A DNA stretch of 45,026 nt, from IMG/VR virus record IMGVR_UViG_3300025759_000171, positions 1 to 45,026 of that record; one strand, 5' to 3'. How positions within the stretch are numbered: position 1 is the first letter of the stretch; each line of letters begins with the position of its first letter. Made by a program: the position numbers and the translations under genes. The stretch is from a virus. Positions 1 to 45,026 of this stretch are shown here, piece by piece. The notes below the pieces were generated by a model. That model saw only the letters and a program-made list of their open reading frames with translations. It had not been told where the DNA came from and did not search any database.

Positions 1-1
1 A

Positions 2-46
2 GTCGCCATGGACGAGATTCTGGATACTTCCAACCGCATCGGGTGA
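2..46 (+). CDS. C-terminal end of an unidentified upstream gene (partial)
   Basis: An open frame runs in from the left edge and stops at TGA 44-46. The last 14 residues (VAMDEILDTSNRIG) read like ordinary coding sequence. The following gene's ribosome binding site GGTGA (42-46) overlaps this stop, which is the same arrangement seen between many genes in this window. From position in a tailed-virus late block it could be the portal or another packaging protein, but the fragment is far too short to say. Confidence 0.55.
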   Translation, partial: VAMDEILDTSNRIG

Positions 47-52
47 TTTGAA

Positions 53-490
53 TTGTACCGACACGAAGGATTCAAACAGCGTGAAACCTTTCACGTTCAA
101 GACATGATTCGCAAACAAACGCCACCGCCGTTGGGCAATGAACCAACCAATGTTTCCACGGCTCCTGCCAAAGCCTTGATCGACAGTATCGATTTGGGAT
201 TGGCTGCTTTAGCAGACGAAATTGCTCAACTTAACACCCTTATGGGTCAAGCAAGATCTGCAAATGTTGATGCAGCAACGACTTTCATGTTGCAAACAGC
301 AGGAGAGCAAATGCGAGCAAAAGTCCTTTCCTGTCAAGGAGATGCGGCAAAGATTCGTGAGGCTCATGCTTCCGTTTTACAAGTCAATCCAATGGTTCCA
401 ATGGGAATGGGCAATGACCCAATGGCGGCGGCAAACACACAACAACCTCCAATGAATATGCCACCAGGCATGATGGGAGGTGGAATGTGA
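53..490 (+). CDS. Small Met/Pro/Gly-tailed protein of the capsid block, unknown function
   Basis: 145 residues, no recognised family. The start is a TTG at 53, six bases after GGTGA (42-46); no ATG with a comparable binding site lies near. The middle (about residues 40-110) is Ala-, Gln- and Leu-rich and predicted helical. The last 35 residues are unusual, rich in Met, Pro, Gly, Asn and Gln, and end in MMGGGM, which suggests a flexible tail. The stop overlaps the next start as TGATG, so the two are probably translationally coupled. By position between the presumed portal side and the protease it may be a minor head or assembly factor; this is inference only. Confidence 0.7.
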   Translation: MYRHEGFKQRETFHVQDMIRKQTPPPLGNEPTNVSTAPAKALIDSIDLGLAALADEIAQLNTLMGQARSANVDAATTFMLQTAGEQMRAKVLSCQGDAAKIREAHASVLQVNPMVPMGMGNDPMAAANTQQPPMNMPPGMMGGGM

Positions 491-828
491 TGTCAAGTGA
501 AGACACGACCGCCGCAGATCAGGTTGAACTCATGAAAGAGTTGGTTGGCGAAGTACGCAATATGCGTCAACGAATTGAGGCTCTCGAACAAGAGAATTCA
601 AACTTGAGAAAGGCCGTTGATGATCCTGAAACCATTATGCGAAAGCATGGGTGGAAGAAATTTCAAACACCTCATGCAGATGAAACATTTGATCCATTGA
701 ATCGAGCGGTTGCTGACAGTAGCGCATTTTCAAGCCCATTTGAAGGAAGTGGAGATTTGTTCCTAAAGTCAAGGGACGAACAACTTCGAGAATGGGAAGA
801 CGCAGAAAGACAGGTGAAATCACGATGA
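490..828 (+). CDS. Small coiled-coil protein, unknown function
   Basis: 112 residues from ATG 490, which is preceded by GGAGGTGG (476-483) and overlaps the upstream stop as TGATG. A GTG codon one triplet earlier (487) is possible but sits too close to the binding site. Residues about 8-45 form a clear heptad pattern (VELMKELVGEV..MRQRIEALEQEN), a short coiled coil likely to dimerise or trimerise. The rest is charged, with an aromatic/Pro-rich middle. The end overlaps the next gene as ATGA. It resembles the small coiled-coil proteins often found between packaging and capsid genes, but no specific function can be assigned. Confidence 0.75.
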   Translation: MSSEDTTAADQVELMKELVGEVRNMRQRIEALEQENSNLRKAVDDPETIMRKHGWKKFQTPHADETFDPLNRAVADSSAFSSPFEGSGDLFLKSRDEQLREWEDAERQVKSR

Positions 829-1712
829 GCGCACAATGGTACGATCCAATGACAAATTCCCAAGAGGGTATATTGCTCACAGAAGTCCGAGATCTTTTGA
901 AAGCGGTCAAAAACAAAAAGAAGGCTGATCTTGACAAAGATGGCAAGTTGTCGGGCTATGAAAAGAAACGTGCAAAGGCAATTGAAGGATCAATGGCGAG
1001 AGAAGGATACAAATCGGATCGAGGCCAAAAGCCAGCACCGAAGTTGCCAACTCCAAAAAAAGGCAAGACCGTTATCAAAGGCGATGCATCCGATAATTGC
1101 CCTCGATGTGGTGCAAATCCTCACGAAGAATGTGGAATGCCTGGTCGAAGCGGAGAGCATCAAGCAATCAATTGCACATTGAATCCAGTTGCTTTTGATT
1201 CTCGAATGGATGATCTGCGTGAACCAGAATCGATAATGGAACACCTTGATGAGAATCATGGCAACATGAAGTTGCCATCGAAAGTGCGTGGAATTCTCAT
1301 TCGAGGCAATGAAGAAGGATCATCAGTTGACGATTTGCAAAAGTACGAAAAAGAGCCAAGTTCAATGAACAGCGTCCCTCGATTCCAAAACGTGGATGGA
1401 GGAATCCCTGTGATCGCACGTGGTTTCACAACCAATCAAAGGATCCCTCACACCCAAGACGGAATCAAAAAGAAAATCGTTAGCGAGAAAGCCAAGATCC
1501 CTGCTTACTCTCAACAGGGATATACTGCAAAAAGCAGTTCCCTACATATGCACTTAACAGATGGGGGCAATGCAGGAAACATTCCAAACCTTGCACCAAT
1601 TGAAGAGAGGCTTGCTTCTTTGACAAAGGGCGCATCTAAGGTCAACCAAGGCGTGATTGGCGAGATTGAGGGTCTTATCAAGCAAGTGAAAGATCATTTG
1701 GCCTCCGATTGA
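825..1712 (+). CDS. EF-hand-like and zinc-finger protein of the capsid block
   Basis: 295 residues from ATG 825, seven bases after GGTGA (813-817); an ATG at 792 would also be in frame but lacks a binding site. Residues 35-46 (DLDKDGKLSGYE) fit the 12-position EF-hand calcium loop exactly: Asp at 1, 3 and 5, Gly at 6, Glu at 12. A zinc-finger-like cluster follows: C92-x2-C95, C103 and H112. The remainder is low-complexity, with Lys/Pro-rich stretches and a C-terminal helix. Only one EF loop is visible, so calcium binding would be unpaired or dimeric (compare dockerin-like or excalibur-like single loops). Location before the protease and capsid suggests a virion or assembly role, unproven. Confidence 0.75.
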   Translation: MSAQWYDPMTNSQEGILLTEVRDLLKAVKNKKKADLDKDGKLSGYEKKRAKAIEGSMAREGYKSDRGQKPAPKLPTPKKGKTVIKGDASDNCPRCGANPHEECGMPGRSGEHQAINCTLNPVAFDSRMDDLREPESIMEHLDENHGNMKLPSKVRGILIRGNEEGSSVDDLQKYEKEPSSMNSVPRFQNVDGGIPVIARGFTTNQRIPHTQDGIKKKIVSEKAKIPAYSQQGYTAKSSSLHMHLTDGGNAGNIPNLAPIEERLASLTKGASKVNQGVIGEIEGLIKQVKDHLASD

Positions 1713-1725
1713 AGGGGGTTTCAAA

Positions 1726-4700
1726 TTGACAACTCAAATTGATAGACTGAGAACCGACGCAATTATTGCGATTCATCGAGGTGTTGACTTCAACTTCGAT
1801 CCGTTCTTAAAATCAATTGAAAACGCAGATCTGGTTAAGGAAGACATGGCAACTCTTCTCGCTATGGGTATGCAAAAGCCAGAGTTCCGAATGAATGACT
1901 TATCATCGGCAATGCCTGTTTCAATGATGAAAATCCCAGAATATGCTGATTTCACCGCAGGTCATACAAAAATGACCAACGACCCTGTACGAGATTGGAT
2001 GTCGGCAGCAGTTGACAACCGCTACGGAGAGCATCACCCCTTTGGAGTCAAATCAAACAGTTGTCCTCTGCTTCATGGATCCGTCCACGGAGATCCTGCT
2101 TATGCAGACCATATTGCTTATGCGATGCCAAACTTGCAGACTATCGCAGAAAAAGAACGTGTTCTCGACTACGACAAAATGTTCTATGGAGATCCAAAGG
2201 AAACGATGTACGATCTCCACAAAAGAGATAGGAATCGATACTCTCATGTTAGCGATGAGGATTATGAACAAGGCAAAATCAATGAATGGAAAACCGAATT
2301 AGGCTTTGCTCCTTTTTTGTTTGGGCTTGAATACAATACTCACGAACAACGAAAAGCGTTTTTTGATTTGTTGGAAGCCATGAACGGAACGGAACCAGGA
2401 TCTCCCGATTTCCGTTATTTCCAAAACAAAATGCAAGAAAAGGCAGGTTTGTCTTGGGGTCGAGCATTGAGGAATTGGAGGGAACGATTTACGCCTCTCC
2501 TTGGTTGGTGGCTCCGCCCAAGTGATCGGCACGGACCTGTAAGCCCTCTTGGTCTTGGACAGGGCATGATGGCAAAGGCAAACAACGCCGATGAACATAT
2601 CATGAGTCCGTGGGTTCATGAAAATGGCAGTATTCAAGAATCAACAAACCACCATTGGTGGGAACTGTTCATGCCATGGGGTGGAGTTGGTCGAAACGTG
2701 GAATCCCTGCGCCAAATGTTTGAGCAATCGTATCCAAAGTGGTTCGGATCTGGATGGCTATCGGATATGCTGATAAATCAAAACGCATCCGCTTTCATGC
2801 AATACGATCATGATGGGGGAAGCCATTTCCCTGTTGCTGTAAATCATCCAGCAACTGATTATCATCCTTCTCGATCAGCAATCAAGTCATCGTTGGGCGA
2901 TAGCGAATTCTTTGAACAACGCAGAGCAAATTGGAGCCATGGTTCAAACCTTCACTTTTTGCATCCAAGTGAGATCAAAGGCCAAGGTGGTCGAATGATT
3001 GTTCCAAGCGATAATCTCATGTTGAGTCGATTAGGGCTTTCTTTGGCAGGTCAAGCCGATATGGGTTCTCCTCGAATTGGGATGTTTAGGGAAGATCACC
3101 CCTCCTCTTCAAAAGAATACTGGGACGCTCACAATGCACTTTATGCAGCGAATGATATGCATTTGGGGCAAGCGATGTCCAATATGGCTATGCGTGTCAT
3201 GAAACAATTTGGCTCAGGGGCAATCAATCCTACTGATCCTCAAAATGCTGAACAGTCCTTGATCGCAAGAGGAAACCTTCAACAAATTGCAAGTGCTGCT
3301 GACTTTGCATTGAAGAAAATGGCAATGGGCGAAACATACCGTGCTTTGGCACCTGGTTATGATGAAATGGGCAATATGAACATGACTGTCAAACCTTTGG
3401 GTCCAGTCCATCCAATGTCTCACGCAACATCTCCTCCCGTGTATAATACGGGGAATACTCACCTTTGGGGGCATGAGATGCCAACAAATTTGACATGGAA
3501 GTATGATCCAAAGCAAGAAGGAATTGTATTTGGAATGACGGATGAACCATTCCAGATCATGCAAAGAACTGCTCATGAAAAACACGTGGACGCCGTGCTT
3601 CCAGGGTTGATCGACCTCCCCGTAGGTGCAAAACAAAAAGACATTCAAGCATTGAGTTCGCTCGATAGCCGTGGCCTATCTCCTTTGGCGACAGGAGATA
3701 TTCACAAATCCGAAGATTACAAGGCAACTGGGGTTTTCAAAACCAAGATAATCCCTGCTTACACCATTCATAACCTTGATGAGATGGAAAAGTTGCGAGG
3801 CTTTACAGGAGATTGGGTTGTTCAAAAAATGCCCAAAGGCGAACGGATGTTTATTGAAAAGAAAGGCAATCACATCAAAGGAGGAAAGTTGCCATCCGAT
3901 GTTAGGAAGAACCTTCGTGAGATCACAGGAGACTTCACTTTCGATGCTTACCTTGATGATGGTGTGCTTCATGTTGTTGATCTGCTCGTTCACAAAGGTA
4001 CAGATATGCACATGGAACCTTTGGAAGATCGCGTGAATGCATTGAGGACTCTTTACGATTCAACTCCTCAAGTGCATTTTCCAATGCCCACCAATTGTGT
4101 ATCCACCGATCAAGAGGGACTGTTGAAAACAGTCAATGCTTTGGATAAAGAGGAATTGCTTATTCGAGACTCAAAGTCCACATTCATGAAGGAAAAAGAG
4201 GTTCATCCCAAATGGATCCGATATGCGAAAGAGGACATCGCCAAGGCGTTTTATCCTCCAATGCCCGAAGTTATGGTTTATCCTAATCGAGTAAAGTTGG
4301 CGTATCCATCCATCATTGAACCAGTTGTATTCAAAGGATCATATGATCAAGGTACTTTCAACATCGATTCAATTGAAGGCAATGATGCATTGTTTGCAAA
4401 GGCAGAAAGAGATTCACCTATTTGGGGGCCTGTTGCAATTTCTCTGTTCAAAACAGCGGTTGCATCATCTGGGGGCGCATTTACTTCAAGTAGCGCAGGT
4501 ACTCACAACCCTCTTCATTCTTCGAGGAAACGAAAACCAAAGAAATTGAAGATTGCAAAAACTGCTTTACTCCGTGCGCCAGCAATTGAAGGCGTAGGAG
4601 AAGAAGGAGACAATGTTGCGAGTACGATGAAACAGGTTCGTTCTGCAATCACAAGCGATAACAAGGCCAAGACGACTAAAAAATTGTTGAGCATGGTCGA

Positions 4701-5136
4701 GGGATTAAACAAAAAAATGCTTGAGATGTTCGCAGGAGAGTATGGCATTGAGCGAACAGAAGATGGCGACAAATGGACAGTCAATGAGGCAATTGATGAT
4801 GACATCATTGAAAGGATGTTCCCTCGCATGAACCGTATTTCACCAGATGGGGGTGCTTGGTCGGGTATGCAAGCAGACATAACTGCGCCAACTGGTCCTA
4901 CAAAGTTGATTGATGAAAGTGCCACCACCTTTTACGATCCTAAAGAACAGGAAGAACCAATCGAAACAGATCCAATTTATCATCTCAAAGTAAAGGATGG
5001 AGAAGATCAATCCACCACGTTGGATGTGGCTGATGGGGAGGCCACACTTCGAGTTCCAAGAAAAACACAAAAGGAAATGGAAAATGAGCAAGAAGTGGAG
5101 CCGAGTGATCGTTCCGAGGCAGATGACTCGTACTGA
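1726..5136 (+). CDS. Large structural-region protein with a degenerate DNA-ligase-like domain
   Basis: 1136 residues starting at TTG 1726 after a G-rich binding site (1713-1718). Residues 1-680 are rich in His, Trp, Asn and Gly and match no family I recognise. Residues about 685-835 follow the order of ATP-dependent ligase/nucleotidyltransferase motifs. D696-W697...G705-E-R707 corresponds to motif I, with Met702 where the adenylated Lys should be. F739-D740-A-Y742 corresponds to motif III, followed by a V-V-D-L-L strand and a P-L-E-D-R helix. E809-E-L-L-I-R814 corresponds to motif IV with Arg for Lys, and W830-I-R832 to the last motif. The C-terminal 220 residues are charged and partly coiled. 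It lies directly upstream of the capsid protease, so a head or portal-vertex role is plausible. The ligase likeness is my motif reading, not a database result. Confidence 0.7.
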   Translation: MTTQIDRLRTDAIIAIHRGVDFNFDPFLKSIENADLVKEDMATLLAMGMQKPEFRMNDLSSAMPVSMMKIPEYADFTAGHTKMTNDPVRDWMSAAVDNRYGEHHPFGVKSNSCPLLHGSVHGDPAYADHIAYAMPNLQTIAEKERVLDYDKMFYGDPKETMYDLHKRDRNRYSHVSDEDYEQGKINEWKTELGFAPFLFGLEYNTHEQRKAFFDLLEAMNGTEPGSPDFRYFQNKMQEKAGLSWGRALRNWRERFTPLLGWWLRPSDRHGPVSPLGLGQGMMAKANNADEHIMSPWVHENGSIQESTNHHWWELFMPWGGVGRNVESLRQMFEQSYPKWFGSGWLSDMLINQNASAFMQYDHDGGSHFPVAVNHPATDYHPSRSAIKSSLGDSEFFEQRRANWSHGSNLHFLHPSEIKGQGGRMIVPSDNLMLSRLGLSLAGQADMGSPRIGMFREDHPSSSKEYWDAHNALYAANDMHLGQAMSNMAMRVMKQFGSGAINPTDPQNAEQSLIARGNLQQIASAADFALKKMAMGETYRALAPGYDEMGNMNMTVKPLGPVHPMSHATSPPVYNTGNTHLWGHEMPTNLTWKYDPKQEGIVFGMTDEPFQIMQRTAHEKHVDAVLPGLIDLPVGAKQKDIQALSSLDSRGLSPLATGDIHKSEDYKATGVFKTKIIPAYTIHNLDEMEKLRGFTGDWVVQKMPKGERMFIEKKGNHIKGGKLPSDVRKNLREITGDFTFDAYLDDGVLHVVDLLVHKGTDMHMEPLEDRVNALRTLYDSTPQVHFPMPTNCVSTDQEGLLKTVNALDKEELLIRDSKSTFMKEKEVHPKWIRYAKEDIAKAFYPPMPEVMVYPNRVKLAYPSIIEPVVFKGSYDQGTFNIDSIEGNDALFAKAERDSPIWGPVAISLFKTAVASSGGAFTSSSAGTHNPLHSSRKRKPKKLKIAKTALLRAPAIEGVGEEGDNVASTMKQVRSAITSDNKAKTTKKLLSMVEGLNKKMLEMFAGEYGIERTEDGDKWTVNEAIDDDIIERMFPRMNRISPDGGAWSGMQADITAPTGPTKLIDESATTFYDPKEQEEPIETDPIYHLKVKDGEDQSTTLDVADGEATLRVPRKTQKEMENEQEVEPSDRSEADDSY

Positions 5137-5141
5137 TTTCA

Positions 5142-5151
5142 TTTTTTTTTT
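5142..5151 (+). terminator. Oligo-T tract, possible archaeal transcription terminator
   Basis: Ten consecutive T residues lie six bases after the stop of the 1136-residue gene, in one of the largest gaps of the window (5137-5194). Archaeal RNA polymerase terminates at such oligo-T tracts without needing a hairpin; I see no strong stem before it. It would separate transcription of the 1726-5136 gene from the capsid block. Confidence 0.45.
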
Positions 5152-5163
5152 GTAAGAAGCGTT

Positions 5164-5170
5164 CATATAG
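5164..5170 (+). promoter_or_regulatory. TATA-like element before the capsid block
   Basis: CATATAG is centred about 28 bases before ATG 5195 and follows the T10 tract. Archaeal TATA boxes lie about 25 bases before the transcript start, so the transcript would begin almost at the start codon (leaderless), although a GGAAAGG site (5184-5190) is also present. Weak consensus; the spacing is the main argument. Confidence 0.3.
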
Positions 5171-5194
5171 GATTGCTTGATTTAGGAAAGGTTG

Positions 5195-6592
5195 ATGACG
5201 GCAGCAAACCTCTCAGTCTCCTCCGCAACATGGTCTGCGGATGGCTCTGATTTCTTGCTAAAATCCGCTGCATCAAATGGCGACTTATTCGTTGCAGGTT
5301 ATGCCTCAGTCGATATGGTCGATAAGCAGGGAGATCGAATCCCTGTACCTGCTCTTAAGAAAGCCTTTGACCAATTTATGGGGAACAAGGCATTCCGCAA
5401 TGTGCAATTGGCACACTCTGGTATTCAAGTTGGAGAAGTTGTCTCCGACTACAAGGATACCGAAGGACGATTGTGGAAATCCGAAGTTGATGATCACGGA
5501 TTGTTCGTTGTTTGCAAAATCCGCAACGACATCCAAAAAGCACGTGAAGTGCAAAAGCAAATCCGCAATGGAGAACTACGGGCGTTCTCGATTGGCGGTC
5601 AGGCACTATTCCGTGTCTCCAAAACCACACCCGAACTCGGTACTCATCGAGAGATTACCGACCTTGAACTCCATGAGATCACACTCTGCAAGAAAGGAAT
5701 CAATCCTGAAGCAGCGTACACGATCCTCAAAATGGATGGAGATGAAAACATGAGCAACACAGAAGTGCTAAACGAAATTAAAGCAGGTCTTTCCGAAGTC
5801 CTGAAAGAATTGAATGAAGGAAAGTCCGACAAGAAGACTGACGAGAAATACATGAAGGGCGACATGAAAAACGTCGAATGCGATGAAGATGGCAACCCCA
5901 TCGGATCCAAGGGCGACGACAAAATGAAGAAGGGCGAGCAAGATCTCGCTCTTGCTTACATCGACACCCTTGAGAAATTCGCTCACGAATCTGGTGTTGA
6001 TCTCGACGGCCTCCGTGATCACTTCGGTTTGGAAAAGGCATACCTCCCTGAACAAGGGTCTGGTGGCTTCTCTCACCGTGGTCAAGGCGACGAAGTTGGA
6101 TCTGGCGAAGATGCAACCGAACCTTCGTACCCCTCTCTCCCAAGTCCTGGCGGCAACCAATATGTCATCAAGGGTCCAAGTGTCCCACACATGAACATGA
6201 ATGCTCCACAAGGCAACACCAACGTGATCAAGTCCCTTACCCCAGAAACTTTGGAGAAGGGATACCGAACCTACGCTGCCCTCCGTGATGAAGAGGCAGT
6301 AAAGGGACTCGTTGAGAAAGAATGGGCAGAACGCTATGATGCAGAAACCGCTCAGGCTCTCGAAGTTCGCAAAGCCAACGATGTCGGCGTACAAATCAAC
6401 GCTCTCCGTGAGGAAATCGCAATGCTCAAGTCCGAGAATGTCGATCTCCAAAAGAGCGCAACCCCTGTGCCATCCGAACCAACAACCTCCATCCGAGTAC
6501 CAACACACGATGAATTTTCCCAGATGGGATCTGATCTCGAAGGTTGGCGAGCCGCAGAAGCACTTGCTATGCGAGCATTGCGAGGAGAATGA
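5195..6592 (+). CDS. Prohead serine protease with fused scaffold-like C-terminus
   Basis: 465 residues from ATG 5195, with GGAAAGG (5184-5190) upstream; a TTG one codon earlier is less likely. Residues 28-180 match HK97-type prohead proteases (U35/XkdF-like). His74 lies in LAHSGIQVGEV, Ser132 in GELRAFSIGG, and the third motif DLELHEITL (residues 156-164) precedes the typical G-I-N-P-E-A-A. The enzyme would cleave scaffold and capsid during head maturation inside the procapsid. Residues about 180-465 are charged and end in a coiled coil (about 395-425), as expected for a scaffold domain fused to the protease; no separate scaffold gene is seen. The major capsid gene follows after 24 bases, the classic order. 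Confidence 0.88.
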   Translation: MTAANLSVSSATWSADGSDFLLKSAASNGDLFVAGYASVDMVDKQGDRIPVPALKKAFDQFMGNKAFRNVQLAHSGIQVGEVVSDYKDTEGRLWKSEVDDHGLFVVCKIRNDIQKAREVQKQIRNGELRAFSIGGQALFRVSKTTPELGTHREITDLELHEITLCKKGINPEAAYTILKMDGDENMSNTEVLNEIKAGLSEVLKELNEGKSDKKTDEKYMKGDMKNVECDEDGNPIGSKGDDKMKKGEQDLALAYIDTLEKFAHESGVDLDGLRDHFGLEKAYLPEQGSGGFSHRGQGDEVGSGEDATEPSYPSLPSPGGNQYVIKGPSVPHMNMNAPQGNTNVIKSLTPETLEKGYRTYAALRDEEAVKGLVEKEWAERYDAETAQALEVRKANDVGVQINALREEIAMLKSENVDLQKSATPVPSEPTTSIRVPTHDEFSQMGSDLEGWRAAEALAMRALRGE

Positions 6593-6616
6593 AATCACAA
6601 AAGGAGATGATGAACA

Positions 6617-7771
6617 ATGACGCAAGGATACATCCGAACAATCGAAGACATGGAACGCCTTTACTACGGTGCTGGCGCAGGATCAAATGCATGGGCATAC
6701 AGCGGAACCGATCTGCTCAAAGCCGATTCACCATTGATGTCCACCACGACTGGAACCTACAACGCCATCTTTGGGCGTAAGGTTTGGTCGCAACTCAACC
6801 AAGAATTCAACGCCTTCTCGATCCTTCCTAAGAAGCCTTGGGAAAAGAGTGGATGGCGTGTCGTGGTTGGCAAGCCTGATGAAGCAAGCGGCCTTCCTGA
6901 AAACGGAACCCTTCCTGACTCCACCAAGCCAACTTTCCACGAAGTCAGCACCAAGCCAAAGACCATTGCAAGCAAGTTCGACCTGAGCGAAACTGCAATG
7001 TTCCTTGCAGACAAGGACGATGGACTTGGCGATGCACGTGCTGTGATCAAGATGGAAATGTCGAAATCTCACGCTGAGTCGATCAACAAGATGCTCCTTC
7101 GAGATGTCAACACCGTCGCTGGAAACAACTTTGAATCCATTGACCGTGCAATCTCCTCCTCCTTCGTTGAGAAGTCTGGAATGGACGACATCAGTTCAGC
7201 AGCAGTTCACAACCAATACAGTCTCACCCGAGACTCCTCTGGTGCTACTGCCCGTGAATGGTACGACGCCAACGTCGATGCTGGTGCAAACGGTGCTTCC
7301 AACGAACGCCCTCTCACTTTGAACATCCTCGATGGAATGTTCCGAAGCGTTTGGGAACGTGGTGGTCAGCCAAAGGTCATCCTAACTGGCTACGATACCG
7401 TTGAGAAGATCCAACAACTCCTCCAACCACAACAGCGATTTACCGAGATGAAGCGTGTTTCACCTTCCGTCAACGGTGTCCAAGGTGTTCCTGGTATGGA
7501 TGCTGGATTCGTTGTTGCAACCTACAACGGAGTCCCGATCATTCCTTCCAAGGACGTTGTTGATGATGGTCTTTCCCGACTATACTTCATCGACACCGAC
7601 TACACCTACTTCTGCACGGCCAAACCAACTCTTTACCACGAATCTGGTATCGAGACTGGCGATCCATTCGGTATCAACCGTCTTGGACAAGTCGGCCTAT
7701 TCCACACAATGGGTGAACTCTGGCAACTCTTCTATGGCGCACACGGCAAGATCCGAGATCTTAGTGCCTGA
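6617..7771 (+). CDS. Major capsid protein (HK97-fold)
   Basis: 384 residues, preceded by AAGGAGATGA (6601-6610). Position immediately after the protease, length, and the pattern of a long N-terminal helix/E-loop region followed by P- and A-domain-like segments (a central region with PKVILTGYDTVEKIQQLL, then VATYNGVPIIPSKDV and a C-terminal YHESGIETGDPFG) fit HK97-type capsid proteins. It forms the icosahedral shell. Codon use is distinctly biased: 13 of 14 Tyr codons are TAC, and Asn, Thr and Ala codons mostly end in C, unlike the tail genes, as expected for the most highly expressed gene. No long cleavable N-terminal delta domain is obvious, consistent with the scaffold being on the protease. 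Confidence 0.88.
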   Translation: MTQGYIRTIEDMERLYYGAGAGSNAWAYSGTDLLKADSPLMSTTTGTYNAIFGRKVWSQLNQEFNAFSILPKKPWEKSGWRVVVGKPDEASGLPENGTLPDSTKPTFHEVSTKPKTIASKFDLSETAMFLADKDDGLGDARAVIKMEMSKSHAESINKMLLRDVNTVAGNNFESIDRAISSSFVEKSGMDDISSAAVHNQYSLTRDSSGATAREWYDANVDAGANGASNERPLTLNILDGMFRSVWERGGQPKVILTGYDTVEKIQQLLQPQQRFTEMKRVSPSVNGVQGVPGMDAGFVVATYNGVPIIPSKDVVDDGLSRLYFIDTDYTYFCTAKPTLYHESGIETGDPFGINRLGQVGLFHTMGELWQLFYGAHGKIRDLSA

Positions 7772-7800
7772 GGATAAAAAAAACATGGAGATGATGAAAC

Positions 7801-8190
7801 ATGGCAAACACGAACCTAACAAGCGGAACAATTGTCGCTGATGTCCCAATGTGGGCTGGCGTACTCGAAGAAAGCAACACCGACTGGCTACAAACCCCAA
7901 TCGGAACGAACACGGCTGCTGGTGCAGTTCAAATGATGATCATTGATTTGGTCGTCGCAAGCAACACCGCAACCGTCTTTGATCTTGCTGATACTGCCTC
8001 TGGCACTCGACTGGCTTTCCAAGGCGACACCGCCCACGGAGCAGCCGTTCTTGCTGTCCTTGGCGTTGAGAACCGATCTGGTGGACACGAAGACATGACC
8101 TTGGTACGTGGAGAAGGAGCGCAAGTTCTCTTCACCGCACCATCTGGCGTCTCAGGCGACACAGTTCGATTGACCATTTTGTATCGCTGA
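7801..8190 (+). CDS. Small beta-rich protein, likely capsid decoration or stabilisation protein
   Basis: 129 residues from ATG 7801, preceded by GGAGATGATGAAAC, nearly the same leader as the capsid gene. The sequence alternates short hydrophobic strands with Gly/Thr/Ala turns and has no helix-forming stretch, consistent with a small beta-barrel. It shares the C-ending codon bias of the capsid gene, which suggests high expression. Genes of this size and place in tailed viruses usually encode capsid cement/decoration proteins; no specific family is recognised. A TATA-like run (GATAAAAA, 7773-7780) lies about 24 bases before the start. Confidence 0.72.
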   Translation: MANTNLTSGTIVADVPMWAGVLEESNTDWLQTPIGTNTAAGAVQMMIIDLVVASNTATVFDLADTASGTRLAFQGDTAHGAAVLAVLGVENRSGGHEDMTLVRGEGAQVLFTAPSGVSGDTVRLTILYR

Positions 8191-8200
8191 GGTGTTCCCT

Positions 8201-8569
8201 TTGGGATACACCATCACATATACTGGCGGCAAGCCGTATATCGAGTACGAGATCAATGGAAGAAAGTACGGTTTCGCACGTGGCGACCCCAAAACAAACA
8301 TTCCAGCCTCATGGATCGAAGAACGCATTCTTGGCGGCATCGAAAACGGATCAACTTCTTGGGAAGTTGTTAGCGATGCTGATGAGAAAAAGACTGAGGC
8401 CATGAAGGAAGTTGTTGAGGCTACTGTCGAACCTGTTGAGGAAGCACCTGCTGTTCCTGAAGACCTTTCGACATTATCCCGTGCCAAATTGATGGCTTTG
8501 TGCAAGGAACGAGGCATTGACACCTCGAACCGAGACAAGAAAGCCGATCTGCTTGAAAAGTTGGCATGA
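8201..8569 (+). CDS. Head-region protein with C-terminal SAP domain
   Basis: 122 residues if it starts at TTG 8201, which lies six bases after GAGGTG (8189-8194). A GTG at 8192 is in frame but lies inside that binding site. Residues 1-58 are beta-rich (YTITYTGGKPYIEYEINGR), then an acidic Val/Glu/Pro linker, then residues 90-122, a good SAP/HeH match: LSTLSRAKLMALCKERGI followed by K-K-A-D-L-L-E-K-L. SAP motifs are small helix-extended-helix DNA-binding modules, and in phages similar modules sit at the ends of virion proteins. A second SAP-ended protein occurs at 14322. It may contact packaged DNA or a partner protein at the head, unproven. Confidence 0.72.
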   Translation: MGYTITYTGGKPYIEYEINGRKYGFARGDPKTNIPASWIEERILGGIENGSTSWEVVSDADEKKTEAMKEVVEATVEPVEEAPAVPEDLSTLSRAKLMALCKERGIDTSNRDKKADLLEKLA

Positions 8570-8578
8570 GGGATCTAA

Positions 8579-9106
8579 ATGGCGAACAACAGGCAATCCA
8601 TTACTGATGGCGAGAATTACCTTTCTCGAAGCCGTGTCAATCGCCACGTGATCACACTTACTGGAGATAATCCTACGCAATTGGTGTCTCTTAATGGAAA
8701 AGTCTCCAAAGTCGTTGTTGATGCATCTCAAGCATCATTGGCGATTGGATCTGGAAATACTGGCGAACTCCAATTTTTGATGGACATTGAAGACGGTGGA
8801 GGGACTGAGATTCCTTACTTTGATACAATTGGAAAATTGAATTACACGGGATCGTCAACAGGTCAAGTGGCTTTGCTTGAAGTTTCCCCAGGATCAAACA
8901 GAGGTACTGCTGGATCGAAAAATTCCCTACATTTTGCCGTATCAACCACTTCGGCAGCAGAATCGGGCGGAACTGTGATCAACGAGCCAGCCGCATGGAA
9001 TGGCTTGGTTTGTGGTCAAGTACGCATAACGACTGATGTCGATCCTGGAAGCGGAACAATTCTTGATCCTGGTTCGGTTATTCGAGTCATTATCTATATG
9101 GAATGA
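8579..9106 (+). CDS. Beta-rich head protein, unknown function
   Basis: 175 residues from ATG 8579, nine bases after the previous stop, with GAGGGATC before it. No motif recognised. The predicted content is strands with many Gly/Ser/Thr and small loops, and the C-terminal strand is GSVIRVIIYME. Its composition resembles the 129-residue protein upstream, so it may be a second decoration or head-completion component. It is followed by a 49-base gap with a TATA-like box. Confidence 0.65.
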   Translation: MANNRQSITDGENYLSRSRVNRHVITLTGDNPTQLVSLNGKVSKVVVDASQASLAIGSGNTGELQFLMDIEDGGGTEIPYFDTIGKLNYTGSSTGQVALLEVSPGSNRGTAGSKNSLHFAVSTTSAAESGGTVINEPAAWNGLVCGQVRITTDVDPGSGTILDPGSVIRVIIYME

Positions 9107-9124
9107 CCAAATTATTGGGCAAGG

Positions 9125-9132
9125 GATATAAA
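9125..9132 (+). promoter_or_regulatory. TATA-like element GATATAAA
   Basis: In the 49-base gap before ATG 9156, the sequence AAGGGATATAAACC resembles an archaeal TATA box with a purine-rich BRE-like stretch upstream. Its centre is about 28 bases before the start, the spacing of a near-leaderless transcript; a weak GAGG site (9145-9148) is also present. Confidence 0.35.
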
Positions 9133-9155
9133 CCATAGCAACATGAGGAATTAAC

Positions 9156-9467
9156 ATGGCATTGACGATCAACCAACCACGCCGACAGTCTGTATCGGGT
9201 AGCACCATTACGGTTCACCTTGAAATCACCCCAGATACTTCTTTCGCTTCTGGCGGAGAAGCCCTTGACCTTTCTTCCTATGTGCCAATCGTTGAATCGG
9301 TTGTTCTTGACGGAGGCAACACAGGCTACGTTTGGCAATACGATCACACGAACAAAAAGTTGGACTGTTTCGAGGCTGGCGCAGATGGCGCAGCGTTGGA
9401 TGCCGTAAGCGGTGCAAACCTTTCCACTCACACAGTTCGCATTACGGTATCTGGACGACGTGCATGA
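9156..9467 (+). CDS. Small structural protein, decoration-like
   Basis: 103 residues. N-terminal strands (GSTITVHLEITPD), then a segment GYVWQYDHTNKKLDCFEAG followed by A-L-D-A-V-S-G-A-N-L-S and a final strand THTVRITVSG. This type of segment is common in small virion proteins of marine phages, where an extended strand is followed by a 'W/F-x-Y-D-x-x-N-x-K-L' turn; I recall the type but not a named family. Placed between head genes and the neck, it could be a capsid or vertex decoration protein. It ends three bases before a hairpin that contains the next gene's binding site. Confidence 0.68.
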   Translation: MALTINQPRRQSVSGSTITVHLEITPDTSFASGGEALDLSSYVPIVESVVLDGGNTGYVWQYDHTNKKLDCFEAGADGAALDAVSGANLSTHTVRITVSGRRA

Positions 9468-9468
9468 G

Positions 9469-9481
9469 GGGGTGAAACCCC
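9469..9481 (+). promoter_or_regulatory. Short hairpin enclosing the ribosome binding site of the 9482 gene
   Basis: GGGG-TGAAA-CCCC forms a perfect 4-bp GC stem with a 5-base loop immediately before TTG 9482. The GGTGA binding site (9471-9475) overlaps the stem, so folding would hide it. Ribosomes finishing the upstream gene (stop at 9465-9467) would melt the hairpin, which would give coupled translation. Chance occurrence is possible because the stem is short. Confidence 0.4.
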
Positions 9482-9796
9482 TTGGCTCGCATGAAGACAG
9501 GCCACATTGACCTCGATACATCAATTGAGATCAACAAGCGAAGGCAATCCCGAATGTTGGAGATCATGACCAACGCAGGATCTGTTGCCGAAGACGAATC
9601 TCCCTTTAGCCGTGAAAACATGGCAACCGCACAAAAGAAGTTTGTGAAAGTGGATAACAAAGAGCGAAGGAACATCCAAAACATAGGATCTGGCACTCGT
9701 TGCACCTCCTGTGGACTGTTGCATTTTTGTTGGACGCCTCGATGTGCAGTATGTGGCGACCCGATGCATTTCAATATGGGGAGCCACCACAGTTGA
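9482..9796 (+). CDS. Zinc-ribbon protein of the head-neck region
   Basis: 104 residues from TTG 9482, six bases after GGTGA; an ATG three codons later is the alternative. The N-terminal half is helical and basic. Residues 74-91 hold a zinc ribbon: C74-x2-C77 and C88-x2-C91 (TRCTSCGLL...PRCAVCGD), with a further Cys83. The protein ends His-rich (MGSHHS). It probably binds zinc; the role in the virion is unknown. Small zinc-ribbon proteins are unusually frequent in this genome (see 33199-36029). Confidence 0.72.
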   Translation: MARMKTGHIDLDTSIEINKRRQSRMLEIMTNAGSVAEDESPFSRENMATAQKKFVKVDNKERRNIQNIGSGTRCTSCGLLHFCWTPRCAVCGDPMHFNMGSHHS

Positions 9797-9814
9797 AGTG
9801 CGGAGCGGAATATA

Positions 9815-11407
9815 ATGCCTCAAGTATTCAATCCTGGACATCGACCAAGTTCACCGCTTGATCCTACTGCTCTGGTGTATTGTACGGCTGACGAGGTTGC
9901 AGAGTTCTTGCAATTGCCCCTGCCCGATCCAATCACTCTCTCTGCAAACACATCATGGGGTTCGGATATGATCAACATCCCAATCAGCGGTGCTGAATAT
10001 CGCAGATGGAAAATGGATTCCACTACGAGCATCACCGTGTACGATGACGACGATCCAATCGGCAAAACCTACACCGTTCTTGACGCTGTGAGCGGAGGGA
10101 GCGGAAATGTTCATGTTCGAGCAACAGAATTGACCGACACTACATCCTTCACAACAGCAAAAAATGCTCAACTTCAAATCAATCATGCTTTGACCAACAG
10201 CAAGGAAAGAGGACTAACCAGATCTCATGTTGAAAGTTTGATCCGCAAAAAGCAAGACTACATCGATCAAGTTTGCCGTATGGCGTGGCGTCCTCGAATT
10301 GTAGCCGATGAGTATCAAAATTTCACCACTTTCAAACCATATCGAAGGCGATACTACACGGATTATGTTGGTGCGGTCTATTTGAGGCATCGTGCGATTC
10401 AGCGGATCCTTCGCCTTGGCGTGTGGCAGAGCGATTATTATCGAGAATTGGCAGGAGCAAGGACGTGCATGAAGGTCAAAGATCCAACTAACTTGGGGGC
10501 AGCAGGTACGGAAAAAATCTTCCTTTGCAATGGAACCCCTCATAGTGCCACGTTGACAAACGGAACGGGTGCAACTCAATGGCAATCCGATTTTGGAGCA
10601 AAGACAATCGCTCAAAACATTTCAAATCTAATCAACAAGGATGATGCAACTTCTCGAACAGCGATTGCTATCGGAAGTCTCCAGGAATTTGGATCTCAAT
10701 TGTATGTCAATGATGAATTCTTGGCAACTGCAAATAGCGACGAAGGAGATGGAAAAATTGTCATCACCTCGTTGAGATCAACAGAAGAGGGCGAATCGAA
10801 TACAATCGCAACGACCAATCCTGATGTGTTTGTTTTTTCTTTGGGTACTGCGGTTCAAGCAACAATCGCTTCTGTTGCTGGATCGGAATTCACCATCGCT
10901 GATGCATCGGCCTTTACCAAAACCCAAGGGTTGGTGTATTTCACGATTGGAGCAACCACTCATGTGGTTCGATGTTCCAGATCAGGAAACACCTTTACAG
11001 TCGTTGAGCAACTCACAGTTGGAGCGACGGCTGCCTTGGCAACTGATGTTGTCATCAAGCAACAACGTTTGAACATTGACATGAATGATGAAGAACGCCA
11101 ATACGATTGGTGGTCGATGGAAGACAATGGAGCAATCATGTTCAACAACCAATATCCGTTTTACGAAAACCATTCTTTGAAGGTGTCTTACATCTATGGC
11201 GAACGGTATCTCGACAAGACGATCAAAGAAGTGTGCATCAAAATGGTTGCAATTGACATACTGTTGACTGATGACTACACCGTGCTATTCCCAGAAGGAT
11301 CTCAAAATGTTGACCTCAATGCTAAGATCCAAAAGATGGAGGAAGAAGTCAAGCGAATGCTTGTTCCGTATCAAGAAACCATCATCGTTGCAGGTATGGG
11401 TGGCTGA
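9815..11407 (+). CDS. Head-tail adaptor, gp6-like, with a large beta insertion
   Basis: 530 residues. Residues 20-35 (VYCTADEVAEFLQLP), about 130-165 (SHVESLIRKKQDYIDQ then a Trp-Arg-Pro segment) and 460-515 (SYIYGERYLDKTIKEVCIKM then a hydrophobic helix) look like the split helical core of gp6-type head-tail connector proteins that bind the portal. Usual family members have 100-200 residues. Here a Gly/Ser/Thr-rich beta region (about 219-421) is inserted between core segments, and a shorter one near residues 40-110. The insertion resembles a segment of the 16821 tail protein. The location after the capsid block and before the tail-completion gene supports the call. Confidence 0.72.
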   Translation: MPQVFNPGHRPSSPLDPTALVYCTADEVAEFLQLPLPDPITLSANTSWGSDMINIPISGAEYRRWKMDSTTSITVYDDDDPIGKTYTVLDAVSGGSGNVHVRATELTDTTSFTTAKNAQLQINHALTNSKERGLTRSHVESLIRKKQDYIDQVCRMAWRPRIVADEYQNFTTFKPYRRRYYTDYVGAVYLRHRAIQRILRLGVWQSDYYRELAGARTCMKVKDPTNLGAAGTEKIFLCNGTPHSATLTNGTGATQWQSDFGAKTIAQNISNLINKDDATSRTAIAIGSLQEFGSQLYVNDEFLATANSDEGDGKIVITSLRSTEEGESNTIATTNPDVFVFSLGTAVQATIASVAGSEFTIADASAFTKTQGLVYFTIGATTHVVRCSRSGNTFTVVEQLTVGATAALATDVVIKQQRLNIDMNDEERQYDWWSMEDNGAIMFNNQYPFYENHSLKVSYIYGERYLDKTIKEVCIKMVAIDILLTDDYTVLFPEGSQNVDLNAKIQKMEEEVKRMLVPYQETIIVAGMGG

Positions 11408-11408
11408 T

Positions 11409-11672
11409 GTGATATTCCTTGCCCTCATATTAAACCACGAAGAAATCATCCAGATTTCCAAGGAGATTTCCAGTTTGGCTGATAAAGCCGTTAATGGTGG
11501 CCTTCGAGATATTCAAGAAAGGATGGTTGAAGAGGAAAAACAAATGTCCGATGCAGACGACATTGATTACAATGATGAAGAGGTTGATTCTGTTGTCAAT
11601 GAGCGCATGAAGCAAAATTATTATCACACGAAAATCGGTGAGAAAATTAACAAGTTGCAGGAGGTCATGTGA
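11409..11672 (+). CDS. Small acidic neck-region protein
   Basis: 87 residues if started at GTG 11409, five bases after GGGTGG; a GTG at 11400 is an alternative, and longer versions would run inside the adaptor gene. It starts with a hydrophobic stretch (IFLALIL), then helices rich in Glu, Asp and Lys (QERMVEEEKQMSDADD). The end (ATGTGATG) overlaps the next start. No family recognised; by position it could be a neck component or an assembly factor. Confidence 0.6.
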   Translation: MIFLALILNHEEIIQISKEISSLADKAVNGGLRDIQERMVEEEKQMSDADDIDYNDEEVDSVVNERMKQNYYHTKIGEKINKLQEVM

Positions 11673-12109
11673 TGGCAAAGGATGCAATTGAGTCGATCCG
11701 TGATCTGCTGAATGCTCAATGGAACCTATCTCCAAAGCCCTCAATTGAAGACATTGCCGTCCTTGATCGAGGCGAAGGAAAGCGCACTCGTCTTCAAGAT
11801 CAAGACGTCATTCGTATTTTTGAAACCGCTCACAATGAAGCGCAACCAGAATTGTTGTTTGATTTTGTCAATATCCACGTCAATTTAACCATCGATGTTC
11901 GTACATCAAAGGGAAGAAAGAGATTGGGCGCACTTCGAGATGAGGTTCGGCGGATCATTCATAAGTTCCGAAAAGGCAATGGAAACGACTTTGATAGGGT
12001 TATCTTCAAGACCCGAACCGATTTGTCGGATCGTAGCAAGGGGTTATTCCGATACACACTTCAAGCAGAGGTTATCACATTCAGCGAAGTTCTGGAAACA
12101 ATCACATGA
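11672..12109 (+). CDS. Tail completion / neck protein
   Basis: 145 residues from ATG 11672, six bases after GGAGGT and overlapping the upstream stop as TGATG. The pattern is an N-terminal helix (AIESIRDLLNAQW), a central strand pair (FDFVNIHVNLTIDVRTS), a helix with a basic surface (RLGALRDEVRRIIHKFRK) and a final strand (FRYTLQAEVITFSEVL). This fits tail terminator/completion proteins (gpU/gp10-like), which cap the tail tube and join it to the head. The size and position between adaptor and tail tube agree. No diagnostic residue defines the family, so the assignment rests on context and secondary-structure pattern. Confidence 0.6.
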   Translation: MAKDAIESIRDLLNAQWNLSPKPSIEDIAVLDRGEGKRTRLQDQDVIRIFETAHNEAQPELLFDFVNIHVNLTIDVRTSKGRKRLGALRDEVRRIIHKFRKGNGNDFDRVIFKTRTDLSDRSKGLFRYTLQAEVITFSEVLETIT

Positions 12110-12123
12110 AATGAGGCGATAAA

Positions 12124-14283
12124 ATGGTGAACACGATATTCAAGGGCGACATTGCAGAAGTGTCATGGGGTAAAGAGACTGGATTGATCGCAACAGGAGA
12201 TACAACGTCTGATGGATGGGTGGCCTCCGCCCCAGTTGGAAACACCAGTTTGATCACAATTGGAGTAAATGCACCATGGGTGGCAGCGGGTCCAGACCTC
12301 CTAATTCCAGAGAATGCTTTGGTCGGCTGTGTCATGACAATCAGCGCGAGTGGGAATTTTGCTTCCGATGATTTTGCAACCACCCGTCGAACCTACTACA
12401 TCATTGCAAGTGATCAATCGGAAGGTACAATCACGGTTCAACCTGCATTGGTAAGTGGTGGAGCAACTGCGGCAGCAAGTGATGTGATGACAATTCATTC
12501 CATCCGCTGCCCAACATTTGACTCTGCAACTCAAGTTCGCACAGATCAATTCTTTGGACTCCTCGATTCTTTCAGCCTCCCTGAGCCTGAGATTGATGTT
12601 CGACAGCAACACATCATCGGCATGGGTCGAGATGTCAACGTCTTGACAAGCGGAAGGGAAATGCTTGCTGGCGGGAGTATGTCGCTTAACGCTCACACCC
12701 TTCGCTGGTTGAAATACGCACTTGGGGGCGTCAGTTCTCGATCAAACAATGGAGAGTTGTCTCACGCCACAGCCGCAAATACAATCCTAACCGCTCGACC
12801 TCTTCATCTCAAAGATGCAAGTGCAACCCTCTTAGGTTGTACCGCTCAAGTGGTTGGAGCAGCAGGAGTTGACACCATTACGGCAATAATTACTGGTACA
12901 ACCATGACTGGTTTGAATGTTGATAAGGCTGGCAAGAATTTGTTGATCGGTTTGACTTCATCAACTCATGGCACTACAACAAGCATCACACTTGGAGCCG
13001 CTTATACGACGGTTCACGATCAAGTCTCTGCATTAGGAGGCATATTCAAGCACGTTAGCACATCAGGTGTTTTGACCTACGGATCCTACACTTCTCTTTC
13101 AGGAGTAAATGTTGTGGGTTGCTTGGACATCGACACAGGTGCGGTCGCAAATGCTCGGACCAATGGTACGCTCGCCCTGCTTCCAGCAATCACGGCAAAC
13201 ATCGCAATCGATGACATTCGAGTAAAGGTCGGAGCAACCACACGTGCAAAATTCACGGCTGGCGAATACATTGGGATCATCGACAAAAATAGCCATTACA
13301 TACCTGGTGCTGATGCAACTTTGCCTACGGTATTTAAACATGAGATCCGAAGAGTCATCGCAGTTGATGGCGATTATGTCTATGTTGAGGAACCATTCTC
13401 CTTCGCACATACTGCCAACGAATGTGGAGTTGAGAGGCTTTCATGCCTCGATGACGATAAGCGAGGAAGCCCTCACATTGATTCAACCACCAAGGAATTG
13501 AAGAATGGCGTGTCTCACACCATGTTTGGTGGCACTCGTTTGCCAACTTTCATGATCGAGCAATCATTCCGATCAACGGATGAAAGCCCAGGCACAAATC
13601 AGTTGCTTCGACTGTATAACGGTTGCAAAATTGAATCAGCAACTGTCAATGCAAACAGCGAGGGTGAATTGAAAATGGATCTATCCTATGAGGCAACTCG
13701 ACACTACACCGATACTGGTGGAGCAATGACTCCACACCGTATGTTTGAGACAACAGCAAACACCGCTGCGAATCGAAAAGCAAGTGGCATTGCCGTTGAC
13801 GGTGAAAAACCATATCTCTTCCAAGACATCTCGATTGAAGTCTTTGGCGCACCTGTTCTCCGTGGCACTCAATTTGAGTTCACAATTGCAAATGGCAACC
13901 AGGCTCGGCACTACATCCGAGGATACGAAGGAAACACATTGGATACGGACAATGTTCAACTTGGAAGCACTCAAACGGCATTTGAGATCACAGAATCAAA
14001 GCGAGCGTACACGTTCCGATTCTCAGCCATTGTTGAGGATGATCGACTTTGGGAACAGGTTCGTACTCGAAAGCACCACACCAATTCCAACGACATCGTT
14101 CTTCGCTTGAAGAAGCGAGGATCACACGCTACAAGAGAATCGGCAACCATCACCCTCGAAGACTACACTATCGTGAAGGCTGATCACCAAGTACCTGACG
14201 ACAAAGGAGCCGTCATTGTTGAAGTTGATTTGCTCGTTCGCCACCTTAAGGTTGAGGAGAACTCACCATATTTGGCACTTTGA
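12124..14283 (+). CDS. Major tail tube protein, oversized
   Basis: 719 residues, about two to three times the usual 200-350 for siphovirus tail tube proteins. Position (after the completion protein, before the tail chaperones and tape measure) is that of the tail tube. Tube-like segments are at both ends: residues 160-200 (VRQQHIIGMGRDVNVLTSG) and 480-719 (LPTFMIEQSF..., then RAYTFRFSAIVEDDRLWEQV and an acidic/hydrophobic end). Between them, about residues 235-445, lies a Thr/Gly/Ala-rich beta region that is probably surface-exposed Ig-like decoration inserted in the tube fold. Codon use is moderately C-rich, consistent with a multi-copy protein. Confidence 0.7.
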   Translation: MVNTIFKGDIAEVSWGKETGLIATGDTTSDGWVASAPVGNTSLITIGVNAPWVAAGPDLLIPENALVGCVMTISASGNFASDDFATTRRTYYIIASDQSEGTITVQPALVSGGATAAASDVMTIHSIRCPTFDSATQVRTDQFFGLLDSFSLPEPEIDVRQQHIIGMGRDVNVLTSGREMLAGGSMSLNAHTLRWLKYALGGVSSRSNNGELSHATAANTILTARPLHLKDASATLLGCTAQVVGAAGVDTITAIITGTTMTGLNVDKAGKNLLIGLTSSTHGTTTSITLGAAYTTVHDQVSALGGIFKHVSTSGVLTYGSYTSLSGVNVVGCLDIDTGAVANARTNGTLALLPAITANIAIDDIRVKVGATTRAKFTAGEYIGIIDKNSHYIPGADATLPTVFKHEIRRVIAVDGDYVYVEEPFSFAHTANECGVERLSCLDDDKRGSPHIDSTTKELKNGVSHTMFGGTRLPTFMIEQSFRSTDESPGTNQLLRLYNGCKIESATVNANSEGELKMDLSYEATRHYTDTGGAMTPHRMFETTANTAANRKASGIAVDGEKPYLFQDISIEVFGAPVLRGTQFEFTIANGNQARHYIRGYEGNTLDTDNVQLGSTQTAFEITESKRAYTFRFSAIVEDDRLWEQVRTRKHHTNSNDIVLRLKKRGSHATRESATITLEDYTIVKADHQVPDDKGAVIVEVDLLVRHLKVEENSPYLAL

Positions 14284-14321
14284 TAGTGAGCCTTTAAGAC
14301 AAATACAGGATAGGGATTATC

Positions 14322-14690
14322 ATGCGAATTGTAGGATTTGTGATGCTTAACGGACAGCGAATACCAGTTGATTGGTCAATTGTAGGAACGAAGATCGAAC
14401 ATGGGGTTGGCCTCAGCGCAGAAAACGTTGAGTTGTTCATTCAATTGCCGACCTATGTTGGAGATGACGGGCAAGCATTGCAGCAAGCCGTTGAAGAAGT
14501 TGTATCGACCACATCTGGAACATACGAGAAGCAGACTGTCAATGATCTGCGTGTTCTGTTGAGCCAACGTGATCTCCCCACATACGGGAACAAGGCTGAT
14601 TTGATTACTCGTTTGGTTAAGGACGATGCAAGTCCAGAGGTTGCCGAAGAAGCAACAGAAGAAGAGGTGAGCGATGATGGCGAAGCGTGA
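14322..14690 (+). CDS. Second SAP-domain structural protein
   Basis: 122 residues, the same length as the 8201 protein and the same plan: a beta-rich N-terminal half (RIVGFVMLNGQRIPVDW), a linker, and a SAP motif at residues 71-101 (TVNDLRVLLSQRDLPTYGNK then A-D-L-I-T-R-L), here followed by an acidic tail. A GGATAGGG site precedes the start. It overlaps the next gene by 14 bases. By position it belongs to the tail module, so the SAP domain may mediate protein contact rather than DNA binding. A TATA-like TTTAAG (14293-14298) lies about 27 bases upstream of the start. Confidence 0.7.
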   Translation: MRIVGFVMLNGQRIPVDWSIVGTKIEHGVGLSAENVELFIQLPTYVGDDGQALQQAVEEVVSTTSGTYEKQTVNDLRVLLSQRDLPTYGNKADLITRLVKDDASPEVAEEATEEEVSDDGEA

Positions 14691-15033
14691 TGCCTTTATC
14701 CTCAGCAACACACCAACTCAACACATTCTCGATACGCCAATGGGCGAGTTGATCGTGAATGTCAAGCAACTCTCTTGGGTTGAACAACAAGATGCCATGT
14801 CTCGATTCGTTTCTTTCAAGACGGGAGATGATGGATCCGTTGCCCCAGACATCGATTTGGGGGGCTATTGGCGATATGTGCTAACCAATTGTGTTGTCAG
14901 CACCGAACCAAGCCTCAGCAAAAAAGATCTGTTGAACCTTCACCCTGATGTCGGAAATGTCATCCGAACCGTACTCCCCGATCTCAATGAGATCATTGGT
15001 CAATTTGCAGGTGGCGTAAGCCCTTTGGAATAG
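14677..15033 (+). CDS. Tail assembly chaperone, short form (G-like)
   Basis: 118 residues from ATG 14677, six bases after GGTGA (14666-14670); an ATG at 14674 is only three bases from that site. It lies directly before the tape measure region, where phage lambda has G and GT. The sequence is mixed alpha/beta (ILDTPMGELIVNVKQLSWVE), as in other tail chaperones, and ends V-S-P-L-E-stop. Its last codons contain the slippery heptamer CCCTTTG, so a fraction of ribosomes should shift to make the longer form described separately. The protein would coat the tape measure before tube polymerisation and be absent from the mature virion. Confidence 0.78.
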   Translation: MAKRDAFILSNTPTQHILDTPMGELIVNVKQLSWVEQQDAMSRFVSFKTGDDGSVAPDIDLGGYWRYVLTNCVVSTEPSLSKKDLLNLHPDVGNVIRTVLPDLNEIIGQFAGGVSPLE

Positions 15034-15395
15034 AGTACGAGGACTTGGTTGCGTTCCTCGACGAAGATCTGGAAGACGACGAGCGACCTTCGCTCAATCT
15101 CTCCCAAGCAACAATTCTTTCGTTTCAAGCGATTACCTTTGCACTTGGCACTCATTTTCATTGTCCTCCTCACTTTTGGGACGATCAACCCCCAGATCGG
15201 GTATTACTCGACTATATGATTGTCCGTGCTGCCGCTGATAAGAAGGCCGAGATGCTTGAAAGAATGAAGAAACAGGCCGAAAGGCAAATGAAACACGGAA
15301 GAGGCAATAAGGGGCAACCACTACGCACAACAAGCGATGGAGTCGTTTTAGACGACTTCTTTGAAAGGCATAACCAAAAAATGAGGGGTGATTGA
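14677..15395 (+). CDS. Tail assembly chaperone, -1 frameshift fusion (GT-like)
   Basis: Predicted joined product: 14677-15027, then a one-base step back and continuation 15027-15395, giving 239 residues. The second frame has no good independent start: its first usable codon is TTG 15045 with no binding site. It is open from 14991 (preceded by TGA 14988-14990) and reads coherently across the end of the first gene (GIEYEDLVAFLDEDL). The downstream part is 122 residues with an acidic N-terminus and a basic, Lys/Arg-rich helix (ADKKAEMLERMKKQAERQMK), resembling the T domain that binds the tape measure. The stop overlaps the tape measure start. Confidence 0.75.
15021..15060 (+). promoter_or_regulatory. 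-1 programmed ribosomal frameshift signal
   Basis: The heptamer CCCTTTG (15021-15027) is in the correct phase, C CCT TTG, for X XXY YYZ slippage, two codons before the TAG of the short chaperone. Ten bases downstream, CGAGGA (15038-15043) pairs perfectly with TCCTCG (15055-15060), giving a 6-bp stem with an 11-base loop. An internal Shine-Dalgarno-like AGGTGG (15009-15014) lies about 10 bases before the A-site codon, as in bacterial dnaX. All three elements are read from sequence; function is inferred from analogy with lambda G/GT. Confidence 0.75.
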
Positions 15396-16821
15396 AATCG
15401 GACAACTTGACGAATATGTTTCATCCCTTGCAAAGATGAACGTTCTCAACAAGAAAAACGCAAAATCAGCCAATCTCCTTAACATCCAATACAAAGCCAT
15501 GAACAAGATCTTTGGACCGTTTTTGGATCTGTTCGTCGATACCAAAAATATGTTTGAAACCGCTGCCGAAGTGGTTCCTAAATTCAACAAAGAGATGCAA
15601 GAGACTGGTGAAGCGGTTGAAACGGCTATGGGGCCAATCGGTTCATTCCTGAAAGCACTTCGCGTGATCAACACGGTTATGATCATGATATTGGGGATTT
15701 TTGCTGCGGTTGGAGCCGCGATATATTTGCTCGCATCTCATGTAGGCGAAGGCGCAGGTGATTTCGAGATCCTGAATAAAATTGGTGAGGCATCCAAAAA
15801 ATTGTTTGAGGCTATCGGTGATACTTTCGACGCCCTTATGGGAGCCTTTGGTGCTGTTGACTGGGGAGTTGTGAGCGGGATTGTCCTTGAAGGATTGCAG
15901 GGCATTTTTGACGCTTTAGGGATGGTTTTGATCATTTACATCACACTTTACACCGAGATAATTTTGGGGATTGGCAAAGTCATCGCAAAAATGGATGAAG
16001 CGGGTATGTTTCAAAGGATTGGGGATGCAATTGCTGTTTTATTGGGATCGTTTATGGTTGCCTTTGACCTAATTGCACAAGCAATTAGCGATACGGGATT
16101 AACATTCGAGGACATAATTGAAGGAATACAGGGTGCTGTTGACTACTTCGTTGGTTTTCTTTTCAGTAGCGGAATAATCGAATTCTTTGTTCAAGTGATT
16201 GAATTGGCCTCAACTGTTTGGGCTTTGATAGTCGTGATTTTTGGAGTCGTTGTGTCGTTATTCATCCGTGTGTGGGCGCAACTTGGCCCACCATTGGTTA
16301 ATTTTGTTAGAGCCGTGTTTGACTTTTTGGATCCAATAATTCGCATCATCACAGGAATTATCGGCGTCATCATTGATTTGGTCATGGGGTTGATCGGCTG
16401 GTTGTTGCCCTATTTTGAAACAGGAATGGGCGTCATTATGGATCTCTTGCAACCTGTCATTGATTTGATTACATGGCTGTTGGATGGCGTTTCAACAGTC
16501 TTGGACGGAGTAAGTGGGTTCTTTGGTGGAGCAGCAGATCTCATGGGATTCAGCGATGGAGGTGTTGCAAGTGGCCCTTCAAGTGGATACCCAGTTGCAC
16601 TCCACGGAACAGAAGCGGTTGTGCCTCTTCCTGATGGCAGAACCATCCCTGTTTCGATCAAAGGCGACATGGGTGGCGGTGGAAGCACAAACAACATCAC
16701 CATCAACGTTAGCGGAGGCGGAGGCAATGCAAAGGAAATTGCCAAGGCCGTGAGCGAAGAAGTAAGCAAGGTCATGAGGACGAAATCCCGTGGCAATTCA
16801 TATTCAAGGGGCGTGATTTGA
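15388..16821 (+). CDS. Tail tape measure protein
   Basis: 477 residues from GTG 15388. Long hydrophobic segments (for example near residues 90-115 and several between 170 and 360) alternate with amphipathic helices. The C-terminus has the typical tape-measure ending: Gly-rich GFSDGGVASGPSSGYPVALH then G-T-E-A-V-V-P-L-P-D-G, followed by NNITINVSGGGG and a basic tail. At about 0.15 nm per residue the tail would be roughly 70 nm. The start is unclear: GGTGA (15387-15391) is followed after five bases by ATC, exactly where other genes have ATG, so GTG 15388, an ATC start, or ATG 15436 are options. It overlaps the chaperone by 8 bases. Confidence 0.85.
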   Translation: MIEIGQLDEYVSSLAKMNVLNKKNAKSANLLNIQYKAMNKIFGPFLDLFVDTKNMFETAAEVVPKFNKEMQETGEAVETAMGPIGSFLKALRVINTVMIMILGIFAAVGAAIYLLASHVGEGAGDFEILNKIGEASKKLFEAIGDTFDALMGAFGAVDWGVVSGIVLEGLQGIFDALGMVLIIYITLYTEIILGIGKVIAKMDEAGMFQRIGDAIAVLLGSFMVAFDLIAQAISDTGLTFEDIIEGIQGAVDYFVGFLFSSGIIEFFVQVIELASTVWALIVVIFGVVVSLFIRVWAQLGPPLVNFVRAVFDFLDPIIRIITGIIGVIIDLVMGLIGWLLPYFETGMGVIMDLLQPVIDLITWLLDGVSTVLDGVSGFFGGAADLMGFSDGGVASGPSSGYPVALHGTEAVVPLPDGRTIPVSIKGDMGGGGSTNNITINVSGGGGNAKEIAKAVSEEVSKVMRTKSRGNSYSRGVI

Positions 16822-18071
16822 TGCCGAAGATTCAACTGATCCGTCGAGATGGAGGCGTCGTTGAATTGGAAGCGACCAACATTCAATTTTCCATTCAAAG
16901 AAACATCGTGGGGCCACACCCAATCCCTCTTTTGGCAACACGTGCTGCTCTCGATCTAAACACTCCAAGCCTCGCCATCACAGTTGAGGGAATAATCAGC
17001 GATGACGAAACCTCAACGCCTGGTGTTGGAGCAAACATGAGCATTGACCTGTCTCTTGCATTTGGTGCAGCGGGTGCAACTTCTTGGTGTGGTTCTTTGG
17101 ATCTCCTTTGGAGCCTCATGAAGGGCGAGATGGATAACGTGGTGATTACATTCCGCACCAAAGGGCAGATTGATGCAGGTTTGGGTGAAAACAATCAATT
17201 GGTTTTGAAGAACGGAAGTGCGTCAAATGTTGTTGCAACCACCAGTATTATTTATGCAGACATTTCCTCAACCACCAATACCAACACCGTTTCGACAGCA
17301 ATTCAAAACGCCTTAAACGCATCAAGCATAAAGGTCGATGGAGCAACCACGGCCTTCACTACTGTTTGCACCGTTTCAGCGAAGACAGGTCAAGCGGCAG
17401 CAATCTCCTTTCAAACCCAAAATGGATCGGCAGGGACATACACAAATGAATTGATTGAGATTCAAAATGATGTCGTAGGCGAATCAGGAAATGGTACGGT
17501 TTTGATCGAGAAGAGTTCTGTTGCTTCATCTCAATCATGGGAAAATCAATTCTTCGTATCCAATATGCGAGGTGGCGTGGATCCTGTCAAATTGACAAAG
17601 GGGGATAAGTTGCAAGATCTGTTGAACATGATTGTGAATCCAAGCGTCGGAGGAGCATTGGTGAGTCCACAGGTCTTAACAGGATCTATGATTGATTTGC
17701 CCGATTCTATCGCCTCAGTCGATTCTGCTCAATTTTTGAACATCGGTGAGATAAAAGCCGTGAAGAAATACATTGTTGGCATACGAATTCCATACGAAAC
17801 GCTTGCTGCATCGGTGAGTGGCAATCGAGAATTGCGACAATTCCTGATCCCTGCTGGACCTGGGACGGATGTGGCTGCAAGCACGAATGATCAGGTGTAC
17901 GATCCATTTGAAGTGGTGAATAACAAGACAGTCCGACCGAATCCATTCACAAACCAAGGTGTGGCTATACCTGCGGTAATAAGTACCTTTGACCCTGGAT
18001 ATGAGGCTGGTGATTCGGTTTGGACTTACTCTCTCACCATGCTCCCAGTTGAACAATTGATTGGGTTGTGA
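16821..18071 (+). CDS. Distal tail / tail-tip protein with inserted beta module
   Basis: 416 residues from ATG 16821, overlapping the tape measure stop as TGATG. Directly after the tape measure is the usual place of the distal tail protein (Dit-like) that starts the tail tip. The N-terminal 110 residues (IQLIRRDGGVVELEATNIQF) and the C-terminal strand-rich end (DSVWTYSLTMLPVEQLIGL) look like a split tube-like fold. The middle (about 120-255) is a Thr/Ser/Asn-rich module with an A-I-Q-N-A-L-N helix and an isolated strand series, resembling the insertion in the 9815 adaptor. Function beyond position is inference. Confidence 0.62.
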   Translation: MPKIQLIRRDGGVVELEATNIQFSIQRNIVGPHPIPLLATRAALDLNTPSLAITVEGIISDDETSTPGVGANMSIDLSLAFGAAGATSWCGSLDLLWSLMKGEMDNVVITFRTKGQIDAGLGENNQLVLKNGSASNVVATTSIIYADISSTTNTNTVSTAIQNALNASSIKVDGATTAFTTVCTVSAKTGQAAAISFQTQNGSAGTYTNELIEIQNDVVGESGNGTVLIEKSSVASSQSWENQFFVSNMRGGVDPVKLTKGDKLQDLLNMIVNPSVGGALVSPQVLTGSMIDLPDSIASVDSAQFLNIGEIKAVKKYIVGIRIPYETLAASVSGNRELRQFLIPAGPGTDVAASTNDQVYDPFEVVNNKTVRPNPFTNQGVAIPAVISTFDPGYEAGDSVWTYSLTMLPVEQLIGL

Positions 18072-18076
18072 GATCA

Positions 18077-20413
18077 ATGGCAATGCACACAATCCGTTCA
18101 AAGGCAATTCGATTCAATGGATTTACCGATGGAATCGTCGTCCCTACTGGTCAATTTAAGGAAAGTGGAATTAGCCTCCTAAGACCTGCGTATGGCGGTA
18201 CAACAGCAACAACAAAAAGCCACGCCACGAAGATTGGAAGGATTCATCTTCCAACTGAAAGCAATCCCTTAAACGCCATTTTAGGGCCATTCACAATTGA
18301 GGCATTTATTGTCCCAAATTATGGAGGGACTGTTGTTTCAAAACCAGGTTGCTTCTCTTTGGAAGTTGGCGATCCATTCAAGAATGCTCCCATCAAATTT
18401 AGCATTCATTGCATTGGTCGTGTCTTTACAGTTGCAACATCATTCGACGTCAATGTTCTCCTCGAATCACATTCGGGAACATACTCTGGAGGCCAGCACA
18501 AGCCAAATGACTTGACAGAGGGGGCGCAACCGTTGATGATGGTTTGCGCTCAATTTACGGGCGATGAGATGAAGGTCTTCGTGAACGGAAATTTGGTCGC
18601 CTCGTTAAATTTGATTGAAAACCGCATATTGGATAATGTTTCTTCGGATCTCTTCATTGGAGGCAGAGGCGGAGAGTATAGGGGCTTAATTGAAAGTGTT
18701 AGGATCTCAAGAGGCATAGTTGAGCCTTTGGTTCAGCCATTTGTGAACAACGATCAAACGATTGGTTTTTGGGATTTTAACGATGAAATCTCCTTGCCAA
18801 AATTCCACTTTTTCAACAATCGAAACGAAACAGCAGAGTCTCAAGGCAGAGATTCGTCAACCTATACCTCCCTGATTGAGACTCCAATGGTGATGCTCGG
18901 CTATGACTTTCAAAACATCAACGATTATGGGTACTTCAAAGTGTACGACCCTCCTGAACACGCCTCATCAAATGATGACAAATACACGGCACTTGAGAAG
19001 TTGGCGTCATACATCACGGGTCTTGATTTAATCGATGTCAAAAAACAAACATGGTACGCTACAAGCCTCAATGTGAATTCTGCTACATACGGAGGCTCAA
19101 CTGGATCTTTGGATTATTTGGCCTCTGATCGAATCAAGCAATCTTCATTGAATGCGGTTATCAATCAGTCAGGAACGCACCCCTTAACAGGTCTTACAAA
19201 AACCGCAACTGCACGTTTGGTTAATCTCACCAACGGAAACAACATCGCCACAGCAGTTGAATCCGATTTGGATCCAATGACAAACCCCATTGAGAGGGTA
19301 CGAATTATTTCCTTAGATTTTGCAAACAATCGAGTTGTTTGTCAATCGGTTCATTTGACAAATGATACGGGCGTGTCGGCCACCATCGAAAATCATCCAA
19401 AAGGCCAAGGCTTACTTTTTGACCATGCCGATGGAACTCCCATTTGGCTCACTTTGGGAAATGCTGATTTGATTGTTGACCCTGGAAACAAAAACACTTC
19501 GGCGGCAGTTGCAAATCAAGTGTCTCGACAAAAAGACGCTTTCACACGTGCAGAGTTCACTCAAGGACAACGCTTTGAAGATCGAAGTGGCAATCGGAAC
19601 ACAGCATATTTCACATCAGTTCAAAGCCGAATCACAACGGGTACTGCGGCTCTTACATCAATCAACCCTGAGCCAGATCCTCCAAAAGACAAGTTGCTAA
19701 TGTGGATTAACGCAGGGAGCATTACTGGTGTTTCCGATGGCGCAACATTAACTCATGTAGCGGATCAAAGTGGGAACCTATTTGGCCTTTATACGGTTGG
19801 CACATGGGTCTATGAGGCAAATAGTGCCTCCTTTAATTCAAAGCCAGCATTAAGGTGTACCTCCGCAGATGGTGCTTTGATCAATATAGGCACAAACGAT
19901 GGTGAATCAAAACAAATCACTCATACGGGTACTTCATTCACCGCCTTTTGGTTTGCAGCGGTGAATTACAATGCATCGTACAACACCGATCTCATTGGAC
20001 AAAACGGAGGCTCACCAAAAACATTCTTTGGGATTTCGGGGGCGTCAGGGAATTGGTTTTTCACGAACAATGGGACCACAACAACAAACGCTACATCCAC
20101 GGATTTGACAGTACCTGGCCTTTATTCAGCAACTTTTAATGCGGCAACAACAAACACGACTGTCCATTATCATTCAGCAACTGAAACCACTTTTGTCGCC
20201 AAAATCACAGGAACATTGAGTTTTGCAAATTCGCTTTTCACCATTTTTGGACGAGGGGCGTCATCGGATCCAGCGGCGAAAACAGGTACTGCAACGAACA
20301 AAGCAATTCAAAACACTCGCATCGCAGAGTTTCTGTTATACGAAAAGTCCATGACTGATGCTGAAAGGCAACAAGTGCAGGGGTACTTCCTCGACAAATA
20401 CACGGTGATATGA
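18077..20413 (+). CDS. Tail-tip protein with two LamG-like (concanavalin-fold) domains
   Basis: 778 residues if started at ATG 18077; GTG 18068 and ATG 18083 are alternatives and no strong binding site decides. The first LamG-like domain is at about residues 65-230, with typical segments GPFTIEAFIVPNYGG, DEMKVFVNGNLVASLNL and YRGLIESVRIS followed by G-F-W-D-F. The second is at about 530-778 (LLMWINAG...VADQSGNL...) and ends TRIAEFLLYEKSMTDAERQQ, a signature of sugar-binding jelly-roll domains. Between them lies an uncharacterised region. Such domains bind surface glycans, so it is a candidate host-recognition protein on the tail tip. It overlaps the next gene's start region (GGTGATATGATG). 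Confidence 0.75.
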   Translation: MAMHTIRSKAIRFNGFTDGIVVPTGQFKESGISLLRPAYGGTTATTKSHATKIGRIHLPTESNPLNAILGPFTIEAFIVPNYGGTVVSKPGCFSLEVGDPFKNAPIKFSIHCIGRVFTVATSFDVNVLLESHSGTYSGGQHKPNDLTEGAQPLMMVCAQFTGDEMKVFVNGNLVASLNLIENRILDNVSSDLFIGGRGGEYRGLIESVRISRGIVEPLVQPFVNNDQTIGFWDFNDEISLPKFHFFNNRNETAESQGRDSSTYTSLIETPMVMLGYDFQNINDYGYFKVYDPPEHASSNDDKYTALEKLASYITGLDLIDVKKQTWYATSLNVNSATYGGSTGSLDYLASDRIKQSSLNAVINQSGTHPLTGLTKTATARLVNLTNGNNIATAVESDLDPMTNPIERVRIISLDFANNRVVCQSVHLTNDTGVSATIENHPKGQGLLFDHADGTPIWLTLGNADLIVDPGNKNTSAAVANQVSRQKDAFTRAEFTQGQRFEDRSGNRNTAYFTSVQSRITTGTAALTSINPEPDPPKDKLLMWINAGSITGVSDGATLTHVADQSGNLFGLYTVGTWVYEANSASFNSKPALRCTSADGALINIGTNDGESKQITHTGTSFTAFWFAAVNYNASYNTDLIGQNGGSPKTFFGISGASGNWFFTNNGTTTTNATSTDLTVPGLYSATFNAATTNTTVHYHSATETTFVAKITGTLSFANSLFTIFGRGASSDPAAKTGTATNKAIQNTRIAEFLLYEKSMTDAERQQVQGYFLDKYTVI

Positions 20414-23400
20414 TGTCAACTCTCAACGATCCAACAGACGAAGGCTATGCTGGCATGGCAGGGATGACCGCTTACAACCACGTCGAAGGTGATTTCTTTT
20501 TGAGCAAGATGCCTCCATTTGACAATCAAGTGGTGAAGCAGACAATACAGGGCGTAGTTGACGAGTTTATTTTGAAAACGGATGAAATTGCTCTGCAATC
20601 CATATTCGCTGAGAATCAACCCGTGAGCATCACAGAAACAGTCTATTTTCATGAAACAACCAATGTGATCAATAAATCATTGACATCATACGCAACTGAT
20701 GCGTCAGGGAATCCCTTCAATCGAATTGTGATACAAGCAGGATCGGGAGAATACAATGCGTCCCTTGCAACAAACGTTTCGTCTTCCGTCCACGATGAAA
20801 TTGTGGCTTTGGCCGTGGAGGATGTCCGACCATTTATGATCAAAGGACTCGACATTGACCACGATGCAAATATCGTCAACGGGAAGCCAAAAAATGACGG
20901 TTATATTCGCCATTTGACTCCAAGTGAGGAGCCATTGATTGCTTCAATAAAGTCGCCAAGCATACTGACCACAAATGGGGGTCCGAGTCGAATTTTGGTG
21001 TATTATGATGCTATTGATCTCACAGGTGAAGTTGTGGCAGGTACAGGCTTGCCAAAGAGCGATTTTAATACAATCATGGATGACTATTACTCTGGTACAA
21101 AGAAGGCATACTTGGTTGTGCAGAAAACCGTACCTGCTGCATCCACGGTATTTTCAATTGGCGGGACTCCTCGAACCCTATCCGATATACTCCTCAAGCC
21201 TTACGCATCCCCTCCAGGGACTCCCTCCGATGTTCAACTTGAGATCACCTCAGCAGGAGGCTTGATTAGCATCCCTGCGTCAAATTTCAAACGTCCAATG
21301 AAGTCTCATGCATTGAAATCCTATGGGCAAGGTGGACGCATGGACTCGCCGTACATTGATGTAAGCGATTGCTTGATCTCAATGAAAAATTCAATACTTG
21401 GTTATGGTCGCCCACGGGCAATTGACAACCCCAACATTCCCGATCAAACATCTAATCCTTCACACCATGTTATGGTGATCACTCCTTCAACTGGAACTGA
21501 CTTAAAGCAACACAATTCAACAAAACAAACACCCGCTGGCCTTTCGAGGGCAAGTCTTCAAGTGTTCAATGTGATTGATAACACCCTGTCATTGAATGAA
21601 AACCTTGTTTTGGCATTGCCAGCAAATCGGAATCGATATGCAGTTTTCGACGATTTTACAACTTCTGCGAATTCAGTCAACCCCTCATTGATTACGATTG
21701 AAATCGCTCTTTTGTCTGGTCGAGCGGAGCAATTCAATGTCCAAGTCAAGGGCGACGAGGCAGAATTGGAGATACGAGGTCGATCAAAGTTGATGGACTT
21801 TTCAAACAAACAGGTTGACAGAGATCTCAACTTGGGTGAAGCCATACCAATCAAAGAGATTGGTGATTTAGGGACTCCGACCACCACGCTATCATTGGGT
21901 GGATTAGGTCAAGGTGGAATTGATGCAAGACCCATTTGGGACGAACACCGCAACTTGACAGGATGGAAGGATCGAATCGTTGGGACTGGAAATCCCTCTG
22001 TTCGCAATGATAAACAAACATCAACCCACTATGCCTCCACCAGGGCTTTGACAGAGATTCCCTTGTTCCCCTCAATGTTCTATGATGTGGAAAAAATACA
22101 TGGCGAGGGGAAAGAATTGCCCCATCCAAGTGGAATGGATTTTACAATGACAGTTGACGCAACCATGACCGCAATGAATCGCCCTCAAATGCAGCACATT
22201 GAAGGCAAAAATGCAATTGATTGGGGCATGAGGGATGTTGTTTCAGCAATACGGCTAAATCAGGATGTCTCCTTACTCATGTCCCATGTCAATTCATATG
22301 CCATACGCTGTCAACATTCGATAATTCAAGGCGTGATCACAGGGCATAACTTGACCCTTGGAACAACGAACTCCTACATTCAACTCGATGATGTTGAGGC
22401 TTTTGAAAATGAAGCAGGTTTAAGCATTGGCGGATCTGGCGTTTTGGATCAACCATGTTTTATCACCATTGGTGAAGGCATCATTACTGAGGATGCGGGG
22501 CAAGAACACGTGTCGCACTACATGATGAGAATACACAAGATCGACACAGGCACAAATCGAATTTACCCAAATTTGGCTTACGTGAGGACCGCTGGAGGGG
22601 ATTCTCCTGTGCGTACCTTTGATACAACTGCGTCAACAAGAGCCGATGCTCATATTTTTGTTGGAGCAGTTGTGATGATGGGCGGGATTATAGCAAATTC
22701 AAATCTCCACGCCAATGCTCCAAATTACAATGCAGCAGTTCCTACAACAGAGGGCATTCGAGATGCTGTTCGTGCGTGTTTAGGAGGCAATCCAGTTAAT
22801 ATCATGCATTACCCAAATTCACATCAATCTCCGCTCGCTAAGGAGTTGGTTTTGATCTTCAATGATCGAGTCAGTATGTCTGGTCTTGAATTTGACATTT
22901 ACAATGAATTTGGAGGGAAGAACGATGTTTATGCAAGGCTTCCAATTGAATGCATCCCCTATTTTGCAGGGTTGAAAGGAAAACATTCGGATGGATCGGC
23001 CTTAGATTATGTGATGCCTCAACAGATTCGATTTCGAGACATTGCCCTCAAATCGCAAGGTTTCAAAGATTGTGTTGATGAGGTGATTCGCACAATAAAC
23101 ATGAGCGGTCATCCTAAAGCAAAGAACAGTATCGGAAAAAGCGCATATGAAACGTTCCTTCAAAGCATTTTCAATTCAGGATCTCATTATGGATATGTTC
23201 GTGCCTTCTTGGGAAGTGAAGTGGAATCTAAGGACGGAGAGAAAGGATTGTCCATCGTGATCCATAGCACCGTACCTGGTGCTGCTGGCCGCAACTTTGC
23301 AGTATGGTTTGAGAACAGAAGTTCGTACCCTTACAGGCCAATTCAAGCATTTGGTTTTGGTGGCCTCTTGGCACAAAATAGTCGAACATATGGGGCAAAT

Positions 23401-25317
23401 TCGTTTGCTGCCCCCATGCCGATTGGATCGGATGGAGAAACATATGTCCCAATCACCACATTTACAGGCGCACCTCATGGTCGGACCATTCAATGGGGGT
23501 CAATTCTTTACAGCAATGTTGATGATGTGAGATCATACGATGGCGTCGGCCAACGCTATAAAGCGCAAACAACCAATTTAGGGGCAACTGGAAATGCATA
23601 CGGGAGTTATTCAACCAATGTCATTTCAAAGATCAATGTTGACATTGGAGTTATCGATTACATGGCTCGATCCAACATACTCGCAAGCCAAACGAATTCA
23701 GATACGCCAATCATCATACGAATGAATGGGAAATTAGCAACTGTTGGCTCTGTTGGGCCGATCATATCGGAGATGACAATTGTGTCGCTCGAAAACGTTA
23801 GGCCATACGAAGACGCAAAGAAGTTCTATGATGCCCTCTTTGACAATGCAGGAGCCGAGATCATTGGTCTTGAAGTTGAATTTTTGAATCCTTTGATGGA
23901 CAAGGACGGCATAATTTTCTTCGGAGGAGGGCATACTGGCGTTGTCTTTGACATTAGCGATGGCACAGATCGGGATTATTCATTGGATTATGATCATCAT
24001 TTGGCAATAGGTCCAACTGGTTTCAGCGGTTTTCAAAACGTTGGTGATTTCCAAGGCGCATCAGCCGTCCTTGATTTTACCGATCTTCGCAATGAAGACA
24101 CAATAAACGATAACACATTCCGTGGGTTCCATCATCGAGATGAATTGGATGCAAATGGTTCCCCCAATGGGATATGTAGGATGTATGTGCGATGTGTTGA
24201 CCACGCAGTACCTGGTGAGGCTTTTGGTGCAGGAGCATTTACTCAAGACAACACACAATGGCGAGAAGACCTTTACAATCGAAAGGTTCGCCTCACAACA
24301 ACTGGATTTAGCGCATCAACCGCATCAATAACCGATAACATTGAGATTACAGGATCATCATTAACACTCGCCGCAAAGTCATGGTGGCATGAAGATGTTG
24401 TGGCTCTTTTCAATAACAACGGGGGTACGATAGAAGCGGAACACGGAGAAGTCAAATCGTTTGATCCTCGATCTTCAGGGACAACGGGGTGGGGTATTTC
24501 TGCGGTGATGAAACCAGGAACGGATTTAACCCATTTCACGGGACCGATATTGCATGGGATTTTCAATGCTGGAACAACTCAGGGCTATCCATGGGGGCTG
24601 CACGTTGCTGGTCAACCCCCAGTAGGTGCAGATCAAGAAATTACAGTTGCACTTTCAAGAGGAACAGGACTTGGCTTTGGACTTCCAGTCGATGCAAAAG
24701 TATTGGTTCCACAGTCCATGCCAAGCGCAGGAATCAAAGTCAAAACAAATGGATGGACATTTGTGATGATGGGGATCCACGCAGGTGGGGAAACCTACTG
24801 CTACATTGGGAATACGGTCGGAATTACAAACCCCGCAGATCCTGGTGGTGCGATGGCTCCAGGCATTCACGATTTGACTCAGTTCATTGCAAATGTTGCA
24901 GATCAAAATTATGGCGTTGCAGCAACTGGTCCGAACAAAAGAAACACATTCGATACACAATCGAATGGCTATGGGGGCGGTGTTGCCGATCATCCTGATG
25001 TACCTGCTGCGTTGCAAACGATTCGAGACTTGGATATGGCTACAATCGGATGCGCTTTGATCGGTGCGCCTCATGTCAACTTCTTAGGTCCAGAGACAAC
25101 ACAGGGAGGACACCCATGCCCTCCATTTACGGGATATTTCAGCGGTATGCTCTCAGGAGCAAGCACATATGGAACCGTTGATGCGGCGGGTGCGACTGGT
25201 ACGAATTCAGCAGGGCCAATCCATTTTGCTGGCTTTTTGTCCGAAGTCGCTTTATGGAAGCGGGGGATCACATTTACTGAGGCGAGTACCCTGTGGGCTG
25301 GCCGATCCATTTGGTGA
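20413..25317 (+). CDS. Giant tail-tip protein with C-terminal LamG-like domain
   Basis: 1634 residues from ATG 20413, overlapping the upstream stop as TGATG, with GGTGA at 20404-20408. Nearly all of it is beta-rich, Gly/Asn/Thr-rich sequence without a recognised catalytic motif. Residues from about 1312 to the end look like a LamG/concanavalin-type domain (GWGISAVMKPGTDLTHFTGP, then TNGWTFVMMGIHAGGETYCY and finally FAGFLSEVALWKRGITFTEA). It ends with Trp and stop TGG-TGA, which also supplies the next binding site. Together with its two large neighbours it probably forms the tail fibre/baseplate assembly that contacts the host; the precise part is not resolvable. Confidence 0.72.
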   Translation: MSTLNDPTDEGYAGMAGMTAYNHVEGDFFLSKMPPFDNQVVKQTIQGVVDEFILKTDEIALQSIFAENQPVSITETVYFHETTNVINKSLTSYATDASGNPFNRIVIQAGSGEYNASLATNVSSSVHDEIVALAVEDVRPFMIKGLDIDHDANIVNGKPKNDGYIRHLTPSEEPLIASIKSPSILTTNGGPSRILVYYDAIDLTGEVVAGTGLPKSDFNTIMDDYYSGTKKAYLVVQKTVPAASTVFSIGGTPRTLSDILLKPYASPPGTPSDVQLEITSAGGLISIPASNFKRPMKSHALKSYGQGGRMDSPYIDVSDCLISMKNSILGYGRPRAIDNPNIPDQTSNPSHHVMVITPSTGTDLKQHNSTKQTPAGLSRASLQVFNVIDNTLSLNENLVLALPANRNRYAVFDDFTTSANSVNPSLITIEIALLSGRAEQFNVQVKGDEAELEIRGRSKLMDFSNKQVDRDLNLGEAIPIKEIGDLGTPTTTLSLGGLGQGGIDARPIWDEHRNLTGWKDRIVGTGNPSVRNDKQTSTHYASTRALTEIPLFPSMFYDVEKIHGEGKELPHPSGMDFTMTVDATMTAMNRPQMQHIEGKNAIDWGMRDVVSAIRLNQDVSLLMSHVNSYAIRCQHSIIQGVITGHNLTLGTTNSYIQLDDVEAFENEAGLSIGGSGVLDQPCFITIGEGIITEDAGQEHVSHYMMRIHKIDTGTNRIYPNLAYVRTAGGDSPVRTFDTTASTRADAHIFVGAVVMMGGIIANSNLHANAPNYNAAVPTTEGIRDAVRACLGGNPVNIMHYPNSHQSPLAKELVLIFNDRVSMSGLEFDIYNEFGGKNDVYARLPIECIPYFAGLKGKHSDGSALDYVMPQQIRFRDIALKSQGFKDCVDEVIRTINMSGHPKAKNSIGKSAYETFLQSIFNSGSHYGYVRAFLGSEVESKDGEKGLSIVIHSTVPGAAGRNFAVWFENRSSYPYRPIQAFGFGGLLAQNSRTYGANSFAAPMPIGSDGETYVPITTFTGAPHGRTIQWGSILYSNVDDVRSYDGVGQRYKAQTTNLGATGNAYGSYSTNVISKINVDIGVIDYMARSNILASQTNSDTPIIIRMNGKLATVGSVGPIISEMTIVSLENVRPYEDAKKFYDALFDNAGAEIIGLEVEFLNPLMDKDGIIFFGGGHTGVVFDISDGTDRDYSLDYDHHLAIGPTGFSGFQNVGDFQGASAVLDFTDLRNEDTINDNTFRGFHHRDELDANGSPNGICRMYVRCVDHAVPGEAFGAGAFTQDNTQWREDLYNRKVRLTTTGFSASTASITDNIEITGSSLTLAAKSWWHEDVVALFNNNGGTIEAEHGEVKSFDPRSSGTTGWGISAVMKPGTDLTHFTGPILHGIFNAGTTQGYPWGLHVAGQPPVGADQEITVALSRGTGLGFGLPVDAKVLVPQSMPSAGIKVKTNGWTFVMMGIHAGGETYCYIGNTVGITNPADPGGAMAPGIHDLTQFIANVADQNYGVAATGPNKRNTFDTQSNGYGGGVADHPDVPAALQTIRDLDMATIGCALIGAPHVNFLGPETTQGGHPCPPFTGYFSGMLSGASTYGTVDAAGATGTNSAGPIHFAGFLSEVALWKRGITFTEASTLWAGRSIW

Positions 25318-25322
25318 TGTAA

Positions 25323-28300
25323 ATGGCAGAAGTATTCCCCCGTGCATTTTACCCTGCCAAGTATAGGCTGATGGGTAAAACCGCCGATGGAATGCCAAAG
25401 TCTGGAATCATGGCTATGCACATCACTTATCCCGATACCGAATACTCACATGATGACATAGAGGATTGGGAAATGGGGGTCAACTCAACTGATTGGCGAC
25501 AGGGAATCACCGTTTTGATACGAACGCCCTTGGCAACTGCTGCAATAGCCGAAGCAAAGAATGTCATTGCAATCGATCTCAAGCAACAAGCGGCAGACCA
25601 TGGAAGTGCAGATCATACCTATGATTTGGGAACTGAGGAAGCAACACGTTTTATTGCTGCTAAGATCAATTCTCGAAGAATCAAAATGGTCGGAGAAAGA
25701 GACAAAACCTCGTACCTTCGAGCAAAGTATGTCCGTCAATCAATGGACAAAAAATACAAGATTGAATCCTTGACATATACGAGTGGTTCGATTGTGGTCG
25801 CTAAGATCAAGACATTGAGTGGAACTGCTGTGCCAACTGAAATGATTGGTAAATTCCAATTGAAGGTTGGGATTGGAGCGGGAGGCGGGGTTAAAAAATT
25901 GAACGCAGGGACATATTCGCTTGCAAGTGAGCCTGTGTTTCTGTATCGTAGCGGGAATTTTGCTTATGTCAGCATGGCATCAACAGGTTATGCCTTTACC
26001 GCAAGTCCAACAGCAGGAGATGCCTTGGTTGGAAGTTCCGACATTACTTTGGAAACAGCAGATGATCCAGTCCACACCGTTGTCTTAGGATGGCAAAAAA
26101 TCAGTCCACATCAATCACATTATTATTGGGCAGAAGCAAATTTAGGCCCCGTAGTCCAAGGCGTTGGAACAATTGGTTTGCACAAATTGATTGCAAAACC
26201 AATGGACGGAGGCAACATGGGATTGCCTTCACCAAACCATGTTAGCCAAAACGGTCGAGAAACGACGTCTTTTACGGCGGTTGGGCCACAATATGGAAGA
26301 GGATACAATCGATTCAGCATCGAGGGATTAAATTCATGCAATATGCCTTCGATCCCCCCTCCTGATTATCATATCACTTCACCTCACATTGAAGGAATTA
26401 CTTCATTGCACCCCGATGTAGTCTCCGACATCTCCGCAAACAAGTTGCAGATTGAAAAGTTGGAATCTGGTGTGGAATTGCCAGTTGCAGCCACGGATCA
26501 CAAAATATCTCTTGAGAACGGGTACAATGGCACATTTTCATCAACTTCTGTGGCTGCATCAATTTACAATGATGGGGTTGAACCGTATTTGTCGAATTTC
26601 ACAATGGCAAATATCCATGTGTCGCACGGCATAAAGGATTCAAATCAAGAGGCTTATGCTCGCCCATTTAGGATGACAGGAACCATAAATCCAGATCGGG
26701 TTAGCGGTTTGCAGATCAGCAATGAAGAACGAGTCTTTGATGATATTGAGGTTCTCGACGATCAAGGAAATTCATTGGTGTTGAAAGGTAAATCTCCGTG
26801 GGGTACTGTGATTCGTGATTTCACATATTCAAACGAAAGAGAAAACCCTGAGACTGGTGTCGTTGAAGTCGGACCCTCGTCGCCTGGAGGGACATTAACT
26901 CCAAATCTCAAAATCCAATTGCCAAAACAAGAAGACATACCTGGCGGGATCTTTGTTCGTTCAGGCCATGATCGAGTGCAAGCATGGTCGAACAAGACTT
27001 GGGGGTTGGGAGGGTTATCTGCTCCAAATCCAAGAAAGGCAGGGGTCGCAGAAGAGGATAATGAAACGTCTCAATTTGATACTCATGATCGTATGTTGAT
27101 CTTCCATTGCCAACGAATACTTCACGATAAAATGGAACAGTACCATGGATTAAATCTCCGTAAGCCCAATGGCAACTCAAGTAGCGGTCAAACACGATTG
27201 TTTGCATCTCACCGCATATCCGATCACGCTGAAAGAGGAAGCGTATTGAAACAAACAAACAATGGTGTTGAAACAGGCAATTTGATCCCTCACCATCGCA
27301 TTCGCTTTGCGAGATATGGTCATTCTTTCATCACACCGACTTTACACAGAGGGACGCCTATGAGTATGAGGCGACAATTGCATCGATCTCATGGCTCTGC
27401 ATATTCCTTGATGTTTGAAGCAGAAACCGAATACAAACACCACGGCTTTGGAAGTGGAGACACGACAAATTCTGCAACTGTGTTTGAATTGGATACTCTC
27501 GAAGCAAAAGCAAGTTCCAATTATGCAACAGGATCATTCGCAGGAGATGGCTTGCCATTGAGTGAATTGAAAGGAGCAAGGCTTCCCGATATTGATGGAT
27601 CCTACACTTCTGTCAATCATCGCAACTTTTTGGATTATTTGTTCGCTCCAGGTCAGGAACACACTAAGGCAGAAGGCATAAGCCAATCTGTTGAGTTTGC
27701 ACTTGGATCTGCAACGCTTTCAGGGTCGAAGGCAGCAACGAGATTGACAGTCCAAGGAGGCACGTTGACCAAAAATAACCGCTTTGGTACTGCTAACGAG
27801 TTCATGATCAATGGATTCATGGTGAACCAGTATTTGGGCATGGGTGGTCGTTTGGAGCCGATTCGCAAGTTAAGTGCAGATGGCACAGGAAATTGGTTTG
27901 TTCGAGGATTTGCAGAGGGTGTGATTCGACCACGTGTTGCAACAGAGTTGGCGACTGTACCTCCTTTGTTTGCCCACGATCCAGAATTGCTGAACATGAA
28001 TGCTGCCCAAGTGAGTTTGAGCAATTCCATTCCAAGCACATCGTTTAGGAAGCCCACAGATGCAGATCATGGTTTGATCAAAGCAGCAGATACTTTCAGC
28101 GGAGCAACCCCAGACGCTTTCCTTTGCAATTGGCTGGCCGAATACAGCCATCCTTCTCTCTTTGGAACCAGCAGGGAGCATTTCCTCATGTTCCGATACC
28201 GTGAAGCAGGGATGCCTCGATCAAGAGATTACCCTGCCGTTAATGGTTTATTTTTACGCAATTCTTCACATCCAACCACCACGGCTCAACCATTGAAAAG

Positions 28301-31300
28301 TGCTGCTTTTGAAAGGCTTTACATCGCACAATGGTTGCAAAATTGGGGATTCAATGGCTTGAATGCAAGCGGCCATGGCAACATTGAGGGGCTTCGAGGA
28401 GCGGGAGCCGTTCGTATGGGTCATACCACTATTCGAGAAGCCAGCGGCACACTACGTTTGATGAAAGAGAACGCAAACGGAAATCGATTTTCAAGAGGAG
28501 AAGGGATTGGAGATGGTATAGATCCTACAAAGGAAATTGGCGTCGTGATGGGGATCGACAAAGACACCGACAATGAAGACTTCAACAGGCAATACTTTGC
28601 ATTCCAACCTTGTGTTGGGATTGACATTAGCCGAAGGCTTCCAGTAAGGTCTTGGGGCTTTAGGACTGGATCCGATGCTTTGAATATGCTTGCTGGCGAT
28701 CCTACTGAGGCCGATGCAGGGAATGCCCAAGCAGTTTTGAACAGCGGTCGATTTGATGGTGGGATTCATGATGCTGTTCAAGATCTGCCCAGTCCAGCCT
28801 CGTCAACTGATGGTACGGATTGGGGCAATTACCTCACTACTTTGGGCATGGAAAGATCAGTCCCAGTAGGTTTTGTAGCAAATGATTTCACGGTCGAGGC
28901 TACACCGTTTGAAAGGAACATCCGACAAAACAACGAGATCTTATCCGAAACAGAGAGGATTGGGATAGGAAACAGAGTTGGCATCACCGAAAACGGTATG
29001 CTTTCTCCACACGTTATGGCATCAGGGGGATGGGACTACGAGTTGGATGATACACGCCCAACTGAACTGCCAGTATCTGGGGCTGTGTTATGGTTGAAGG
29101 CTGATTCATTGGATCTTCAAGACGGAGATTCGGTGGCAAAGTGGACAGATTCATCAATTAACAAGTGGGAGTTCATCCAAGGAGGGGCTTCGGCTCAACC
29201 GACATTTGTGAAACAAAATTCTGCCGTGAACAATATGCCAGTTGTCAGTTGTGATGGCGGAGATTTTCTTGACATGAGTTCTTTTCAAGCATCTCTTAAT
29301 ACAAAAGAAATGACTCTTTTTGCGGTTGCTTTCCCTGATTCCGACAACAATGCTGCACAAGGAGTCATTGAGTCATTCTCAAATAGCCCTGTGGCAAGAT
29401 CAGGATATTCATTGTGGGCGAGAATGGATATGACCAATCTTTGGAGATTTCAAGGCGGGGCTGATAGCACCTATACTGGTGTCAATTCGGCTAATAATGG
29501 GGCAGAAGGAGGCGTTGCAGACGTCATAACTGGAAAAATTTATGGTGGAAATGGCGCAGGTGGGACTTCAACATTTGAGATATACCAAAATGGAAAATTG
29601 GATAACACAACCACGGGTCCATACTGGATGGCTACTGCTGATCCTGTTGGAGTTGCTCACGTAGGGAGTTTCAAATTAACTGGAAAGATTGCTGAGATTA
29701 TTCAATTCGACCGAAAATTGACAACGGCTGAACAGCAAGAAGTTGAATCGTATTTGTCTCGAAAGTATGACATAAAATTCGCTTCAACTGCTTCGCCTCA
29801 CCCTGCTTTGTATTACGATATTAACCACAAACCGTTGAACAAGGGTTCGGATCCGTGGATTGATCTTCAACAATGGACAGGATCAACATCCTACGATCAA
29901 ACCGCATCCCCTGGTGCGATGATTGCTCAAGCCTCCGATTTTACTACGGCACAATTTTATCATCTGCGTGGGAATGCCTTCCACACCAACATGAGGCCAA
30001 TCACAAAAGCATTATCGCAGTATGGCTATCCTCCAATGGGGCAGAGCCAGATCGCAGGGAGTTCATTGACTATCACGGAAACAACTCCTCTTCTTACCTC
30101 AGAGATCTCCGACATAAGGCAAATTCAATCAAGAACAGAACCTCGTCTTGGTTTGGTCATGGAGGTGGAAAGTGAACGGTTGGAAAACAAGAACGTTGAG
30201 TATGCGGTTGCAGGAACCCGATCTGTTTCTCTCCATTCCGATTTGATGCTTGGATACCACTTCCCCGTTTTGCCATCTCATCAAACAAAGGCTCAATTGC
30301 AGTTGGAAGGTTTCACCGTAAATGGATCGGGGAGCGCAACGGTTGCAAAGGATTTCAAAACAAAACCTGTTTGGAGTCCTGATTCAAATGCTTCTAAGGG
30401 GGCAATCGTTGCACCAAGCGATTCGATTCGAGGAGATCAAAAGACTCACGCCTTAGACGTGTGGGCGGTTAGAGGTTCAGCGGATTTACCAGCCTGGGGC
30501 GGAGTCTATATTCTCCGCAAAACCTATTTGCATCGCGGTGAAGAGGAAACGATGAAGTCCCAAGTCGATTCAAACACAGGTAAGGTTGTAGCCTCAAACC
30601 CAGTTCGCAAGTATGTTGATTACATTGTCCGACCTGTGAGGCCATTGAAATTGTACGGCTTTGCCTCCGATCTTTTACAGGATGGTTTTGTCTTAGGTCC
30701 GAGAGCATCTCTCTCAGGATCATTCAACACCTATGGCTCACAAATTTTTACCAGAGATAAGCGATACGGAATTTTTGAAATGAATGACGCCCGTGCTTTG
30801 GGCGAGGTTGAACCGATCACCTCAGCGGAGGGTTCCTTTGAGATCACATATCCTGATTTCAATGAATTTGATGTTGTTTGGCATTTGATTCCAAGTGCAA
30901 ATATGCTTCAATTTGCAAAGTCCGATGCTCATCGGTTCTCCGACGACCAAAAGATGGAACCAACCATTGAGCCTCGATACTCTCAAGCATCACACGTGGG
31001 AGGGGGCAACAAGGTCAGTCAATCGGAAACCAAATATGACCTCACCAAGGGAATCATGGGAGATCATGCGAGGCATTCAAAGGATGGCGAAATTGTTCAA
31101 TCCCAAGACTCTCTCAGGTTATATCCAAGAGTCAAAGTGATGACCAGCAAAGGAGGAAATGTGTATTCCTTGGATGATGCATCTGTTCTCCCCCCAGGAG
31201 GAGGCAAAGTATTCGCCTTAGATCATACGGGTGTTTTGACATATTCGAGCGTGAGCGGGGATGACATCACCATCTCTGGAGGATCGTTAGTGGATTCAAC

Positions 31301-32855
31301 AGGGACAACAGTATCGGATTATGTAGGCATGACGTGGTACTTTACTGACATTTCATCTCTTACATCCCTTGGCACAATTTACGAGGCAAGAAGCCCAACT
31401 CGAAAACAAGTTGTTTCTCCATCGTTCATCGATAATGCAGTTGTGTTGGCAAAGACCCAAAGACATTCTTGGCCGTTTTACAATCGAGATTTGAATGCCG
31501 TTGAGCAAACAACGCTATCCTTCCAAGGTTTGTTGCATTATGAGCCATCCGATTTTGTCATGGCACAGCAATCAACATTCAGCATAACCAACGGAAAGGA
31601 CAGAGGATTTATCTTTGCAAGCAACGGTACTCAAAAGATCTTGAACGATGGTTTTGAAATCTCTTCGGCTCATGTCCCATCCTATGTCATTGATGGAAAC
31701 AATGTCAAATGGAGAGTAGCGGATGTGGAAACGGAATTAGGCAACAGATTGTTGGTTTTCAAAGATTTGACTGGCAAGAATTTGAGCGACTCTGGGATCG
31801 AAATAACACGCCTTCGTGCTGCCCAAATTGGAAACATAGGCATGAGAAGTACCGATGCAGCAATGCACCTGTTAAATGACGCAGGAGGAGATTTTGCAGG
31901 TATCCGATTGGAAAAACCAGATCGGGAAACGGCATCAAATGACATCTCAAAATACACCGATGCTCATCCAATTTTGACAGAAAAGAATAACCACAGCAAT
32001 GTCTTTGTTTCGAGAGACACAAGAGGATTGAACACAATGGACGTGATCCGCAATTTGTCTCAAATCGACAACCGCCAAATAATCAATGATCGAGCAGGAC
32101 AGATTGTGTATTCAAAAGATGTGTTTGACGATACTGGAATTCGACTTGGTGTGGAAAACGGTGCAGAAAACATCATCGTTAGTCGATTGTTCGATTCGCC
32201 AAATGAAATCGTGATTGTAGGCGATGTGATTGCAGGAAATGAGATCGTGTTTATTCGCATCCGTGATAGCGAAAGAGTAAGAGAGGCGGCAGCAAATGGT
32301 GAAGAGGGAATGATCAAGACTCTGCGTCAACAGATACCTGGTTTAAAGACCGTAAAGGAAGCAAGAGCAATTGCAAAGTCTTTGTTGTCGAGAGTTGAAA
32401 ATGGCGCACCAATGTTGAACATAATGGGAATGATGAACGCCACCTCTGTTTCAGCAGGAGATTTGATTTCGATCAACCTTCCAACTCACGGAGTTGTAGG
32501 AAAGTTTGCTGTGTTTGAATGTAAGCACACCCACTCCACAGGAAAGACTGATCTTGTAGTTGCTCAATACGAGAAAGGCATTGAGGGTATTCTTGCCGAT
32601 GTTCGTTCGAGCATGGTTAGCATGAGCGGATTGAATGAATCAGCAGGAGATGCAAAGGTGGCGGAAAACCTCTCCCTCTCCACATCAATTCAAGTTATTG
32701 CTGTTCACCGCATAACGGTTAGGAACACAAACAATACAGGTTTTGTGATTGGAGCAAAGCACAAAAATGGCCTTGGGAGCATAGGTGTTCGAGATAATGC
32801 AAAAAGGGGAGTCCCTCTCGGTTCAAGTAAGAGCCGACAATACGTGGTGAAATGA
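25323..32855 (+). CDS. Giant tail hub / receptor-binding protein with inserted LamG domain
   Basis: 2510 residues, the largest gene, starting five bases after GGTGA (25313-25317). Most is strand-rich with no known motif. Residues about 1248-1487 form a LamG-like domain (AVLWLKADSLDLQDGDSVAK ... GKIAEIIQFDRKLTTAEQQE) closely resembling in pattern the C-terminal domain of the 18077 protein, and apparently inserted. Residues about 2030-2435 resemble a tail hub (gp27/late-control-D-like): NLSQIDNRQIINDRAGQIVY, an EARAIAKSLLSR helix and VSAGDLISINLPTHGVVG. This suggests a central hub joined to a very long fibre-like arm. Hub identity is inferred from pattern. Confidence 0.7.
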   Translation: MAEVFPRAFYPAKYRLMGKTADGMPKSGIMAMHITYPDTEYSHDDIEDWEMGVNSTDWRQGITVLIRTPLATAAIAEAKNVIAIDLKQQAADHGSADHTYDLGTEEATRFIAAKINSRRIKMVGERDKTSYLRAKYVRQSMDKKYKIESLTYTSGSIVVAKIKTLSGTAVPTEMIGKFQLKVGIGAGGGVKKLNAGTYSLASEPVFLYRSGNFAYVSMASTGYAFTASPTAGDALVGSSDITLETADDPVHTVVLGWQKISPHQSHYYWAEANLGPVVQGVGTIGLHKLIAKPMDGGNMGLPSPNHVSQNGRETTSFTAVGPQYGRGYNRFSIEGLNSCNMPSIPPPDYHITSPHIEGITSLHPDVVSDISANKLQIEKLESGVELPVAATDHKISLENGYNGTFSSTSVAASIYNDGVEPYLSNFTMANIHVSHGIKDSNQEAYARPFRMTGTINPDRVSGLQISNEERVFDDIEVLDDQGNSLVLKGKSPWGTVIRDFTYSNERENPETGVVEVGPSSPGGTLTPNLKIQLPKQEDIPGGIFVRSGHDRVQAWSNKTWGLGGLSAPNPRKAGVAEEDNETSQFDTHDRMLIFHCQRILHDKMEQYHGLNLRKPNGNSSSGQTRLFASHRISDHAERGSVLKQTNNGVETGNLIPHHRIRFARYGHSFITPTLHRGTPMSMRRQLHRSHGSAYSLMFEAETEYKHHGFGSGDTTNSATVFELDTLEAKASSNYATGSFAGDGLPLSELKGARLPDIDGSYTSVNHRNFLDYLFAPGQEHTKAEGISQSVEFALGSATLSGSKAATRLTVQGGTLTKNNRFGTANEFMINGFMVNQYLGMGGRLEPIRKLSADGTGNWFVRGFAEGVIRPRVATELATVPPLFAHDPELLNMNAAQVSLSNSIPSTSFRKPTDADHGLIKAADTFSGATPDAFLCNWLAEYSHPSLFGTSREHFLMFRYREAGMPRSRDYPAVNGLFLRNSSHPTTTAQPLKSAAFERLYIAQWLQNWGFNGLNASGHGNIEGLRGAGAVRMGHTTIREASGTLRLMKENANGNRFSRGEGIGDGIDPTKEIGVVMGIDKDTDNEDFNRQYFAFQPCVGIDISRRLPVRSWGFRTGSDALNMLAGDPTEADAGNAQAVLNSGRFDGGIHDAVQDLPSPASSTDGTDWGNYLTTLGMERSVPVGFVANDFTVEATPFERNIRQNNEILSETERIGIGNRVGITENGMLSPHVMASGGWDYELDDTRPTELPVSGAVLWLKADSLDLQDGDSVAKWTDSSINKWEFIQGGASAQPTFVKQNSAVNNMPVVSCDGGDFLDMSSFQASLNTKEMTLFAVAFPDSDNNAAQGVIESFSNSPVARSGYSLWARMDMTNLWRFQGGADSTYTGVNSANNGAEGGVADVITGKIYGGNGAGGTSTFEIYQNGKLDNTTTGPYWMATADPVGVAHVGSFKLTGKIAEIIQFDRKLTTAEQQEVESYLSRKYDIKFASTASPHPALYYDINHKPLNKGSDPWIDLQQWTGSTSYDQTASPGAMIAQASDFTTAQFYHLRGNAFHTNMRPITKALSQYGYPPMGQSQIAGSSLTITETTPLLTSEISDIRQIQSRTEPRLGLVMEVESERLENKNVEYAVAGTRSVSLHSDLMLGYHFPVLPSHQTKAQLQLEGFTVNGSGSATVAKDFKTKPVWSPDSNASKGAIVAPSDSIRGDQKTHALDVWAVRGSADLPAWGGVYILRKTYLHRGEEETMKSQVDSNTGKVVASNPVRKYVDYIVRPVRPLKLYGFASDLLQDGFVLGPRASLSGSFNTYGSQIFTRDKRYGIFEMNDARALGEVEPITSAEGSFEITYPDFNEFDVVWHLIPSANMLQFAKSDAHRFSDDQKMEPTIEPRYSQASHVGGGNKVSQSETKYDLTKGIMGDHARHSKDGEIVQSQDSLRLYPRVKVMTSKGGNVYSLDDASVLPPGGGKVFALDHTGVLTYSSVSGDDITISGGSLVDSTGTTVSDYVGMTWYFTDISSLTSLGTIYEARSPTRKQVVSPSFIDNAVVLAKTQRHSWPFYNRDLNAVEQTTLSFQGLLHYEPSDFVMAQQSTFSITNGKDRGFIFASNGTQKILNDGFEISSAHVPSYVIDGNNVKWRVADVETELGNRLLVFKDLTGKNLSDSGIEITRLRAAQIGNIGMRSTDAAMHLLNDAGGDFAGIRLEKPDRETASNDISKYTDAHPILTEKNNHSNVFVSRDTRGLNTMDVIRNLSQIDNRQIINDRAGQIVYSKDVFDDTGIRLGVENGAENIIVSRLFDSPNEIVIVGDVIAGNEIVFIRIRDSERVREAAANGEEGMIKTLRQQIPGLKTVKEARAIAKSLLSRVENGAPMLNIMGMMNATSVSAGDLISINLPTHGVVGKFAVFECKHTHSTGKTDLVVAQYEKGIEGILADVRSSMVSMSGLNESAGDAKVAENLSLSTSIQVIAVHRITVRNTNNTGFVIGAKHKNGLGSIGVRDNAKRGVPLGSSKSRQYVVK

Positions 32856-32856
32856 T

Positions 32857-33198
32857 ATGCCAGTTCTCGACCCCCTCAAAGCCGCTTTGACCGACCACCT
32901 CCAAACGCTGATCAAGAATTGCACCTTGGGAACATCTGGATCAAAGTCATCAAGCAGAGACAGCGGGGCAGGAAATACCCAGTTGAGCAAAAACGTGGTG
33001 ATTCAAAGAGTCGATGATCGTACACTATCGATTAACGCATTTTTTGATTCGCAGCACACATCGGCTCAACCACTTCAAGAGGTCGTTTTACACGGGACAA
33101 ATGCTCTCGACACCCCTGCATTCCGAACAACTTTTCTTCCGATCCAAAAGAACACCACAAACGAGGTTCGGATTGATATTTTGATGGAGGTTAGATGA
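32857..33198 (+). CDS. Small baseplate/tail-tip protein, unknown function
   Basis: 113 residues from ATG 32857, six bases after GGTGA (32846-32850). An N-terminal helix (DPLKAALTDHLQTLIKN) is followed by a Ser/Gly-rich linker and strands, ending in the extended segment FLPIQKNTTNEVRIDILMEV. This ending is common in small tail-tip or collar proteins of tailed viruses, but I cannot name a family. It follows the giant hub gene without a gap, so it is probably part of the same structure. Confidence 0.65.
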   Translation: MPVLDPLKAALTDHLQTLIKNCTLGTSGSKSSSRDSGAGNTQLSKNVVIQRVDDRTLSINAFFDSQHTSAQPLQEVVLHGTNALDTPAFRTTFLPIQKNTTNEVRIDILMEVR

Positions 33199-33822
33199 AT
33201 GGCAAAATGTTCATGCAAACCTGGAATTGAGAGAGATAGTTGCTCAAAATGTGAAGGAACAGGTCAAGTCAAGAATTTTTTGGGCAATCACATTTGCCCT
33301 AAATGCGGTAAGCGGGGCGACGGAATGCGATTTAGGCATGAGAAACATGGTTGTGATGATAACCGCATTGACACCGATAGGAACTTGATGATGAATCAAA
33401 AACAGTTTGAACGCTGGCAAGATAAAAACGCAAGTGAACCAATGAAGATTTTTGATATTGCATGGGATCTGATGAAAAGCGACAGTCAAGGGTGCGATGT
33501 TTGCGGTGAAACAGATGGTGTTTTCACCTACATGGATAACAACAAAAGAGCGCACATGGTTTGTTCCGATGCTTGCATGGATAAGAACAAAGGCAAGGGA
33601 AGAGGAACAACGCCCGTTTTAGGCGGAGGAAGAATGGTGAAATCCGATGAGAAGGGCGACAACGCCCCAACCAACCCTGGTCTTTGGTCGCAAGCCAAAT
33701 CGAAGGCTCGATCCAAGTTCAAGGTGTACCCTTCGGCCTACGCCAATGGTTGGGCTGCTAAATGGTACAAGTCCAAAGGCGGCGGCTGGAAGAAAAAGTC
33801 CAAAGGAGGAAAAAAGAAATGA
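33199..33822 (+). CDS. Multi-zinc-finger basic protein with internal AWDLMK-type peptide
   Basis: 207 residues, GGAGG at 33186-33190. Residues 4-40 have a DnaJ-like cysteine pattern (C4-x-C6, C15-x2-C18, then C33-x2-C36 around a G-x-G turn). Residues 82-94 (MKIFDIAWDLMKS) match the N-terminal peptide of three nearby genes, and an internal ATG at 33442 begins exactly there. Next comes CDVCGETDG...CSDAC (about 98-125), a treble-clef-like zinc site. The C-terminus (LWSQAKSKARSKFKVYPSAY followed by a Trp/Lys/Gly-rich tail) resembles a module repeated in many phage and giant-virus proteins of unknown role. Probably nucleic-acid-binding, possibly virion cargo. Confidence 0.72.
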   Translation: MAKCSCKPGIERDSCSKCEGTGQVKNFLGNHICPKCGKRGDGMRFRHEKHGCDDNRIDTDRNLMMNQKQFERWQDKNASEPMKIFDIAWDLMKSDSQGCDVCGETDGVFTYMDNNKRAHMVCSDACMDKNKGKGRGTTPVLGGGRMVKSDEKGDNAPTNPGLWSQAKSKARSKFKVYPSAYANGWAAKWYKSKGGGWKKKSKGGKKK

Positions 33823-34028
33823 CTAACGAAGCACTTGAGAAAGCATGGGACTTGATGAAAGAACGATACACAGGATGGGATGGCAACCGAACACGTGAGA
33901 GGCGTGGCAAATGCTCCGAATGCGGTGCAAAACAGACTTGGGATCCATGTGGTCTTTCGGTACATAGCCCAAGACACTCTGATCATGTCTATGCGTTTGA
34001 ATGCCCCAAGTTCCAATACACGGAATGA
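33819..34028 (+). CDS. Small zinc-finger protein with N-terminal AWDLMK peptide
   Basis: 69 residues. The start ATG 33819 overlaps the previous stop as ATGA and follows GGAGG (33805-33809); a longer frame from 33762 would lie inside the upstream gene and lacks a site. It begins MTNEALEKAWDLMKER, the shared peptide. Then come C-x2-C (GKCSECG), a further Cys in WDPCG, a His/Ser-rich turn and FECPKF: four cysteines suited to one zinc. Function unknown; the position and the tag suggest it accompanies the other small Cys-rich proteins in the particle or in an early-infection role. Confidence 0.68.
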   Translation: MTNEALEKAWDLMKERYTGWDGNRTRERRGKCSECGAKQTWDPCGLSVHSPRHSDHVYAFECPKFQYTE

Positions 34029-34034
34029 TTTACG

Positions 34035-34655
34035 ATGATTGACGCCCCCATCTCGGATCTTATCGAAAAAGACTTGAGGCGTTGGTTCAAAGAAAAATGG
34101 GTTGACGTTTCTCGCAAGGATAAGGATGGCAAGCATCCTCCTTGTGGACGTGGCGAAGCAAAGACGGATAGCAAGGGCTATCCAAAATGTCGCCCTTCAA
34201 AGAAGGTTTCTTCCAAAACCCCTAAAACAACGAGAGGTATGAGCCAATCGGATAAGAAAGCGGCTACGCGCCGTAAGCGATCCAAACCCCAAGGAGTAGG
34301 AGGAAAACCAACCATGGTCAAAGCGTTTAGATGTGATTGCGAGAGTTGCGATTTGCTGTCGAAGGCAATGATCTCAAAGGCTAAGAAAAAATCCAAGCCA
34401 TTCCATGGCTACAACCCAAACCGACACAGCAGAAAGGGCGGTTTGAATGCCAAGGGTCGAGCCAAGTTCAAGCGTGAGCAGGGATCCAATCTCAAGCCTC
34501 CCGTGTCGCAGAAACCCTCAACGCTCAAACCAGGTTCAAAGAAAGCAAAACGTCGAAAGTCGTTCTGCGCTCGAATGGGCGGAGTCAAAGGTCCAACCAG
34601 TAAAGGTGGAAAATTGACACCAAAGGGTGCGGCATTGAAACGGTGGAATTGTTGA
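34035..34655 (+). CDS. Highly basic Lys/Arg-rich protein with phage-conserved motifs
   Basis: 206 residues, very basic. Block one (about 13-90) reads LRRWFKEKWVDVSRKDKDGK, then C37, Y-P-K-C52, and a Lys/Arg run with MSQSDKKAATRRKRSK. Block two (about 136-206) reads GLNAKGRAKFKREQGSNLKP and ends KRRKSFCARMGGVKGPTSKG ... ALKRWNC. Blocks of both kinds recur in many marine phage and giant-virus proteins of unknown function (recalled; no accession claimed). A cysteine cluster, CDCESC (100-105), lies between. The charge suggests binding of packaged DNA or RNA. No good binding site precedes ATG 34035, but a six-base gap after the previous stop supports coupling. Confidence 0.7.
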   Translation: MIDAPISDLIEKDLRRWFKEKWVDVSRKDKDGKHPPCGRGEAKTDSKGYPKCRPSKKVSSKTPKTTRGMSQSDKKAATRRKRSKPQGVGGKPTMVKAFRCDCESCDLLSKAMISKAKKKSKPFHGYNPNRHSRKGGLNAKGRAKFKREQGSNLKPPVSQKPSTLKPGSKKAKRRKSFCARMGGVKGPTSKGGKLTPKGAALKRWNC

Positions 34656-34665
34656 GTGATTTTTA

Positions 34666-35811
34666 ATGGCAAACACAAACATTGCAGAAGGTCATGAAAA
34701 GACCGCATCGTCCACATACCAAAATGATGGTCTTCGAGATACCGATGTCCTCGCCAGCCCTTCGTTGACCAACTTCGTTGAAAACGGATTGGGGAACGGA
34801 ATCATACCGATCACGCTAAACCGTTATGACGAAAGCAACAGAAACAATCCAATAAGTGGAAATGGTTGTGTTCGCCCCAACGGATCTTTGGGGGCTACAT
34901 CGGAATTGTATGTTGATGTTGGCGTTGCCCAACTCGATGGAATGTTTTACTCAATCGGCCATGCCTCAGTATTGGACATCGCCGCTGGAACCAATTATCA
35001 TTCATCATATCATGGGGCAGCGATTCCCAATGGATCGAATCCTGGCGACGAGGCAATTCTGCTGGTTTATGTTGAACCACGACTCCCTAACAACATTGGA
35101 TTTGTGTACGGGTCTTATGTGGATACTGCTACTGGATTGTATCCCAGTTCCCCAAGTGCAGAGTTGGTGAGGCAAAATACGATACTTGCTTCTGTTCGAG
35201 TTGGAAAAGGCGCAAGCGGCCCAGTCATTCATGCAATCGAAGACAAGAGGTCATTCATTAGACCAGGGCCAGTCCCTTTGTCAGCCATGGAGCATAGCAA
35301 TGGAGATAAATCTGGAATGAGAAATGACTTCGTTGCTGGAATCAATGCGGCAAATTTGCCCATCACCAATTTGGGTATGGTCTATGCCCGTGATCCTACT
35401 GGCCTCTTTCCGACTGTTCAAGGGCAAGGTCAAACGCACTTATTTTTCCAATCCGATCAGGGACTTGGATCTCATGCAGGGGGCGGTGGAGAATATCAAA
35501 TCACCCCTGTTCACAGAACGTCAAAAACCCCCCTCATTCCATATGTAGGGCCATTGAACCTTCCTTTTGGAACTGCCGCTCCTGGTGGCATTTTATTCAA
35601 ACCCCTCCTTAGCGAAGAGGACGGGGCAACTCATCTCACCACGGTTGATTGCTTCGGTGCTGGTGGTGAATCATTGGGGTCTTTGGCTGAAGTCATGCAC
35701 TACAACCTCAACGCAACTCATTTGATTTTGCCCGATCCAGCCTCGTTGCCTCCACCCTTAGATCAAACACAATTTGCGGTCATCACCTATGTCCACGCTT
35801 CTCATGCATGA
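34666..35811 (+). CDS. Tail fibre or baseplate protein
   Basis: 381 residues. Gly/Pro/Asn-rich strands with no recognised domain. N-terminal half: NGCVRPNGSLGATSELYVDV then L-D-G-M-F-Y-S, a pattern typical of baseplate/tail-fibre proteins that pass through an extended 'generic structural' region. The middle has VEPRLPNNIGFVYGSYVDT, a likely strand pair, and an EDKRSFIRPG segment often seen in tail proteins. It sits inside a run of small Cys/Lys-rich genes, away from the main tail-tip block. Structural role likely, exact part unknown. Confidence 0.62.
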   Translation: MANTNIAEGHEKTASSTYQNDGLRDTDVLASPSLTNFVENGLGNGIIPITLNRYDESNRNNPISGNGCVRPNGSLGATSELYVDVGVAQLDGMFYSIGHASVLDIAAGTNYHSSYHGAAIPNGSNPGDEAILLVYVEPRLPNNIGFVYGSYVDTATGLYPSSPSAELVRQNTILASVRVGKGASGPVIHAIEDKRSFIRPGPVPLSAMEHSNGDKSGMRNDFVAGINAANLPITNLGMVYARDPTGLFPTVQGQGQTHLFFQSDQGLGSHAGGGGEYQITPVHRTSKTPLIPYVGPLNLPFGTAAPGGILFKPLLSEEDGATHLTTVDCFGAGGESLGSLAEVMHYNLNATHLILPDPASLPPPLDQTQFAVITYVHASHA

Positions 35812-35822
35812 AGGTGATTGAA

Positions 35823-36029
35823 ATGGCAAGGGCATACCGAGACAAGGTTAGCCAAACGTGCGAAAAATGCAACGCAGATGTTCTTGCTATACGCATAAAC
35901 GGTTTCTATGCGGGAAGTCGAGACAGAATGTTCTTGTGGGAATGCCCTGTGTGTGAACACATATGGAAGAAGCCCGTGCCGCTGATTCAACCTATCCCTT
36001 CGATCAATGGGGGTTTGTTGAATGACTGA
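35823..36029 (+). CDS. Small zinc-ribbon protein
   Basis: 68 residues from ATG 35823, five bases after AGGTGA (35812-35817); ATG 35808 upstream is in frame but overlaps the previous stop and has no site. It is a zinc ribbon: C-x2-C in SQTCEKCNAD and C-x2-C in WECPVCEHIW, separated by a basic strand (AIRINGFYAGSRDRMFL). This looks like TFIIS/RPB9-style or transposase-style zinc ribbons, too short for a confident family. It is followed with an 8-base overlap by the basic protein at 36022. Could bind nucleic acid or a protein partner. Confidence 0.7.
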   Translation: MARAYRDKVSQTCEKCNADVLAIRINGFYAGSRDRMFLWECPVCEHIWKKPVPLIQPIPSINGGLLND

Positions 36030-36267
36030 GGCATTTGAAGCCGCATGGGATTCCATCGCCAAAGGTCGCTTTCGAGGCTACACCCAATCAAACATCGGTG
36101 ATCGACCGATGAGGCAAGGGAAAGCAAAGGCTTGGAGTCAAAGTCGAAAGGTCAAGCGTGGCCGTACTGCAAGACGGTACAGAAGAAACAAATCCAGAGG
36201 AACTGTCCGACCTGCCATGCGTAGGCAATTAGGCGCAGGTGGCAAAAGAGCCTCAACAAAGAGATGA
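36022..36267 (+). CDS. Small Arg/Lys-rich protein with N-terminal AWDS peptide
   Basis: 81 residues, overlapping the upstream stop by 8 bases, with a G-run (36009-36013) as binding site. It begins MTEAFEAAWDSIAKGRFRGY, the shared peptide type. The rest is strongly basic: QSRKVKRGRTARRYRRNKSR and RRQLGAGGKRASTKR, with hardly any acidic residue after position 30, so nucleic acid binding is likely. It resembles small DNA-condensing proteins only in charge. It directly precedes the methyltransferase, which carries a similar N-terminal peptide. Confidence 0.68.
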   Translation: MTEAFEAAWDSIAKGRFRGYTQSNIGDRPMRQGKAKAWSQSRKVKRGRTARRYRRNKSRGTVRPAMRRQLGAGGKRASTKR

Positions 36268-36272
36268 TTGAC

Positions 36273-37454
36273 ATGAGCAATGAGATCTTTGAGGAAGTCT
36301 TTGAGGCACTTCTCAAGGCAGCAGATCGGCTTAATTTTGCTGAACTCTTTGCAGGTTTGGGTGGCTCTCCCCTGATCGAGTTTTTGGGTGAAGGAGGATG
36401 GGGAGGAGCAGCAAAGAAACGAGGACACAATGTCCAAGCATATGAACTGGATCCATCATTGAAGCAAGGAGATCCAAATTATCACATTCGAGATGTCATG
36501 GACATGGATGCAGAGGAGATCATGGATGACTTCGATTGGGAAGGCATCGACGCTGGTGTCGCTTCCTTTCCCTGCAAAGCATTCACTACTGCATCAGGAA
36601 ACAAAGGATGGATTTGGGATAAAAGGTGGATGGATCAGTATTCCGATTTGACAGGAAAGGATTGGGATGACACAAAATCAACTGGTTGGCATTGGGATCG
36701 GGTCAAACCCTACTACAACAAGAACAGGGGGCAAGGATCTCAATTGGGCTTCTCAGGAAACGTTGCAGCATCAAGTCCAGATGCGTATGAGCGTGATGAG
36801 TTGGGGCGTTATTTGGATATGCAAGGCAAACCAATGATGACTCGAAGAGGAGGCAAACCTGTGCCGATGGGCGACGAACAGATTCAATCAGCCATTGATC
36901 GACGCAATTTGGGAATGGACTTGATGGGTCAATCTCGCAAGTTGTTTGAAGACTTGAAGGCTTTGAATCCTGATATGTACCAAGTGTTTGAGAATCCTGC
37001 GACAGGCAGGGCAAGGTATCTCAACGAGTTGTCCGACCTCCCAATGAAGACCATCGATGCGGCAGCGTATCGAGATCCAGCACATTCTTCCCTCTTCGGT
37101 TTGCCTCAAAATCAAAACCTGTTTGAGATGACGCCAGGTTCTTTACCTGCTTTGAAACCGACAGATCTGTTTGGGTATTTCCCTGAAACCTTTGTTCCAC
37201 GACCACGATTGCCTCGAAGTCTCGCAGGTAAGTTCTATGAAAAGGCTCCACGTGGATCGAAGTCAGGGATCCAAGGCGTAGGAGATTTACCAGCAAATTC
37301 CCTCTTCCCTGGAAGCCCAACCATTGACAAATTCCACTTGCGATCAGTCATACCCTACTGGCTTGGTCATGACTTTGTTCAATCAGTTGAACAGGCGCAG
37401 GGGATCAATCCTCAGTCGCCAGTCATATCGGACGTTCGATTGCCAATGGCTTGA
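36273..37454 (+). CDS. Phage-type cytosine-C5 DNA methyltransferase-like protein (virion side)
   Basis: 393 residues from ATG 36273, chosen because the protein then starts MSNEIFEEVFEALLKAADRL, like its neighbours; ATG 36264 is the alternative. Motif I FAELFAGLGG (22-31, SAM binding), an acidic strand end YELD (57-60), motif IV F-P-C101-K-A-F-T-T-A-S with the catalytic cysteine, motif VI F-E240-N-P, and a YRDPAHSSLFGLPQNQNLFE segment (266-285) near motif VIII, then KPTDLFG (295-301). This order matches phage 'ENP/KPTD' type methylases rather than classical Dcm. A Trp/Asp-rich stretch (113-160) is inserted after motif IV. It would methylate cytosine in DNA. It lies with late virion genes and converges on the early operon, overlapping the 37412 gene by 43 bases. 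Confidence 0.75.
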   Translation: MSNEIFEEVFEALLKAADRLNFAELFAGLGGSPLIEFLGEGGWGGAAKKRGHNVQAYELDPSLKQGDPNYHIRDVMDMDAEEIMDDFDWEGIDAGVASFPCKAFTTASGNKGWIWDKRWMDQYSDLTGKDWDDTKSTGWHWDRVKPYYNKNRGQGSQLGFSGNVAASSPDAYERDELGRYLDMQGKPMMTRRGGKPVPMGDEQIQSAIDRRNLGMDLMGQSRKLFEDLKALNPDMYQVFENPATGRARYLNELSDLPMKTIDAAAYRDPAHSSLFGLPQNQNLFEMTPGSLPALKPTDLFGYFPETFVPRPRLPRSLAGKFYEKAPRGSKSGIQGVGDLPANSLFPGSPTIDKFHLRSVIPYWLGHDFVQSVEQAQGINPQSPVISDVRLPMA

Positions 37455-38110
37455 ATTGGAATTCGGATTCGCTTATTCGTGCGATGATCTCGAACCATGA
37501 TCTCAGGGCGTCGAAATATCCGACAGGCTAACTCAGCACACCAAATCGTTTCGTTCTTCAATTTCTTGATGCCCTTTCTTCTTGCCCCCCAATGCCATGA
37601 TTGGATCATTTTCAAGTGAGTAAAGCCGATCATGTCGGCAGCATTCACCGAATTTTCACAGGCATTCCAAAATGCCAATTGAAACAGCCTAAACCTCTTT
37701 CCTCCTTCACCGCTATGTTCTTCGTATGCTTTGTACGATTCTTGGAGTAGGTCATAATAATCCACATTGAGATCACAATCGTCTGTCAAATTTATTTTGC
37801 TCTTGATCAAAGGAAGGCCAAATTTCTCCAGATCGTACCCCACCAAGAATTCGCCATGGATGTATTCTTTGAGACTCTCAAGGGGGAGGGGATTTGTTTT
37901 GCTCTTGTCTTCGAGGACATAGGCAACGTCCTCCTTTCCTTTATCGGAGAAGACATGAAAACGATCATTTTTCCACAACACGACAGCAGCCAAATCGAAC
38001 TTCGTCGGATCCGCATATCCAGTCGGTAAATCACTTGCATCCGTATCGGAAAAAATTGCAATAGGTATGATTTTTTGGTGTTCGAGAAATTTCTTGGTTT
38101 TATTTTTCAT
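37412..38110 (-). CDS. Degenerate DnaQ-like (RNase H-fold) protein
   Basis: 232 residues from ATG 38110, five bases after GGTGA (38120-38116); a TTG at 38122 would give four more residues. The exonuclease-like layout is FSDTDASD (motif I region, D-T-D for the usual D-x-E), EFLVGYDLEKFGLPLIKS (motif II, where N-x-x-F-D would be expected), a YYDLLQES helix, and ETIWCAELACRIF (where Y-C-x-x-D is expected). Thus the fold resembles a 3'-5' exonuclease of the DEDD group while several metal ligands are changed. It may be inactive or a divergent nuclease acting with the replication proteins upstream. Last gene of the minus-strand operon. Confidence 0.55.
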   Translation of the reverse strand: MKNKTKKFLEHQKIIPIAIFSDTDASDLPTGYADPTKFDLAAVVLWKNDRFHVFSDKGKEDVAYVLEDKSKTNPLPLESLKEYIHGEFLVGYDLEKFGLPLIKSKINLTDDCDLNVDYYDLLQESYKAYEEHSGEGGKRFRLFQLAFWNACENSVNAADMIGFTHLKMIQSWHWGARRKGIKKLKNETIWCAELACRIFRRPEIMVRDHRTNKRIRIPIQAIGNRTSDMTGD

Positions 38111-38115
38111 TCCAA

Positions 38116-39567
38116 TCACCAATTCAATGCGATAAATGCGTTTCTTCCATCCATCAGTCTATCGGCATCGGGCGATTCTGCCAACTTCTTCAATCGTCTT
38201 TCTGCTGTTTTGGTGCTGACTCCTTGATCGACAGCATACACCTTTTCGAGTTCCTTTTTCCCAACACACTCACGCTTTGATCTGGAATGAACCATCCTCT
38301 TGCACTTGCCGTAAGCAACCTTCCATTCGTGAAGAGAAGCATCTCGCTTTTTCTTTGCCTTGAAATCCTGCTTCTGCTCAAGCCAAATGATCAAATTGTG
38401 CATATTGTCGTAAATGATCTCAGTTGCCATCATGACATGATCCGCCGTGATGATTTTGGAACCCATCATTGTTGCAATGATGTTTGAAAAGGTGATGGTG
38501 TAATTTTCGATGTTTGGAATAAATGATGTCGCTGTTTCTTTGATGCTTGGATTGGCGATTGCGTTCACAAGATCATAATAATCGGCTGTTGCATTCAACA
38601 AAGCAGCATGGTATCCTTCCCCCACGTCGAAAAGGTCGTAGGCGTACTGGTTGGCGATGGTGTCTCTTTCGTTGTCCTCCATCTCATCCCATTCAGCCTC
38701 TTTCACCCCCGCTGCTTTGAGCAATCTGCTTTTGACCTCATCTCGACGATCAAGAATAAATTCAGCAAGTTGAGCATACCCCCATACCTTTTCTGGGACA
38801 GGGACATAGGCTCCAGAGATCCTATGCTCGCTCGTTGTTTGGCGCAGTTCATTGCTTACATCATTTTGATACAGAAACACACGCTGAAAGAATCCCTTTT
38901 CCAAGACGTGGTGCATAATGTCCTTTGGAGGGAATGTTGTCGCCCAAAGAGACACTCCTGAGACGATGTTGATCGGTGCGCCTTTCAAAACCTTTGAAAG
39001 ATCATTCGTAGCAGATCCAATAGGAGCCATTGCTTCTTGCAGGTACAGAATTTTCTCCGAAAAGTACGCCTTTCTGTCATCCAGCAAAACACTCCCCTCA
39101 TCGAAAAGAAGTGTTTTGTATCCGTTCAATAGACCCTTTGTGATAACATAATTGACCTTTCCAGTAGGCTTGCCGTTCTCGTCAACTTCAGGTTCAGCAT
39201 CGACGTGTCCAAGCAAACCTGCGTCGGAACCAGATGTGAATTTGGCGGTTTCGATTTCACACTCGATCAACAACTTCTTTGTAAATTCATACGCAGCCGA
39301 CTTGCCTGTCCTCGATTGTTGAATCCAAAACACATGGACTCTGGTGTCGAGGAACATCCCGTGAATTGGTACTCGAACATAAGGAGCAAGAACCTGACCA
39401 ACAACATAGAACAGAGATAGCATTCCTGCGTACTCGTTGAAAAACGAGACAGTATTGAATCGTTCAATGTATTCTCGAATAAATTTGCTTCCCTTGAAAG
39501 GAGACTTAACCAGAGTATAGTCGTCCCACTTGCGTTCTCCAGAGTCGCTTGATGGTTTCATGAGCAT
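38116..39567 (-). CDS. P-loop ATPase with C-terminal winged-helix-like domain, putative replicative helicase
   Basis: 483 residues from ATG 39567, six bases after GGTGA. Walker A is IQQSRTGKS (82-90) and Walker B is TLLFDEG (152-158) followed by S-V-L-L. A polar sensor-like strand VSGVSLWATT (202-211) and a GFFQRVFLY segment (225-233) with a likely arginine finger complete an AAA+/RecA-type core. The last 80 residues are basic with a helix-turn-helix-like VDQGVSTKTAERRLKKLAES. In archaeal and phage genomes such ATPases beside an archaeal primase serve as replicative helicases or origin-loading factors. It ends Trp-stop (TGG-TGA), giving the next binding site. The helicase role is inferred from context. 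Confidence 0.65.
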   Translation of the reverse strand: MLMKPSSDSGERKWDDYTLVKSPFKGSKFIREYIERFNTVSFFNEYAGMLSLFYVVGQVLAPYVRVPIHGMFLDTRVHVFWIQQSRTGKSAAYEFTKKLLIECEIETAKFTSGSDAGLLGHVDAEPEVDENGKPTGKVNYVITKGLLNGYKTLLFDEGSVLLDDRKAYFSEKILYLQEAMAPIGSATNDLSKVLKGAPINIVSGVSLWATTFPPKDIMHHVLEKGFFQRVFLYQNDVSNELRQTTSEHRISGAYVPVPEKVWGYAQLAEFILDRRDEVKSRLLKAAGVKEAEWDEMEDNERDTIANQYAYDLFDVGEGYHAALLNATADYYDLVNAIANPSIKETATSFIPNIENYTITFSNIIATMMGSKIITADHVMMATEIIYDNMHNLIIWLEQKQDFKAKKKRDASLHEWKVAYGKCKRMVHSRSKRECVGKKELEKVYAVDQGVSTKTAERRLKKLAESPDADRLMDGRNAFIALNW

Positions 39568-39604
39568 TTGATTTCACCTGTCGCAAAGTAAGCGAACGCG
39601 AGCG

Positions 39605-39613
39605 TCATATATC
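39605..39613 (-). promoter_or_regulatory. Candidate promoter (TATA-like) inside the replication operon
   Basis: On the minus strand, TTGATATATGACGC holds TATATGA about 42 bases before ATG 39567. A transcript starting about 25 bases downstream (near 39583) would have a short leader that exactly includes the GGTGA site (39578-39574). It lies in the 51-base gap between two minus-strand genes, the largest gap of that operon, which also holds a GC-rich CGCTCGCGTTCGC stretch. Confidence 0.4.
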
Positions 39614-39618
39614 AAGCC

Positions 39619-40329
39619 TCATGCTCTTGACATTTTGACACGCTCTTGTGGGACTTCCTCTTCACTTGTGATCGCACGAACAATTCGCTCGGCTCTCACT
39701 TTCCCAATCCCCTCCGTAGCCATCAATTCCTTTGCCGACAAAGAAGCAATCTCAAAGATCGACCCGTGTTCATCAAGCAATCTCTTTGCAATAGCAACGC
39801 TACAACCAGCGGATTGAAGAATATCGATTCTCATGTCCTCTGTGGCTGTCTTCCGAAGGAGTCGATAGGTCGATGACGATCCAAGCGTTCCGTGCTTCTC
39901 AAACCTCTTAGCAATGAAACGAGCAGCGAGGGAGGTTGTGTCGAAGGTAAGGATCGAGATGTCATAGTCAGTAGCAAACCTTGCTAACGACCCTGTAAAG
40001 GACGCAAAAGCACGTTGGAAGGGAATTTTCTTTCCTCCTCTTCGAGCAGATCCAACATACTTGTCTAAAGTGCCATGGATCACCAGGTATGCGTGATTGT
40101 AGTTGTCTTCCAGGTTTTGCAATTGTTTGTCCAAATGACCTGAGTAAAGGCTCTGCATATAATCTTGGATTGTTTTTGCTTCAATTCCAACATCTGCAAA
40201 CGAATAATCGGTAATCATTGTTTGTCTCATTTGGTGATTTAAATTGTTTTTGTCAAGGTACTTGATGATCAATTTTTCAAGACCAGATCTCTCTCGATTG
40301 TCAATGAAGAGAACGCGTTGATCGGACAT
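39619..40329 (-). CDS. ERCC4-type (XPF/Hef-like) nuclease with C-terminal HhH2 domain
   Basis: 236 residues. ERCC4 nuclease motifs: F-I-D10-N-R-E13 (motif I), D41-Y-S-F-A-D, E50-A-K52-T-I-Q-D56 (family consensus E-R-K-x-x-x-D, here with Ala for Arg), and SGHLDKQLQNL. A tandem helix-hairpin-helix is at about 175-225 (SAGCSVAIAKRLLDEHGS and MATEGIGKVRAERIVRAI). The archaeal relatives Hef and XPF cut branched DNA (flaps, forks, Holliday-like) and act in repair and recombination. Size is that of a stand-alone nuclease-HhH2 protein without the helicase half. SD GGAGGAGGA before ATG 40329, which overlaps the previous stop by one base. Confidence 0.82.
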   Translation of the reverse strand: MSDQRVLFIDNRERSGLEKLIIKYLDKNNLNHQMRQTMITDYSFADVGIEAKTIQDYMQSLYSGHLDKQLQNLEDNYNHAYLVIHGTLDKYVGSARRGGKKIPFQRAFASFTGSLARFATDYDISILTFDTTSLAARFIAKRFEKHGTLGSSSTYRLLRKTATEDMRIDILQSAGCSVAIAKRLLDEHGSIFEIASLSAKELMATEGIGKVRAERIVRAITSEEEVPQERVKMSRA

Positions 40330-40490
40330 TATTCCTCCTCCTCTTTTCTTTGATTAAACGCCTTTGCGTATGCCTTTCGACGTTGATCTCCACACTCCTC
40401 ACAGAGAATGTGATAAGAGACTTCGGACAGAACTGGTTTGTCGCAATTTGGAGCAGCACAGGGTACTGGATCTGGATTTTTATCATCCAT
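40329..40490 (-). CDS. Small zinc-finger protein of the replication operon
   Basis: 53 residues from ATG 40490, eight bases after AGGAGG. A 61-residue version from an upstream TTG would begin inside the previous gene. Cysteines: P-C-A-A-P-N-C (residues 10-15) and LCEECGDQRRKAYAKAF, giving a C-x4-C / C-x2-C zinc site, then a basic-acidic tail ending RKEEEE. It overlaps the upstream gene by 8 bases and shares one base with the next (TAATG). No family named; small zinc proteins of this kind accompany many viral replication modules. Confidence 0.62.
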   Translation of the reverse strand: MDDKNPDPVPCAAPNCDKPVLSEVSYHILCEECGDQRRKAYAKAFNQRKEEEE

Positions 40491-40737
40491 CAAGCATCCC
40501 TCCTGGTTGGGCAATTGATAGACTATTCAGTAAGTCGCAAACCAAATGCGCCCATTTAGGATCGAGGGTTAAAGCAACCATGTTCTCAAGTTGCATAATC
40601 TCACAATATCCAGTTGCAGGATTCACCTTAAATGACCAAGGGAGCATTTGAGGGGGCAACTCTTGATTATGATGCTGTTCAAGCATCTCCTGCGCTTTCT
40701 TTTTTCGTATCTCTTCGAGATTGTTTTCATCAGTCAT
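40483..40737 (-). CDS. Small protein of the replication operon, unknown function
   Basis: 84 residues from ATG 40737, five bases after GGTGA (40746-40742), which overlaps the primase stop TAG. The N-terminus is charged and helical (NNLEEIRKKKAQEMLEQHHN), slightly like the start of archaeal PDCD5-type proteins but too short to claim. The second half is WSFKVNPATGYCEIMQLENM, then L-D-P-K-W and a hydrophobic helix, a possible small mixed fold. It is translationally coupled to the primase and the zinc-finger gene, so a role in replication, for example as a primase accessory subunit, is possible. Confidence 0.62.
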   Translation of the reverse strand: MTDENNLEEIRKKKAQEMLEQHHNQELPPQMLPWSFKVNPATGYCEIMQLENMVALTLDPKWAHLVCDLLNSLSIAQPGGMLDG

Positions 40738-40746
40738 TCTTTTCAC

Positions 40747-41847
40747 CTATGATTTTGCGCCTTTTCCATCGTAGTAGGGGCATTTGCCAACACACATCCC
40801 CTCTGCGTAAATGGTTGGACAAGTAGGGGTTTTGTAGTATCGATCTGCGCCGTGGATCAAATACTTCATGGTTTCATTTGGATCATAGTCTGCCCACTTT
40901 AGGGATTTGATGAATTCGTGTGTCTTAGCAATCACTTCTTGATTCGGAATTTTGCTTTCTCTTGGCGGTCTTGCAAAATTCCGATGAAAATCCATGAGAT
41001 ACATCATCAAATACGAACGTGGTTTGTGAGGAGGGTTGCTCCCAACCTCACACGCTGCTTGCGACAGGCAAGGGAGCATTGGAATGTTGTTGATGTTGTC
41101 AATGTCAATTTCGATGTCCTCCATCTTGAATGTCTTTGTTTTATGATCGTACTGAGACTCGAAGAGTACCTGAGAATCTCGCTTCACAATTGTTATCATC
41201 ATTCCCCCTCCCTCAACCAACTTCATCCCAGGTCTGGCCTCTTGTGCTTGTTCCTCTATGTATCCCCATCCCTTTTCAAGATCAGCCACATCAACAGGGA
41301 TGCCCCATAACTGTCGCTTGAAATTGTATGTGTTTGGAATGCGGATGTGTCGATCTGGGCGAAAAGAAACCACAGGATCTAAGGTGAGTAGGTTGAATCT
41401 CTTGACCCATTGATTGATTTGCATTCGCCCAGAGAACAATAAGTCATTCATCTCAATTGGCTGTAAATCGTATTCTTGATCAAGTTTCACCCAAATGTGA
41501 AATCCCCCTCCCGTGAACCAAATTGCGTGTTGAATGGTTTTTCGCATCAACAATCTCGACATGAGTTCAACTTCCGAACAACACTTTTTTTGGGCATCCT
41601 CCAATGTCATTTCTTTCAATCGAACCGCTTGATCAGCATCAAAATCCATCACGAAATGAGGCACAATCGCTGTGCTATACTCGCAGCGGTTCCCCTTGGT
41701 TTTCAGTTCTCGAAAACCATAAACGGTGGTTGTCAAGTTGGCTTTACCATTTGTTGATTTGAGATAATGCTCCAATTGTTTCTTGTTGTGAATCACCTTA
41801 CGAGTCCTCATGTCGATTTCCCGTGGATAATGATCGAACAAAGCCAT
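40747..41847 (-). CDS. Archaeo-eukaryotic primase, PriS-like half fused to PriL-like Fe-S half
   Basis: 366 residues. Catalytic (PriS-like) part, about 1-225: V-M-D68-F-D70 is the metal-binding motif, TGGGFH117IW corresponds to S-x-H, and LDPVVSFRPDRHIRIPNTYN (156-175) to the third motif around D157. Second part, about 255-366: LPC260 then KPRSYLMMYLMDFHR, and PTC343PTIYAEGMC352VGKC356PYYDG, four cysteines spaced as in the iron-sulfur domain of PriL. The enzyme would synthesise primers for DNA replication. The single-chain PriS-PriL plan is known from some archaeal plasmids and viruses. GGTGA (41855-41851) overlaps the preceding methyltransferase stop. Good evidence for an archaeal replication system. 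Confidence 0.82.
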   Translation of the reverse strand: MALFDHYPREIDMRTRKVIHNKKQLEHYLKSTNGKANLTTTVYGFRELKTKGNRCEYSTAIVPHFVMDFDADQAVRLKEMTLEDAQKKCCSEVELMSRLLMRKTIQHAIWFTGGGFHIWVKLDQEYDLQPIEMNDLLFSGRMQINQWVKRFNLLTLDPVVSFRPDRHIRIPNTYNFKRQLWGIPVDVADLEKGWGYIEEQAQEARPGMKLVEGGGMMITIVKRDSQVLFESQYDHKTKTFKMEDIEIDIDNINNIPMLPCLSQAACEVGSNPPHKPRSYLMMYLMDFHRNFARPPRESKIPNQEVIAKTHEFIKSLKWADYDPNETMKYLIHGADRYYKTPTCPTIYAEGMCVGKCPYYDGKGAKS

Positions 41848-41851
41848 AATT

Positions 41852-43318
41852 TCACCACAATGTCATTTGTTTCCTTGCCTTCGGCTTGCTCCGATTTGAC
41901 AAGTCTGCTGAGTCCATCATATCAATTCTCTCTCCGATCCATTGCATAACTGGAACCGCCATGCTATTCCCAAGACCTTTGTATCGATGAGAATCTGGGC
42001 ATTCTTCGGCTGGCTTCCCATTCCAAGGGATTTGCGTGTAGTTGTCTGGGAATCCTTGGAGCCGTTCGCATTCGAGAGGGGTTAATCTCCTAACGATTGC
42101 TCCATCCATCATAGCAGGTGCGCCATGGCCTCCTGCTGTTCGCAATGGGCAATGAAGATCTCCTGTCAATTCTTGATTGAATAAATCGACGCCTTGTTGC
42201 TGGAAGACAGCATGGCGATCACCTTGAGTCAATGTGTTGGAGGGATCTCCCACTTTGCCTACGCCAAAGCCATTTCCTTTGCCATCGTTCTTGTCTCCAC
42301 GTTTGCCTAAAAACCGTGTTGCCTGATCATGAATCGGTATGGCTGATTTTTGCACAACCAATGCCTCAGCCTCAACTCTTTCATTTCCTGTTCGAGAATA
42401 AGGTGGACCGCTCGCCCCCATAGTGGGGCCGACCTTTTCAGCATGAATGATTCCCTTCTCCATGACCAACGGGAGGTTTCCTCCTCCTGTACCAAATCTC
42501 GCCCTAACAGTCGGGGCAACATTGTCCAATTTACGAATCCTTCCATCCGTTGGATGATTTTCAAAAACCTGTTGATCTTCTTCCATGATCAAATGAGCAT
42601 TGGTTCCTAAACATTGATTGTTGATCGAGCCATGATGATACATACCTGCTGTCAAAGAGCCAGCAGGTTTCGACGTGTCTATTCCTCTTCCAACAGGTCG
42701 GCTTTCGCTTGTAAGGCCGAACGCAGCGAGGGATTGATCTTCTTCCCCCTCTTGTCTGCTCGACGCAAGATTCCCCTGGAGGCTCTGCTTGTCAAATAGT
42801 ACCGCTGCGGCACTTCTCCAATCTCCGTCAGCACATCCGACAACGAAGACTCGACGCCTTCTTTGGGGAACTCCGAAGTGTTGAGCGTCAAGAACTCGAT
42901 AGGCGAACCCATACCCGAGTTTCGCCACTTCTCCGAGGAAGATGGCAAAATCATCCCCTTCGTTTGATGACAATAGACCTGGGACATTTTCATAGAGGAA
43001 CCACTTCGGTCGAACTGCCCCAACAACTCGGAGATAGTGGAGTGCCAAGTTGCCACGTGGATCATCCATTCCAAGTCGCTTTCCTGCGACAGAGAAGGAC
43101 TGGCAGGGGCTTCCTCCGACGACGAGATCGGCTGCTCCTTCGTATTTTGACCAGTCAACTTTCACCACATCCTTGAGGTTAGGTACATCTGGATAGTGGT
43201 GTTCAAGCACCGCAGAGGGAAAATCATCAAAGTCAGCAAAAGCGACAGCATCCCAGTTAAGACCCTTCCAGGCGACCGTACACGCCTCGATTCCGCTGAA
43301 TAGGCTGATGTATCGCAC
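41852..43318 (-). CDS. DNA (cytosine-5) methyltransferase, Dcm type
   Basis: 488 residues starting at GTG 43318 after GGAGGGG. Classical C5-MTase motifs are present: I LFSGIEACTVAW (6-17), IV G-G-S-P71-C72-Q-S-F-S with the catalytic Cys, VI Y-E110-N-V-P-G, VIII HFGVPQRRRRVFVVG (147-161). The C-terminal motifs are LTPLECERLQGFPD (IX) and GLGNSMAVP (X). Between VIII and IX a long variable region (about 165-400) contains the target recognition domain. It methylates DNA at C5 of cytosine at an unknown site, likely protecting the viral genome from host restriction. It is flanked by the nuclease and primase and ends TGG-TGA, coupling it to the primase. Confidence 0.92.
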   Translation of the reverse strand: MRYISLFSGIEACTVAWKGLNWDAVAFADFDDFPSAVLEHHYPDVPNLKDVVKVDWSKYEGAADLVVGGSPCQSFSVAGKRLGMDDPRGNLALHYLRVVGAVRPKWFLYENVPGLLSSNEGDDFAIFLGEVAKLGYGFAYRVLDAQHFGVPQRRRRVFVVGCADGDWRSAAAVLFDKQSLQGNLASSRQEGEEDQSLAAFGLTSESRPVGRGIDTSKPAGSLTAGMYHHGSINNQCLGTNAHLIMEEDQQVFENHPTDGRIRKLDNVAPTVRARFGTGGGNLPLVMEKGIIHAEKVGPTMGASGPPYSRTGNERVEAEALVVQKSAIPIHDQATRFLGKRGDKNDGKGNGFGVGKVGDPSNTLTQGDRHAVFQQQGVDLFNQELTGDLHCPLRTAGGHGAPAMMDGAIVRRLTPLECERLQGFPDNYTQIPWNGKPAEECPDSHRYKGLGNSMAVPVMQWIGERIDMMDSADLSNRSKPKARKQMTLW

Positions 43319-43319
43319 A

Positions 43320-44378
43320 TCAATTCCCCTCCGCCTTCGCTCTCATGTCTTTTGGCATGAGATAACGATCATTCTTTGGGCAGTAGCCATCGACTTTACA
43401 CCACGGATCACAAATGTACCGTTCAGCGTTTGGAGGCTTTACGGCGAAGTCTTTGCCGTTGAAATCACCCTTGTATCGAAGGTGTGCAGATACCATCGCT
43501 TTGAGATTTGCAATCATGTTGCTGACGATTCCAGTTTGAACGCGTTCAACGAAACGATAGATTCGATCAGGTTCTCCTTCGAGTCCCTTGGTGTGATCCC
43601 AACCCCAATACTTGACGTTGCAACCACCCAATTCAGGGTCATCGGATTTGCGGAGCAAATACACATAGTACGCCATTTCACCCGCCATCCCCTCATACTT
43701 TGTTTTCTTATCCTTCCACAATCCAGTCTTCAATTCATGGACGTGCAGATCCCCATTTGGGTCAACAAAGAGTCGATCAATTATCCCTGTCAAATGAACG
43801 GGTACAACGACTCCATTGACTTCAATTTCAACGAAGGCATCAACAGTCCTCTCATTGCCAAGTGGCTTGAAATAAACAGGGTCGCTATGGAAGAAACGCT
43901 TCGCCTCAGCGGTCATCAATCGAGCAAGGTGCTTTTCCTCATCCAGAAGATAAGGATTGCCCGTGTGTTGAGCGATCTCGTCATCCCACCCCTTTGAGAC
44001 TTGACTCTTTGGAATCAATGATTGAAAATAATCGTGGAGAGCCTCCTCTCCTTGGTGATCTCGAATCGCATGGGCTTCATGGATGTCGAGGAGATGATCG
44101 AGAATGTATTCGTATGCATCGTGAACATTTGTTCCTCTTAGCATTGCATCATTTTGAGGTTCTTTTACCCCAAGGACATATTTGATGAAGTATTGCTGCT
44201 CGCAAAAAGTAAATGTTGACCATGATGATTTTGAGACTCGCAAGACAGGCGTGTAAATTTTCCCGTCTTCCCCTTCGTATTCCTTCATCCCTGGATGCCA
44301 TGCATAGGTTCCTCTCACATCATCCCTTCGAGGGACGGGCATCAACTTTGGTGGCTTCAATTTCAAACGTTCTTCCAT
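43320..44378 (-). CDS. PD-(D/E)XK nuclease, RecB/Cas4-like with four-cysteine cluster
   Basis: 352 residues, SD GGAGGA before ATG 44378. RecB-family layout: SWSTFTFC59EQQYFIKYV, a helix with R-G-T-N-V-H86, G-I-I-D201-R-L, then H-E215-L-K217-T-G as the core D...E-x-K nuclease motif, followed by the helix GEMAYYVYLLRK. C-terminal cysteines C323-D-P-W-C327 and C333, together with C59, would bind an iron-sulfur cluster as in Cas4, AddB and related exonucleases. Such enzymes are common in archaeal viruses and probably serve recombination or end processing; no adjacent CRISPR array or cas gene is present, so an adaptation role is not indicated. It ends two bases before the methyltransferase start. 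Confidence 0.85.
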   Translation of the reverse strand: MEERLKLKPPKLMPVPRRDDVRGTYAWHPGMKEYEGEDGKIYTPVLRVSKSSWSTFTFCEQQYFIKYVLGVKEPQNDAMLRGTNVHDAYEYILDHLLDIHEAHAIRDHQGEEALHDYFQSLIPKSQVSKGWDDEIAQHTGNPYLLDEEKHLARLMTAEAKRFFHSDPVYFKPLGNERTVDAFVEIEVNGVVVPVHLTGIIDRLFVDPNGDLHVHELKTGLWKDKKTKYEGMAGEMAYYVYLLRKSDDPELGGCNVKYWGWDHTKGLEGEPDRIYRFVERVQTGIVSNMIANLKAMVSAHLRYKGDFNGKDFAVKPPNAERYICDPWCKVDGYCPKNDRYLMPKDMRAKAEGN

Positions 44379-44381
44379 GGT

Positions 44382-45026
44382 TTATTCCTCCTCTAAATTC
44401 ACTTCGATCAAATTGTGTATTTTCATCTCATCAGGAGATGCCAGCATATCACAGGCTGGTGGCTCTGGATCTATGAATTTTGGATTCATTCTTTCGATGG
44501 CTTCATCGCTATCGAAATCAGCCAAAGACATTTGTCCAGTAGCGGTAAAAGAAACAGCCTTGCAAGAGTTGCAATCGTACAGTCCCTTCTTGTTCACAGG
44601 CTTGTAGCCCTGCTTGAATCGTTCTTCCAATTCTTCCAACAAGTACCCGTCTTTTCCAGGTTTCATTGATCGAAGGCCGTGGTTGCTGATCTTGACACTC
44701 TCTTGATCCCAATGCTTTGCAATTTCCCACAGATCAGGATAGCCACGCCAAAGCGACCACCATGAATCAAGAGGTTGCTTGATGCAATGAAAGCACCCAA
44801 GGCGATTGAAATTGACATACAACTCATTGACCAAGTTCCGTTCGTCGAGATAGCGCATACAATCGGCTTCCGACCATCCCCAATCGACCAGAGGGTATCT
44901 GTTCTTGGCATTCCTCTTGTCCTCCTTCTTCCCAACTCTGTGGGCTTCATCGGCAGCGATGCCAATATAGACTACATCACAGTCCTTCTGCGCCTTCTGC
45001 AATGGCTGAACCTTTGCTTCCCTTGC
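44382..45026 (-). CDS. PAPS-reductase-family protein (partial, 5' end outside window)
   Basis: At least 215 residues; the frame is open to the window edge, and the N-terminal P-loop-like S-G-G-x-D-S motif must lie outside. Visible: IGIAADEAHR, the position of the family's G-x-R-x-x-E-S-x-R; NRYPLVDWGWSEADCMRYLD; a GCFHC cysteine pair; and YDCNSCKA near the end. These fit the adenine-nucleotide alpha-hydrolase/PAPS reductase family (PF01507), as found in many phages. Viral members may activate or transfer sulfur, or act on nucleotides or modified DNA; the real reaction is unknown. It is the first seen gene of the minus-strand operon, and its stop overlaps the SD of the nuclease (GAGGAGGAATAA). 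Confidence 0.78.
   Translation of the reverse strand, partial: AREAKVQPLQKAQKDCDVVYIGIAADEAHRVGKKEDKRNAKNRYPLVDWGWSEADCMRYLDERNLVNELYVNFNRLGCFHCIKQPLDSWWSLWRGYPDLWEIAKHWDQESVKISNHGLRSMKPGKDGYLLEELEERFKQGYKPVNKKGLYDCNSCKAVSFTATGQMSLADFDSDEAIERMNPKFIDPEPPACDMLASPDEMKIHNLIEVNLEEE

What the first reader, a model, noticed from the sequence alone, without database searches (positions are those of the whole stretch)
3775..4235. Catalytically dead DNA-ligase-like domain inside a 1136-residue structural-region protein
Residues about 685-835 align by eye to ATP-dependent ligase motifs in order and spacing: DWVVQ..., GER (motif I), FDAYLDD... then VVDLL (motif III region), PLEDR (conserved helix), EELLIR (motif IV), WIRY (final motif). 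The adenylated Lys is replaced (Met702), Glu of motif III by Tyr742 and Lys of motif IV by Arg814. A pseudo-ligase placed immediately before the capsid protease suggests a DNA-end or nick-binding role in packaging or at the portal vertex. I know of no described example.
Basis: partly seen in the sequence, partly recalled or inferred. Interest (0 to 1): 0.75.

Follow-up and report, generated by a model that had tools for sequence, protein, structure and literature searches.

The report
Dead DNA ligase in archaeal-virus head gene
Marine archaeal tailed viruses carry, inside a large protein encoded among their head-building genes, a conserved DNA-ligase domain whose catalytic residues are all replaced; the literature appears to list it as a working replication ligase, which it is very unlikely to be.

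Summary
Residues ~672-838 of the 1136-aa ORF (window 1726-5136) fold as the nucleotidyltransferase (NTase) domain of ATP-dependent DNA ligases: the top PDB matches are all ligases, and the closest reaches Z 14.0 over 154 residues. The active site is dead: motif I Lys is Met702, motif III Glu is Tyr742, motif IV Lys is Arg814, and the motif V lysines are gone.

The domain is not a one-off. About 110 distinct homologues in three divergent clades of marine archaeal viruses sit in the same slot, between portal and prohead protease/capsid genes. The most divergent clade (1785-2147-aa proteins) passes Pfam's ligase cut-off and keeps DGxR, yet also lacks the nucleophile, motif III and motif V residues. 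The domain is under strong purifying selection.

One relative lies in a Poseidoniales (Marine Group II) single-cell genome, so these are magrovirus-type viruses. No other ligase was found in 25 related records up to 115 kb; the host genome has an NAD-dependent ligase. A paper places 'ATP-dependent DNA ligase' next to 'prohead protease' in a Group A magrovirus, so published 'replication ligase' annotations probably include this pseudo-ligase.

A non-catalytic binding role in head assembly or packaging is the best inference; nick or end binding is untested.

The parts
1726..5136 (+). 1136-aa slot protein between portal region and prohead protease; contains the pseudo-ligase domain
   Evidence: homologues in IMG/VR; gene order from the longer contig L020 that encodes an identical protein
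1726..3705 (+). N-terminal ~660 residues, mainly helical with a beta section ~539-613; no family match
   Evidence: Full-length model; no Pfam or PHROG hit; Foldseek and VIA with the whole model returned only the ligase domain, so the fold of this part is untested
3739..4239 (+). Pseudo-ligase nucleotidyltransferase domain, residues ~672-838
   Evidence: Model m6d20545abc1c, Foldseek and VIA; PF01068; profile against PDB sequences
3823..3846 (+). Degenerate motif I (residues 700-707, QKMPKGER against E-x-K-x-D-G-x-R); nucleophile position is Met702
   Evidence: Alignment to real ligases A4 and residue counts
3943..3951 (+). Degenerate motif III (residues 740-742, DAY against DGE); Glu is Tyr742
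   Evidence: Tyr or Phe in 58/58 near sequences, Val/Phe/Leu in the second clade, Ile/Val/Met/Thr in 44/44 far sequences
3976..4032 (+). Motif IIIa strand VDLL (751-754) and PLEDR helix (765-769), the best-preserved ligase signature
   Evidence: PF01068 and hhalign matches centre here
4150..4170 (+). Degenerate motif IV (residues 809-815, EELLIRD against EGxxxK); Lys is Arg814
   Evidence: Arg in 58/58 near and 41/44 far (Lys 2, Cys 1)
4210..4230 (+). Degenerate motif V (residues 829-835, KWIRYAK against W-x-K-x-K); Trp830 kept, lysines lost
4240..4440 (+). Beta-rich segment after the NTase domain (residues 839-905)
   Evidence: Strands at 848-884 in the models; some far homologues have an extra ~95-residue segment before it that did not match the ligase OB domain
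4852..4902 (+). Conserved C-terminal motif GAWSGMQADITAPTGPT (1043-1059); far homologues end in GLGIDVGTPxESPxGPT
   Evidence: Invariant columns in A1 and A3; far sequences
792..1712 (+). Upstream 306-aa protein with a weak zinc-finger match (CPRCGANPHEECG)
   Evidence: PF24623 E 0.005, below cut-off
5192..6592 (+). Prohead protease (Peptidase_S78)
   Evidence: PF04586 E 6.3e-10
6617..7771 (+). Major capsid protein (SU10/HVTV-1 type)
   Evidence: PF17236 E 7.8e-9; 33% identity to HVTV-1 and HCTV-1 major capsid proteins

Best explanation
The region is a pseudo-ligase: the NTase domain of an ATP-dependent DNA ligase, captured long ago by an ancestor of marine archaeal tailed viruses, fused into a large head-module protein and stripped of catalysis. 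Shown: homology and fold; loss of catalytic residues in every clade examined; conserved slot between portal and prohead protease/capsid genes; purifying selection; no other ligase detected in the related records. Inferred: (a) the protein belongs to the head (prohead, portal vertex, or a packaging factor); (b) the dead domain is a non-catalytic binding module, using the old cleft or surface to hold duplex or nicked DNA, a nucleotide or a partner protein during packaging or maturation. DNA is my first choice of ligand because the ancestor wraps nicked DNA and the protein is encoded between portal and protease genes. I hold that specific ligand at about 0.35, and the broader 'dead ligase, non-catalytic head-module part' at the confidence below.
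For: Fold. Sequence: PF01068 subthreshold in the window's clade, over cut-off in far homologues; NCBIfam hits there are nearly all DNA ligases; far-clade profile against PDB E 1.5e-6 to an archaeal ligase; hhalign with shuffle controls. Dead site in 58 distinct near, 10 second-clade and 44 far sequences. Slot: TerL-portal-...-pseudo-ligase-protease-MCP in L020, same spacing before MCP in 20 contigs and the far clade. Selection: NTase dN/dS 0.02-0.07 in unsaturated pairs, like or below the rest of the protein; residues conserved in near and far sets (Trp697, Asp752, Asp815, His827, Trp830). No alternative ligase: PF01068, PF09414 and PF01653 in 15 near records and PF01068 and PF01653 in 10 far records; piecewise scan of three records of 90-115 kb found no further ligase, the only KxDGxR matches lying in helicase-like ORFs.
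Against: Head location rests on gene position alone; no virion proteomics was available. DNA binding is unsupported by charge (window domain net -2, many homologues -4 to -9, although real ligase NTases are similar). The OB domain that completes a ligase clamp on DNA is not recognisable. The model is moderate (pLDDT 72.8). Motif I Lys survives in 36 of 58 near sequences and most of the second clade, so nucleotide handling is not excluded in those.
Confidence: 0.62

Rival explanations
1. Non-DNA ligand pseudo-enzyme: as in snurportin-1, whose cap-binding domain is an inactive guanylyltransferase-like fold, the dead NTase cleft binds a nucleotide, RNA cap-like end or protein, and the domain acts as an assembly or sensing module unrelated to DNA.
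For: Snurportin-1 is the main non-ligase family next to ligases in the profile search of PDB sequences, and PF21974 scores near PF01068 in some homologues; the Gly of motif I and an Arg/His two residues on are kept. That snurportin is an inactive guanylyltransferase relative is from my own knowledge.
Against: No conserved ligand-specific residue set could be assigned; snurportin scores are below cut-off.
Confidence: 0.17
2. Packaged and ejected effector: the protein rides in the capsid and enters the host with the DNA, where the dead ligase domain competes at nicks or hinders host NAD-dependent ligase or repair.
For: In HVTV-1 the portal-protease interval holds large multi-domain proteins, one annotated zeta toxin and one with an HEMGH motif; the Poseidoniales host genome carries an NAD-dependent ligase.
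Against: The HVTV-1 proteins are not homologous to this one; no ejection signal recognised; strong conservation across clades argues for a core rather than a host-specific role.
Confidence: 0.12
3. Functional ligase, as the published annotation implies: the domain seals viral DNA by an unorthodox active site, for example Lys701 or Lys702 as nucleophile.
For: ICTV profiles list ATP-dependent DNA ligase among replication functions and no other ligase gene was found in the records searched; Lys702 persists in 36 of 58 near sequences.
Against: Motif III Glu lost in all sequences examined, motif IV Lys is Arg in nearly all, motif V Lys positions lost; nucleophile is Met/Val in part of the near clade and Trp/Tyr/Gln/His/Met in the far clade; head-module location; the host has its own NAD-dependent ligase.
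Confidence: 0.06
4. Chance resemblance or a different fold.
For: Pfam scores of the window protein itself are below the curated cut-off; the model's pLDDT is moderate.
Against: Independent agreement of fold, profile and over-threshold distant homologues.
Confidence: 0.03

Closest known systems
ATP-dependent DNA ligase NTase domain (PF01068; human ligases I, III and IV, Thermococcus ligases)
   Same: Fold and order of elements; motif IIIa strand, the helix after it, the Trp of motif V; in the far clade also DGxR
   Different: Nucleophile Lys, motif III Glu, motif IV Glu and Lys and motif V Lys replaced; embedded in a 1.1-2.1 kaa head-module protein; OB domain not recognisable
'ATP-dependent DNA ligase' of magroviruses (Group A contig_156409; Apasviridae, Aoguangviridae profiles)
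   Same: Adjacent to the prohead protease gene in the one contig described (PMC7318539); same virus group; probably the same gene family
   Different: Published as a replication/repair enzyme; catalytic residues and head-module context not discussed in the papers read. The reference genomes themselves were not in the collections, so identity is inferred
Snurportin-1 m3G-cap-binding domain (PF21974)
   Same: Inactive nucleotidyltransferase-fold domain reused for binding; weak profile similarity
   Different: Cellular nuclear-import adaptor; profile scores below cut-off
T4 gp63 (RNA ligase 1 / tail fibre attachment factor)
   Same: A nucleotidyltransferase with a virion-assembly role separable from ligase activity (PMC3004832)
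   Different: Still an active RNA ligase, not part of the finished virion, acts on tail fibres; no homology test made
HVTV-1 gp113-gp116 (Druskaviridae)
   Same: Large proteins in the same portal-to-protease interval of a virus with a related capsid protein
   Different: No detectable homology; annotated with other domains

Membership tests
ATP-dependent DNA ligase (catalytic NTase domain) | NTase fold of the ligase superfamily | tested here: met
   top matches DNA ligases, Z up to 14.0, 154 aligned residues, rmsd 2.8
ATP-dependent DNA ligase (catalytic NTase domain) | Score over Pfam PF01068 gathering cut-off | tested here: inconclusive
   Window domain 12.4 bits against 26.2; far homologues of the same protein 29.7, 27.0 and 26.4
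ATP-dependent DNA ligase (catalytic NTase domain) | Motif I KxDGxR with nucleophilic Lys | tested here: not met
   Window MPKGER (Met702); Met/Val in 22 of 58 near; Trp/Tyr/Gln/His/Met in 44 of 44 far although DGxR is kept in most
ATP-dependent DNA ligase (catalytic NTase domain) | Motif III DGE glutamate | tested here: not met
   Tyr/Phe in the near clade, Val/Phe/Leu in the second, Ile/Val/Met/Thr in the far clade
ATP-dependent DNA ligase (catalytic NTase domain) | Motif IV EGxxxK and motif V WxKxK | tested here: not met
   Motif IV Lys is Arg814 in 58/58 near and 41/44 far, Glu position variable; motif V lysines replaced, mostly by Leu/Arg at 832 and Ala/Arg at 834
ATP-dependent DNA ligase (catalytic NTase domain) | Following OB-fold domain with motif VI | tested here: inconclusive
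   Window has only ~65 residues of beta structure after the domain; a ~95-residue segment in some far homologues scored no better than shuffled nulls against ligase OB
ATP-dependent DNA ligase (catalytic NTase domain) | Nick sealing or self-adenylation | not testable with these tools
   Needs biochemistry
Magrovirus-type viruses (Magrovirales) of Poseidoniales | Host is Marine Group II / Poseidoniales | tested here: met
   The only hit in 84,980 prokaryote genomes is a Poseidoniales single-cell assembly, 42% identity over the full protein; the window's own host was not determined
Magrovirus-type viruses (Magrovirales) of Poseidoniales | Tailed-virus head module with HVTV-1-related major capsid protein | tested here: met
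Magrovirus-type viruses (Magrovirales) of Poseidoniales | Placement in an ICTV family by reference genome comparison | not tested
   ON649702 and OR863078 are not in the collections

The most novel reading that the evidence does not exclude
A whole lineage of abundant marine archaeal viruses domesticated a DNA ligase as a non-catalytic head component that recognises DNA nicks or ends during packaging, and has no ligase of its own, so published replisome inventories for these viruses include a ligase that is not an enzyme.
Probability: 0.3. Interest if true: 0.8.

Novelty: new variant of a known kind. Interest (0 to 1): 0.62.

Why it matters
Magroviruses are reported to be abundant in the surface ocean and are described as encoding most of a replisome, ligase included. 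If that ligase is a dead domain in a head-module protein, the claim of near-independence from the host needs revising: nick sealing would have to come from the host. It also adds a virus-assembly example of a pseudo-enzyme made from a nucleotidyltransferase, with three clades showing different states of active-site loss, so what a ligase fold is kept for after catalysis becomes testable.

Tried and rejected
Direct sequence search of the window domain against PDB and PHROGs gave nothing useful; only deeper relatives made the link visible. An OB-fold in far homologues looked plausible by eye but failed the shuffle control and is not claimed. Homology to HVTV-1 gp113/gp115 or to vir519 slot proteins: none. 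A second ligase elsewhere: PF01068, PF01653 and PF09414 searches negative apart from the domain itself; KxDGxR matches in the 115-kb and 90-kb records were helicase-like proteins. Recent capture from the host: 0 of 60 Poseidoniales-order genomes have PF01068, so not favoured; 37 of 60 genomes of the wider phylum do. Net charge as a test of DNA binding was uninformative. tblastn in the phage collection found no relatives. The N-terminal 660 residues gave no fold match because the ligase domain filled the lists; that is not evidence of a new fold.

Full report
What was checked. The finding concerns residues about 685-835 of the 1136-aa ORF at window 1726-5136. In the window, and in a longer contig that encodes an identical protein (L020), the gene order is terminase large subunit, portal (PF04860), small proteins including a zinc-finger-like one, the 1136-aa protein, Peptidase_S78 prohead protease, and a SU10/HVTV-1-type major capsid protein.

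The fold. Direct sequence searches are nearly silent: no Pfam hit for the whole protein and E 0.13 for the isolated domain, although PF01068 (DNA_ligase_A_M) was the family hit most often when 22 homologues were scanned (14 of 22, best E 0.0037). An AlphaFold2 model from those homologues (pLDDT 72.8) settles the fold: the listed Foldseek PDB matches are DNA ligases and two guanylyltransferases (88 matches at E <= 1e-3), and VIA-align gives Z 14.0 over 154 residues at 2.8 A to the ligase III NTase domain, with ligase I, ligase IV and archaeal ligases behind it. The full-length model gives the same domain at 661-840.

The sequence link is strengthened by intermediates. Searching outward from the capsid gene showed that the slot protein extends far beyond the window's own clade: a second clade at 38% identity, and a far clade of 1785-2147-aa proteins in contigs whose capsid proteins are only 33-39% identical to HVTV-1. 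Far-clade domains exceed Pfam's curated ligase cut-off (29.7, 27.0, 26.4 bits against 26.2), match NCBIfam ligase models, and their profile retrieves archaeal DNA ligases first among PDB sequences (E 1.5e-6). Profile-profile comparison with real Thermoplasmatota ligases scores well above 200 shuffled controls (39.8 against a maximum of 27.5; 42.1 against 29.9).

The active site is gone. In 58 distinct near sequences the nucleophile position is Lys 36, Met 20, Val 2; motif III Glu is Tyr or Phe in all; motif IV Lys is Arg in all; motif V lysines are replaced. In the second clade motif I keeps Lys in most but motif III is Val/Phe/Leu and motif IV Arg. In 44 far sequences DGxR survives in most, but the nucleophile is Trp, Tyr, Gln, His or Met, motif III is Ile, Val, Met or Thr, and motif IV is Arg in 41. 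So motif III Glu and the motif V lysines were lost, and motif IV Lys almost always, across all clades, while the nucleophile changed differently in each. The domain is not decaying: dN/dS is 0.02-0.07 in unsaturated pairs, and residues such as Trp697, Asp815, His827 and Trp830 are conserved in both near and far sets.

Who carries it. The only homologue among prokaryote genomes is in a single-cell assembly of a Poseidoniales archaeon, which makes these magrovirus-type viruses. That genome has an NAD-dependent ligase, and none of 60 genomes of its order has an ATP-dependent one. Within the viruses, PF01068, PF01653 and PF09414 searches of near records, PF01068 and PF01653 searches of far records, and a piecewise scan of three records of 90, 107 and 115 kb found no other ligase. 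The records may be incomplete and PF01068 is not fully sensitive (it missed several copies of the pseudo-ligase itself), so this is strong but not final; an intact ligase should be easily detected, as in 37 of 60 genomes of the wider phylum.

What the literature says. ICTV profiles of Apasviridae and Aoguangviridae list an ATP-dependent DNA ligase among replication and repair functions (PMC12999244, PMC10768690), and a survey reports a DNA ligase in almost all magrovirus genomes (PMC10160649). [quoted passage not shown] That adjacency is exactly the slot described here. The inference, not proven because the reference records were not available, is that the published ligase is, at least in Group A, this dead domain. 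I found no paper treating it as inactive or as a head-module protein.

Mechanism. What remains after catalysis is a ligase-shaped surface in a protein encoded between portal and protease genes. I judge a non-catalytic binding module used in head assembly or packaging most likely. Nicked or terminal DNA is the first-choice ligand, by descent and location only; nothing here demonstrates binding or virion location. Precedents exist for each half of the idea: T4 gp63 is an RNA ligase whose tail-fibre attachment role is separable from ligation (PMC3004832), and snurportin-1 is, from my own knowledge, an inactive guanylyltransferase-like domain used for binding; it also appears as a weak match. An ejected-effector role is possible, since HVTV-1 fills the same interval with unrelated multi-domain proteins.

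Verdict.

Noticed in passing
L051 (HVTV-1) 152-8940: In HVTV-1 the portal-protease interval holds unrelated large proteins: gp115 annotated zeta toxin (1313 aa) and gp113 with a TTSHEMGHAF motif like a metalloprotease. The interval may be a general site for large head-associated accessory proteins in this capsid lineage.
   Followed up: partly
L046 6978-7622: A 215-aa protein between portal and pseudo-ligase in one relative carries DUF6321 (E 3.7e-17) and DUF5872 (E 1.2e-10), domains of unknown function also present in several PHROGs.
   Followed up: no
window 4852-4902; L374 and L398 slot-protein C-termini: The slot proteins end with a conserved motif (GGAWSGMQADITAPTGPT in near clades, GLGIDVGTPxESPxGPT in the far clade), possibly a cleavage or docking site.
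   Followed up: no
L374 slot protein residues ~1604-1700: Some far homologues have a ~95-residue segment right after the NTase domain that looks OB-like by eye but failed a profile test; L398 and the near clades lack it.
   Followed up: partly
Poseidoniales genomes G020-G079: 0 of 60 genomes of the order have an ATP-dependent ligase (PF01068), whereas 37 of 60 drawn from the wider phylum do; one genome checked (G020) has an NAD-dependent ligase.
   Followed up: partly
window 20410-32855: Two very large ORFs (1635 and 2510 aa) follow the tail genes and may be tail-tip or fibre proteins.
   Followed up: no

Follow-up and report, generated by a model that had tools for sequence, protein, structure and literature searches.

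A conserved CCCTTTG heptamer points to lambda-type −1 frameshifting in the tail chaperone genes of a probable archaeal tailed virus

The tail chaperone locus of this viral DNA contains a short gene whose end overlaps a second open frame, and the question is how ribosomes could enter that frame. The window, which is the whole stretch of 45,026 nucleotides that was analysed, carries a heptamer of the slippery type at this place. On the basis of conservation, it is very probable that the locus is a lambda-type G/GT programmed −1 ribosomal frameshift in an archaeal tailed virus. This reading is supported by the anatomy of the locus, the nucleotide-level conservation of the site (an invariant heptamer) and of the stop, the lack of another way into T, the predicted chaperone fold of G, and the gene order. 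The original prediction had proposed the same lambda-type pair and holds up well in this respect.

The heptamer, the zero-frame stop and their conservation

The zero-frame ORF, G (14674-15033, + strand), encodes 119 aa and is assigned as a tail assembly chaperone from the ORF, its fold, and remote similarity. The slippery heptamer C_CCT_TTG, the putative −1 shift site, lies near the end of this ORF at 15021-15027 (+ strand), and is in phase, as predicted originally, with the reading C CCT TTG GAA TAG. The zero-frame stop TAG (15031-15033, + strand) follows one codon past the heptamer, at a conserved position. The −1 frame stays open across the heptamer, from 14991 to the TGA at 15393-15395; after the shift it would give an extension, T, of 122 aa (15027-15395, + strand). 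In-phase XXXYYYZ heptamers occur at 0.42% of codons in the forward ORFs of the window, which gives an expectation of about 0.06 for the final 15 codons of an ORF. The evidence regarded as decisive for the shift site is the conservation of the heptamer and of its distance to the stop.

Relatives were collected by scanning IMG/VR with the T and with the G proteins. This yielded 55 unique sequences of 400 nt, one of them from the window, in 35 lineages with <80% nucleotide identity to each other, from records of 14-108 kb. The T protein is conserved across 58 loci in the scan, with a lowest identity to the window of 36%. C_CCT_TTG, one codon, and the zero-frame stop are present in 55/55 unique relatives and all 35 lineages, and the heptamer is always located 10 nt before the stop, which is TAA in 49, TGA in 4, and TAG in 2. 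Conservation of the heptamer had been proposed as a check, and homologues that lose it or gain a good start for the second frame were looked for among the relatives; none was found. Loci found with G only have the same arrangement of heptamer and stop, and the conservation is thus independent of searching with the shifted frame.

Codon usage at the site is equally uniform. Among the first 39 unique sequences, the frame 0 codons are CCT (39/39) and TTG (39/39), and the −1 codons are CCC (39/39) and TTT (39/39). Other conserved columns of G and T in the same 39 sequences use three or four codons for proline and five or six for leucine, and conserved phenylalanine is encoded by both TTT and TTC. 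When the second codon of T is isoleucine, it is ATA in 26/26 representatives, compared to 43% ATA elsewhere, because ATA is needed for keeping the zero-frame stop. The invariant heptamer codons and the choice of ATA indicate that the slip and frame-0 termination are both under selection.

Two other explanations of the split frames are affected by these data. A chance heptamer together with a sequencing or assembly frameshift in one continuous gene could mimic the pattern in a single contig, since one frame change near the gene end is enough, but 55 distinct sequences, drawn from many metagenomes, show the same change at the same base. This explanation is considered refuted by the comparative data, and its probability is negligible. 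Slippage of RNA polymerase on the heptamer, rather than ribosomal frameshifting, would likewise require nucleotide-level conservation to join the frames. However, C3T3G has 3-base runs only, and every relative keeps the exact X_XXY_YYZ phase relative to frame 0. The known sites of transcriptional slippage need long homopolymers, and polymerase slippage is highly improbable here.

Entry into the T frame and candidate stimulators

The second frame was predicted to be open across the site and to lack a credible start, and it is indeed open (14991-15395) with no start codon conserved among the relatives. In 16/55 unique relatives, the −1 frame contains no ATG, GTG, or TTG between its nearest upstream stop and a point 75 nt beyond the heptamer start, and the first possible start of T lies far into the conserved T protein. 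The last −1-frame stop is located ≤9 nt from the heptamer in 27 unique relatives. In four of them (L030, L035, L038, and L042), this stop abuts the heptamer, and frames 0 and −1 share only CCC TTT GGN. The alignment shows that conserved T sequence starts directly after the heptamer.

T could instead be a separate gene with its own start, such as the TTG at 15045 or a cryptic codon, that is coupled to the termination of G, the heptamer being incidental. The window does have GAGG close upstream of this TTG, and virus operons often show translational coupling. However, this TTG is not conserved as a start, the onset of conserved T sequence coincides with the end of the heptamer, and the nucleotide-level invariance of CCT-TTG is left unexplained. 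Independent initiation or coupling cannot explain the relatives without start codons, by which a separate T gene is largely refuted and becomes very unlikely.

For programmed −1 frameshifting, two candidate stimulators flank the heptamer. The first is the SD-like motif AGGTGG at 15009-15014 (+ strand), which the original prediction had included in a "complete" cassette. The motif is present as described, with a spacing to the heptamer of 6 nt and not "about 10". Anti-SD pairing at this place is strong in the window and in most lineages (mean −7.8 versus −3.1 elsewhere in G). It is not above synonymous shuffles (mean z −0.24), the motif is missing in L047 and L117, and the conservation of AGGTGG does not exceed what the Gly-Gly residues require. 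The motif may act as a stimulator, which its conservation does not show; as synonymous shuffles reproduce the pairing, it is left as an unproven element, and its place in a complete cassette is weakly supported.

The second is a 6-bp stem-loop at 15038-15060 (+ strand), with arms at 15038-15043 and 15055-15060. As originally described, the match is perfect over 6 bp and begins 10 nt past the heptamer; the loop is 11 nt. A 30-nt fold of the window sequence, starting 4 nt into T, exceeds all of 400 synonymous-codon shuffles in stability (z −3.3) and takes first place among 55 positions, whereas 56 nt at the same place show no excess stability (z 0.17). The stem signal thus depends on the length that is folded. 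Across 13 close relatives, 96% of the stem cells are paired, the changes are G-U only, and no compensatory pair was found. Both arms are also constrained by protein conservation (YED...FLDE).

Conservation of the stem had also been proposed as a check, and here the outcome is different: the stem is lost in some close relatives, and most of the more distant relatives have another, stronger hairpin. The latter typically comprises 7-9 bp with a loop region of ~25-30 nt, and begins 6-7 nt past the heptamer in a register that varies by lineage. The stem of the window is a weakly supported candidate for a frameshift stimulator. The hairpin of the more distant relatives gives a mean z of −1.99 against synonymous shuffles at the site, versus −1.18 to 0.37 elsewhere in T, and a combined p of 8e-12 over 35 lineages, which are related and not fully independent. 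The Rfam search gave no match. A single stem common to all relatives was considered as well and was rejected, as the base-pairing registers differ between lineages.

The chaperone fold, the proposed shift and known systems

The predicted structure of G (pLDDT 85) has its best viral match in the tail assembly chaperone of Haloarcula hispanica tailed virus 2 (HHTV-2; E 2.8e-6), and lower matches include other tail and tape-measure chaperones such as Mu FS-gp41. The best solved match is YqbN (3klu; Z 6.0, rmsd 4.2, 91 residues), presumably an XkdN-type chaperone, with a moderate Z and 3% sequence identity; the next solved structure follows at Z 2.2. Foldseek found nothing significant for the G model in the PDB, and the informative comparisons were those with the viral library and by VIA. 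The profile comparison of G with HVTV-1 gp129 gives a probability of 87%, a remote similarity, and phrog_25860 (tail assembly chaperone) is matched by 2/17 family members. The fold and the remote sequence evidence are individually modest, and they indicate that G has a tail-chaperone fold. T contains the motifs HF-C-PPH-W-D and RTTSD. Its comparison with PHROGs did not yield a usable function, and its model lacks a relative among solved structures. That T has no database relative confirming its function counts against the frameshift reading.

Tail tube, G, T, and tape measure follow each other in this order, with one small SAP-like gene between the tail tube and G. The tail tube gene (12124-14283, + strand) was identified by tblastn and matches only haloarchaeal virus tail-tube genes, for example HCTV-5 gp127 and HHTV-2 gp46. 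The tape measure gene (15388-16821, + strand) has PHROGs tape measure matches with a best E of 1.3e-9.

According to the proposed mechanism, most ribosomes would read ...S-P-L-E-stop and release the 119-aa G. A minority, given the efficiency presumed for the shift, would slip one base back in tandem, with tRNA-Pro moving from CCU to CCC and tRNA-Leu from UUG to UUU. These ribosomes would read on as ...S-P-L-G-I-E-Y-E-D-L... and produce a G-T fusion of ~240 aa, and the downstream hairpin may stimulate the slip. By the decoding rules, a P-site CCU can re-pair perfectly as CCC with tRNA-Pro(GGG), and the tRNA of an A-site UUG would re-pair on UUU at the first two positions. The A-site re-pairing of the Leu tRNA on UUU would be imperfect for a CAA anticodon, which counts against the mechanism.

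The lambda G protein binds to the tape measure, and GT in addition brings in tail tube subunits (PMC5009743). If the roles here are as in lambda, G would coat the tape measure protein, tail tube subunits would be recruited by the T part, and the G:GT ratio would control tail assembly. The locus shares with the lambda G/GT pair (G_GGA_AAG) its location between tail tube and tape measure, the −1 direction, an X_XXY_YYZ site near the end of G, and a T without its own start. It differs in the heptamer and the host domain.

Closer parallels exist in haloarchaeal viruses. Frameshifting by −1 in the same gene is reported for HVTV-1 and HCTV-1, -2, and -5, both by Atkins et al. 2016 (PMC5009743) and in a 2021 review (PMC8211752). 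The G/GT genes of HVTV-1 (gp129/130), HCTV-5 (gp128/129), HCTV-1 (gp122/123), and HCTV-2 (gp40/41) lie between tail tube and tape measure as they do here, and the T of HVTV-1 has 122 aa, the same as T here. In contrast, the heptamers located in the haloviral records, at the end of G and in the −1 direction, are GGGAAAG, GGGAAAC, and AAAAAAC, whereas C_CCU_UUG is invariant over the whole group studied here. The absence of C_CCU_UUG among the haloviral heptamers counts against the frameshift reading. The stop follows the heptamer after one codon here, after about ten codons in HVTV-1, HCTV-1, and HCTV-5, and directly in HCTV-2. No sequence relation was detectable between the haloarchaeal T proteins and T here. 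In the literature searched, nothing was found that links magroviruses with a tail-chaperone frameshift, and CCCUUUG was not found as a site in a prokaryotic virus, the only match being a West Nile virus paper.

The locus was expected to be of special interest if the host is archaeal. An archaeal virus is very likely, and the special interest is less than suggested because G/GT −1 frameshifting is already known in haloarchaeal viruses; the present group has its own invariant heptamer. Archaeal −1 frameshifting has been tested in a single cellular gene, Sulfolobus fucA1 (PMC8211752); the remaining cases are predicted ones, in a few haloarchaeal viruses and methanogen genes. What is new is a large and deeply conserved comparative set outside the haloarchaea (55 sequences, 35 lineages) with one invariant site, which is a clean substrate for the study of archaeal ribosome slippage. 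For annotation, T should be treated as part of a G-T fusion and not as a stand-alone ORF. A wider and more tentative proposal, which is plausible and given slightly less than even weight, is that the whole marine archaeal virus group uses C_CCU_UUG as an unchanging site with lineage-specific, replaceable hairpins. If true, this would suggest that the heptamer fits the tRNAs of the archaeal host (tRNA-Pro GGG and Leu tRNAs), and that the downstream structure is secondary and tunable.

Viral affiliation and neighbouring genes

The capsid protein matches only viruses of haloarchaea and methanogens. The protease has low-identity matches to viruses of bacteria and of archaea, and the C-terminal part of the tape measure matches two bacterial phages. 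Since the capsid and the tail tube match archaeal viruses only, an archaeal host is very likely.

Magrovirales typically have their own replisome, including PolB and a sliding clamp (PMC10160649). In contrast, among the 15 related contigs tested, which may be incomplete, PolB occurs in only one (G015) and PCNA in none. Scarce PolB and no PCNA make a poor fit to typical magroviruses. Satyavativiridae, which are viruses of Poseidoniales, possibly replicate by the host replisome and have a capsid that resembles that of Druskaviridae (PMC13108676). The Poseidoniales viruses of the Magrovirales and Adrikavirales (Satyavativiridae) share with the present group that they are large marine tailed viruses with a Druskaviridae-related capsid (PMC13108676, PMC10768690). 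The related contigs recall Satyavativiridae and may be placed there, judging from the published description of that family. The contig with PolB (record L073; gene at 25153-26280) has the same heptamer in its tail chaperone locus.

Several further features of the window were noted. The ORFs at 14322-14690 and 8192-8569, both small and in the structural module, have similar SAP-like ends, VNDLRVLLSQRDLPTYGNKADLITRLVK and LSRAKLMALCKERGIDTSNRDKKADLLEKLA; the former lies between the tail tube gene and G, whose start it overlaps. The tape measure gene apparently starts with GTG and overlaps the end of the T frame (15388-15395), an arrangement that suggests possible translational coupling to the synthesis of GT. 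Two very long ORFs of 1635 and 2510 aa occupy 20410-32855. The PHROGs search of the 1635-aa ORF gave no match, and from their position both probably encode tail tip or fibre proteins. The neighbouring proteins at 33199-33822 and 34035-34655 have weak DUF5872 and clear DUF6321/DUF5872 matches, respectively. A minus-strand ORF at 44382-45026, cut at the window end, is related to the PAPS reductase domain family (phrog_424).

Follow-up and report, generated by a model that had tools for sequence, protein, structure and literature searches.

The internal proteins of phage T4 are diverse and share only a conserved capsid-targeting sequence (CTS; PMC3012670). This CTS is found on IPI, IPII, IPIII and Alt and is cut by gp21, a protease of class S77 acting at sites such as LIE, with Alt being cut at both ends; ten residues are enough, of which residues 4 and 7 target the protein and residues 8 and 10 affect processing (PMC9026906). 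In the giant phage SPN3US, the prohead protease gp245 removes N-terminal propeptides from head and ejection proteins and a targeting role has been proposed for them, much as we predict for the viruses described here, but several of those propeptides are long (111-130 residues) and their motif resembles that of T4 gp21 (PMC7411985). Phage P1 has co-injected anti-restriction proteins inside its head (DarA/Hdf), and the N-terminus of DarA is cut by the head protease; the DarA propeptide, however, is about 75-90 residues long, and the parts of the account available to us describe no short leader common to unrelated proteins (PMC12810830). Among phage polyvalent proteins are enzymes of the cargo type for which injection is predicted, the prototype of a host-modifying enzyme being T4 Alt, but these proteins are large and multidomain and their processing is proposed to involve a metallopeptidase, whereas here we find small proteins and one leader (PMC5512222). 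The literature searched, in which subscription journals are thinly covered, yielded neither an archaeal capsid-targeting sequence nor an earlier description of the peptide reported below, and terms for a leader, a motif or an N-terminal feature were absent from a magrovirus survey (PMC10160649) when it was searched for them.

The DNA analysed here (henceforth the window) is the whole of a 45 kb linear IMG/VR record, as confirmed by record look-up (IMGVR_UViG_3300025759_000171, 45,026 nucleotides). Profile searches show that its major capsid protein (MCP) is SU10/HK97-like and match its protease to the head maturation proteases of phages. The first-pass annotation had proposed that one short peptide opens three neighboring genes and recurs inside a fourth, on bodies that are otherwise unrelated, and a check of the sequence found all four peptides at the positions claimed. 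The genes and peptides concerned are as follows, a slash marking a putative cut.

33199..33822, plus strand: gene for a protein in which three cargo-like segments are fused (Zn-binding, Zn-binding and DUF5872), from domain search and relatives
33442-33477, plus strand: copy of the tag lying inside the 33199 protein, MKIFDIAWDLMK (residues 82-93), from sequence
33631..33669, plus strand: second junction of the 33199 protein, RMVK/SDEKGDNAP, from sequence
33819..34028, plus strand: small Zn-type protein bearing the tag, its leader MTNEALEKAWDLMK lying at 33819-33860
34035..34655, plus strand: basic protein DUF5872-DUF6321 (DUF6321 E=1.9e-17, DUF5872 E=3.4e-11)
36022..36267, plus strand: tagged basic peptide, its leader MTEAFEAAWDSIAK (36022-36063) being one residue longer ahead of the K
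36273..37454, plus strand: tagged DNA methyltransferase (phrog_363, E=2.4e-06), loose leader MSNEIFEEVFEALLK (36273-36317)

At the gene starts, the tag peptides read MTNEALEKAWDLMKER (33819), MTEAFEAAWDSIAKG (36022) and MSNEIFEEVFEALLKAA (36273, with an in-frame ATG also at 36264). A relative (G001) has a gene 91% identical to the one at 33819, with the leader MTHEALEKAWELMK. The two looser copies, at 36022 and 36273, count as tags since their homologues carry clearer leaders: the sequence is MTEAFDQAWDSIVK-GRF in a close relative of the 36022 protein, and methyltransferases distantly homologous to the one at 36273 start with the canonical tag, MVFNTAWALMK-ADELNVVETYAG and MPFEIAWGIVK-QDKLDVFEGYAG. 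The basic protein at 34035 has a leader of its own, MIDAPISDLIEK (34035-34070), in which the AW part is absent and the terminal K is followed by DLRRWFKEKW. No more than four tag copies are visible in the window because the stretch ahead of the terminase, in which relatives have their largest tagged arrays, is missing from it.

Motif statistics were obtained from 274 loci (3.7 Mb, 4,190 genes called by simple greedy ORF calling), almost all viral, made up of relatives of the window virus and of viral loci retrieved by tag or by shared domain. In these genes FxxAWxxΦK, with Φ standing for a hydrophobic residue (searched as [FLIMYV]xxAWxx[LIVMF]K), occurs 439 times, a frequency biased by the choice of some loci for carrying the tag or a shared domain; residue-shuffled proteins gave a mean of 4.2 copies (maximum 8), the control with A and W swapped 1 and the reversed control 3, so the likeness of the leaders on unrelated bodies is not due to chance. 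Most copies (299/439) lie within 10 residues of a called start and 9 lie at the extreme C-terminus, and internal and C-terminal copies are also found in relatives. The consensus was built from a search anchored on nothing but [FLIMYV]xxAW close to Met, which did not demand the K. It rests on 419 proteins in 180 body clusters and reads M-T-A-F-D-x-A-W-x-[LIV]-[LV]-K over 12 residues, residue 4 being F in some 124 clusters. The final position is K in 89% and R in 1%, with several of the exceptions having K one residue later, while the residue following it varies (A 20%, E 12%, N 10%). Like the T4-type CTS, the tag is a short terminal peptide (up to about 20 residues) on otherwise unrelated proteins.

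Codons are variable at every tag position but Trp, with 13 codons in use at the first Leu/Ile/Val position and Lys encoded by AAA (75) and AAG (37), and selection must therefore act on the peptide. Tagged genes in arrays are mosaic, with overlapping stops and starts, as might suit a recombination or translation-start cassette that serves gene swapping at the DNA or RNA level and whose peptide has no role. That explanation is largely refuted by the codon variation, the synonymous positions being free, and it also sits badly with tag copies at C-termini and at internal domain junctions; we regard it as extremely improbable.

A start-anchored DNA pattern of the tag matched at least 118 stretches in IMG/VR, many of them with several matches. 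The same pattern gave 21 matches in 84,980 cellular genomes (257 Gb), against a chance expectation of about 15 (2 x 257 Gb / (4^16 x 8)); the matches fall mostly in ordinary proteins, and the one clear virus match lies on a Poseidoniales single-cell contig with terminase and portal genes. The first-pass annotation had named equal frequency in ordinary cytoplasmic proteins as grounds for giving up its reading, and cellular genomes turn out to be at chance level. This result also bears on the idea that the tag has its partner in the host, for example RNA polymerase, the ribosome or the proteasome, and brings effectors to that partner after expression. Some tagged bodies are indeed effector-like (ART-like, methyltransferase, NUDIX), but with a motif that is not above chance in cellular genomes, with basic DUF5872/DUF6321 proteins tagged as well, and with the switch between K and E by protease class (see below) left unexplained, such host-factor binding is very unlikely.

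Often as many as a dozen tagged genes follow one another directly, and in two relatives (G006 and G001) such runs precede the terminase, portal, protease and MCP genes and share their strand. The number of N-terminal AW tags per contig ranges from 0 to 15 (7 contigs), and in one locus (G018) the strict tag is absent and a GW variant is found instead. Among tagged genes whose strand could be set against that of the structural genes, 61 are on that same strand and 12 on the opposite one, all 12 in loci adjoining the helicase; confinement to the late strand is thus not strict. The helicase of the window is common to 36 viral loci. Each of the 18 tagged contigs tested with a length of 80 kb or more has an S78 protease, and the N-terminal AW tag was not found in HVTV-1 or vir519, both of which are related by MCP.

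The last residues of the tag recur in the following genes of the window.

487..828, plus strand: coiled-coil protein with the site GSGDLFLK/SR (745-768)
5192..6592, plus strand: S78-type prohead protease (head maturation protease phrog_23555, E=8e-22)
6617..7771, plus strand: major capsid protein (SU10_MCP; phrog_24667, E=7e-51)

The closing ΦΦK of the tag is the same as that at the N-terminal junctions of the S78 protease and the MCP, and tags end as these junctions do (AWDLMK/SD, AWDLMK/AD), which makes it a predicted cleavage site. The protease, whose relatives match PF04586, has its putative N-terminal site GSDFLLK/S at 5243-5263; ΦΦK precedes the S78 domain in 24/24 distinct homologues (for example GSDFLLK/S, DFRILK/S and EPITILK/G), and the rest of the N-terminus diverges. 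The MCP has a putative 35-residue propeptide ending SGTDLLK/ADS (site peptide 6686-6721), kept as SGSELLK/ADS in a homologue at 60% identity, and K35 and A36 are nearly invariant, HVTV-1 (37% identity) included. A PDB sequence search with the MCP gave 6j3q (E=0.0017) as the one capsid protein among its matches, and an AlphaFold model of it from 8 close sequences had a mean pLDDT of 28.5. The coiled-coil protein is possibly a scaffold. The 33199 protein has two putative protease sites between its segments, WDLMK/SDSQ and RMVK/SDEKGDNAP. Its last (DUF5872) segment is a separate tagged gene in relatives, MTETFEMAWELMK/SDEKGDNAP, and all S78-type copies listed have K directly ahead of SDEKGDN, with differing sequence further upstream; this domain fusion points the same way, toward a link between leader and protease.

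DUF5872 proteins are present in several virus groups, and the residue before their [DN]LxRWFKEKW is K in 38/38 cases in S78-type loci (S78 was checked directly on part of the contigs, the rest being assigned by kinship) as opposed to E in 8/8 cases in contigs with a T4-type S77 protease and gp23 (sites VLKE, VLQE and IIKE). Leader chemistry thus tracks the class of the prohead protease, although lineage drift could be a partial cause of the difference between K and E before DUF5872. A further S78 group (G023, G024) bears the leader M[SNTK]WxxILK on 16/143 and 18/146 genes (0.2 in shuffles), T4-type loci bear MKIIITE-type leaders on 25/438 genes (1.2 in shuffles), and among the sets tested each group's leader is absent from the other groups. 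Some S78 viruses (G053-G055) have DUF5872 without a leader. The magrovirus-type contigs tested have S78, and S77 was not found in the subset checked for it.

These observations can be set against the possibility that the tag directs proteins elsewhere in virus or host (membrane, replication compartment or tail tube), its final Lys simply belonging to an amphipathic helix. One face of such a helix could carry F, A/W and LL, and a model of the tagged ART-like protein has a short helix at residues 3-11 with the domain directly after. A helix of this kind would not, however, lead one to expect a near-invariant K that is not exchanged for R, a spacing between W and K that differs by one residue, the same ΦΦK at the protease and MCP junctions, or a leader chemistry that goes with protease class, and we consider targeting to another site unlikely. 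Targeting or packaging into the capsid, as the first-pass annotation had suggested, gains support from the shared ΦΦK, from the chemistry tracking protease class and from the S78 protease in every large tagged contig tested. We think it quite likely that the peptide is a capsid-targeting leader putatively cleaved after Lys, with a CTS-like function served by a different sequence and a different protease.

The bodies behind the tag are unrelated and include ART-like proteins, DNA methyltransferases, NUDIX, ParB-like and Zn proteins, DUF5872 and DUF6321. A Pfam scan of 110 tagged proteins matched 17 families, and most bodies match none. The largest tagged cluster is an ART-like YHGT family, in whose alignment HGT is invariant. 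The top structural matches of the ART-like model are mostly KptA/Tpt1 and ADP-ribosylating toxins (best E 6e-3, low TM-scores), and a comparison of the tagged ART with phage records gave no match.

The tag and the T4 CTS are alike in several ways. Both are short N-terminal leaders common to unrelated proteins, internal ones in T4, and one part targets while the last residues form the head-protease site, putatively so for the tag; the layout agrees, with F4 and A7-W8 first and ΦΦK at 10-12. T4 cargo includes an ADP-ribosyltransferase and the putative cargo here includes ART-like proteins; T4 Alt is processed at both termini, and the tag has C-terminal copies too. By contrast, sequence similarity between the two is not evident, the tag ends in Lys where T4 has a Glu site, and the protease is of the S78 type here and S77 in T4. 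The tag viruses are archaeal, with an HK97/SU10-like capsid and up to 15 tagged genes per contig against four T4 proteins. The S77 (gp21-like) protease and Glu-ending site that characterize the T4-type CTS do not go with the tag; because sequence, site and protease class differ, we regard the tag as CTS-like in its working and do not assign it to the T4-type CTS.

Since the tag ends in a sequence at which the virus's head protease apparently cuts, it is, by analogy with T4, probably an address label: it would direct proteins into the virus head, ready to be injected. As the head assembles, the F-x-x-A-W helix would bind a component of the prohead core and carry the fused protein inside. The S78-type prohead protease would then cut after the ΦΦK of the leader, at the same kind of site where it probably trims itself and the MCP; on the T4 analogy, F/A/W would be the core-binding part and ΦΦK the part that is cut. 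The freed proteins may stay beside the DNA inside the head and be delivered along with it into the Poseidoniales cell, and there the ART-like proteins, methyltransferases, NUDIX proteins and Zn/basic DNA-binding proteins would act on host or virus DNA.

The host is indicated by the Poseidoniales single cell AG-422-I20, which has a 106 kb contig with terminase-like, portal-like and tagged genes and a protease 68% identical to that of the window. Because this contig carries related head genes and the tag, this kind of virus is tied to Poseidoniales, and the link by related head genes is the one that marks magrovirus-type viruses. These hosts are abundant ocean archaea, and the tag stands on dozens of otherwise unrelated viral proteins.

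We lean slightly toward the broader view that lineage-specific capsid address codes are general in tailed viruses, each S78 or S77 group having a protease-matched leader that marks its injected arsenal. As each group's leader would match its protease and mark the injected set, the injected proteins of uncultured viruses would be readable from sequence. If the reading of the tag as a capsid-targeting leader is right, one short motif tells which of the many genes without known function in a major group of ocean archaeal viruses get loaded and delivered at infection, and about 180 families become candidate host-takeover or anti-defence proteins. The T4 capsid-targeting principle would then hold in archaeal viruses as well, whose head protease is of an unrelated class, leader and protease having changed together.

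Unrelated genes of the T4-type virus contigs, which carry an S77 protease and gp23, and of their look-alikes begin with a common N-terminal leader of the group's own, MK[IFL][IL][IL]TE[SDN] (G041-G043, G045, G047-G050, L093, L096, and L104), which is probably the capsid targeting sequence of these viruses. In G023 and G024 (loci L316-L325), a separate virus group with an S78 protease, the leader M[SNTK]WxxILK is found on 16-18 genes per contig. DUF5872 and DUF6321 were seen in several virus groups behind leaders that differ by group, and the proteins containing them are probably packaged basic head proteins. The window encodes one protein that contains them:

34035-34655, protein with both Pfam families, DUF5872 and DUF6321

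The tagged arrays of two relatives also enclose a gene without the tag that resembles HMG-CoA lyase by eye (EVGPRDGLQN):

L124, 2202-3068, HMG-CoA lyase-like untagged gene
L118, 894-1763, HMG-CoA lyase-like untagged gene

Beside the protease of the window lies a large protein, one stretch of which resembles, by eye, the core of ATP-dependent DNA ligases:

1726-5136, 1,136-residue protein adjoining the protease

We counted the tetramer AGCT in the window and in loci L118-L152, L316-L325, and L058-L213. It is absent from the window (about 113 expected), from seven relatives (about 1,915), from the G023/G024 group (about 559), from a third virus group (about 511), and from the viral contig of a Poseidoniales single cell (87), while other contigs of that cell contain 226 copies versus 254 expected. 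CCGG and CTAG are likewise missing from the window. The absence of AGCT is extreme site avoidance, and a widespread AGCT-cutting defence is perhaps its cause.
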